Below, piece by piece: positions 1 through 37,362 of a DNA stretch of 37,362 bases. Source of the stretch: an uncultured Thermomicrobiaceae bacterium (GTDB lineage: Bacteria; Chloroflexota; Chloroflexia; Thermomicrobiales; Thermomicrobiaceae). A program made the translations under genes and the position numbers. Each line of letters opens with the position of its first letter. The first letter of the stretch is position 1. The stretch is from contig CALKCJ010000025.1 in NCBI GenBank assembly GCA_938082375.1, forward strand, positions 1 through 37,362. The letters are read 5' to 3'. The notes under the pieces were generated by a model that was not told the origin of the DNA, made no database searches, and saw only the letters and a program-made list of their open reading frames with translations.

Positions 1-131
1 TGGCCCCGCTCGACCAGCCACCCCTCGAGCTCGGCCAGCGTGAAGTCGTGCAGGGTCGAGGGGCGCCGGCTGCGTGGCAGCGCCGGCCGGACGCGCTGGG
101 GATGGATTGTGAATTGTGACGCCGCCGTCAT
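1..131 (-). CDS. 5' end of an RlmN-like gene (partial)
   Basis: An ATG at 131-129 (minus) opens a frame that runs off the left edge with no stop, giving about 43 residues. The segment LHDFTLAELEGWLVERG resembles the conserved opening of RlmN, the radical-SAM 23S rRNA A2503 methyltransferase, which typically starts with a 'DLTLEELEAWLVERGEP' type helix. A purine-rich AGGCGGG lies just before the ATG. The gene starts about 55 bases downstream of the PrsW stop on the same strand, so the two may be co-transcribed. The radical-SAM CxxxCxxC motif is outside the window, so the identity rests on the N-terminal helix alone. It could be another protein with a similar start. Confidence 0.42.
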   Translation of the reverse strand, partial: MTAASQFTIHPQRVRPALPRSRRPSTLHDFTLAELEGWLVERG

Positions 132-186
132 GGCCAGGCCCGCCTACTCAGACTGCATCGAAGAGGAAGTGTACCACCCGGGTTGG

Positions 187-1470
187 TCAGACCGGATGCC
201 GGCCCGTCGCCCCGTCGGGCTGCTCCAGGCGTGCCCGGAGCGCGGCGATGCGCTCCCGGTAGCGCTCTTCGCTGTAGGCTTGCAGGAAGCGCGGGAGGCG
301 GTCTCCGCGGGCCAGATGCCACTTGCGGAAGGCGAGGTCGACCAGCAGCTCGTCGAGCTGGCGCTGGAGCAGCCAGGCGCGCAGACCGCCGCGTCTCAGC
401 GCCCGCCACAGCCGCCGTCGCCGCGCCCAGGGGCGCGCCAGGGTATCGAGGTCTTCCGGCAGCGCCGTGCCGTGCTCCACCTCGTCCGCGAGCTGCTCGC
501 GGATAAGGCGGGCCGCCCGCCGCCCGCCGGCCACTGCAAGGACGATCAGGGTGAGCAGGCCAGGCACCGTCAACGCCAGTGGCAGAGCGAGGACGATCCC
601 CAGGGTGAGGAGCGGGTTCTCTTGAGCCAGATCGGTGACCTGTAGCAGTGTCGTGACACCGTTCCACAACGCGTGCAGGAGTACCGCAACGCCAAAACCG
701 GCCACCGGCCAGAGCAGGCGGCGCTTGCGCGGCGCGGCCTGGCGGTAGAGCCCCAGCCCGATGCCGGTGGCGCTGGTGAACAGGGAGTGGGCCAGCCCGC
801 CCAGCACGCTGCGCAGGAAGAACAGCACCCCGACGCCGACCAGTCCGCTCTCCAAGTACGCGCCAGCGAAGTAGAGGATGTTCTCGACCATGGCGAAGCC
901 GAGCCCGACCAGCGCGCCGTAGACGATCCCGTCGACCACGTCGTCGAACTCGTGGCGTGCCAGCAGGAACAGCAAGGCGAGCGCGCTGCCCTTCGCACTC
1001 TCCTCGACGACCGGCGCCACGACAGACGAGCCGAGGGCATCTGCCACCACGCTGCCCAGGACGACCGTGAGCGCGACTCCTGCCAACAACTCTGCCAGGA
1101 CGGACGCCAGTGCAGCGACGAAGGCGCCCCAAAAGAAGGCGGCAGCCAGGAGCACGGCCGGCTCAGGCTCGCGCGGATCGAGAGCAAGGATAAGCGCAGC
1201 ATAAGCGGGAACCAGCAGCACAGCGGCGAAGCTCGCGACGATCAGGGCAGCCAGCGGGAGGGCGACCAGGAGAAAACCAGCGACCACGATGCCGCTCAGC
1301 AGGATGATCCAGCCGGCGCACCCCAGGAGCAGCCAGCGCAGGCTGCGATCCAGCACGCTCGGCCGCGCTCCCGCGATCCCGGCTCCCTCCACCATCGTCT
1401 GCGCCCCGCGCTCCACCCCATGAATGCCCGGATCGCCGCCAAGCGTACCCGCAGGCCGATCCAAGCTCAA
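187..1470 (-). CDS. PrsW-family intramembrane metalloprotease
   Basis: The product is a polytopic membrane protein of 427 residues with roughly eight or more hydrophobic segments in residues 45-330. It shows the PrsW glutamate-protease/CAAX-like motifs: VEESAK (EExxK), FAMVENILYF, GLAHSLFTSATGIGLG and LLHALWN, which in the family carry the putative catalytic Glu and metal-binding His residues. Family members cleave membrane-bound anti-sigma factors or other membrane proteins. The last 110 residues are hydrophilic, Arg-rich and probably cytoplasmic. The TTG start (1470-1468) overlaps the stop of the upstream metal ATPase, suggesting translational coupling. An ATG at codon 26 (MVEGAG) is an alternative start. 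The substrate cannot be told from the sequence; no sigma or anti-sigma gene is adjacent. Confidence 0.85.
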   Translation of the reverse strand: MSLDRPAGTLGGDPGIHGVERGAQTMVEGAGIAGARPSVLDRSLRWLLLGCAGWIILLSGIVVAGFLLVALPLAALIVASFAAVLLVPAYAALILALDPREPEPAVLLAAAFFWGAFVAALASVLAELLAGVALTVVLGSVVADALGSSVVAPVVEESAKGSALALLFLLARHEFDDVVDGIVYGALVGLGFAMVENILYFAGAYLESGLVGVGVLFFLRSVLGGLAHSLFTSATGIGLGLYRQAAPRKRRLLWPVAGFGVAVLLHALWNGVTTLLQVTDLAQENPLLTLGIVLALPLALTVPGLLTLIVLAVAGGRRAARLIREQLADEVEHGTALPEDLDTLARPWARRRRLWRALRRGGLRAWLLQRQLDELLVDLAFRKWHLARGDRLPRFLQAYSEERYRERIAALRARLEQPDGATGRHPV

Positions 1471-4001
1471 GACCGCTCACCGACCCGCTCGATCACCTCG
1501 ACGCCGGCCACCTCGTGGCCGAGCCGCTCCAGCTCGGCGCGCAGCTCTTCCGCACGCGCTCGCCCTCGCTCGACGATGACCAGCACGCGCCGCTCGGGAA
1601 CCTCCCCTTCGACGTCGAGCACGCCGGTGCAACGACGGAGCTTCCTCTCAATTCTCCGATAGCACCCTTCACAGTGGATCGTCGGGACCGTGAACAGGTA
1701 GGCCATACGCAGTGGCGGAGCGGATTGCGCCGAGGGCCTGGGCCGGGGCAGGAGCCGGCCGGCGAAGGAGTGCGCCAGCACCAGGCTCACGCTGACCGCC
1801 ATCGCTGCCATGGCCCAGACCGGCGTGATGAGCCCGGTCACGGCGGCCGCGATGCCCGCGCCGTTGAAGACCAGGGCCAGCGCGACGTTGGTCGCTGTCA
1901 GCCGGTAACTCCGGCGGGCGAGCTCGTAGGCGTCGACGAGCGCCGAGAGCCGATTGCCGATGAGCACGATGTCGGCAGCGTCGATAGCGATGTCGACTCC
2001 AGCGCCGATCGCGATACCGACGTCGGCCTGCATGAGCGCGGGGGCATCGTTGATGCCGTCACCGACCATCGCGACGCGCACGCCCCGCAGCTGGAGCTCG
2101 CGGATGGCTGCCGCCTTGTCCGCAGGCAGCATCTCGGCCTTCACCACCTCGATCCCAGCGGCGGCCGCCACTGCGTTCGCCACGCGACGATGATCCCCCG
2201 ACAGCAGGATCGGCTCGATCCCTCGCCGCCGAAAAGCCTCGATCGTCGCGCGAGCATCGGCCTTCACCCGGTCCGCGAGCCCGAGCACACAGGCAACCTG
2301 GCCATCGACCGCCACCAGGACGGCGGTCTGGCCCTCGCTCTGGACGCGCTCGACCAGGGGATGCAGGGGAGCTGGGTCGATCCCCTGCTCTGACAGGAAG
2401 CGCGATGTACCGGCGAGGACGTCATGCCCTTCGACCCTTGCCCGGACCCCTCGCCCGGGTTCGGCCATGAACCCATCCGGCTCGCTGAGCTGGATGCCCT
2501 GCTGGCGGGCAGCGCTCACGATCGCTCGAGCCAGCGGGTGTTCGGACGGGTGCTCCGCGCTCGCGGCCAGCTTCAGGAGATCACTCGGCGTGCCGGCCAG
2601 GGCGTGGCAACCGGCGAGCGCAGGCTTCCCCTCCGTGAGCGTACCGGTCTTGTCGAAGGCAATGGCGCGCACGGTGCGGAACACCTGGAATGCCTCCCCT
2701 GAGCGCATCAGGATGCCGCGCGCCGCCGCCTCGCCCGAGGCGCGGATGAGCGCGAGCGGTGTCGCCATGCCCAGCGCGCAGGGATACCCCATGATCAGCG
2801 CGCCGAGCGCGGCGAAGCTCGCCCGAAGGAGGTCAACGTCGCCGGAGACCAGCCAACTTCCAGCCGTCCAGAGGAGCAAGCCGAGCACGCTCGCGCCGAA
2901 CACGGTGGGCACGTAGACCAGGAGCACCTGATCGACGAGCCGCAAGATCCCTGGCTTCATCGCTCGCGCCTCGGCGACCTGCCGGGCCACGCTCTGGAGG
3001 AACGTGTCGGGGCCAACGTGCGTCACCTGAACGACTAGTGCTCCGGTCAGGTTGAGCGCGCCACCGATGACCTCGCTGCCGGGCAGCTTGTCGACCGGCA
3101 CCGACTCGCCCGTCACCAGGCTCTCATCGGCCGACGAGGCTCCCTCCACGACGCGGCCATCGACCGGGATCCGCTCGCCGGGGCGGATCCGCACGAGATC
3201 GCCGACGGCCAGCCGGTCGACCGGCACGGTGACCTCGCTGCCGTCCGCCGCGACCCGACGGGCGACCGGTGGAACGAGCGCCAGCAGCCGCCGTACCGAC
3301 TGCGACGCTCGCACATGGACGAGGACGGAGGTATACCCGCCGATCAGGTGGAACGCCAGGACGAACACCGTCGCGCCGAAGAACTCGCCCGCCGGGAGAG
3401 CCGGCACCGCTAGCCCGACGAGCCCGCCGATGAGGCCCGCCAGCGCCGAAGCCGAGGCCAGTACGTCCTGGTTGAGGATGCCGCGGCGGATCGACTGCCA
3501 CCCGTTGCGGGCCACGATGAACCGCGCCGGCCCGCCGACCACATACAATGCCAGAGCCGCCATGACGAGCATGCGAGTCCGGCTCGGCCCGAAGAGCGCG
3601 CTCACCAGCATCAGCGCCGACGCTGCCGCGAGAAGGATCGCCGCCTGCAGCGCCTTGCGCCGCGCGGTGGCAAGCTCTCGCTCCTCTTCGAGCAGCGCCA
3701 GCTGCTCGTCAGGCGCCCGGACGGAGAAGCCGATCGCTTCAAGCGCGGCTTCGATGGTCGCCGGTGCGACCCGCTCCGGCTCGTACTCGACAAGCACCTC
3801 CTCGTGAGCGATGCTCACATGGACCGAGCGCACGCCGTCGAGCCGCCCGACCGCCCGCTCGATCGAGGCGGTACACAGCGAGCAGTGCATCCCACCGACC
3901 TTAAGGTGGAGCTTCCTCGTACGCCGGCCGTTCGCCAGCAGCGCTGCATCCACTGCCGACGCCTGGGAATTGACCGGCTGGGGCGAGAATCCCTCGTTCA
4001 T
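1467..4001 (-). CDS. P1B-type heavy-metal translocating ATPase with N- and C-terminal HMA domains
   Basis: This 844-residue metal pump carries all cytoplasmic P-type motifs: TGES (297-300), DKTGT with the phosphorylated Asp450, SEHPLA (486-491, the P1B 'HP' motif) and GDGINDAP. It has an N-terminal HMA domain with metal-binding C40-x-x-C43 and a second HMA-like domain after the last membrane helix with a CEGC motif. The metal-gate motif in the membrane is YPC (406-408), not the usual CPC, SPC or TPC. Late helices have FN in place of CopA's YN, and MAVSVS in place of MALSSVS. The metal specificity is therefore uncertain; copper-like, zinc/cadmium-like or other are all possible. Expression is very likely driven by the MerR-type promoter at 4105-4136. 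The start ATG lies about 100 bases downstream of that promoter, and PrsW follows with overlap. Confidence 0.93.
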   Translation of the reverse strand: MNEGFSPQPVNSQASAVDAALLANGRRTRKLHLKVGGMHCSLCTASIERAVGRLDGVRSVHVSIAHEEVLVEYEPERVAPATIEAALEAIGFSVRAPDEQLALLEEERELATARRKALQAAILLAAASALMLVSALFGPSRTRMLVMAALALYVVGGPARFIVARNGWQSIRRGILNQDVLASASALAGLIGGLVGLAVPALPAGEFFGATVFVLAFHLIGGYTSVLVHVRASQSVRRLLALVPPVARRVAADGSEVTVPVDRLAVGDLVRIRPGERIPVDGRVVEGASSADESLVTGESVPVDKLPGSEVIGGALNLTGALVVQVTHVGPDTFLQSVARQVAEARAMKPGILRLVDQVLLVYVPTVFGASVLGLLLWTAGSWLVSGDVDLLRASFAALGALIMGYPCALGMATPLALIRASGEAAARGILMRSGEAFQVFRTVRAIAFDKTGTLTEGKPALAGCHALAGTPSDLLKLAASAEHPSEHPLARAIVSAARQQGIQLSEPDGFMAEPGRGVRARVEGHDVLAGTSRFLSEQGIDPAPLHPLVERVQSEGQTAVLVAVDGQVACVLGLADRVKADARATIEAFRRRGIEPILLSGDHRRVANAVAAAAGIEVVKAEMLPADKAAAIRELQLRGVRVAMVGDGINDAPALMQADVGIAIGAGVDIAIDAADIVLIGNRLSALVDAYELARRSYRLTATNVALALVFNGAGIAAAVTGLITPVWAMAAMAVSVSLVLAHSFAGRLLPRPRPSAQSAPPLRMAYLFTVPTIHCEGCYRRIERKLRRCTGVLDVEGEVPERRVLVIVERGRARAEELRAELERLGHEVAGVEVIERVGERS

Positions 4002-4104
4002 GGCACATATCTCCTCATTGGATCCGCTCCAGCAGAGCGCAGCCGGCTCGGTCGAGCGAGTAATCGGTGCCTGAATCCGATCGCTCGCTCTCCCTCACCT
4101 GGCC

Positions 4105-4136
4105 AGCCTACACCTTCCAGTGCACTGGAAGGTCAA
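4105..4136 (-). promoter_or_regulatory. MerR-family operator/promoter with 20-bp spacer
   Basis: On the minus strand, -35 TTGACC (4136-4131) and -10 TAGGCT (4110-4105) are separated by 20 bp, too long for ordinary sigma-70 promoters but diagnostic of MerR-type activation by DNA untwisting. The spacer carries a perfect 22-bp palindrome at 4112-4133 with arms ACCTTCCAGTG and CACTGGAAGGT. The CCTTCC/GGAAGG arms match CueR-type sites, while the 20-bp spacing matches ZntR-type promoters. It faces the metal ATPase at 4001, and the MerR gene lies immediately upstream, so it is almost certainly that regulator's target. Confidence 0.88.
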
Positions 4137-4261
4137 GTCCTCCTGGTGACTCGTGGGGTACGCGGGATCAGCCGCGGGCACGGCCGAGCCGGTCCGCCGA
4201 GGTGAGCGTGCCTGGTATCGATGAGGCGCCGTCCACCCCGGCCGCTTCCAGTGCGCTCGCG

Positions 4262-4741
4262 TCAGCGCCGTGCCCGAGAGGCGATCAAGTCGGGAGCCGT
4301 TGTCGGATCCAGCTCCGGCCCCGCGATTTCGATTGCCGGGCAGACGCCGCCACTGGCCTCCGGCTGCGTCGCCTGCGTCACACGCTCCACCAGTGCAGCC
4401 AACTCAGAACGCAGCCGCTGGAGCTCACTGATCTGGCGGTCGATCTCGGCGAGCCGCTGCCCAGCCAGCTCGCGGACCCGGCAGCAGGGCCGGCTCCCGG
4501 TATCGTGCAGCGCCAGGATATCCCGGATCGCCTCCAGGGTCAGGCCGAGCGCCTGTGCCCGCCGGATGAAGCGCAGCCGCTCAAGGTCGCGCTCGTCGTA
4601 AACGCGGTAGCCGTTCAGCAGCCGCGCCGGCTTCGGCACGAGGCCGATCGCCTCATAGAAGCGGATCGTCCTGGAGTTGACACCGGCTCGCCTGGCCAGC
4701 TCACCGATCCGAAGGTGGGTCGTCTCCCGCCGCTCGCTCAT
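4262..4741 (-). CDS. MerR-family metal-responsive transcriptional regulator
   Basis: This 159-residue protein has an N-terminal MerR winged helix-turn-helix (LRIGELARRAGVNSRTIRFY, about residues 10-29; NGYRVYDERDLERLRFIRRA follows), then a long dimerisation helix. Cys86-Cys87 (PCC) and Cys134 (GVCPAIE) sit near the ends of the dimer helix, where metal-sensing members place their ligands. The pattern differs from CueR's paired C-terminal Cys, so the inducer cannot be named. The ATG at 4741 is chosen because GAGGCGG lies 9-10 bases upstream and the HTH begins right after. A longer open frame to 4966 would add 75 residues with no family resemblance. It is transcribed in the same direction as the ATPase, upstream of its operator. 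Confidence 0.9.
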   Translation of the reverse strand: MSERRETTHLRIGELARRAGVNSRTIRFYEAIGLVPKPARLLNGYRVYDERDLERLRFIRRAQALGLTLEAIRDILALHDTGSRPCCRVRELAGQRLAEIDRQISELQRLRSELAALVERVTQATQPEASGGVCPAIEIAGPELDPTTAPDLIASRARR

Positions 4742-4841
4742 CGTGAACCCGCCTCGCATGGCGCCCGGCATACGATCCACGGCATGATTGTTCCACTGGA
4801 AGGGACACGAGGCACACTCAGGCATGACCGGAGGTAGTTCG

Positions 4842-5339
4842 ATGGATCTCCGCTCGATCCAGCGGCCGCTCAAGGAGCGGTATCGCAGCGACCCGGAGGC
4901 AGCGCAGATCACGCTCCAAGCAACCGGGAGCCAGGTCGACTCTCCGCTCAGCTGCTCGGTTGACATCGGCCGCGCGATCTACCAGGCCGAAGCCCACGCC
5001 GGAGTCGGCGGCTCGGGGATGGCAGCCTGCTCTGGCGACCTGCTGCTCGGGGCGCTCGCGGCGTGCGCCCAGCTCACCTGCCAGATGGTCGCCACCGCGA
5101 TGGGCATCCCATTCGAGCGTATCGAGGTGACGGTCGAGGGTGACCTGGACCTGCGCGGCACGCTCGGCATCGCGAAGGATGTGCCGGTCGGCTTCCAGGC
5201 GATCCGGGTGCGCTTTGATGTCGAGGCGCCGCAGGCGACCGCGGAGCAGCTCGAGGCGCTGCGTGAGAAGAGCGAACAGTACTGCGTCGTCATGCAGACG
5301 CTGCTGCACCCGCCATCGCTGGAGTGCCGCTGGAGCTAG
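4842..5339 (+). CDS. OsmC-family protein
   Basis: This 165-residue protein has the OsmC/Ohr-type fold pattern: a central helix segment CSGDLLLGALAACAQLTCQM (about residues 62-81) with the first redox-type Cys, and a C-terminal SEQYCVVMQTLLHPP with the second Cys. Family members reduce organic hydroperoxides or act as small-thiol-dependent stress proteins. The usual GP-x-P-x-E-LL motif is altered here to ACSGDLLL, so it is an OsmC-like paralogue and not classical OsmC or Ohr. The ATG at 4842 is preceded by GGAGGT with 6-base spacing. It is divergent from the MerR regulator, hinting at a shared stress response to thiol-reactive metals; this is inference. Confidence 0.85.
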   Translation: MDLRSIQRPLKERYRSDPEAAQITLQATGSQVDSPLSCSVDIGRAIYQAEAHAGVGGSGMAACSGDLLLGALAACAQLTCQMVATAMGIPFERIEVTVEGDLDLRGTLGIAKDVPVGFQAIRVRFDVEAPQATAEQLEALREKSEQYCVVMQTLLHPPSLECRWS

Positions 5340-5346
5340 CGGAAAC

Positions 5347-6027
5347 TCAGCCGTACAGCTCGCTCAGCTTCTCGAGGCTGAAGTCGGGCGACTGGCACAC
5401 CTCGATGATCCGCCGCTCGCGTGCCTCCACCTCTTTGGCCGCTCGGAAGAGGTCAGGCGCGATCTCGAGCGGGATCTGGATCACGCCGTGCTTATCGCCG
5501 TGCAGCAGGTCGCCGGGATGGACCGTCAGCCCGCCGACCTCGACCGGCGTGCCGATCTCGACCACGTGGACGTAGGCGTGCGAGACGTGCACCCGAGAGG
5601 CGAACAGGTGGAAGCCGAGCTGCTCCACCTCGTCCAGATCGCGCACGCCGCCGTTGGTCACCGTGCCGACGCAGCCGAGCGCGCGGTGGATGTTGGCGTT
5701 CACCTCGCCCCAGAAGGAGCCGACCGGCGGGTCATCGAGGTCTTGAACCACGACGACGCGCGGCTCCGGGATCGAGCAGATGTACTCCCACATCCGGCGG
5801 CGCGGGACAGCCGCACCGGGAGCCGGTGGCTGGGCTGCCCGGATCTTGGCCGTCACGGCATAGCCCACCATCACGCCCAGGCCGGGCAACATGCAGCGCA
5901 CGCTCGAGTCCATAAACCCCTGATTCCGCGGCCGGATATTGAACGTCTCGATCGCGTTGGCGACCGTCGGCGTATTCAGTGTCTGGAGCGCCCGGAGCAC
6001 CGCCGGGTTGAGCGGCCCTTGCGTCAC
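5347..6027 (-). CDS. RraA-family protein (HMG/CHA aldolase-like)
   Basis: The 226-residue product matches the RraA fold family, whose enzymatic members are class II 4-hydroxy-4-methyl-2-oxoglutarate/4-carboxy-4-hydroxy-2-oxoadipate aldolases with oxaloacetate decarboxylase activity. The signature is the acidic-X20-Arg-Asp motif: here Glu in WGEVNANI, then exactly 20 residues, then RD of GGVRDLDEV. The classical motif starts with Asp; Glu is a common variant in RraA-like proteins. The PGDLLHGDKHGVIQIP segment is also typical. The start is GTG (6027-6025), preceded by a GAGAGGGGG ribosome site. It is larger than E. coli RraA (161 residues), which argues for an aldolase-like enzyme over an RNase E inhibitor. 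The neighbouring amidase is divergent, and no complete catabolic pathway is visible. Confidence 0.85.
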   Translation of the reverse strand: MTQGPLNPAVLRALQTLNTPTVANAIETFNIRPRNQGFMDSSVRCMLPGLGVMVGYAVTAKIRAAQPPAPGAAVPRRRMWEYICSIPEPRVVVVQDLDDPPVGSFWGEVNANIHRALGCVGTVTNGGVRDLDEVEQLGFHLFASRVHVSHAYVHVVEIGTPVEVGGLTVHPGDLLHGDKHGVIQIPLEIAPDLFRAAKEVEARERRIIEVCQSPDFSLEKLSELYG

Positions 6028-6404
6028 CCTGTCCCCCTCTCCGGCTTGCTGCCCGCGCGAGCACGGGCAGCTCGAACGCGCAGCGCCCGCTCCCGGCTGC
6101 CGGGCGGAGAGATCTCTCGACCGACAAACTGGCCAGCTGACCCTTTTCTCGCTGCGCCCGTGTGCCGTGCCGCTATCGAGGCACTGGCGGTTACCAAGTA
6201 GAATCCGGCTCGGGCGACCGATCGCGCCCTTCAGTCACGTGGCGGCACCGTCTGCTCGACGCCAGGAGCGAACTCGCTCGCGGCTCATACTACCAGGCAG
6301 TGCGCGCCATCGAGAAGGGCGAAGCGATCGACCGTCCGCCAAGGGAGCGGGCTGAGAGGCAGGGGGTACTCCACGAACGATTGTATGCCGGGAAGGGGTA
6401 TTCA
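6028..6404. other. Divergent intergenic region, RraA-like / amidase
   Basis: This 377-bp non-coding stretch lies between two divergent genes, so it should hold promoters for both. A TAGAAT hexamer (6199-6204, plus) is a possible -10 for the amidase, with no convincing -35. GGAAGGGG at 6391-6398 is the amidase ribosome site. A GGAG...CTCC pairing is possible around 6345-6373, but I recognise no riboswitch: the CTGAGAG at 6350-6356 lacks the rest of a TPP element. No small gene is supportable here. Confidence 0.4.
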
Positions 6405-8039
6405 ATGACAGCGCGTGAGGAGCTGAGCGGCTTGTTGGCCCGCATACGGGTGAACCTCGCGCAGGCCGGCATCCGGGTGACCGACGACACGCTGGAGCTG
6501 GTGGCCGAGCGCGGGTTCCTGGCGACCGCGCAGGCGTTCCAGCGGATCGTCGAGGAGGCTCCAGCGGATGCGACGCCTGAGTATCTCGAGCCGTGGGGTG
6601 TCGTGGACACGCCGCCACAGGCGGGGCCTGCGACTGCACCTCCAGCCTCGGCGTCAGCCGTGACCACGAGACGCATGCCCGGCTATCCCACCCTCTTGGA
6701 GCTGGCCGGCCAACTCCGGCGCCGCGAGGTCTCCTCGCTCGAGCTGACCGAGCAGGCACTGGCCCGGATCCAGGAGCGGAACCCAGTGCTCAACGCCTTC
6801 CAGCTCGTGCTAGCCGAGGAGGCGCTGGCCGCCGCCCGGCAGGCCGATCGAGACCTCACAGTGGGCAGAGACTGTGGCCCACTGCACGGCATCCCCATCG
6901 CGGTCAAAGATCTCCTGGCCATGGCCGGTACAGTCACGACCGCTGGCTCCAAGATCCTGGCAGCCTGGGAGCCAGGCTTCGACGCGGCGGCCGTCGAGCG
7001 GCTGCGCGCGGCGGGTGCGGTCATCGTGGGCAAGACGCGACTCTCGGAATTCGCCTACTCGCCAGCCTCGAACAACGCCCACTACGGCCCCACGCGTAAC
7101 CCCTGGAACCTGGACCACGACACCGGCGGGTCGAGCAGCGGCTCAGCCGCAGCCGTCGCAGACGGGCTGGTCGCCGCCGCGCTCGGCTCCGACACCGGTG
7201 GCTCGGTCCGGATACCGGCTGCGCTCTGTGGCCTGGTCGGGCTCAAGCCGACCTTCGGGCGGGTCAGCCTGTACGGCGCTGTCCCGCTTGCTTGGTCGCT
7301 CGACCACCTGGGGCCGATAGCCCGCAGCGTTGTCGACGCTGCTCTGCTCTTCCAGGCACTGGCCGGGCACGACCCGCGGGACGGACGGACGCGCCCAGTT
7401 CCACTCCCCGATGCCGAGGCGGCGTTGCGTGGCGGTGTGGAGGGCTTGCGCGTCGGCGTGCTGCGTGACGACGGGAGCGGCGAGCCCCTGGGATCCCCCG
7501 AGGCGCTGGCAGCCTGGGAGGCCGGGCTGGCAGCGCTGCGAGGCGCAGGCGCCACCCTCGTCGAGCTGGATCTCCCTGAGTTGAGCCGGCTGCGCGTGCT
7601 CAACGGTGCGCTGCTTGCCCAGGAGGCGGTCGCCTACCACTTGCCCTGGCTTCGGGAGCGCCTGGAGGAGTACGGCGAGTTCATGCGGCTCCGTATCCTC
7701 TCGTCCTTCGCCTACGGGCCGGCCGATTTCGTGCGAGCGCAGCAACTCCGCCAGGTACTCCGCAATCGCTGCCAGCAAATCTTCAAGCAGGTCGACCTGC
7801 TGAGTACGCCGACGGTGCCGTACGGTGCCCCGAAGCTTGGGAATCCCGCGCGCAATACGTGGTTCACCGCGCCCTTCAACGCGCTGGGCTGGCCGGCGAT
7901 CACGGTGCCGGTCGGGTTGACGGCCGAGCGGCTGCCACTGGGCCTGCAGCTCGCCGGGCGCCCCTGGGACGAGGTGAATGTGCTGCGGGCGGCCGCGGTA
8001 GTGGAGCAGGCCGGCCCCTGGCCTGGCGGCATGCCCTGA
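6405..8039 (+). CDS. Amidase-signature family hydrolase with extra N-terminal domain
   Basis: This 544-residue protein of the amidase signature family hydrolyses carbon-nitrogen bonds of amides through a Ser-cisSer-Lys triad. Visible residues are Lys168 (PIAVKDLL), cis-Ser243 in GGSSSGS and nucleophile Ser267 in SDTGGSVRIPAALCG, followed by GLVGLKPTFGRVS. Residues 1-65 form a separate helical segment joined by a Pro/Ala-rich linker (about 68-86). That segment is not part of the catalytic domain and may be a fused accessory domain. No gatB or gatC is nearby, so this is unlikely to be the GatA tRNA amidotransferase. The ATG at 6405 has a good GGAAGGGG site; the open frame upstream to 6162 lacks family resemblance. 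The substrate is unknown. Confidence 0.88.
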   Translation: MTAREELSGLLARIRVNLAQAGIRVTDDTLELVAERGFLATAQAFQRIVEEAPADATPEYLEPWGVVDTPPQAGPATAPPASASAVTTRRMPGYPTLLELAGQLRRREVSSLELTEQALARIQERNPVLNAFQLVLAEEALAAARQADRDLTVGRDCGPLHGIPIAVKDLLAMAGTVTTAGSKILAAWEPGFDAAAVERLRAAGAVIVGKTRLSEFAYSPASNNAHYGPTRNPWNLDHDTGGSSSGSAAAVADGLVAAALGSDTGGSVRIPAALCGLVGLKPTFGRVSLYGAVPLAWSLDHLGPIARSVVDAALLFQALAGHDPRDGRTRPVPLPDAEAALRGGVEGLRVGVLRDDGSGEPLGSPEALAAWEAGLAALRGAGATLVELDLPELSRLRVLNGALLAQEAVAYHLPWLRERLEEYGEFMRLRILSSFAYGPADFVRAQQLRQVLRNRCQQIFKQVDLLSTPTVPYGAPKLGNPARNTWFTAPFNALGWPAITVPVGLTAERLPLGLQLAGRPWDEVNVLRAAAVVEQAGPWPGGMP

Positions 8040-8132
8040 TCCGACCACAGGGCGCGAGTATCGGTGAGCCAGGCCGCGCGGCTGGTGCGACGCTCTTATC
8101 CGTCGCACCGTCTGTTGCCACACGCAGGCGGC

Positions 8133-9518
<1,386 letters not shown>

Positions 9519-9668
9519 TTATACCGGTACCGAACGGAAAGCTTCGCCCGTCTAAGGGCCGCGCGAAAAAACATGCGCGACTGGAAACACCAAAGCCGAG
9601 GCGCTCTCTCACCGGTAGCCAGCCCGATGACGCGCCGAAGTGCTCCCTTGCGCGTGCACTTCGCGTCG

Positions 9669-10547
9669 CTACCCTTCGGGGGTATACGGCATGCCCAGGG
9701 CGGCCGGTTTGGTGGCGCCCCAGCGCAGGCTGAACCAGCGTGTCGAGAGCAACACAAAGACCACGATCGTGATCACGAATGGCAGGGTGCGCCAGATGTA
9801 CCGCGAGAACAAGCCAGGGAAGAGCAGTTCAGGGTAGAGCGACATCTGCCACAGTAAGCCAAACAGCACCGCGCCCGCGACCACGAGAAACGGGTTCCAC
9901 AGCGAGAAGAAGACGAGCGCTAGCGCGATGAAGCCCCAGCCTTGCAGGTAATTGTAGCTCCAGACCGGATTATAGACCAGCGAGTAGACCGCGCCCGCCA
10001 ATCCCACGAGCACGCCTGCCAGCAGCACACTCAAGTAGCGTAGCCGAACGACTGAGATACCCGAGACCTCTGCCACCGATGGGTTCTCCCCCACTGAACG
10101 CAATTTGAGGCCCAGATGTGTCTTGTAGAGCAGGAACCAGCTCGCCGCGGCGAGCGCCACCGCGAGCAGGAAGAACGGAGGTAGGCCGGCGACCCTCGGC
10201 AGCGGGCTCAGGCCCAGCGGGCCGGTGTACGGATACCCGACGTACGTGGTCAGGCCGAAACCGAGGATCCAGATCGCCATGCCGTTGACGACCTGGTTGC
10301 TCCCCAGCGTGATGGAGAAGACGCCGTGGAGGAGGCCAACGACTGCACCACACAGGACGGCGGCCGCGAAACCCACGGTATAGCTGCCGCTCGTCTTCGC
10401 CGCCATGAAGCCGAAGGTACCGCTCAGCAGCATGACGCCTTCCAACCCGACGTTGAGGATCCCGGCTCGCTGTTCGATCAACTCGCCGAGCGCGGCGATA
10501 GCGAAGACCGCCGCCGCGGCCAGGCTAATGATGAGGAGATTCCACAC
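9669..10547 (-). CDS. BMP-type ABC importer permease, second subunit
   Basis: This is an integral membrane permease of 292 residues of the branched-chain/nucleoside (BPD_transp_2) type, the YufQ/NupQ-like partner of a two-permease importer. Its opening ELIEQRAGILNVGLEGVMLLSG is the hallmark of this permease class, and about eight hydrophobic helices follow. The GTG at 10547 is chosen because GGGAGGAAA lies 6-8 bases upstream; earlier codons to 10592 have no family match. It overlaps the first permease gene by about 23 bases, so the two are translationally coupled. It is the last gene of the importer operon; no obvious terminator follows. The substrate is probably a nucleoside or related compound, by family. 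Confidence 0.85.
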   Translation of the reverse strand: MWNLLIISLAAAAVFAIAALGELIEQRAGILNVGLEGVMLLSGTFGFMAAKTSGSYTVGFAAAVLCGAVVGLLHGVFSITLGSNQVVNGMAIWILGFGLTTYVGYPYTGPLGLSPLPRVAGLPPFFLLAVALAAASWFLLYKTHLGLKLRSVGENPSVAEVSGISVVRLRYLSVLLAGVLVGLAGAVYSLVYNPVWSYNYLQGWGFIALALVFFSLWNPFLVVAGAVLFGLLWQMSLYPELLFPGLFSRYIWRTLPFVITIVVFVLLSTRWFSLRWGATKPAALGMPYTPEG

Positions 10548-11691
10548 GACTTTCCTCCCGTTCCAGCGGCAGGGCGACCGAAGTCGGCACACGCTCGATG
10601 CTTAGGCGATACTCGGACAGAGCCTGGAAGGCGACCATCGTGATCATCAACACGCCGAGGAGGGCGTAGTCAATTCCGAACGTCAGTTGGAGCTTCCCCT
10701 GCATAAAGCGGGCGCCACTCGCCATGCCGCCGAAGAGCAGCGCGACCGGAATCGCGGCCAGCGGATGACTCCGCGCAATGAGGCCGGTGATAAGCCCATA
10801 GAAGCTGAAATCCCCGAAATCGCCGTAGCTCTTTGGGATCTTGTACACGCCCGGTACAGCGGCGAAATAGTGGTATCCGGCCAGCCCGGCCAGCATCCCG
10901 CCGAGGCCAAAGACGAGCGTACTGATGAAGAGTGTGTCGATCCCCGCATAGCGTGCCGCCGCCGGGCTGTGTCCCAACACCCGGATCTGGTATCCCAGCG
11001 TGGTCTTGGCGAGAAAGAATAGAAGGACGAGCGCCAGCAGCACGGCCCCGTAGGCAGTCAACGGCACGTTCAGTACCTGCGGCAACCGCACCGAGAGGGG
11101 CAGGCTGAACCCCTCACCCTCCGCCGTCCGCCCCATGAACGGGCCGCCTTCACGGATCATGTGCGCCACCAGCCACAGCATGATCCAGTTCATCATCATC
11201 GTCGTGACGATCTCGTTGACCTCGAACCGCCCGCGCAGGAAACCGGCTATGGCACCATAGAGACCCCCTCCGACCAGCGCGGCCAGGATCATGAGTGGAA
11301 TCACCAGCCAGCCCGGTAAGGCAGCGTTGATCCCCGCCTTCCCACCAAAGAGGTAGGCCACCGCGAACGCCGCCAGCGTCCCCGCGTAGACCTGTCCCGG
11401 CAGGCCGATGTTCCACAGCCCGGCGCGCAGCGGTACGATGAAGGCGAATGCGCACAGCAGGATGAAAACCGCTCGGTTGACGGTCTGAGGCAGCCCGAAC
11501 TGGCTCGCAAACGCGTAGCGCGCGATCTCGGCGTAGACCTGACGTGGGTCGGCTCCGGCCTGCAGAAAGGCGAACCCGAGCAGGAACAGCGACACGGCGA
11601 TCGCCAGTACCGACGCCAGGGAGGCGTGCCACCAGCGCGTCTCTCCCCGCTTCTCGATTCGCAGCCTGTAGCCAGCGACCTGTGTCCTCAT
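10525..11691 (-). CDS. BMP-type ABC importer permease, first subunit
   Basis: This is a membrane permease of 388 residues with about ten hydrophobic helices. It has the family segments PLRAGLWNIGLPGQVYAGTL, FEVNEIVTTMMMNWI and GHSPAAARYAGID, the last near the cytoplasmic coupling loop that contacts the ATPase. It is the YufP/NupP-like partner in BMP-type (nucleoside-family) importers. The ATG at 11691 overlaps the ATPase stop in an ATGA arrangement. The N-terminus is charged before the first helix, and the C-terminal tail is hydrophilic. The neighbours make a complete importer: lipoprotein, double ATPase and two permeases. Confidence 0.88.
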   Translation of the reverse strand: MRTQVAGYRLRIEKRGETRWWHASLASVLAIAVSLFLLGFAFLQAGADPRQVYAEIARYAFASQFGLPQTVNRAVFILLCAFAFIVPLRAGLWNIGLPGQVYAGTLAAFAVAYLFGGKAGINAALPGWLVIPLMILAALVGGGLYGAIAGFLRGRFEVNEIVTTMMMNWIMLWLVAHMIREGGPFMGRTAEGEGFSLPLSVRLPQVLNVPLTAYGAVLLALVLLFFLAKTTLGYQIRVLGHSPAAARYAGIDTLFISTLVFGLGGMLAGLAGYHYFAAVPGVYKIPKSYGDFGDFSFYGLITGLIARSHPLAAIPVALLFGGMASGARFMQGKLQLTFGIDYALLGVLMITMVAFQALSEYRLSIERVPTSVALPLEREESRVESPHH

Positions 11692-13223
11692 AGCCGCCCC
11701 CTACGCAGCCCGGCCATCAGCTCCCCGATCAGCTCCTTGCTCGCTTCGGCCGCGGGGACGATGCCGGTAAACTGCCCCTCATAGATGGCTGCGACCCGAT
11801 CGCTGAGCATCAGCACCTCGTCGAGATCCTCCGAGATCAGGATAATACCGGTACCGGCTCGTTTGGCCTCGAGCAACTTCCGGTGAATGAACTCGGCCGC
11901 GCCAACATCCAGCCCGTGTGTCGGCAAGGCAGCGATCAGCAGGCGCGGCCGGCGCGAGAGCACGCGAGCGACGATCACTTTCTGCAGGTTACCGCCCGAC
12001 AGCGAGCGCGCCGGCGCCTCTGGCCCAGCCGCGACCACGCTGTACTCGCGGAGCAACTGCCCGGCCAACGCCCGCGCCTCGCTCGCTGCCAGCACTCCCC
12101 GGCGGGAGAATGTTGGCTCGCTGTAGTAGTTCAACAGGACGTTGTCCACCAGCGAGAAATCAGGGATCGACCCCACATCGCGCCGCTCGGTCGGGATGTA
12201 TCCCAGTCCCAGCTTCCAGCGCTGGAGGACGGAGGCGCGCGTGATGTCGACACCAGCGAGGCGGATACGGCCGCGCTCCACCGGGCGCAGGCCTGCCAGT
12301 GCGTCGGCGAGAAGCTCCTGGCCGTTGCCAGCGACGCCAGCGATGCCGAGGATCTCTCCCGCCCGCACCTCGAAAGAGACTCCCTGTACGGCCAGCACCC
12401 CCCGGTCATCGCGTGCCCACAGGTCATCGACCGTGAGCACTGGCTCGCCGATGGGCACCTCGATCCGCTCCACGTGCAGCGTCACCTCGCGCCCGACCAT
12501 CGCGGCGGCCAGGCTCTGCTCGGTCGCCTGCTTCGTCTCCAGCTCGGCGACTACTCGCCCGCGCCGCAGGATCGTCACCCGGTCGCTGTGCTCCAGCACC
12601 ACCGGGAGCTTGTGCGTGATGAAGGGGATGACGGCCAGATCCTCACTGGCCATGGTGCGCAGCGACTGGAGAAGCCGCTCGACCTCGGGCGGCGACAGGA
12701 CGGAGGTCGGCTCGTCCATGATCAGCACGCGGGCACCGTGGTAGAGCGCCTTCAGGATCTCGACGATCTGCTTCTCCCCTTCAGAGAGCTGCCACACCTT
12801 GGCTTGGAGCGGCAGCCGGAACCCGTATCGCTCGCACAGCGCGGCAATTCTGCGCTCTGCCTGGCGGAGATCGAGCACGGTTCCAGTATCCGGGTGCCCC
12901 AAGATGATGTTCTCGACGACTGTGTGCGCGGGGATCAGCTTGCGCTCCTGGTGCACCATGCCGATCCCCAGCCGGATGGCGTCGCGGGGGCTGTGGAAGC
13001 GCACGCGCTGCCCGTGAAAGAAGATCTCCCCTTCGTCCGGCTGCAGCTCACCAAACAGGATCCGCATCAGCGTCGTCTTACCAGCCCCGTTCTCCCCCAG
13101 CACGGCGTGGATCTCCCCCGCGCGCAACTGGAGGTCGATACGGTCGTTAGCGACGACCTCGCCGAAGCGCTTGCTGATACCGCGTGCCTCGAGTACCACC
13201 TGGCCACGCTCGACGCTGTCCAT
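11688..13223 (-). CDS. BMP-type ABC importer ATPase (two nucleotide-binding domains)
   Basis: This protein of 511 residues contains tandem ABC ATPase domains. The first has Walker A GENGAGKTT, a signature-like LSEGEKQIVEILKAL and Walker B VLIMDEPTSVL, and looks catalytic. The second has a degenerate Walker A (GVAGNGQ), signature LSGGNLQKV and LLIAALPTHGLDVGA, where the acidic Walker B residues are replaced. That asymmetry is usual in the YufO/RbsA-like class. The ATG at 13223 follows GAGGAG and precedes the first recognisable domain by about 10 residues; the longer frame to 13376 runs through an intergenic hairpin and is not credible. The role is to energise uptake of the ligand delivered by the adjacent BMP lipoprotein. 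Confidence 0.92.
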   Translation of the reverse strand: MDSVERGQVVLEARGISKRFGEVVANDRIDLQLRAGEIHAVLGENGAGKTTLMRILFGELQPDEGEIFFHGQRVRFHSPRDAIRLGIGMVHQERKLIPAHTVVENIILGHPDTGTVLDLRQAERRIAALCERYGFRLPLQAKVWQLSEGEKQIVEILKALYHGARVLIMDEPTSVLSPPEVERLLQSLRTMASEDLAVIPFITHKLPVVLEHSDRVTILRRGRVVAELETKQATEQSLAAAMVGREVTLHVERIEVPIGEPVLTVDDLWARDDRGVLAVQGVSFEVRAGEILGIAGVAGNGQELLADALAGLRPVERGRIRLAGVDITRASVLQRWKLGLGYIPTERRDVGSIPDFSLVDNVLLNYYSEPTFSRRGVLAASEARALAGQLLREYSVVAAGPEAPARSLSGGNLQKVIVARVLSRRPRLLIAALPTHGLDVGAAEFIHRKLLEAKRAGTGIILISEDLDEVLMLSDRVAAIYEGQFTGIVPAAEASKELIGELMAGLRRGRL

Positions 13224-13256
13224 GGTCGCTCCTCGCGGCGGCCCGCGCCTGCCAGT

Positions 13257-13290
13257 GCGGGCAGGTGGTGGATTTCCACCACCTGCCCGC
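13257..13290 (-). promoter_or_regulatory. Strong intercistronic hairpin between BMP lipoprotein and ATPase genes
   Basis: A perfect 15-bp inverted repeat (13257-13271 with 13276-13290, loop ATTT) lies between the lipoprotein stop and the ATPase ribosome site. The arms read GCGGGCAGGTGGTGG and its complement. No T-run follows on the minus strand, so it is not a standard terminator. More likely it protects the 3' end of the upstream message or attenuates read-through, giving more binding protein than transporter. Confidence 0.7.
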
Positions 13291-13321
13291 TGCCCATCCC
13301 TCGCCCTCGCCCAGTTCCGAC

Positions 13322-14686
13322 CTATGGCAAGATCGTGACGCCGGCGAGGTCGAAGTTGAACTTCGTCAACAACCACTCGGTGGTCGGCGCCTCACCTGCC
13401 GGTTTGACCGTCGCGCCTTTCTCAGGGATCGGAGTATCGGGCAACGCGAGACCGGTGCCGTTGCTCACCAAGGCGTTCTCCGTGAACGGATCCCATTGGC
13501 CCTTGCTCATCTGCTCGCGCCGCTGCGCTACGAGGTCGACGATCTCCTTCGGAAGCTCTTCGCGTGCCTTGGGACTGATGGCATCGACGCCCACCTTCAG
13601 ATCGTTCATCAAGTCGACCGTCGATTCCTTGGTGCCATCGGCCAGCGTCATCGTCGACTCGAGCCCGAGGAAGAGCACCTGCTCCGGCTTCTCCCCCTTC
13701 ATCAGCGCCTGGATAATGCGGTCGTAGAGCACCTCCCAGCGCGTGTCGAAGGAGACGGCGACGGTGTTGGTATCGGCCCACTTGTAGAAGCCGACGATGT
13801 CCATGTCTTTACCGACGAACCAGATCCCCTTCGCCTTGCAGACGTCGAGCGTCGAGCCGGAATCGGTCTGCTGGGTCAGGATATCGCAGGAGTACTGGCT
13901 CGCCAGAGTCTCGGCAACCGCCCGCTCCTCGGCCGGGAGATACCAGTCACCCACGTACTTGATGTAGAGGTTCACGTCCTTGTTGAGCAGCTTCGCGCCT
14001 TCCTGGACACCGAGGATGAAGCCTGCCTGCCGGCGAAGCACCTGGATGTTCGGGAACGCCGAGACGATCCCGATGTTGCCGGTCTTCGTCAGCGCAGCGG
14101 CGATCAGGCCCTCCAGGTACAGCGCCTGGTACTGCCGCGGGAAGACGCGGATGAAGTTCTCGGTGTGCGTGAGGTCACTGGCAACGATCGAGACAAAGAT
14201 CTTGTCTGGATACTTGTCGGCGATGTCGAGCAGCGGCAGACCGATGAACTCGGCATTGCCGACGATGATATCCGCACCCTCTTTCGCGATCATCTCTTCG
14301 GCGAAGGGTACCGACTGGTCAGGCCCGACCTGCTCGCGGTAGATGTACTTGACGTTCGGGTACTTCTCCGCTAGGCGCTTGCCAGCCCGATCGTGGGCAC
14401 CAGACCAGGTCGTCCCTTCGATAACACTGAAGTGCAAGATGGCGAGCGTGATCTCCTTGCCAGCGGGCGTGGCCGCTGCTGCCGGCGTTGCCCCCGGGGC
14501 AGGTGTCGCGGCCGGCGCCGGAGACGCCGCGGGTGCTTGGGTCGGTGTCGCTTCCTGGCGCGCGCACCCGGCGAGCAACCCGCCGACCAGCGGCGTGGCA
14601 GCGCCAGCGGCCAGCAACCGAACCAGCGTGCGCCGGCTCAGGGTTCGGCCCAGCCATGCATTGTGCTGGGGTCTCTGCTCTGCCAT
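13322..14686 (-). CDS. BMP-family substrate-binding lipoprotein (Tat signal)
   Basis: This ABC importer binding protein of 454 residues belongs to the BMP/PnrA-like family, which captures nucleosides in characterised members. The N-terminus carries a twin-arginine motif (SRRTLVRLL) and lipobox LAGC, predicting folded export by Tat and lipid anchoring outside the membrane. An Ala/Pro/Thr-rich linker of about 40 residues follows. The mature domain shows the family segments GADIIVGNAEFIGLPLLDIA, FPRQYQALYLEGLIAAALTK and VGKDMDIVGF. The ATG follows a strong GGAGGAG site. It is the first gene of the importer operon and is separated from the ATPase gene by a stable hairpin. The ligand is inferred from family only. 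Confidence 0.92.
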   Translation of the reverse strand: MAEQRPQHNAWLGRTLSRRTLVRLLAAGAATPLVGGLLAGCARQEATPTQAPAASPAPAATPAPGATPAAAATPAGKEITLAILHFSVIEGTTWSGAHDRAGKRLAEKYPNVKYIYREQVGPDQSVPFAEEMIAKEGADIIVGNAEFIGLPLLDIADKYPDKIFVSIVASDLTHTENFIRVFPRQYQALYLEGLIAAALTKTGNIGIVSAFPNIQVLRRQAGFILGVQEGAKLLNKDVNLYIKYVGDWYLPAEERAVAETLASQYSCDILTQQTDSGSTLDVCKAKGIWFVGKDMDIVGFYKWADTNTVAVSFDTRWEVLYDRIIQALMKGEKPEQVLFLGLESTMTLADGTKESTVDLMNDLKVGVDAISPKAREELPKEIVDLVAQRREQMSKGQWDPFTENALVSNGTGLALPDTPIPEKGATVKPAGEAPTTEWLLTKFNFDLAGVTILP

Positions 14687-15192
14687 CGTTTCTCCTCCTC
14701 AGGCTGAAACACGGTCACCCACAGATCGCCGCCTCAGTTGGGGGCGGCGGCTTCGCCACTGAACAGACGCGCTCACCAGGCCGGCAGCCTCTCATACCTG
14801 ACTACCGCCGTTCGACCGCTGGCTTCCTCTCACCTGTTACCCCGAAGACGACACCTCCTTTGACAGCATCCCCACGGCTCAGTGGATGTTCGCGTCGGAT
14901 AGCAACGGCAAAGAGCAACCACGCTCCCAAGAAGCAACACACCGGCGCCCCCGTGCTGCTGCACAGGAGTATACGGAACTGCGCCAGATCTACACGACTG
15001 GCTCCAGACGGTGCCCCCAAGCCGCTGTTCCCCGGCAAGGGGGTTCAAAAAAAAGATGATCGGCCCCTGACCCGATCGAACCCGTTGCAGTGGGTCACCG
15101 GCCGCGCCTGGAAGCCCGCCAGGCAGTATAACGAGGGGCTCGTCATCGGTCAACTGGACCGATGCACACTCGACGCTCACCGCTGCTGTCGC
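14687..15192. other. Long non-coding region between divergent BMP-importer and pheST-his operons
   Basis: About 500 bp without a supportable gene. On the minus side it should hold the importer promoter; a TATACT hexamer (14973-14968) is the best -10, with a poor -35. A GCCGCC/GGCGGC hairpin lies at about 14730-14755 in the importer leader. A hairpin at 15014-15043 (outer CCCCC/GGGGG, inner GCCG/CGGC, symmetric AA/AA loop) is followed on the plus strand by an A-run, so it is not a normal terminator in either direction. A 78-codon minus-strand frame at 14802-15038 has no family resemblance and looks accidental. Confidence 0.5.
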
Positions 15193-15222
15193 TTGACATC
15201 GTCTCGCGCCGTCGCTTATGCT
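15193..15222 (+). promoter_or_regulatory. Sigma-70 type promoter of the pheST-hisZGD operon
   Basis: A consensus -35 TTGACA (15193-15198) is separated by 18 bp from TATGCT (15217-15222). The expected start of transcription is about 15229-15231, directly at the ATG of the short leader ORF at 15232. This is the strongest promoter-like sequence in the window. Confidence 0.75.
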
Positions 15223-15231
15223 GGTAGCGTT

Positions 15232-15336
15232 ATGGGCGCGAGACGTGGCCGGTACCAGTGCACGGTGTGCGTCAGCCACCACGTCCACTTTAGCCCGCCG
15301 GCGTTGCCGGTGGGGCGCGCGGTGCTGGCCTGGTAA
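15232..15336 (+). CDS. Putative leader peptide with His-His-Val-His-Phe cluster
   Basis: A 34-codon ORF (ATG to TAA) begins within about three bases of the predicted transcription start, so it would be translated from a leaderless message. Codons 16-20 are CAC CAC GTC CAC TTT (15277-15291), encoding HHVHF. The downstream operon makes phenylalanyl-tRNA synthetase and histidine-synthesis enzymes, the two amino acids over-represented here. A terminator-like hairpin starts 28 bases after the stop. The RNA around the cluster can pair in several ways: 15242-15248 with 15279-15285 (7 bp), 15295-15302 with 15306-15313 (8 bp), and 15302-15311 with 15351-15360 (10 bp with one G-U). This is the arrangement expected for an attenuator. 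It could instead be a chance ORF; no homology is claimed. Confidence 0.5.
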   Translation: MGARRGRYQCTVCVSHHVHFSPPALPVGRAVLAW

Positions 15337-15364
15337 GCGTGTAGCCCTCAACCGGCGACGTCGG

Positions 15365-15395
15365 CGAGCAGAGGTGCATGCCTCTGCTCGTTTGT
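15365..15395 (+). terminator. Terminator-like attenuator hairpin upstream of pheS
   Basis: A perfect 10-bp stem (CGAGCAGAGG at 15365-15374 with CCTCTGCTCG at 15381-15390, loop TGCATG) is followed at once by TTTGTTTG. It lies between the operon promoter and pheS, so any termination here would reduce expression of the whole operon. That is the classic position of an attenuator. Confidence 0.7.
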
Positions 15396-15450
15396 TTGCT
15401 CGATGGGCGTGCTCGGAGCCGGGACGAGACGGGGCAGGGAGGTGACGGTC

Positions 15451-16494
15451 TTGAGCGGTGCGGTCGAGCAGATCAGGCAGCAGGCGCTGGCCGAGCTCGA
15501 GCAGGCCAGCACGACAGCGGCGCTCGCCGAGTGGCACGGGCGCTACCTCGGGCGGCGCGGCGAGCTGACGCAGCTGATGCGCCGGATCAGCCAGGTACCG
15601 CCAGAGGAGCGCCCGGCCTACGGGCAGGCGGTCAACGCCCTCAAAGAGGAACTCACGGCCCGGTTCGAGCAGCGCGAGGCGGTGGTCAAGCGTAGGGAAC
15701 TCAGCCAGCGGCTCACAGCCGAGGCGGTCGACGTCACCCTGCCCGGCCGGCCCGCCGACGTGGGCGGGCTGCACCCGGTCACCCAGATGATCCGCGAGGT
15801 AACGACGATCTTCAACCACCTGGGCTTCCAGACGGTCGAGGGGCCGGAGGTGGAGTACGGCTACTACGCCTTCGACGCGCTCAACATCCCGCAGGATCAC
15901 CCGGCGCGCGATGTCTGGGATACGATCTTCATCGTCTCCGACCAGCAGGAGATCGTGCTGCGGCCGCACACGTCGCCCATGCAGATCCGCACTATGGAGC
16001 GACGCCAGCCACCGGTGCGCGTGGTGGTGCCGGGCCGCTGCTACCGCTTCGAGGCGGTGGACGCGACCCACGAGTGGCACTTCCACCAGATCGAGGGTCT
16101 GGCAGTCGACGAGCAGATCACGATGGCCGACCTCAAAGGCACGCTCGCCGAGTTCGCCCGCCAGCTCTTCGGCCACGAGCGCAAGGTGCGCTTCCGCTGC
16201 GACTACTTCCCGTTCGTCGAGCCAGGCGTCGACTTCGCGATCGACTGCATGTTCTGCCGCGGCGAGGGCTGCCGGGTCTGCAAAGGCACCGGGTGGATCG
16301 AGATCCTGGGGGCCGGTATGGTCCACCCGCAGGTGCTGCGCAACGTGGGCTACGATCCGGAGCGCTATACCGGCTGGGCCTTCGGCATGGGGGTCGAGCG
16401 GCTGGTGATGCTGAAGTACGGCGTGCCCGACATCCGGCTGTTCTACCAGGGCGACCTCCGCTTCCTGGCCCAGTTCAACCGGGCCCTCGCCTGA
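15451..16494 (+). CDS. pheS: Phenylalanyl-tRNA synthetase alpha subunit
   Basis: The 347-residue catalytic subunit of the (alpha-beta)2 enzyme charges tRNA-Phe. An N-terminal coiled-coil region (residues 1-90) for tRNA contact precedes a class II catalytic core. Visible motifs are GGLHPVTQMIREVTTIF, the motif 2 region with CYRFEAVDATHEWHFHQIEG, and motif 3 GWAFGMGVERLVMLKYGVPD. The cysteine cluster CMFCRGEGCRVC before the final motif is seen in many bacterial PheS proteins. The TTG start at 15451 is preferred because GGGAGGTGA lies 6-7 bases upstream. An ATG at 15403 in the same frame would add 16 poorly conserved residues. It is the first structural gene after the leader/attenuator. Confidence 0.97.
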   Translation: MSGAVEQIRQQALAELEQASTTAALAEWHGRYLGRRGELTQLMRRISQVPPEERPAYGQAVNALKEELTARFEQREAVVKRRELSQRLTAEAVDVTLPGRPADVGGLHPVTQMIREVTTIFNHLGFQTVEGPEVEYGYYAFDALNIPQDHPARDVWDTIFIVSDQQEIVLRPHTSPMQIRTMERRQPPVRVVVPGRCYRFEAVDATHEWHFHQIEGLAVDEQITMADLKGTLAEFARQLFGHERKVRFRCDYFPFVEPGVDFAIDCMFCRGEGCRVCKGTGWIEILGAGMVHPQVLRNVGYDPERYTGWAFGMGVERLVMLKYGVPDIRLFYQGDLRFLAQFNRALA

Positions 16495-16583
16495 GGGTTA
16501 CCTGCAGAGCAGGGGGTAAGGGGGTTCCCTCTTGAGTTTTCCATAGGACGCCGAGCAGTTCGTGAGAGGACGGCACGCGCACG

Positions 16584-19037
16584 ATGAAAGTACCGGTCAG
16601 GTGGCTCAAGGAGCTGGTTCCCACTGAGCTGAGCGCCCGCGAGATCGCCGAGCGGCTGACCCTGGCAGGACTGGAGGTCGAGGCCATTACCGAGATCGGC
16701 TCGACCTGGGACAACATCTATGTCGGCGTCGTCGAGCGCATCGAGCCGCACCCGAACGCCGATCGGCTGGTGCTCGCGACGGTGGACGCTGGCGCGCACC
16801 GGCTGACGGTGGTGACCGGCGCGCCCAACATCGCGCCAGGCCAGAAGGTGGCGCTCGCCCTGCCCGGCGCCACGCTCTACGATGGCCATAGCGTAGAGCC
16901 GAAGCTGATCACGCTCAAGCCCAGCACCATCCGCGGCGTCCGCTCCGAGGGCATGGTCTGCTCCGAGAAGGAACTGGGGCTCTCCGACGAGCACGAGGGG
17001 ATCATGGTGCTCCACGCCGACGCGCCGGTCGGGGTACCGCTACGGGAGTACCTCGGCGACCAGGTGCTGGAGCTGGAGATCACGCCGAACCTGGTGCACG
17101 CCTTCTCGGTCGTCGGGGTCGCGCGCGAGCTGGGCGCGCTGATCGGGCAGCGCGTGCGCTACCCGGAGCGCGCGCCGCTGTCGGTCGGCGGGCAGGAGGG
17201 CCTGGTGACGATCGAGGCGCCGGATCTCTGCTACCGGTTCGTCGGCGTGGTGATCGAGAGCGTGACCGTTGGCCCTTCACCCTGGTGGATGCAGCAGCGG
17301 CTGCAGGCCGCTGGCATGCGCCCGATCAACAACGTGGTAGACATCACGAACTACGTGATGCTGGAGTGGGGCCAGCCGCAGCACGCCTTCGACCGCGATC
17401 GGTTGCGCGAGGGGCGCATCGTCGTGCGCCGGGCGCGACCCGGCGAGACGCTGGAGACGCTCGATGGGGTGCGCCGCGAGCTGGATCCCGACACGCTGGT
17501 GATCGCCGACGCCGAGCGGCCGGTCGGCATCGCCGGGGTGATGGGTGGTCTGGAGAGTGAGATCACCGACGAGACGCGCACAGTGCTGCTCGAGACCGCG
17601 AACTTCGAGATGCGCAGCATCCGCCGCACGGCGCGGGCGCAGCGGCTGCGCACCGAGGCCTCGGCGCGTTTCGAGCGCGGCCTGGATCCCAACTTGGCCT
17701 GGGAGGGCGCTACCCGGGCCGTCGCCCTCTTCCGGCAGCTCATCCCCGGCTGTCACGTCACCGCGGTCATCGACATCTACCCGAACCCTCGGCTGCCTCG
17801 CCAGCTCTGCATGCCGCGGCGTGAGATCCCGCGCCTGCTCGGGGTCGACTTCTCCGACGAGGCGGTACTCGATGTCCTCGACCGGCTCGAGTTCCAGCCA
17901 GAGCTGCGCCAGGAAGACGGCCAGAAGCTGATCGTCGTGCAGGTGCCGACCTACCGGAGCGACGTCGCCATCGCAGCCGACCTGGTAGAGGAGGTGGCCC
18001 GGATCATCGGCTACCACGAGCTGCCGGAGATGCTGCCGCTCGGCCGCACGGTGCCGGTGGAGATCTCACCGGAACTCCGGTTAGTCCAGGCAGTCCAGGA
18101 CACGCTGGTCGCCGCCGGCCTGAGCGAGGTGATCACCTACCCGATGGTCGACGAGGCCGCGCTGCGCGCGCTGCTGCCCGGCGCTGCCACCTTTCCCGAC
18201 TCTTACGGGTTCTATCCGCGCCCGGAGCGCGAGCTGGTGCGCGCCCTCAACCCGATCCGCCCTGAGTGGGCCATCATGCGCCCATCACTGCTGCCGTCGC
18301 TGCTCCGCAACGCGGCAGAGAACCTGAAGTTCAACCGCGCGGTGGCGATCTTCGAGACCGGCAAGGTCTATCTCCCGCGCGGGCTGGACGAGCTACCTGA
18401 CGAGCGGCGCACGCTCGGCTGCCTGCTGGCCGGCGCTCGCCACCTGCGCGACCTCTACCACGAGGAGCGGCCGGTCGACTACTTCGACCTCAAGGGCGTG
18501 CTCGAGGCTCTGTTACCGCGGATCGGCATGCCCGACCCGCGCTTCCGGCCGCTCGCCCACCCCAGCCTGCACCCGGGCCGGGCTGCCGAGGTGCTGGTCA
18601 AGGGACAGCCGGTCGGCCTCCTCGGCGAGGTACATCCTGCAGTCGTCGAGGCGTTCGAGATCGATCCGGACATTCGCGTCGTCTTCGCCGAGATCGACCT
18701 GCAGCGGCTGCTGGAGCTCGGCCTGGAGCCGCCGCGGCTACGACCGATCTCGCGCTACCAGCCGATCGACCAGGATTTCGCGGTCGTGGTGGATGAGGCC
18801 ACGCCGGCCGCCGAGGTCGCCGACGCGATCATGGCCGGCGCCGGGGCCCTCGCCGTCTCCGTCCGGCTGTTCGATATCTACCGTGGGCCGGCCATCCCAG
18901 CGGGCAAGAAGAGCCTGGCCTTCCGCGTGACCTTCTCGGCGCCTGACCGCCCGCTCTCCGACGAGGAGCTGGCGCGCCTACGCGAGCGGATCGAGGGGCA
19001 CCTGCGGCGGCGGGTGAAGGGAGAGCTCCGCCGGTGA
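16584..19037 (+). CDS. pheT: Phenylalanyl-tRNA synthetase beta subunit
   Basis: The 817-residue beta subunit has the full bacterial domain set. It comprises the N-terminal MKVPVRWLKELVP and a tRNA-binding EMAP/OB-like domain (about 40-155, with VGVVERIEPHPNADRL), the B3/B4 editing region that clears Tyr-tRNA-Phe (about 210-390, including INNVVDITNYVMLEWGQPQHA), B5, the catalytic-like core (EVITYPMVDEAAL, NPIRPEWAIMRPSLLPSLL), and the C-terminal FDX-ACB anticodon-binding domain (about 720-817). It follows pheS by 89 bases and ends in a GTGA overlap with the next gene, so histidine-pathway genes continue on the same message. Confidence 0.97.
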   Translation: MKVPVRWLKELVPTELSAREIAERLTLAGLEVEAITEIGSTWDNIYVGVVERIEPHPNADRLVLATVDAGAHRLTVVTGAPNIAPGQKVALALPGATLYDGHSVEPKLITLKPSTIRGVRSEGMVCSEKELGLSDEHEGIMVLHADAPVGVPLREYLGDQVLELEITPNLVHAFSVVGVARELGALIGQRVRYPERAPLSVGGQEGLVTIEAPDLCYRFVGVVIESVTVGPSPWWMQQRLQAAGMRPINNVVDITNYVMLEWGQPQHAFDRDRLREGRIVVRRARPGETLETLDGVRRELDPDTLVIADAERPVGIAGVMGGLESEITDETRTVLLETANFEMRSIRRTARAQRLRTEASARFERGLDPNLAWEGATRAVALFRQLIPGCHVTAVIDIYPNPRLPRQLCMPRREIPRLLGVDFSDEAVLDVLDRLEFQPELRQEDGQKLIVVQVPTYRSDVAIAADLVEEVARIIGYHELPEMLPLGRTVPVEISPELRLVQAVQDTLVAAGLSEVITYPMVDEAALRALLPGAATFPDSYGFYPRPERELVRALNPIRPEWAIMRPSLLPSLLRNAAENLKFNRAVAIFETGKVYLPRGLDELPDERRTLGCLLAGARHLRDLYHEERPVDYFDLKGVLEALLPRIGMPDPRFRPLAHPSLHPGRAAEVLVKGQPVGLLGEVHPAVVEAFEIDPDIRVVFAEIDLQRLLELGLEPPRLRPISRYQPIDQDFAVVVDEATPAAEVADAIMAGAGALAVSVRLFDIYRGPAIPAGKKSLAFRVTFSAPDRPLSDEELARLRERIEGHLRRRVKGELRR

Positions 19038-20506
19038 CCGAGGTGCGCACCGTTTCATCCCAGCGGGAAACTGCCGCGCCGCTTGAGCGGCTGCGCGGCA
19101 TGCAGGACGTCGGCCCGGAAGCGTACCGCGCCCGGCGGCAGGTGCTCGACCGCCTGCTCGAGGTGCTGAGGCACCACGGCTACCGGCTCATCGAGACGCC
19201 GGTGCTTGAGCCGACCGAGCTGTTCCTGCGTAAGTCCGGGGCCGAACGCATCGCGCAGATGTACGCCGTCATGTACCGGAACCGCGAGATCGCGCTGCGC
19301 CCGGAGCACACTGCCTCCGTGCTTCGCTATTATGTCGAGTCTCTTCAGACCGAACCGTTGCCGCTGCGCCTCTCCTACGCCGGGCCGGTCTTCCGCTACG
19401 AGCGGCCGCAGGCTGGGCGCAGCCGGCAGTTCACCGAGGTCGGCTGTGAGCTGCTCGGCGCTCCCGGGCCGGCCGGCGATGCCGAAGTGATCCACCTGGC
19501 CGCTGAGGTGCTAGACGTGGTCGGGATCCGGCCGCGCATCGTGGTCGGCCACGTCGGCATCGTACTCGACTTCCTGAGCCGCCTTCCGCTGCGTCAGCGC
19601 GTGCGCGACTGGCTGCTCTGGAGCATGGAGCGCTTGCGCAAAGGCCAGGAGGTGGAGCTGGAGCCCGAGCTGGCCAGTCTCACTGGCAGCGAGCGGCTAG
19701 CCAACCTTTACCAGAAGCTGGGTGCGGCGCTGCGCGAGGTCTCCGGCACAGAGCTCGAGCGCTGGGTGCTGGCGATCCTGCAGGAGACCGGGGTGCAGGT
19801 AGCCGGCGGCTCACGCACCCCTGAGGAGATCGTGAGCGGTGTCCTGGCCAAGCTCACTCGCTCCCACGACACCGATGACCTCCGGCGGTCGTTCGCCTTC
19901 GTCCGCGACCTGGCCGCGATCCACGGCCCGCCGGACGAGGCGATCCCCGCGCTGCGGGCGCTCATCGAGCGGCACGGGCTGGATCCGTCGCCGATGACGC
20001 AACTAGAGAGCGTACTCGACCTGCTGGCCGCCTATGGCATCGAGCGCGACCGGATCGAGCTGAGCCCGGGGATGGCACGCGGGCTGCACTACTACACCGG
20101 CGTCCTCTTCGAGGTCTACGCCGCGGATCAGCCCTCGCTCCAACTCTGTGGCGGCGGGCGCTACGACGACCTGGCGCAAGTGTTCGGGGCGCGCGCGCCG
20201 CTGCCGGCCTGTGGCTTCTCCTGCGGACTAGAGCGGATCGCCGAGGCGGCGAGCCTGCCAGAACCGGCCGCGCCTGAAGTCACACTGGTCGCGCCGGCCG
20301 CACCGGAAGCGCTGGCGCGGGCGGCTGGGGTCGCCGAATCGCTGCGCGCGGCCGGCGAGGTCGTCGAGCTCGATGTCCGCAACCGCTCTGCTGGTGCCAA
20401 CCGGCGCTACGCCCGCCGTCGGGGCATCCACCGTCTCGTGCTGGTCTACCCGGACGGCCGGGTGCAGACCGAGACCATCAGTGGCAAGGGAAACGACCGT
20501 GAGTGA
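19034..20506 (+). CDS. hisZ: HisZ-like ATP phosphoribosyltransferase regulatory subunit (HisS paralogue)
   Basis: This class II synthetase-like protein of 490 residues is related to histidyl-tRNA synthetase. Motif 2 is visible as FRYERPQAGRSRQFTEVGCELLG, the histidine loop as ARGLHYYTGVLFEVY, and motif 3 as GGGRYDDLAQVFG with ACGFSCGLERI. GGRYDDL, the GHVGIV segment and position next to hisG favour HisZ, the regulatory partner of HisG. The retained Arg in RGLHYY, and a C-terminal anticodon-domain-like segment (about 415-485), are HisS-like. It is longer than typical HisZ (about 380-420 residues). It overlaps pheT and hisG. A tRNA-charging function cannot be excluded. The adjacent hisG is a long-form enzyme that would not normally need HisZ. 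Confidence 0.65.
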   Translation: MTEVRTVSSQRETAAPLERLRGMQDVGPEAYRARRQVLDRLLEVLRHHGYRLIETPVLEPTELFLRKSGAERIAQMYAVMYRNREIALRPEHTASVLRYYVESLQTEPLPLRLSYAGPVFRYERPQAGRSRQFTEVGCELLGAPGPAGDAEVIHLAAEVLDVVGIRPRIVVGHVGIVLDFLSRLPLRQRVRDWLLWSMERLRKGQEVELEPELASLTGSERLANLYQKLGAALREVSGTELERWVLAILQETGVQVAGGSRTPEEIVSGVLAKLTRSHDTDDLRRSFAFVRDLAAIHGPPDEAIPALRALIERHGLDPSPMTQLESVLDLLAAYGIERDRIELSPGMARGLHYYTGVLFEVYAADQPSLQLCGGGRYDDLAQVFGARAPLPACGFSCGLERIAEAASLPEPAAPEVTLVAPAAPEALARAAGVAESLRAAGEVVELDVRNRSAGANRRYARRRGIHRLVLVYPDGRVQTETISGKGNDRE

Positions 20507-21518
20507 GCCGTTGCGCCTCGCGATCTCGTCGAAGGGCTCCTACGAGGAAGCGACGATCCGCTTCCTCGAGTCAGCCGGTCTCGCTGTCTGGCGGCCCAAC
20601 CCGCGCCAGTACGTCGGCAGGATCAGCGGGCTATCGGACGTCGAGGTGCTGTTCCAGCGCACGGCTGACATCGTCCACAAGGTGGCCGACGGCAGCGCTG
20701 ACCTCGGCATCACCGGCTACGACCTGGTGGCCGAGCATGTGAGCGACGACCCGAACGTGATCGTCGTGATCGACGACCTGGGGTTTCGGCGCTGCGAGCT
20801 GGTGCTGGCCGTGCCCGAAGGCTGGCTGGATATCACCACGATTGCCGACCTGGCTGATCTCTCGATCGACTTCAAGCGCTCCGGCCGCTCGCTCCGCGTC
20901 GCCACCAAGTTCCCCAACCTGACACGCGACTTCCTGTACCGCCACGGAGTCAACTACTTCACCCTGGTCGACTCGCACGGCGCACTCGAGGTCGCGCCAG
21001 CGCTCGGGCACGCCGATATCATTGCCGACCTGACCGAGACCGGCGTGACATTGCGCGAGAACCGGCTGCGCGTCCTCGAGGGCGGGCTCATCCTGCGCGC
21101 CCAGGCCTGCCTGATCGCCTCGCGCCGGGGGCTGTGCGTTGCGCCGGACAAGCTGGAGCGCGCCCGAGCCATCGTCGAACTGGTCGAAGCCCGGCTGCGC
21201 ACCCGGCGCTACCGGGTGGTCACCGCCAACGTCCGGGGAGCCAGCGAGGAAGACGTCGCCCGCCACGTGACCGCGCAGGTCGCCACCGCTGGCGAGCGGG
21301 GGCCGACCATTGCCCGCGTCTACCCGAAGGCCGGCGACTCCAACGGTGGCTGGTACGAGGTCACCGTCATCGTACCTAGTGACCTGCTCCTGGCGGCGGT
21401 CGACCACCTGCGCCGAGCGGGCAGCAGCGGTATCACTGTCTCCTCGCCGGACTACGTGTTCGATAGCTGTTCAGAGGCGTTCGTGCGCCTGTGCGCTGCG
21501 CTCCAGGAGGAAGCATGA
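20499..21518 (+). CDS. hisG: ATP phosphoribosyltransferase, long form
   Basis: This enzyme makes the first committed step of histidine synthesis, ATP plus PRPP to phosphoribosyl-ATP. The catalytic domain (about 1-235) has the opening LRLAISSKGSYEEATIRFLE and the PRPP-site signature GHADIIADLTETGVTLREN. A C-terminal ACT-like regulatory domain (about 240-325, RRYRVVTANVRGASEEDVARHV onward) makes it a long-form HisG, the class feedback-inhibited by histidine through its own domain. At 339 residues it is longer than the usual 285-300. The GTG at 20499 overlaps the end of the HisZ-like gene by 8 bases. hisD follows with an ATGA overlap. Confidence 0.93.
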   Translation: MSEPLRLAISSKGSYEEATIRFLESAGLAVWRPNPRQYVGRISGLSDVEVLFQRTADIVHKVADGSADLGITGYDLVAEHVSDDPNVIVVIDDLGFRRCELVLAVPEGWLDITTIADLADLSIDFKRSGRSLRVATKFPNLTRDFLYRHGVNYFTLVDSHGALEVAPALGHADIIADLTETGVTLRENRLRVLEGGLILRAQACLIASRRGLCVAPDKLERARAIVELVEARLRTRRYRVVTANVRGASEEDVARHVTAQVATAGERGPTIARVYPKAGDSNGGWYEVTVIVPSDLLLAAVDHLRRAGSSGITVSSPDYVFDSCSEAFVRLCAALQEEA

Positions 21519-22870
21519 GCCAGGGGACACCCGTCCGCGTCTTCGACGACCTCGAGCAGGCGCGGGCCTTCCTGCTGCGCAGCCGGCGGCTCGAGCAGGT
21601 GGAGCTACCGCTGGCGGTGCGGCAGAAGGTGCGTGAGGTCTTCGGTGCCGACCTCACAGCGATGGAGGTCGTCCAGCGCATCGTCGACGACGTCCGGAGA
21701 GACGGCGACGCCGCGCTCCGCCGCTACAGCAAGACGATCGACGGCCTCGAGCTCGCCCGCTTCGCCGTCACAGAGGAGGAGTTCGCCCAGGCTCGGGCAC
21801 AGGTGCCGGAGGAGGTAAGGCAGGCGCTGGCGCTGACCCGCGACCGCATCGAGTCGTTCCACCGGCGCCAGCTTCGCCAGTCGTGGCTCCACTTCGAGCC
21901 GGCAGGTGGCTTCGGGCAGCTCGTCCGGCCACTAGAGCGGGTTGGCGTCTATGCCCCGGCCGGGCGCGCCCCGTACCCGTCGTCCCTCCTGATGTCGGCC
22001 GTCCCGGCGCGGGTGGCCGGCGTCGCGGAGATCGTCGCCTGCGCTCCACCTTCGCCGGACGGCAGCGTCTCGCCGGTGATCCTGGTCGCCGCCGAGCTGG
22101 CGGGAATCGATCAGGTGTTCAAAGTCGGCGGTGCCCAAGCGATCGCGGCCATGGCTTACGGCACCGAGAGCATCCCGCGCGTGGACAAGATCGTCGGCCC
22201 CGGCAACATCTTTGTCGTGCTGGCCAAGCGCCTGGTCTACGGCGATGTGGACATCGACCAGTTGCCCGGCCCTACCGAGACGCTGCTCATCGCCGACGCC
22301 AGCGCCGACCCTGCGCTCTGCGCCGCCGACATGCTGGCGCAGGCCGAGCACGACCCGCTGGCCAGCGCCGTCCTGCTGACCACCGACGCGAGGCTCGCCC
22401 GCGAGGTGGTCGCCCAGCTCGAGCGCCAGCTCGCCCGCCTCGAGCGGGCGAGCATCGCGGCCGAATCGCTAGCGACCAACGGCGCCATCGCCGTCGTGCC
22501 TGATCTGGACACTGCCTTCGAGCTCGCCAACGCCTACGCGCCCGAGCACCTCTGCCTGCTGATCGAGGATCCATGGGCTTCCCTCGACCGCGTGCAGCAC
22601 GCCGGTGGGGTCTTCGTCGGTGAGAGCTCGCCCGAAGTGATCGGCGACTACACGGCCGGCCCCAGCCACGTGATGCCGACCGGCCAGACGGCCCGCTTCT
22701 CCTCGCCCATCAACGTGGACACGTTCGTGAAGGTCATCAGCGTGGTGGCCGTGAATCCACAGGGGCTGGAGGCGCTCGGGCCGCCGGCCGCGACGCTGGC
22801 GCGCGCCGAGGGCCTCACCGCGCACGCGGCCGCCATCGAGCAGCGGCTGGAACGCCGCCGGCCGGCGTAG
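21515..22870 (+). CDS. hisD: Histidinol dehydrogenase
   Basis: The 451-residue Zn/NAD-dependent enzyme of the last two steps of histidine synthesis oxidises histidinol to histidine. Family signatures are VYAPAGRAPYPSSLLM, FKVGGAQAIAAMAYGTE, KIVGPGNIFV, IDQLPGPTETLLIAD (usually GPSE), LAQAEHDPLA, and NAYAPEHLCL with the catalytic Glu-His pair. The ATG at 21515 has GGAGGAAGC immediately upstream and overlaps the hisG stop. It is the last gene of the pheST-his run. Other his genes (hisB, C, A, F, H, I) are not in the window. Confidence 0.97.
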   Translation: MSQGTPVRVFDDLEQARAFLLRSRRLEQVELPLAVRQKVREVFGADLTAMEVVQRIVDDVRRDGDAALRRYSKTIDGLELARFAVTEEEFAQARAQVPEEVRQALALTRDRIESFHRRQLRQSWLHFEPAGGFGQLVRPLERVGVYAPAGRAPYPSSLLMSAVPARVAGVAEIVACAPPSPDGSVSPVILVAAELAGIDQVFKVGGAQAIAAMAYGTESIPRVDKIVGPGNIFVVLAKRLVYGDVDIDQLPGPTETLLIADASADPALCAADMLAQAEHDPLASAVLLTTDARLAREVVAQLERQLARLERASIAAESLATNGAIAVVPDLDTAFELANAYAPEHLCLLIEDPWASLDRVQHAGGVFVGESSPEVIGDYTAGPSHVMPTGQTARFSSPINVDTFVKVISVVAVNPQGLEALGPPAATLARAEGLTAHAAAIEQRLERRRPA

Positions 22871-23035
22871 GCCCGTCTCGCGCAGACAGAGGCCCGGATC
22901 CTGGTACCCGCCGTTCTTCACGATCATGAAGCAGATGGCCCTCTGGGGTATTCACGAAAGGCAAACGTGAACGCCCATACGCTGATCAGCTGCAGGAGCG
23001 CGCACCGGGAGCGAGGTCGCCGCTGCCAGGCGAGG
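22871..23035. other. Convergent intergenic region between hisD and ruvA
   Basis: The two genes end facing each other. A TTCACG/CGTGAA hairpin (about 22951-22971) and a longer imperfect pairing of CAGAGGCC (about 22887-22894) with GGCCCTCTG (about 22938-22946) are candidate transcript-end structures. Neither has a T-run, so no canonical terminator is called. Confidence 0.35.
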
Positions 23036-23620
23036 CTATCCGGTGCGGGCCAGCAGGCGCAGCGCGGCCAGCACCCGCTCCTCAAGCGTCGGAGCCTCAG
23101 CCAGGTTCACCCGTGCTGCGGCCTCGCGGGCCTCGGCCGCGGTGTAGCCGAGGGCCATCAGCGCCTCGATCACCTCGCGATCCGGGGTGACCCCGGCCCG
23201 CTCGCCGACCGGCGCCAGCGCCGGCAGCTTGCCACGCAGCTCCAGCACGATACGGCTAGCGGTTTTCCGCCCGATGCCTGGCGCCCGGCTGAGCCGCTCC
23301 ACGTCTTCGGCCGCGATCATCTGCCCCAGCTCGTCCGGCCGCGCGATCGAGAGCAGCGCGAGCGCGGCTCTCGGCCCCACGCCGCTCACCCCGATCAGCA
23401 GTTCGAAGAGCTCGAGCTCGGCGGCCGAAGCGAAGCCGTAGAGCGCTAGCTCGTCCTCCCGTACCCGCAGGTGCGTGACGAGCTCGACCTCTTCCCCCGG
23501 CTGGCCGAGGTCAGCCAGCGTGGTCTGCGAGGTGTAGACACGCAGGGTCAAGCCGTGCAGGTCGACGAGCACCGCGCCCGGCTGCTTGGCGACCAGCCGG
23601 CCCCGTATCCCCCGGATCAC
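23036..23620 (-). CDS. ruvA: Holliday junction branch migration protein RuvA
   Basis: The 194-residue RuvA protein binds four-way DNA junctions and loads the RuvB helicase during recombination and repair. The OB-fold N-terminus begins IRGIRGRLVAK. The helix-hairpin-helix region reads GVSGVGPRAALALL and APGIGRKTASRIVLELRGKL. The C-terminal RuvB-binding three-helix domain is ALMALGYTAAEAREAAARV onward. The GTG at 23620 is preceded by GGAGGCAGC and overlaps the upstream amidohydrolase stop (GTGA). No ruvB or ruvC is in view; ruvA here is the last gene of an operon headed by a phosphatase. Confidence 0.95.
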   Translation of the reverse strand: MIRGIRGRLVAKQPGAVLVDLHGLTLRVYTSQTTLADLGQPGEEVELVTHLRVREDELALYGFASAAELELFELLIGVSGVGPRAALALLSIARPDELGQMIAAEDVERLSRAPGIGRKTASRIVLELRGKLPALAPVGERAGVTPDREVIEALMALGYTAAEAREAAARVNLAEAPTLEERVLAALRLLARTG

Positions 23621-24486
23621 GATGCTGCCTCCCTCCGAACCGGCAAGTCGAACACGCGCGCGGCATTCTCGCCGAGCACGAAGGCCAGCTCCTGTTCGGT
23701 CAACCCCACTCGCCGCACCCGCTCGAGAAACGGCTTCTGCCGGAGTACCGGGTAGTCGGTCGCCATCAGCACCCGGTGTGCCCCGGCGATATCGATCACG
23801 GCCCTGAAGACCTGGAACCGGTAGAGGTAGGTGCTGGCGGCCGAGTCGTAGACCACGTTTTGGGCTGTCCTGGCGACCTCCGGCATCAGCTCGTAGAAAG
23901 GCAGACCGCCGCCCCAATGGGCCGCCACCACCACCTGATCGGGGAACGCTTCCAGGAAGCGGATGAAGCGCTGGGGCCAAGCAGAGCCTTTGCCTGGATA
24001 CAGGTGACCCAGCGGCTCACTCACATGGACGAGCAGCGGCTTCGCGTACGCCTGGCAGGCCTCTACCAGCGGCGCCAGCACTTGGGGCTCGGCGAAGTCG
24101 AACCCCTGAGCGTCGGCGTTCAGCTCCCCGATACCGGACGCCCCTTTTTGGAAGCAGCGCTCCGCCTCGGCCGGCGCGCCCGGGTCGCCGGGCACGACGA
24201 TAGCGAGCCAGGCGATGCGCTCCGGATATTCCCGACAGGCGGCAGCCAGGTAGTCGTTGTGCTCCCGACACAGTCCGGGGTCGCTCCAGGGAAAGCCACA
24301 GGCGACCGATACATCGATCGCGGCACTCTCCATCGACGTGAGGAGATCCTCGGCGGTAGCTAGGAGCGCGCGCGGGCTGGCATAGAGCTCGCCGAACCAG
24401 CGGTCGCGCTGGCAGAACTCCTCGCGCTGGTGAACGACCTCCGGCGGGAAGATGTGGGTATGGGCGTCCACGATCACCGGGATCAC
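23617..24486 (-). CDS. Amidohydrolase-family (TIM-barrel metal) hydrolase
   Basis: The 289-residue protein belongs to the amidohydrolase-2 superfamily, whose members include decarboxylases such as ACMSD and lactonase-type hydrolases. Metal-site motifs are DAHTHIFP (HxH near the N-terminus), the Glu in GIGELN, LLVHVSEP, VVAAHWGGG and the Asp in MATDYPVL, spaced as in the family. It ends with the GENAARVF motif. The GTG start at 24486 overlaps the PP2C stop, and its own stop overlaps ruvA, so all three are co-translated. The substrate cannot be inferred; the company of a phosphatase and ruvA gives no pathway. Confidence 0.83.
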   Translation of the reverse strand: MIPVIVDAHTHIFPPEVVHQREEFCQRDRWFGELYASPRALLATAEDLLTSMESAAIDVSVACGFPWSDPGLCREHNDYLAAACREYPERIAWLAIVVPGDPGAPAEAERCFQKGASGIGELNADAQGFDFAEPQVLAPLVEACQAYAKPLLVHVSEPLGHLYPGKGSAWPQRFIRFLEAFPDQVVVAAHWGGGLPFYELMPEVARTAQNVVYDSAASTYLYRFQVFRAVIDIAGAHRVLMATDYPVLRQKPFLERVRRVGLTEQELAFVLGENAARVFDLPVRREAAS

Positions 24487-25385
24487 CCGCCGTAGCCAAG
24501 TGCCAGAATCACTGCCACGATAGCGATGAAGACCAGCAGGCCGAGCAGCACCAGCGCCACCATCAGCCGGTTCGGCCCCCCGGCCTCGACCGGTGCCGGT
24601 TCCTCCTCAGCGACCGGCTTCACCCAGGCGACGACGGCGGTGGCGTTGTCGTTCGTCTGGTGCGCGATCGCCAGCTCGACCAGCCGGCGAGCCGCCTCCT
24701 CCGGCGAGTGTGCCAGTACAGTCGTGGCGATCTCGGCCGCGCTCACGAAGTCGTGGACGCCGTCAGTCGTCAACACCAGACGGTCGTCACTCAGGAGCCG
24801 GAGCTCGAAGATATCCACGTCGACCCGATGCCGGTGCCCCAGTGCCCGGGTGATCACATTGCGGTACTGGCTCTCGCGAGCCTCCTCCTCGGACATCACT
24901 CCGGCGGCCACCTGCTCGGCGACTAGCGAGTGGTCGCGCGTGATCTGGGTCGCTCGCTTGGCGCGGATCAGGTAGGCACGGCTATCGCCGACGTTCGCGA
25001 CTGTCAGGTCGTACTCGCGGATGACGGCGGCGACGAGCGTGGTACCCATGAGGTGGTCTTCGCCCAGCGGCTGCCACTCGCTGTAGATACGCTCGTTGGC
25101 CTGGCGGATGGCCGTGCGCAGGCGCTGGGGGATCTCGGTCGGCTCCAGCGGGCTACTGTAGAAGACATCGCGCAGCGTCTCGATCGCGAGCTGCGCTGCC
25201 ACCTCGCCGCGCTGGTAGCCTCCCATCCCGTCGGCGACCGCCAGCAGCACGCCGTGGCTGCGCGCCAGCTCGCTCTGCGGATCGGTCAGGAGGACTGCAT
25301 CCTCGTTCTGCTCGCGGACAGGCCCCGGGTCGGTGGCAGCTCCGACCACCAGCACTGTCTCGCGCACGCGCTGTCGAACCGACAA
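24483..25385 (-). CDS. PP2C-family serine/threonine phosphatase with C-terminal membrane anchor
   Basis: The product of 300 residues is a metal-dependent protein phosphatase of the PPM/PP2C class. Metal-ligand motifs are DPGPVREQNEDAVLL, VADGMGGYQRGE, MGTTLVAAV, VANVGDSRAYLI, TTDGVHDFV and TNDNATAVVAW. Unlike soluble PrpC, it ends in a single hydrophobic helix (LMVALVLLGLLVFIAIVAVI) after a Pro/Glu linker, so the catalytic domain faces the cytoplasm from the membrane, similar in layout to PstP. The TTG at 25385 is chosen because GGAGGAGCGAGGGA precedes it; the frame upstream to 25541 covers the promoter region. It probably reverses Ser/Thr kinase signalling that the FHA proteins at 33.6-34.8 kb read. 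Confidence 0.92.
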   Translation of the reverse strand: MSVRQRVRETVLVVGAATDPGPVREQNEDAVLLTDPQSELARSHGVLLAVADGMGGYQRGEVAAQLAIETLRDVFYSSPLEPTEIPQRLRTAIRQANERIYSEWQPLGEDHLMGTTLVAAVIREYDLTVANVGDSRAYLIRAKRATQITRDHSLVAEQVAAGVMSEEEARESQYRNVITRALGHRHRVDVDIFELRLLSDDRLVLTTDGVHDFVSAAEIATTVLAHSPEEAARRLVELAIAHQTNDNATAVVAWVKPVAEEEPAPVEAGGPNRLMVALVLLGLLVFIAIVAVILALGYGG

Positions 25386-25433
25386 TCCCTCGCTCCTCCG
25401 GCCCCCACACGACCCCTCGCGACTCGTATGAGT

Positions 25434-25462
25434 AGTATGGAGCGTGAGGCGCAGAGCGACAA
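25434..25462 (-). promoter_or_regulatory. Probable promoter of the PP2C operon
   Basis: On the minus strand, TTGTCG (25462-25457) and CATACT (25439-25434) are spaced by 17 bp, about 50 bases ahead of the PP2C start. Confidence 0.4.
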
Positions 25463-25508
25463 CCGAGCCCCTGGGCGCCAGCCGATACTCGCCGCTAGCG
25501 AGCGGCCG

Positions 25509-25525
25509 TATAATGCCGGTACAAT
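25509..25525 (+). promoter_or_regulatory. Probable -10 elements of the lipoprotein-MFS operon
   Basis: A perfect TATAAT (25509-25514) and a second TACAAT (25520-25525) lie just before the lipoprotein gene. No good -35 is seen. Confidence 0.4.
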
Positions 25526-25553
25526 CGGCCGGCCGATGCAAGGATCACGCTCG

Positions 25554-26294
25554 ATGCCCGCTCACACGCAAGCCGCTCCCAGACCTCGCCGTGGTGTCCG
25601 AGTGCCGAGCTCGTCGTCCGTGTTTCTGCTCGCGCTGCTCGTGCTTCTGGTACCAGGTTGCCGAGGAGACGAGGTCGAACCTCCTGTCGACCCGTCTGAC
25701 CTCGTGAGCACCGCGGCCGACCGGCTCGACCAGGTCAAGACGTTCCACTTCGTGCTGACCCACGAGAGCGGGGGAACACCGCTCTTACAGACCATGCTCC
25801 TGACTCGGGCCGAGGGGGACATGGCTCGGCCGGGCCAGATGAAGGCGCAGCTCGCCGTGGAGGCGGTCGGAGCCGCGCTGCAGCTCCAGTTCATCGGTAT
25901 TGGCGACGAGGCCTGGCTCAGCAACCCGTTCGATCCGACGCAGTGGCAGGCCCTGCCCGATGTCGCGGCGCATGACGTCCTCAACCTGGAGGCGCTCCCC
26001 CACGTGCTGCGCCAGCTCAAGAACCCGAGCCTGGTCGGCGAGGAGCGTCTCGCCGGAGTGGCAAGTTATCACGTCCAGGGCAAGCTGGACTCGGCCGAGC
26101 TGGCGACGCTCGTACCGAGCGGTGCCGAGCCCGGGCTGGAAGTCACAGTTGACCTCTGGATCGGCAAGGACGACTCGCTCGTACGTCGGGTCGTTGTCAG
26201 CGGCGCGCTCACCTTCAAGGAACCGACGACTATGAAGCGCACAATCGAACTCTCCGACTTCGACGCTCCGGTGACGATCATGCCGCCTCAGTGA
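25554..26294 (+). CDS. LppX/LprG-family lipoprotein
   Basis: The 246-residue secreted lipoprotein has an Arg-rich N-terminus, a hydrophobic stretch (FLLALLVLLVPGC) and lipobox Cys36. The mature part follows the LppX_LprAFG pattern: about 190 residues of alternating strands with ADRLDQVKTFHFVLTHESGG at the start, EAWLSNPFDPTQWQALPD in the middle and LEVTVDLWIGKDDSLVRRVVVSGAL near the end. In mycobacteria this fold binds lipids such as triacylglycerides in a hydrophobic cavity. The ATG at 25554 has AAGGA about 9 bases upstream; an ATG at 25536 is an alternative. The stop overlaps the MFS gene (GTGA), the same pairing as mycobacterial LprG and P55. Confidence 0.8.
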   Translation: MPAHTQAAPRPRRGVRVPSSSSVFLLALLVLLVPGCRGDEVEPPVDPSDLVSTAADRLDQVKTFHFVLTHESGGTPLLQTMLLTRAEGDMARPGQMKAQLAVEAVGAALQLQFIGIGDEAWLSNPFDPTQWQALPDVAAHDVLNLEALPHVLRQLKNPSLVGEERLAGVASYHVQGKLDSAELATLVPSGAEPGLEVTVDLWIGKDDSLVRRVVVSGALTFKEPTTMKRTIELSDFDAPVTIMPPQ

Positions 26295-27874
26295 CGGCAC
26301 GCGCCAGGATGACTGGGAAGTCACCCGCGCAGAGAACTGAAGACCGGCCACGTCACGGGCGAGGTGCCCTCCCGCCCGGACTCGTCCGCAGGCCGGTCGC
26401 AACACTCATCCAGTCACCAGGACTGCTGGTGTCCGCGCTGGCCCTCGGCGTCTTCTTCGCCGGACTCGACCAGACGTTCGTGGTGACCATCCTCCCCGAT
26501 ATGATGCCCGACCTCGGTATCACGGTCGACAACTTCGGCCGAGCGGCCTGGATCGTGAACGGCTACCTGCTCGGCTACACCGTCGCCATGCCGCTCATGG
26601 GCCGGGTAGCGGACGCGTTCGGCCACCTACGTATCTACGTTGCCAGCACCCTCCTTTTCCTGGCCGGCTCCGCGATGGTAGCGCTCGCCCCGAACCTGGA
26701 ACTGCTCACGGCAGCCCGCGCGGTACAGGCGGTTGGCGGCGGCGCGATTGTGCCGATCTCGATTGCGATCGCTGGCTCGCGGCTGTCACCTGGCCGCCGC
26801 GCACTCGCGATCGGGCTTATCGCCGCGCTCGACGACGCGAGCAGCCTGCTGGGCCCGCTGTACGCGGCTGCCCTCGTCGAGCCGCTCGGCTGGCGCGGCC
26901 TGTTCTGGCTCAACATCCCGCTCCAGATCCCGTGGTTGCTCGCAGTCGCGCTGCTTGTCCGCCGCACTCCGATCCTCGCAGCACACCGAGTCGACTGGCT
27001 GGGCGGGCTGCTCCTGGCCGCTGGACTGGCCTGCCTGACCATCGGCCTCACCAGTGAGTCGAACGAGACCAGCTCAGTCTGGATCACCGCACTCTGGTTC
27101 GCGCTCGCGCTCGCCAGCACCGTCGCCTTCGTCGCCCGCCAGCGGCGCGCCCCCGACCCACTCGTCCCGGTGCGCGCGCTGCGGCAGCGCGCCGTCAGCT
27201 CGGGGATGGCGCTCTACTTCATCGACGGCGCAGCGACCATCACGCTGATGATCTGCATCCCCTTGATGACCAATGTGCTCTGGGGCGGCGATCCGCTGCA
27301 AGGTGGCCTCAACCTGATGAAGATGATGGTCTGGATGCCACTAGGTGGGGTCCTGGGTGGTTGGATCGCCCAGCGGCTCGGCTACCGACCAACCGCTGCA
27401 CTCTCGTTCCTGCTGCTGGCGATCGCCTATGGAGGCATGTACCGCTTGCCGGATTCACCCGGGCCGGGAGCGCTCTGGGGCACGTTACTGGTCGCCGGGC
27501 TGGGCATCGGCCTGAACGACGCGCCGATCCTCACCAGCGTGCTCGACAACGTGCGGGCCGCCGAGCGGGCAACGGCGGCTGCACTTACCCAGATGGTTCA
27601 GACCACCGGCATGATCGTCGGTACCGCCCTGCTGGCGACGCAGGGGATCGGCCGCTTCGACCAGCGGGCCGCCGAGCTCTTCCGCCAGCGCGGCCTCAGC
27701 GCCTCCCCAGAGGAGTACCAGGCCATCCTCCGGGCGACCTTCGACGAGGTCTTCCTGGTTGCAGCCGCAGTCACGTTCCTGGGCGCGGGACTCGCTCTAC
27801 TCCTTGCTCGCGGTCGCCCATATCGGGCAAGCTGGTCGCCGATCGCCACCACGACGGCCCATGAGGAGCAGTAG
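26291..27874 (+). CDS. MFS transporter, DHA2/P55-like
   Basis: The 527-residue membrane transporter has about 14 hydrophobic segments, the size of DHA2-type drug:proton antiporters and of mycobacterial P55 (Rv1410c). The first helix carries GLDQTFVVTILPDMMPDLGI, like the LDxTxVxxALP motif of DHA2 members. The loop 2-3 motif A is MGRVADAFGHLR. It is co-translated with the LprG-like lipoprotein through a GTGA overlap, which predicts the pair works together, possibly exporting lipids or lipophilic compounds. The N-terminus before the first helix (about 40 residues) is long and basic. A simple drug-efflux role is also possible. Confidence 0.85.
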   Translation: MTARARMTGKSPAQRTEDRPRHGRGALPPGLVRRPVATLIQSPGLLVSALALGVFFAGLDQTFVVTILPDMMPDLGITVDNFGRAAWIVNGYLLGYTVAMPLMGRVADAFGHLRIYVASTLLFLAGSAMVALAPNLELLTAARAVQAVGGGAIVPISIAIAGSRLSPGRRALAIGLIAALDDASSLLGPLYAAALVEPLGWRGLFWLNIPLQIPWLLAVALLVRRTPILAAHRVDWLGGLLLAAGLACLTIGLTSESNETSSVWITALWFALALASTVAFVARQRRAPDPLVPVRALRQRAVSSGMALYFIDGAATITLMICIPLMTNVLWGGDPLQGGLNLMKMMVWMPLGGVLGGWIAQRLGYRPTAALSFLLLAIAYGGMYRLPDSPGPGALWGTLLVAGLGIGLNDAPILTSVLDNVRAAERATAAALTQMVQTTGMIVGTALLATQGIGRFDQRAAELFRQRGLSASPEEYQAILRATFDEVFLVAAAVTFLGAGLALLLARGRPYRASWSPIATTTAHEEQ

Positions 27875-27886
27875 GCCTGCAGTCAA

Positions 27887-28570
27887 TCACGAGCGGCGCA
27901 TGGCGTGGCGGAGCATCTGCAGGGCATCCACGGTCGAGCCGTTCGGCGGGAACACCGCCGACCCCGCCACCACCACGTCAGCGCCGGCCTCGAGCACCGC
28001 TGCCACGTTACTCGACTTGACCCCACCGTCGACCTCGATAACCGCCGGGAGGCCCATCTCGTCGATCAGCCGGCGCAGGCGTTCGACCTTGCGTAGAGCA
28101 GCCGGGATGAGCGTCTGCCCTCCATAGCCGGGTTCGACGGTCATGACGAGCACCAGATCGACAAAGGGGAGGATCTCCTCCACGGCGGTGACCGGCGTGG
28201 CGGGGTTGAGCGCGACACCGGCCAGCGCTCCGAGCACATGGATCTGCTGCACCGTCCGGTACAAGTGTAGGCACGCTTCGGCGTGGACGGTGACGATCGC
28301 GGCGCCGGCCGCGACGAAGTCACCGACATGGCGTTCTGGCTCGACGACCATCAAGTGCACGTCGAGCGGCAGGCTGGTCGCCCGGCGGGCCGTCTCCACG
28401 ACGGGCAGGCCGAAGCTGATGTTGGGCACGAACCGCCCATCCATCACGTCGAGGTGCACGTAGTCGGCCCCACCCAGCTCGAGCTGCCGGAACACCTCGA
28501 CCAGATGGCCGAAATCGGCGTTGAGGATTGAGGGCGACAGCGCCGGCCGGCGCGCTCGCAAGTCCAGCAT
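27887..28570 (-). CDS. rpe: Ribulose-phosphate 3-epimerase
   Basis: This 227-residue TIM-barrel enzyme interconverts ribulose 5-phosphate and xylulose 5-phosphate in the pentose phosphate pathway. All family motifs are present: LSPSILNADF, YVHLDVMDGRFVPNISFG, LDVHLMVVEPE, VEPGYGGQ and VIEVDGGVK, with phosphate-binding ADVVVAGSAVF. Metal ligands in HLDVMDG, DVHLM and EVDGG are intact. An ATG preceded by GGGGGAG marks the start. It converges on the MFS gene with a 12-base gap. It appears to be a single gene here. Confidence 0.97.
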   Translation of the reverse strand: MLDLRARRPALSPSILNADFGHLVEVFRQLELGGADYVHLDVMDGRFVPNISFGLPVVETARRATSLPLDVHLMVVEPERHVGDFVAAGAAIVTVHAEACLHLYRTVQQIHVLGALAGVALNPATPVTAVEEILPFVDLVLVMTVEPGYGGQTLIPAALRKVERLRRLIDEMGLPAVIEVDGGVKSSNVAAVLEAGADVVVAGSAVFPPNGSTVDALQMLRHAMRRS

Positions 28571-28717
28571 GTGACTCCCCCGCGCATCACCGCCTTGCCC
28601 AGTACACTCCGGCGAGCTCCGGATACCCGTCGGGTAGAGTGTACCGTGCCAACTATCCGCCCGGTACCAGCGCCGCCTGTACGGGCGCTCTTCGCTATCC
28701 TTGAGAGCGAGGCAACC

Positions 28718-28763
28718 GAGCGAGAGCCCTGAGCGCAGCGGCGAGTACGCGGCTCTCTAGCTC
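28718..28763 (+). promoter_or_regulatory. Strong stem-loop in the leader of the MoeA-like gene
   Basis: The arms GAGCGAGAGCC (28718-28728) and GGCTCTCTAGCTC (28751-28763) pair for 11 bp with a two-base bulge (TA). An inner GCG/CGC pairing is possible. The structure ends about 40 bases before the GTG start and has no T-run. It does not match the molybdenum-cofactor riboswitch as I know it. The rest of the 28571-28804 gap shows no gene. Confidence 0.45.
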
Positions 28764-28804
28764 CGGATCCGGCCGTCTGAATCTATCTCGGAAGGAGGCG
28801 GGCC

Positions 28805-29884
28805 GTGCAGCGACGGATCTTCAGAACCGGCGACGACCCCTCAGCCTTTACCGGCGCAGTCCTCTGCCGTGACATCACGATACCGTCCGATGGCAAGCCA
28901 GTGACGATCCGGCGCGGCGTCCTGCTGGCCGAGGCCCTCCAACGCCTGCCTCAGCGGGCCGACAGGCTCGAGATCGCTGTCCTCGTGCCGGACGACGGCG
29001 AGCTCGAGCAGCCGGACGCCTCGGCGCGGCTGGCCGAGGGCGTGGCCGGCCCCGGTGTCGCACAAGAGCCGCCCCACCAGGGACAGGTCAATCTCCGCGC
29101 TGCCATCGCGGGGCTGCTCAGGGTCGACGGGGCTGCCGTTGCCCGCCTCAACCGCAGTGGTGTCGCCCTGGTCGCGACCGCGCTGGACGGGCGTGTCGTG
29201 CAGGAGGGCGAGACAGTCGCCATCGTCAAGGCGCCCGCCCTGTTCGTCGACGAGGGGAGGGTCGAGCGCGCGCTGGCCAGGCTCCGGGGAAGACCGATCC
29301 TGCGCGTCGCCCCGTTCCGAGTCCAGCGCGTCGCGATGGTGGCTGGGACGCGCATCCGCCCGGCCCAGCTCCAGGTGGCGACCCGGCACCTCTCCGCGCA
29401 CCTGGAGCGCTTCGGCGCGCGGCTCGTCGCGATCAGGCACCTCGATAACGACGACCCCAGCGAGATCGCCCATACCTACCGCGCGCTCCTGGAGGAAGGG
29501 GTGGAGCTCGTGCTGATCGCCGGCTCGATCATGCTCGACCCCGAAGATCCGTTCATCGTCGCCGCCCGGCGTATCCGTGCGCGGGTTGCCTGTATCGGCG
29601 CGCCGGTCGACCCGGGGACGATGTTCTGGGTCGCGTACGCCCGCGAGGTGCCGATGTTCGGGCTGGCCTCCTGCGAGCTCTACGGACGACTCTCGATCTT
29701 CGACCTGCTCTTGCCCTACGCGCTCGCCGGCGAGCTGATCACCCGCGACCTGCTGGCCGAGCTCGGGTACGGGGGCCTGCTCAGTGAGACCCAGCACGCC
29801 CGGCGCCCACCGGGCTGGTACCGCGAGGCCGGCGACGAGGCTGCGACCGCCCACCCGGAGCCAGCCCGCTCAAACGACGCCTGA
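28805..29884 (+). CDS. MoeA-like molybdopterin-binding protein
   Basis: The 359-residue protein resembles the MoeA-like/MoCF domain family (about residues 175-330), with VAMVAGTRIRP, the ELVLIAGSIMLDPEDP segment, the characteristic GAPVDPGTMFWVAY and GLASCELYGRLSIFDLLLPYALAGE. Characterised relatives insert or modify molybdopterin, and this subgroup often accompanies xanthine- or CO-dehydrogenase type enzymes. None of those enzymes is in this window. The N-terminal 170 residues form the usual partner region of the subgroup (with AVLVPDDGELEQ and ALDGRVVQEGETVAIVKA). The GTG at 28805 follows a consensus AAGGAGGC site. Confidence 0.72.
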   Translation: MQRRIFRTGDDPSAFTGAVLCRDITIPSDGKPVTIRRGVLLAEALQRLPQRADRLEIAVLVPDDGELEQPDASARLAEGVAGPGVAQEPPHQGQVNLRAAIAGLLRVDGAAVARLNRSGVALVATALDGRVVQEGETVAIVKAPALFVDEGRVERALARLRGRPILRVAPFRVQRVAMVAGTRIRPAQLQVATRHLSAHLERFGARLVAIRHLDNDDPSEIAHTYRALLEEGVELVLIAGSIMLDPEDPFIVAARRIRARVACIGAPVDPGTMFWVAYAREVPMFGLASCELYGRLSIFDLLLPYALAGELITRDLLAELGYGGLLSETQHARRPPGWYREAGDEAATAHPEPARSNDA

Positions 29885-29989
29885 ACCGGGTGCGCGGAGC
29901 GATTGAAGAGTGCTCCGGCAGCATACGAGCCTGGCCGGAGATTAGGTGACTGTATCGCACAGGGCGACCCGGCGATGGTGGAGGCAGGC

Positions 29990-31171
29990 ATGCGGGATTC
30001 GAGCAACCCCGAGGGCGCGCGCATCCTCGTGCCGCTCACGCTCGCCCCGATCAGCGAGTCCAAGCTCCCAGTGGCCGAGGAGCAGGCCCGGGGGCTGAAC
30101 GCGGAGCTGATCCTGCTCCACGTGCTGCCACCGGGGGTGCTGGATCCGGACACGGTGACGCCAGCGGAAGCAGCGGCCCGTGCCTTCCTCGATACGGTCG
30201 TCGCGCGGCTGCGGCGGGCGGGCCTGCGCGCCCGCCAGCTCATCCGCGACGGCCCGGTCGCCGAGACGATCGTCGAGGTCGCGCGCACGCTGCCCGCGCG
30301 CCTGATCATCCTGGGCATGAACGTCCGCACGACGTTGCCGAGTATCCGCCGGGGTAGCGTGACCGATCAGGTGATCCGCCACGCTCCCTGCCCCGTCCTC
30401 CTCGTGCGGCCCGACCCGGCGGCCGGCGTCGGCCATCCGCTGCGCTCCTTCGTCGAGGATGCCGCGCGCGCCGGCCCGCTGGCGCCGCGCCGGCTCGGGC
30501 TTCGTACCGTCCAGGTGGCGCGGATCGTGGGCAGCGTGGGAAAGGTGCACGAGCTGGGGCCGGATTTCCGCCCGCTCAGGCCCAGCCCGAGCGAGGAGCA
30601 GCGCTACCAGCAGATTCGCGACGCGCTCCTTCGTGGCGAGCCGTTACCGCCGGTCGAGCTCTACAAGCTTGGGTTCGGCTACTACGTGCTCGACGGCCAC
30701 CACCGTGTCGCGGCCACGCGCGAGCTCGGCCCGGACGCCGAGATCGACGCCATCGTCACCGAGTTCTTGCCGCTCGGCGAAGCGGAAGCCTGGGAGGCAT
30801 TCTCGGCTCGGCAGGCCTTCGAGCAGGCCACCGGGCTGACGCGGATCGGCGCCACCCAGCCCGGAACCTACTCCCGGCTGGCGGAGCTGATCGACGCATA
30901 CCGCCTGGAGCAGGGGCGGCCCGATCGGCGCCAGGCGGCACGACGCTGGTACAGCGAGGTCTTCCTGCCGCTCCGCCGGCGCATCCGCGAGCTCCGGCCG
31001 ATGCGTCGCTTTCCCGGCGAGCGCCCAGCCGACATCATCGCCAGGGTAGCCGAATGGCGTCGCCGCCGGGAGGAGCGCACCGGCGAGCGACTGCCGCTGG
31101 TCGAGGCGCTCGAGCGCTTCGCGGCCGAGCTCGACGCTGCGCCGGACACCGCGCTCGAGCGGGCACCGTAG
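29990..31171 (+). CDS. Universal stress protein domain fused to a ParB-like domain
   Basis: The 393-residue fusion protein begins with a universal stress protein fold (about 10-140): ARILVPLTLAPISESKLPVA, ELILLHVLPPG, LPARLIILGMNVR, and the end motif GSVTDQVIRHAPCPVLLVRP. A ParB/sulfiredoxin-like domain follows (about 175-260) with LYKLGFGYYVLDGHHRVAATRELG, where DGHHR matches the conserved nucleotide-binding motif of that fold. The last 130 residues are Arg-rich helices (RRWYSEVFLPLRRRIRELRP). It is not the chromosome-segregation ParB, which lacks a USP domain. ATG 29990 has GGAGG 5 bases upstream; ATG 29975 is an alternative. The function is unknown. Confidence 0.7.
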   Translation: MRDSSNPEGARILVPLTLAPISESKLPVAEEQARGLNAELILLHVLPPGVLDPDTVTPAEAAARAFLDTVVARLRRAGLRARQLIRDGPVAETIVEVARTLPARLIILGMNVRTTLPSIRRGSVTDQVIRHAPCPVLLVRPDPAAGVGHPLRSFVEDAARAGPLAPRRLGLRTVQVARIVGSVGKVHELGPDFRPLRPSPSEEQRYQQIRDALLRGEPLPPVELYKLGFGYYVLDGHHRVAATRELGPDAEIDAIVTEFLPLGEAEAWEAFSARQAFEQATGLTRIGATQPGTYSRLAELIDAYRLEQGRPDRRQAARRWYSEVFLPLRRRIRELRPMRRFPGERPADIIARVAEWRRRREERTGERLPLVEALERFAAELDAAPDTALERAP

Positions 31172-31191
31172 CGCAGGCCGGGCAACGCCGC

Positions 31192-31581
31192 TCACGGGAG
31201 AGCTCGCCGGGAACGATCGGGCGGCTCGGGCTGCGGCAGGTGCCGGTAGATCACCACCCCGGCGTTCTCGAAGACCCGCTCGAAGCGCGGGTCGTGCGCT
31301 AGCGCGTTGCGCAGCGCGACGCAGCAGTCGCCCCCGCGGCTCACCGGCGGGCGCTTGACTACATAGAGATAGGTGAACTCGACGTCGTACCGCTGAGCCC
31401 AGGCCTCGATGCAGTCCCCGTCCCAGTCGGCGCACGCCTGCACCTCCTGGTAGCGCGCGATCTCTTCCGAGAAGCCCGGCAGCCACTCGTGCCCCTGCAC
31501 GGTCGCGACGCTCACGCGCCGGGCCAGAACCGGGAACCACTCGGACGACCGGTCGTCGGGCCAGTTGTCCCTGCTGATCAC
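31192..31581 (-). CDS. Probable 3' remnant of a large membrane glycosyltransferase
   Basis: A 129-codon frame with no signal peptide or membrane helix. Its pattern (DNWPDDRSSEWFPVLARRVS, then VATVQGHEWLPGF, ending FENAGVVIYRHL) resembles the soluble C-terminal domain of large membrane-bound glycosyltransferases, as I remember that family. Family-like sequence (WSRFLVIS) continues upstream of the GTG start with no start codon, supporting loss of a longer 5' part. A different gene now begins immediately upstream on the other strand. It may be a decayed fragment that is not translated, or a small free-standing protein. Confidence 0.45.
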   Translation of the reverse strand: MISRDNWPDDRSSEWFPVLARRVSVATVQGHEWLPGFSEEIARYQEVQACADWDGDCIEAWAQRYDVEFTYLYVVKRPPVSRGGDCCVALRNALAHDPRFERVFENAGVVIYRHLPQPEPPDRSRRALP

Positions 31582-31619
31582 GAGAAAGCGACTCCACGGA
31601 TGCCGCGACTGGGCTAATC

Positions 31620-32105
31620 GTGCGGACGGAGAGCAGCCAGGGGCAGCAGCCGGAAGTCGTCGAGATCACCTACCACACGATCGAATACCTCGCTCCGGAG
31701 CAGGTGCCGCCAGACCTCGCTGCCGTCCCCATCCCGGCCGGAGCGAGCACGGAGGAGTACTGGGATCGCGCGTTGAGCGCCCCTCTCCCTACCCTTCCAT
31801 ACGACGTGTACGTCGCCGACTTCGGGTCCTCACCGGTAGCCACGTTCCGCCGGGTCTCGAACTCCTCGGGGTTGACGAGCGACCGCGCCTACGTGATCTA
31901 CCGTACAGCGTCCGGTGAGGTCCAAGTCATCTCCGGGAGCGGGCCGAGCCAACCTGGCCAGATGCCCGGCGATCCGGCTCCCGGCACGGTCGAGATCGCC
32001 GGCACCCGCTGGCACGTCGAGACAGGACTAGGCGGCGTGCAGGGGTCGGCGCAGCTCGGGCGAACTGTAGTCACGATTGCCGCGCCCGACCTGGAGCTCT
32101 TCTAG
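31620..32105 (+). CDS. Hypothetical protein, possibly truncated
   Basis: The 161-residue predicted product has no recognised family, signal peptide or membrane helix. The body is beta-rich (YDVYVADFGSSPVATFRR, RAYVIYRTASGEVQVISGSG) and ends with repeated short strands (TVEIAGTRWHVET, TVVTIAAPDLELF), the look of a C-terminal domain of a secreted or anti-sigma-like protein. No clear ribosome site precedes the GTG. It lies in a patch of apparently decayed genes, so it may be a fragment. Confidence 0.45.
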   Translation: MRTESSQGQQPEVVEITYHTIEYLAPEQVPPDLAAVPIPAGASTEEYWDRALSAPLPTLPYDVYVADFGSSPVATFRRVSNSSGLTSDRAYVIYRTASGEVQVISGSGPSQPGQMPGDPAPGTVEIAGTRWHVETGLGGVQGSAQLGRTVVTIAAPDLELF

Positions 32106-32218
32106 CGGGCCGCGTCGACGCTGCGCCTGTGGCGCCCATGAGCTGCGACTGTGCCGGGCTCGCCTCCCCAACGCCGGTGGAAGGCGTATCGCGCCGTGAG
32201 AGACACGGGTACGACGCC

Positions 32219-33340
32219 TTGAAGATCCGAACGTTCCTGGCGCTTGCTTAGTCACTCGTCCTGCTCGCGCCCGCCTTCGCTCAACGCCAGGCTCCTGCGG
32301 CGGTGCCCTGGCCGAGCTCGACGGGCCCGCGCTCGGTCAGCGGCGAGGTGCTGGACGCCGCGCTGGTCTCGGAGACGTTCGGCTGGGTAGTGACCCAGGA
32401 CGAGCTACTGGCCACGTCCGACGCCGGGGAAACCTGGCACGCAGTGCCGCTGCCGGGGCCGTCCACGCCTCAGCGTGCAGCAGCGGCGCTCGACCCGCAG
32501 CGCCGCTGGGTCACCACGATCCTGGGGGCCACGGTGCGCATCGACCACGCTGACGATGAAGGGTCGACCTGGAGCGGCAGCACGCTCTCGCCTCAGGGAC
32601 CGCCAGGAACGGTGACCCTGGCCATCGATGGCGGCCTGGTGGCGGCCCTCGTGCAACAGATGACCAGCTCCCAGTTCTCGATCGCGGAGCTCTTCGTCAC
32701 CGTGGATGGGGTGAACTGGTCTCGCTACGAGGCGCCGGTCGCCAGCTCCCTGGCGGTGATCGCGCCCGGCACCGTGCTCATCGCCGGGGGAGCGGAGACA
32801 AACGAGCTCTGGCGCAGCGAGACGCTCGGAACGGACTGGCAGCGCGTGTCTCTCGGCGACCGGGGGGCGGAGTCGATCACGCTCGGGGCACCCAGGATGT
32901 TTTCCCAGACCGACGGCGTGCCGCCGGTTACGCTGAATACGGAGCCGCGCTCGCAGGTCGCGTTCCTGGTGACCACCGACGGGGGAAAGAGCTGGTGCCG
33001 GGCCGGCCGGGTAACGGTCGACGCCTCGACCGGCCCGGGGGTGAGGGTGCCGGCTGCCGTCACCTCGCCCCGGCGCTGGTTCGCCATCGAACCAGGCGGC
33101 GCCAGCGTCTATCGAGCGGACAACGCCGGGCGAGGGTTCGGCCAGGAGCGGGCGAGCAGCTTGCCTCAGGGCGTCGCCGACCTTCACGCCGCGAGCGACA
33201 GCGTCGCCTGGGCTCGGACCTGGATCGGCTCCTGCCGCCAGGGGAAGACCGACTGCTGGCTGACGACCGGCGTGTTCCGCAGCCGCGACGGTAGACGAAG
33301 TAGGCAGCCAGTCGTCGTGTCCAACCCGAAGCCCCTGTAG
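32219..33340 (+). pseudogene. YCF48/BNR-like beta-propeller protein with an in-frame TAG in the signal peptide
   Basis: The open part from 32303 (345 codons) has BNR/YCF48-type propeller blades: LLATSDAGETWHAVPL, LFVTVDGVNWSRYEAP, LWRSETLGTDWQRVSLG and FLVTTDGGKSWCRAGRV, as in HCF136-like or sialidase-type exported proteins. Reading the same frame upstream from a TTG at 32219 gives KIRTFLALA, then a TAG stop (32249-32251), then SLVLLAPAFAQ. Together these form a normal signal peptide with a cleavage site, broken by one stop. The last 20 residues lose the blade pattern. It is therefore a probable pseudogene; a sequencing error or a downstream start making a cytosolic protein are the alternatives. 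Confidence 0.6.
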
Positions 33341-33494
33341 CTGCTTGCCAGGGGGAACGTTGCCCCGCATGCCCACACTGCCAGTTGCTCGAGCGCAAAC
33401 CTGCAGCCCGACTGCCTGCTTACCCCCATACCAACAACCTCGAGCGTCTGCTTCTGCAGAGCGGTAGGAACAACTGAGTTGTAACGCTGGTAGT

Positions 33495-33526
33495 TGGTAG
33501 GGGCGAATGATCATTCGCCCCTACCA
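33495..33526. repeat. Perfect 32-bp palindrome of the GTAGGGGCGAAT type
   Basis: The two arms (33495-33510 TGGTAGGGGCGAATGA and its exact complement 33511-33526) meet with no loop. The GTAGGGGCGAA...TTCGCCCCTAC core is, from memory, a widespread intergenic palindrome type in Chloroflexota and cyanobacteria, so it is likely a dispersed repeat. It has no T-run. It occurs once in this window. Confidence 0.8.
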
Positions 33527-33552
33527 TATGATCGACCCAGCCCTCAGCCTAT

Positions 33553-33582
33553 TTGCCGCCGCGCGCGTCCAGTCCGTATACT
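33553..33582 (+). promoter_or_regulatory. Probable promoter of the FHA-VanW operon
   Basis: TTGCCG (33553-33558) and TATACT (33577-33582) are separated by 18 bp, about 40 bases before the first FHA gene. Transcription should begin near 33590. Confidence 0.5.
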
Positions 33583-33622
33583 TCGCTGACCGTTAGGGTG
33601 GCTTACGAGTGAACGCGCGAAG

Positions 33623-34402
33623 ATGATCAGCAGCTTGCAGCGATTCGAAGACTTCGTCGAGCGCCTGATGGAGGGGTCGGTCGGGCGCATCTTCCGTACC
33701 CCGATTCAGCCGTCGGAGATCGGGCGCCGGCTGGAGCGGGCGATGGAGAGCCAGAAGCTCTCGACCGTCGAAGGGCCGATCGTCCCGAACGACTACCTGG
33801 TCCGGCTCAACCCCGAGGACATGGTCCAGTTCGCCGACTTCCTCAGCCCGCTCTGCATCCAGATGGAGGAGTGGCTGCTCGACCTGGCCGAGGAGCGCGA
33901 CTACGGCTTCATCGACCACGTGCGCGTCCAGATCGTCGCTGACCCGAACGTCCCCCGGCGCACCATCCAGGTCGAGGCGTCCATCGCCCAGATCCCCGAC
34001 TACGACCCCGCGGCGCAGCAGCAGTGGCAGCGCACCGAGGTCTACCGGGCCATCGAGGAGACCGGGAACGTTACCCCCAAGTTCCTCCGAGTAATCGATG
34101 GCCCGCTGCCGGAGCAACTCTTCCTGATCCGCCAGAAGGTCACCACCATCGGCCGGGCGCCGGACAACGACGTCATCCTCGAAGTGCCGGAGGTCTCCCG
34201 GCACCACGCCCGCCTGGAGTATCATGACGGCACGTTCGAGATCGTGGATCTGGGATCGACCAACGGCACGCTGGTGAATGGGGTCGTGGTCACGCGCACG
34301 CCCCTGAGCGATGGGGACGAGCTGACGCTCGGCACGGTTCGGCTGCAGTTCCTGCCATATGCGTCGTCCCAGATCGCAGTCAGCGCCACCGCGAGGCCAT
34401 GA
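33623..34402 (+). CDS. FhaA-like protein (DUF3662 plus FHA domain)
   Basis: The 259-residue protein resembles mycobacterial FhaA. The N-terminal DUF3662 domain (about 1-115) contains SLQRFEDFVERLMEGSVGRI and EGPIVPNDYLVRLNPEDM. The C-terminal FHA domain (about 165-245) contains TIGRAPDNDVILEVPEVSRH and VDLGSTNGTLVNG, which carry the Arg, Ser-x-x-His and Asn residues that grip phosphothreonine. Such proteins bind kinase-phosphorylated partners and control cell-wall synthesis in actinobacteria. The stop overlaps the next FHA gene (ATGA). The gene continues into a VanW gene, so a cell-envelope role is plausible. No PknB-type kinase is in view. Confidence 0.9.
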   Translation: MISSLQRFEDFVERLMEGSVGRIFRTPIQPSEIGRRLERAMESQKLSTVEGPIVPNDYLVRLNPEDMVQFADFLSPLCIQMEEWLLDLAEERDYGFIDHVRVQIVADPNVPRRTIQVEASIAQIPDYDPAAQQQWQRTEVYRAIEETGNVTPKFLRVIDGPLPEQLFLIRQKVTTIGRAPDNDVILEVPEVSRHHARLEYHDGTFEIVDLGSTNGTLVNGVVVTRTPLSDGDELTLGTVRLQFLPYASSQIAVSATARP

Positions 34403-34845
34403 TCACCGCACTCCCGTTCGAGTGGTTCATCTTGCTCCTGCGGCTTGTGTTCGTCTTCCTCCTCTACTTCTTCCTGCTGCTGGTGATCCGAGTCACGCTG
34501 CGGGAGCTGGCTGCGGTCGCGGCGGCTCAGCGGGGTGACAGCTCGCTGGCCGGCCATCTCATCGTGCAGTCGCCTGGGACGAGTTCACTGCGGCCCGGCA
34601 CACGCCTGTCGCTCGAGCCAGTCAGTGTGATCGGGCGCCACCCGCAGTGCACAATCCGGCTGGACGACAGCTTCGTCTCGACGGAGCATGCGCAGTTGAC
34701 CTGGGACAAGGGGCGCTGGTGGATCAGCGATCTGGGGAGCACCAACGGTACGCGCGTCAACGGGCAGCCGGTGACGGCTCCCACCGGCCTGCGCTATGGT
34801 GATGTCATTGAGCTGGGGGACGTTCGGCTCGTCCTCGCGCCCTAG
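34399..34845 (+). CDS. FhaB-like membrane-anchored FHA protein
   Basis: The 148-residue protein begins with a single transmembrane helix (about residues 10-32, rich in Leu/Phe/Val) and has a cytoplasmic FHA domain at 75-148: SVIGRHPQCTIRLDDSFVST, EHAQLTWDKGRWWISDLGST and NGTRVNGQPV. This is the FhaB/FipA layout, the phosphothreonine reader involved in cell division and cell-wall coupling in mycobacteria. It is co-translated with the FhaA-like gene through an ATGA overlap. In actinobacteria the pair usually precedes pstP, rodA, pbpA and pknAB; here a VanW gene follows instead. Confidence 0.9.
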   Translation: MITALPFEWFILLLRLVFVFLLYFFLLLVIRVTLRELAAVAAAQRGDSSLAGHLIVQSPGTSSLRPGTRLSLEPVSVIGRHPQCTIRLDDSFVSTEHAQLTWDKGRWWISDLGSTNGTRVNGQPVTAPTGLRYGDVIELGDVRLVLAP

Positions 34846-35013
34846 GGGGCGACCGACATAAGGGGAAGGGATCGGACGCTGGGCACAGCCGAGGAGACAC
34901 GCTCAGTTCGTCGCCAGGCTCGTCTCGGTGCCACGAGCATCCGCGCCTTCGGCAAGCGCGTCGCCGGCACGTCGCGCCGGCCGGCCAGACCGGCCTCGAG
35001 GCGTAGGCTTGCA

Positions 35014-36870
35014 TTGGCGACTCTGGGGCTGGCTGCGCTGATACTCGTGGTCGGCCTGCTGCGCCTCCCCGCTGGCAGCGACGACGTGATCCCGCACGGA
35101 GTTACGGTGGCCGGGGCCGAGCTCGGGGGCCTCACGCGCCAGCAGGCAACACAGGTTCTGGAAACACACCTCGCCCGGCTGGAGGCAGCCCCGGTTACGC
35201 TCACGTTCGAGGGACGCACCTGGCAGCCGACGCTGGCCGAGTTGGGCGGCACCATCGACCTGGAGCACACGCTCGACCGGGCGATGGCCGGCCAGTCGTT
35301 CTTCGCTCGCCTTCGCACCCGGCTGCTCGGCTCAGCACCCGACCCGATACCGCTCTACCTTACCCTCGACCTGCCGAAGCTCGAGCGCTACCTGAGCCGG
35401 TTAGCCGAGGAGATCGACCGCCCGCCAGCGATCCCCCGGCTGGAACTCCGCGATGGGCAGCTCCTGTTGCACGAGCCGCAGCCAGGCGTACGCGTCGACC
35501 AGGACAGGCTGCGCAAGGCGGTGATTCAGGCGCTCCAACGCCTTCAGCCCAGCACGGTCGAGATCCCCGTCCAGACGGTACCGGCAGCGTACGGCGACGA
35601 GGACGTGCAGGCGGCTGTCGCGACGCTGAGTCGTTTCCTGGCGCAGCCTCTGACGCTCAGGTTCGAAGGCCGCTCCTGGCAGATCGATCCGGCGACGCTG
35701 GCCTCGCTGCTGCTGCTCGTCGAGCGTCCCGACGCACCGGCCGGGCAGCGCCTCACTGTCCGCTTCGCCCACGAGCAGACCGCGAGCTATCTGGGAATCC
35801 TCTTGAGCGATCTCTGGCGCCCGGCGAAGAACGCCCAGCTTGCGTGGAACGGCGAGCGCGTGGTCGCAGTCACCGAGAGCCAGGACGGGCTGGAGCTGGA
35901 TCTGCCCGCGATGCTGGCCGCGCTCGACGGAGCGCTCGCACAAGGCCTCGCTGTGGTGCCGGTGCCGGTCAAACGCATCGAACCAGCGATCTCGTCGAAC
36001 AACCTCGAAGCACTGGGCATCCGCGAGCTCATCGGCGTGGGCGAGACGATTTTCGCTGGCTCTTCCCCAGAGCGGGCGCACAACATCCGCGTGGCGGCGG
36101 GCTACCTGAACGGAATTCTGATCCCGCCCGGCGCGACGTTCTCCTTCAACGAGGCTATCGGCCCGATCACCGAGGAGCGTGGCTATCGCGAGGGCTACGT
36201 GATCTTGGCCGAGCAGACAGTGCCGGGCATCGGTGGCGGGGTCTGCCAGGTAGCAACGACAACCTTCCGTGCCGCGTTCTTCGCTGGCCTGCCCTTCGTC
36301 GAGCGGCACCCGCACCGCTACCGGGTGATGTGGTACGAGTTGGGCGGCTGGCCGGTCGGCTTCGACGCCGCTATCTTTCAGCCGGGCGCCGACCTCAAGT
36401 TCCAGAACACCACCAGCGCCTACATCCTCGTCCAGACCGCAGTGACCGAGGAGAAGCTGTATGTCTACTTGTATGGCACCTCCCTCGGCTACGAGGTCGA
36501 GCTGCAGGGGCCAGAGATCGCCAACGAAGTGGCTCCGCCGCCAGATGTGGAAGAGGTCGACCCCAGTCTCCCGCCTGGCGAGCGCCGACAGGTCGAGTGG
36601 GCAAAGTCTGGGATGGACGTTACGATTACCCGCATCCTCAAGCGCGGGGGGCAGGTGGTCGAGAGGGAACGGTTCTTCACTCGCTATGAGCCGTGGGGCA
36701 ACAAGTACCTGGTGGGGCCAGCGCCGGTTGAGGAGGCAACGCCGCCAACCGAGATGCCGGCACCCACCCCAGAAGGAGCCACGCCAGGTGATCCGTCCAC
36801 AGAAAGGTCCGCGGGCGAAGAGATGCCAGCGAATGACGAGCCAGACACCAACTCGACGACCGAGGGGTGA
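35014..36870 (+). CDS. VanW-family protein with two YoaR-like domains and a G5-like C-terminus
   Basis: The 618-residue extracytoplasmic protein has an N-terminal membrane helix (about 3-18), two PG_binding_4/YoaR-like repeats (about 25-140 and 195-300), a VanW domain (about 325-480) with GVGETIFAGSSPERAHNIRV, PPGATFSFNEAIGPI and GGGVCQVATTTFRAAFFAGL, then a G5-like module (about 520-570, VEWAKSGMDVTITRILKRGG). The tail is acidic and Pro/Thr-rich. It is expected in the envelope, near peptidoglycan. The TTG at 35014 is the only standard start, but the frame stays open and Arg-rich back to 34846. With AGGGGAAGGG at 34861, the true start may be upstream at a rare codon such as CTG 34879, giving a cytoplasmic basic N-terminus. 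Confidence 0.85.
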   Translation: MATLGLAALILVVGLLRLPAGSDDVIPHGVTVAGAELGGLTRQQATQVLETHLARLEAAPVTLTFEGRTWQPTLAELGGTIDLEHTLDRAMAGQSFFARLRTRLLGSAPDPIPLYLTLDLPKLERYLSRLAEEIDRPPAIPRLELRDGQLLLHEPQPGVRVDQDRLRKAVIQALQRLQPSTVEIPVQTVPAAYGDEDVQAAVATLSRFLAQPLTLRFEGRSWQIDPATLASLLLLVERPDAPAGQRLTVRFAHEQTASYLGILLSDLWRPAKNAQLAWNGERVVAVTESQDGLELDLPAMLAALDGALAQGLAVVPVPVKRIEPAISSNNLEALGIRELIGVGETIFAGSSPERAHNIRVAAGYLNGILIPPGATFSFNEAIGPITEERGYREGYVILAEQTVPGIGGGVCQVATTTFRAAFFAGLPFVERHPHRYRVMWYELGGWPVGFDAAIFQPGADLKFQNTTSAYILVQTAVTEEKLYVYLYGTSLGYEVELQGPEIANEVAPPPDVEEVDPSLPPGERRQVEWAKSGMDVTITRILKRGGQVVERERFFTRYEPWGNKYLVGPAPVEEATPPTEMPAPTPEGATPGDPSTERSAGEEMPANDEPDTNSTTEG

Positions 36871-36903
36871 GGGAGTCGACCAAGCGTCTGGGAAGGGGGG
36901 TAC

Positions 36904-37362
36904 GTGAAGCGGCTACGCGTGATGATCCTGGCAGGGCTGCTCATTGGCAGCCTGGTGCCAGCAAGCTCGGCACTGAGCGCACCGAATGCGCCTGAAGACC
37001 TTCTGATGCCCCGCTATTTCCCAGAGACCGGGTTTTGGGTACAGGGGATCTTCCGCCAGTATTGGGAGACACACGGCGGCCTCTACGTCCATGGCTATCC
37101 GATTACCGGCGTCTTCGAGCAGGACGGGTACCTCCGCCAGTACTTCGAGCGCTCGGTCTTCGAGTATCACCCGGAGAACGCCGGTACGCCATACGAGGTG
37201 CTCCTGATGCGCCTTGGGGCTTGGCGGATCGAGGGGCGGCAAGGTGAGGCGGCCTTCCAGCCGATCCCGTCGTTCTCCAGTTCGGACGACCACTGGTACT
37301 TCCCCGAGACGCAGCACTCGCTCAGCTATGGCTTCAAGGCCTTCTGGATCGCCAACGGCGGT
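36904..37362 (+). CDS. Secreted repeat protein, GYPITGVF/QYFER type (partial)
   Basis: A GTG start (36904), with GGAAGGGGGG just upstream, opens a frame that runs off the right edge (153 codons seen). The first 23 residues form a signal peptide (RLRVMILAGLLIGSLVPASS). The mature part has FPETGFWVQGIFRQYWETHG, GLYVHGYPITGVFEQDGYLR and QYFERSVFEYHPENAGTPYE, repeat units that I associate with secreted proteins common in Chloroflexota, and it continues into EVLLMRLGAW. These units are LGFP-like and probably bind cell-wall or surface components. The gene likely ends in a catalytic or other domain beyond the window. It follows the VanW gene with a short gap and may share its transcript. Confidence 0.8.
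   Translation, partial: MKRLRVMILAGLLIGSLVPASSALSAPNAPEDLLMPRYFPETGFWVQGIFRQYWETHGGLYVHGYPITGVFEQDGYLRQYFERSVFEYHPENAGTPYEVLLMRLGAWRIEGRQGEAAFQPIPSFSSSDDHWYFPETQHSLSYGFKAFWIANGG

Follow-up and report, generated by a model that had tools for sequence, protein, structure and literature searches.

A candidate histidine-codon attenuator upstream of pheST-hisZGD in Thermalbibacter and its place in a family of leaders with exchanged codons

Known attenuators and the pheS leader

The classical attenuators of the enterobacterial his (hisL) and pheST (pheM) operons combine codons of a leader peptide with competing hairpins and an intrinsic terminator. A comparable arrangement, in which the leader peptide has codons for the amino acid under regulation, hairpins compete and a terminator comes before the first gene, precedes pheS in an uncultured Thermomicrobiaceae bacterium within the window analysed here (the whole stretch of 37,362 nucleotides, forward strand of contig CALKCJ010000025.1, assembly GCA_938082375.1). 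However, this Thermalbibacter leader differs from hisL and pheM in its putative leaderless start, in the joint presence of His and Phe codons, and in a long stem that abuts or slightly overlaps a terminator arm instead of sharing it in full, and a sequence relation to either is not evident. Among other described systems, thrL responds to both Thr and Ile (PMC9291695) and resembles the candidate dual pheS leader in that one leader would serve more than one amino acid, although Thr and Ile belong to one pathway whereas the biosynthesis of His is separate from that of Phe. Leaderless polycysteine short-ORF attenuators have been described in mycobacteria (Canestrari et al. 2020, cited in PMC9031893) and, as far as the citing article describes them, resemble the putatively leaderless pheS leader in their leaderless short ORF, in which codons for the sensed amino acid follow one another. 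The cys leaders of mycobacteria are without a conserved terminator hairpin (PMC1262725), unlike the pheS leader, which has an intrinsic terminator. His attenuators with a His-rich leader peptide, an attenuator hairpin and a terminator hairpin have been recognized in Firmicutes by comparative genomics (PMC9413887), but these belong to a different phylum, have different structures, serve His only and precede his operons and not pheST-his. The Phe T-box of related Thermomicrobia occupies the same place, serves the same target gene and likewise controls transcription by amino-acid supply; however, it reads uncharged tRNA directly, without a leader peptide (RF00230). The first-pass annotation had regarded a single leader that reads both His and Phe, possibly without a 5' UTR, as new. 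Since thrL (PMC9291695) and the mycobacterial polycysteine attenuators, in the account given in PMC9031893, precede it, neither property is new alone, and the new part is the combination, together with the re-coding and the exchange for a T-box. No description of leader-peptide attenuators in Thermomicrobia was found in the openly accessible literature searched.

The operon, its promoter and the leader reading frame

The regulated genes lie on the plus strand as pheS (15451-16494, with a probable TTG start after GGGAGG), pheT (16584-19037), hisZ (19034-20506), hisG (20421-21518, start approximate) and hisD (21491-22870), and this order bears out the original description of an operon for Phe-tRNA synthetase and histidine biosynthesis. 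The hisS-like gene is read as hisZ because a better hisS match is located on another contig of the genome (C20), and pheST-hisZGD is read as one operon because pheT and hisZ overlap by 4 nt. On the 3' side of hisD, a 160-aa ORF (22967-23449) has no Pfam or NCBIfam match, and weak homologues of it also follow hisD in several relatives. Elsewhere in the window, a gene for an LppX/LprAFG-type lipoprotein overlaps a DHA2 MFS efflux gene (24930-27874), which recalls the mycobacterial lprG-P55 pair, and ABC transporter genes on the minus strand (11688-14686) code for a PnrA-type binding protein and for an ATPase that most resembles putative B6 transporter models.

A sigma-70-type promoter is present on the plus strand at 15193-15222, where the -35 box TTGACA (15193-15198) and the -10 box TATGCT (15217-15222) are separated by an 18-bp spacer, as first noted; a promoter scan returned two promoter-like sites against 0.2 expected in shuffles. 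Just 5' of it are a promoter-like site in the opposite direction (15125-15153, minus strand) and, nearby, a terminator-like minus-strand hairpin (15077-15058). The leader ORF on the plus strand (15232-15336), likewise found as annotated, comprises 34 codons from ATG 15232 to TAA 15334-15336, encodes MGARRGRYQCTVCVSHHVHFSPPALPVGRAVLAW, is kept in the four Thermalbibacter genomes and has relatives in the order that are recovered by a covariance model. Because the reading frame remains open further 5' without a stop (as a longer ORF, 14488-15336), the placement of the start at ATG 15232 is a probable one, which draws upon the promoter and the conservation. Only 9 nt separate the -10 box from this ATG, and the distance is 6-10 nt in the leaders of Thermalbibacter and Thermomicrobium and in most aromatic leaders across the order. 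From this spacing, the 5' UTR is expected to be absent or a few nucleotides long, in agreement with the leaderless or near-leaderless start proposed at the outset, and a promoter of the form TTGACA-17/18-TAnnnT precedes the aromatic leaders of Thermalbibacter, Thermomicrobium and most of the order, a like promoter being found 5' of nearly all homologous aromatic leaders. Going by most of the aromatic leaders, a leaderless start would thus be a trait of the attenuator family. The spacing is nevertheless not universal in the family, as the -10 box and the ATG are further apart (18 and 25 nt) in the leaders of the second genus, G125, and the short -10-to-ATG pattern is not seen in the asd leaders.

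Codons 16-20 of the leader (15277-15291, plus strand) read His-His-Val-His-Phe, as the first reading had it, and this HHVHF run is unchanged in all four Thermalbibacter genomes, with FHHH at the corresponding place in G125. Given the amino-acid usage of the operon itself, the probability of at least three His in any five codons of such an ORF is about 0.0013, and that of at least three His with a Phe in the same five-codon window is about 0.0001.

Structure of the leader RNA and its homologues

The fold of 15232-15391 has z = -4.4, and none of 200 shuffles folded as well; what weighs most for a genuine leader is that relatives have kept it. A plus-strand intrinsic terminator (15365-15398), conserved in all homologous leaders compared, begins 28 nt past the leader stop codon and is made up of a perfect 10-bp stem, CGAGCAGAGG/CCTCTGCTCG (15365-15374/15381-15390), and the T-rich tail TTTGTTTG, exactly where the hairpin had been described. 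All three upstream pairings that accompanied that description exist, but the one at 15302-15311/15351-15360 extends to a helix of 15 bp, 15297-15311/15351-15365, which forms the long conserved stem. The 5' arm of this stem (15297-15311), a putative antiterminator, lies inside the leader ORF over the codons for PPALPV, and its 3' arm (15351-15365) runs into the base of the terminator. The local hairpin at 15295-15313, CCGCCGGC-GTT-GCCGGTGG, takes up bases that the long stem needs as well, so that the two compete, and a similar local pairing can be read in homologous leaders. The 5' hairpin GACGTGG/CCACGTC (15242-15248/15279-15285) would cover the His codons if no ribosome were present.

The covarying stems that were to be sought across relatives were found for the long stem and not for the 5' hairpin, which occurs only in Thermalbibacter and has no compensatory changes. 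Compensatory pairs in the long stem were seen in an alignment of 14 leaders, and as aligning all leaders on sequence alone put the 3' arm out of place in several rows, co-variation was assessed by swapping arms: among 41 lineage representatives, arms paired with their own partners scored 12.06, as opposed to 8.68 +/- 0.29 when swapped between lineages, and the score of the true pairs was matched in 0 of 20000 permutations. In most leaders of Thermalbibacter, Thermomicrobium and the G125 genus, the long stem and the terminator core have 2-6 nt in common. For most asd leaders this overlap measures 5-6 nt, and in the majority of the other leaders the two elements abut (0-3 nt). Because the overlap is of a few nucleotides or the two merely abut, equilibrium folding favours the terminator at every ribosome position, with a gain of about 6-18 kcal/mol, and in these folds the long stem and the terminator can coexist. 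Neither a conserved 2:3 pairing of the classical type, between a region-2 arm and the terminator, nor a conserved upstream segment complementary to the terminator arms was found when looked for.

A search of the genome with the leader DNA revealed a second copy, 82% identical over 111 nt, which precedes DAHP synthase. It encodes MEAMAARHQYWFAYYFSPPALLVGREVLSG, and its codons include those of all three aromatic amino acids. This aromatic leader is present in Thermalbibacter, Thermomicrobium and the G125 genus, and DAHP-synthase leaders occur across most of the order. A covariance model built from the leaders of these three genera and run on 158 genomes of the class matched 54, which is an upper figure because several weak matches, with E near 0.001-0.01 and from families f6, f8 and in part f9, seem not to be related. 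Two collection hits outside Thermomicrobia (L098, L102), followed by no terminator, were discounted as chance. In the stronger matches, aromatic runs such as YEYQDWYYFYFTPPALLVG, SYWWFYFYFTPPASLVG and WFAYYF precede DAHP synthase, and Thr runs precede asd (aspartate-semialdehyde dehydrogenase), while the long stem, from the end of the leader ORF to the terminator base, is common to the aromatic, Thr and pheS leaders. The present genome has, outside the window, a third leader of like structure (L136, C15:86797-86937), with the Thr run MVTTTPPAG, before asd, and its relatives have longer Thr or Ile/Thr runs. That the codons match the downstream gene in each set of leaders is the strongest argument that the leader codons would be regulatory.

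Upstream of pheS, the leader is found in all four Thermalbibacter genomes, and in G125 a strongly diverged leader, MLGTYRYVQFHHHRWPALPV..., with the run Phe-His-His-His and a terminator of the same kind, precedes the same operon; the short ORF with His and Phe codons that a comparison of pheS upstream regions was expected to reveal is thus present in both genera. The converse finding, the same operon without the ORF, was made in Thermomicrobium and not in Thermalbibacter or G125, and counts in part against the proposal, as the first-pass annotation had named it as a refuting outcome: the pheS upstream regions of Thermomicrobium have pheST-hisZGD with a promoter, but without leader, terminator or T-box. 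A T-box with a conserved TTC (UUC) specifier-like triplet is located 5' of pheS in g3, in g4 and in three further families of the order. The matches to RF00230 have E values between 5e-15 and 6e-6 but fall short of the Rfam gathering score, and these T-boxes would therefore be overlooked by routine annotation; those at L044 and L046-L062 scored below the gathering threshold where tested. Neither RF00230 nor the AGGGTGGTACCGCG motif was matched in the window, and a reading of the pheS leader as a T-box was rejected for want of an RF00230 match; the search that matched nine related pheS loci likewise returned no T-box in the pheS upstream regions L034, L038, L039 and L042. An Rfam search of the window returned no known family, and weak microRNA matches were attributed to chance.

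In a tree of the five operon proteins, Thermalbibacter, Thermomicrobium and the G125 genus form a clade with support 1.0, within which the pairing of Thermomicrobium with the G125 genus is without resolution. As the T-box is present outside this clade and absent inside it, the leader stands where a T-box was, and pheS is a regulated gene in the order. The leader most likely arose in the ancestor of the clade or within the clade, replacing a Phe T-box, to judge from these distributions. It may derive from a copy of the aromatic leader, an origin which the shared SPPAL tail and terminator would favour, and Thermomicrobium may have lost it since.

Proposed mechanism and its alternatives

These observations are most readily accommodated by a model in which ribosome-mediated attenuation of a leaderless or nearly leaderless transcript probably controls pheST-hisZGD, with histidine as the amino acid sensed and the device a re-coded member of the attenuator family that precedes DAHP synthase (aromatic) and asd (Thr). 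In this model, a 70S ribosome would load at the 5'-terminal ATG and trail RNA polymerase. When charged His-tRNA, and possibly also Phe-tRNA, is ample, the ribosome would pass HHVHF and reach the stop codon, where it would sit between the arms of the long stem; the local hairpin at 15295-15313 could then fold behind it, the terminator at 15365-15390 would form, and most transcripts would end before pheS. Should the ribosome instead stall at the first His codons, its front edge would lie at about 15290-15293, assuming a standard footprint, which would leave 15297-15311 free to pair with 15351-15365. The long stem may thereby capture or block the base of the terminator and let the polymerase continue into pheS-pheT-hisZ-hisG-hisD. 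It is possible that the helix and an abutting terminator hairpin do not fit together in the exit channel of RNA polymerase; alternatively, the order of folding could decide between them.

The first-pass annotation had proposed a dual His/Phe attenuator. The attenuator, and histidine as the amino acid that it would sense, are well supported by the conservation of HHVHF, by FHHH in G125 and by homologues whose codons match their genes, while sensing of Phe is plausible but unproven; we would give dual sensing somewhat less than an even chance. Close to an even chance, by comparison, attaches to an attenuator for histidine only, in which the Phe codon would be a relic of the aromatic leader or would be kept for pairing, as with CUUU the long stem could reach into the terminator arm, while the pheST genes would be carried along. 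The single Phe codon of Thermalbibacter aligns with the F of the F-S-P-P tail in the DAHP-synthase leader, and the five aromatic residues of the WFAYYF run in the aromatic leader are cut to one here. Its position also looks poor for freeing the 5' arm of the long stem, as stalling at codon 20 would bring the ribosome to about 15302, over part of that arm. However, both genera have a Phe codon beside the His run, and that of the G125 genus (FHHH) occupies a different and well-placed position; further, the operon contains pheST, which is controlled by a Phe T-box in relatives. A fuller reading, in which one leaderless leader integrates His and Phe for an operon of aminoacyl-tRNA synthetase and biosynthetic genes, arose as a re-coded aromatic cassette, replaced a Phe T-box and blocks the terminator by abutting its base without sharing an arm, can be advanced only tentatively and is, as a whole, rather unlikely.

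The long stem could also be a pause or spacing element, with the terminator a constitutive brake and the leader peptide serving to couple translation to transcription, as the coexistence of stem and terminator in equilibrium folds would allow. We consider this improbable, since the stem co-varies and, in almost every leader where a long stem is clear, lies no more than a few nucleotides from the base of the terminator, a spacing kept although the terminator sequences changed, and since the exchange of regulatory codons implies an amino-acid signal. That the His codons have no regulatory role and result only from RNA pairing (CAC with GTG) is suggested by the pairing of CCACGTC with the upstream GACGTGG in Thermalbibacter and of CACCACCGC with the downstream GCGGTGGTG in G125. 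However, the partner is thus upstream in one genus and downstream in the other, yet the His run is common to both, and the codons of homologous leaders before other genes suit those genes, which makes this explanation very unlikely. Short ORFs and GC-rich hairpins are common in a GC-rich genome, but a chance ORF beside an ordinary terminator is contradicted by the conservation, the co-variation and the gene-matched codons across the order, and its likelihood is negligible.

The attenuator proposed for pheST-hisZGD would thus belong to a family that keeps its RNA core but changes the codons used for sensing (aromatic, Thr, His/Phe), and a leader-peptide attenuator would take the position that a T-box has before this gene in relatives. 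The probable leaderlessness opens the loading of ribosomes on such leaders to study in Thermomicrobia, and the geometry of stem and terminator poses the testable question of whether a stable helix that merely abuts a terminator can disable termination.

Follow-up and report, generated by a model that had tools for sequence, protein, structure and literature searches.

A nonsense codon shared by two genomes in the former signal peptide of a probable YCF48/BNR-type pseudogene from Thermomicrobiaceae

The TAG at positions 32249–32251 of the window (the whole analysed stretch of 37,362 nucleotides from an uncultured Thermomicrobiaceae bacterium) is a real, ancestral nonsense codon, a product of the ordinary decay of a gene that encoded an exported protein. 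We hold it very probable that the locus as a whole is a pseudogene of a YCF48/BNR-type exported protein, shared with a second genome of the genus (G003) and situated in a region of gene loss. The features on which the argument rests are as follows.

31192–31596, minus strand: C-terminal remnant of a 597-codon frame that is intact in genome G001, with the 5' part missing (match to G001)
31595–31596, no strand: junction of two remnants, G001-like on the left and G003-like on the right (sequence matches to G001 and G003)
31596–32141, plus strand: 3' remnant (codons about 169–350) of the preceding 350-codon gene (comparison with G003)
32219–32302, plus strand: former signal-peptide coding region with a TTG start and an AFA-Q site (translation, identity with G003, chance control)
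32249–32251, plus strand: in-frame TAG, codon 11, common to G003 (comparison with G003)
32252–33340, plus strand: remainder of the very probable pseudogene, a YCF48/BNR-type frame that is open in the window and broken in G003 (Pfam PSII_BNR, neutral substitution pattern)

Results

Translation of the plus-strand frame 32219–33340 gives a TTG start at 32219, the residues KIRTFLALA, the TAG at 32249–32251, and then SLVLLAPAFA-Q; behind this stop 362 codons remain open in frame up to the TAG at 33338–33340. Thus the in-frame TAG splitting a signal peptide with an AFA-Q cleavage site, as given in the preliminary description, was confirmed, with its coordinates exact. As a chance control, a simple home-made rule for signal peptides (K or R near the start, a hydrophobic 9-mer, and a small-x-small motif) was applied to all stop-to-stop frames with a length of 250 codons or more, across the six reading frames of the window, L019 and L020. 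Of 100 such frames, only the one at 32219 acquired a signal-peptide-like N-terminus when one upstream stop was bridged, which makes chance an unlikely source of this signal peptide. No signal peptide was seen by eye in the other two forward frames upstream, and a signal peptide in another frame was rejected on this inspection.

Assignment of the frame to the propeller proteins is based on the Pfam family PSII_BNR/YCF48 (PF14870), matched with an E-value of 1.9e-7 and 31.1 bits, just above the curated cut-off of 27, which places it in the YCF48/BNR repeat family. This score and the former signal peptide are what the locus has in common with the YCF48/BNR (Asp-box) repeat proteins; it differs from them in falling below the cut-off of the Ycf48 equivalog model (NCBIfam NF010237, 29.3 bits versus 326), so that Ycf48 orthology is not indicated, and in that the gene is, very probably, dead. 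A search of sequences with solved structures yielded weak matches alone (best E-value 0.013), none of them convincing.

The block occurs as a single copy in its own genome, a draft assembly of 61 contigs, and matches were found in 7 of 101 genomes, the own one included. Within the genus, represented by four genomes of which G002 is just 81% complete, it is present in the own genome and in G003 only. In a sample of 400 genomes of the phylum, where G003 is not among the matching ones, 48 genomes including the own one match at E ≤ 0.001; the best of the others is 27% identical, and no close homologue was found there. G003 and JADBJL010000094.1 (Thermomicrobiaceae bacterium MAG, locus L010) have agreeing sequences and were taken as one genome.

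The G003 copy is 94% identical in DNA to the block in the window and carries the identical TAG at codon 11, with 73 of the 75 bases at 32188–32262 around this stop unchanged. It also contains TGA at codon 73 and TAA at codon 146 (both numbered from TTG 32219) and two one-base frameshifts. Hence two marks of a pseudogene are found, a shared or fixed inactivating lesion (the TAG in both copies) and the accumulation of further lesions (in G003). Presence of the same TAG in this further broken copy contradicts the suggestion that the nonsense mutation is fresh. A sequencing or assembly error at 32249–32251 is the least probable of all the explanations considered, with odds that are close to nil: although the genome is a draft, we found no support for an error, and two separate assemblies that differ by about 6% around the site have the same TAG, which for practical purposes rules out a random one.

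The third mark, absence of purifying selection on codons, was observed as well. In a MAFFT alignment of the two copies the differences are spread over the three codon positions as 25/23/24, with no excess at third positions (chi-square against uniform, p = 0.96) and with dN/dS of 0.81; a BLAST-based count, ending earlier, gives 20/20/23 and 0.71. This comparison is pairwise, between two copies, and does not assign changes to branches. Neutral simulation with the observed transition share (2000 replicates) has a median dN/dS of 0.81, equal to the observed value, with a 95% range of 0.50–1.35 and no replicate at or below 0.24. In a set of ten neighbouring frames with some mutual overlap, dN/dS is 0.08–0.59 (0.08–0.30 in nine of the ten), and in two intact flanking genes the codon-position pattern differs significantly (p = 0.0015 and 0.0006). 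With 75 neutral changes no new stop arose in 168 of 2000 simulations, the median being two new stops, and two were observed, both in the G003 copy; thus the 362-codon open frame behind the TAG in the window is not surprising. A candidate antisense gene was also considered and rejected, with a position pattern of 20/18/19 over 32405–33340 and an interruption in G003.

One of the ten neighbouring frames, at 24930–26294, is unlike the others, with dN/dS of 0.59 and dS of 0.088 versus G003. Its LppX/LprAFG-type lipoprotein domain spans residues 254–450 only, and its first part overlaps the minus-strand frame 24483–25541. The listed start of this frame may be too early, and the high ratio perhaps reflects a non-coding first part in the overlap.

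Genes around the block are damaged too. The gene preceding the propeller gene is an intact frame of 350 codons in G003, while in the window it is kept from about codon 169 on, its 5' half being lost at 31596. The remnant contains a TAG at 32103–32105 found in the window only, and its dN/dS is 0.42, a value based on just 21 differences. On the other side of the junction, window positions 31172–31596 are 88% identical in DNA to G001, and the match ends at 31596; the 597-codon frame to which this part belongs looks like a membrane protein by eye and has no Pfam family above the cut-off. Between the shared flanking genes, G003 has nothing matching either the 597-codon frame or the universal-stress-protein gene next to it, and G001 lacks matches to both the 350-codon gene and the propeller, whereas G001 does retain a 93-base stretch that in G003 lies ahead of the 350-codon gene. 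The simplest history suggested by these matches would be that one ancestor had the full set of genes and that the three lineages each lost a different part of it, with one deletion in the window removing the 5' ends of two divergently oriented genes.

Several other differences were seen in the vicinity. At 22931–23010 of the window, an additional stretch of about 2 kb is present in G001 compared with the window and G003. About 170 bases that separate the pseudogene from a downstream palindrome in the window (33317–33490) are without counterpart in G003, which has about 20 bases there instead. The palindrome itself, a perfect one (GTAGGGGCGAATGATCATTCGCCCCTAC, 33497–33524), lies between the pseudogene and an FHA gene and occurs with at most two mismatches at 2, 6, 23 and 10 places in G000, G001, G002 and G003, respectively, and nowhere in the reversed control; it seems to be a small dispersed repeat belonging to this genus.

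Discussion

From these observations we infer the following order of events. A nonsense change to TAG within the signal peptide would have inactivated the gene of an exported YCF48/BNR-repeat protein, either before the split of the window species and G003 or before a dead copy passed between them. The propeller gene was probably co-transcribed with the preceding 350-codon gene. After inactivation both copies would have drifted without constraint, that of G003 presumably gaining its two additional stops and two frameshifts, and that of the window keeping the frame behind the TAG open by chance. A deletion or rearrangement at 31596 would have cost the window the 5' half of the preceding gene together with the likely promoter. 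Translation initiated at TTG 32219 should end after ten codons, and so no exported protein would be expected. Bacterial pseudogenes with early nonsense codons present the same combination of a shared inactivating stop, more stops and frameshifts, a neutral pattern, and loss of neighbouring genes. Nothing notable sets this locus apart from them; one copy here keeps a long open frame, which is within what chance permits.

One aspect that does not follow from a simple vertical history of neutral sequence is the low divergence of the block, about 6%, which is below that of synonymous sites in nine of the ten neighbouring frames: dS is 0.07–0.08 in the pseudogene and the preceding remnant versus 0.135–0.240 in nine of these frames, the tenth being the one at 24930 mentioned above. 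Exchange of an already dead block between lineages would account for the low dS, and uneven rates would do so likewise. Since the stopped block is less diverged than the synonymous sites of most flanking genes, and since the window copy kept its long frame open, one may also think of a dormant cassette exchanged between species, in which the gene of an exported protein is silenced by an amber codon in the signal peptide; we give this idea a small chance. Slightly smaller still is the chance that translation begins at GTG 32303 and yields a 345-residue propeller protein that stays in the cytoplasm, with the signal-like sequence ahead of it being a fossil. The same stop in a relative together with a conserved start at or near 32303 had been named in advance as evidence against an interrupted signal peptide. 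Both the stop and GTG 32303 are indeed present in G003, and in the window the frame continues uninterrupted to 33340, but a functional start there is not supported, as the G003 frame beyond the GTG holds the TGA, the TAA and both frameshifts. Moreover, third positions show no excess of changes, no clear Shine-Dalgarno sequence was seen by eye ahead of the GTG, and some distant homologues (L065, L069, and L070) have, also by eye, lipoprotein or signal-type N-termini.

It is highly improbable, more so than either of these ideas, that low-level readthrough or recoding of the TAG tunes export of the protein. Such a role of in-frame stops in bacterial genes has been proposed in general (PMC7918605), and our locus resembles the conserved prokaryotic in-frame stops with suggested readthrough described in that paper in that an orthologous TAG occurs in two species and its surroundings show few mismatches. 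It differs from them in the extra stops and frameshifts of the G003 copy and in dN/dS equal to the neutral expectation, which leaves no sign of codon-level constraint downstream of the TAG. In one example in the same paper dN/dS of 0.73 was read as purifying selection; given the simulated median here, a ratio near that value may be neutral, and the methods may differ. Decoding of the TAG finds no support in the genome either. None of its 45 tRNA matches, all with anticodons assigned by ARAGORN, has a CUA anticodon, in a draft tRNA set that may be incomplete, as tRNA-Ile(GAU) and tRNA-Ala(UGC) are not among the 45. The sole match to the PylS model in the genome is the histidyl-tRNA synthetase of the window, far below the cut-off (28.2 bits versus 178.15). 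Finally, TAG ends two neighbouring frames in both species, one whose end is at 34845 and another at 23036–23980 on the minus strand, and truncation of the preceding gene also speaks against readthrough. Of the preliminary interpretation, what stands is that a former signal peptide contains a nonsense codon; the notions of a fresh mutation, a sequence error and a recoded stop have been abandoned.

We found no literature on pseudogenes of Thermomicrobiaceae. For annotation, it would very likely be a mistake to treat the 345-codon frame as a functional gene. For the interpretation of substitution rates, a GC-rich gene where transitions dominate can show dN/dS of about 0.8 under complete neutrality. 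Overall, the locus calls for caution, as a stop inside a clean signal peptide resembled recoding, and one sister genome sufficed to reveal ordinary decay.
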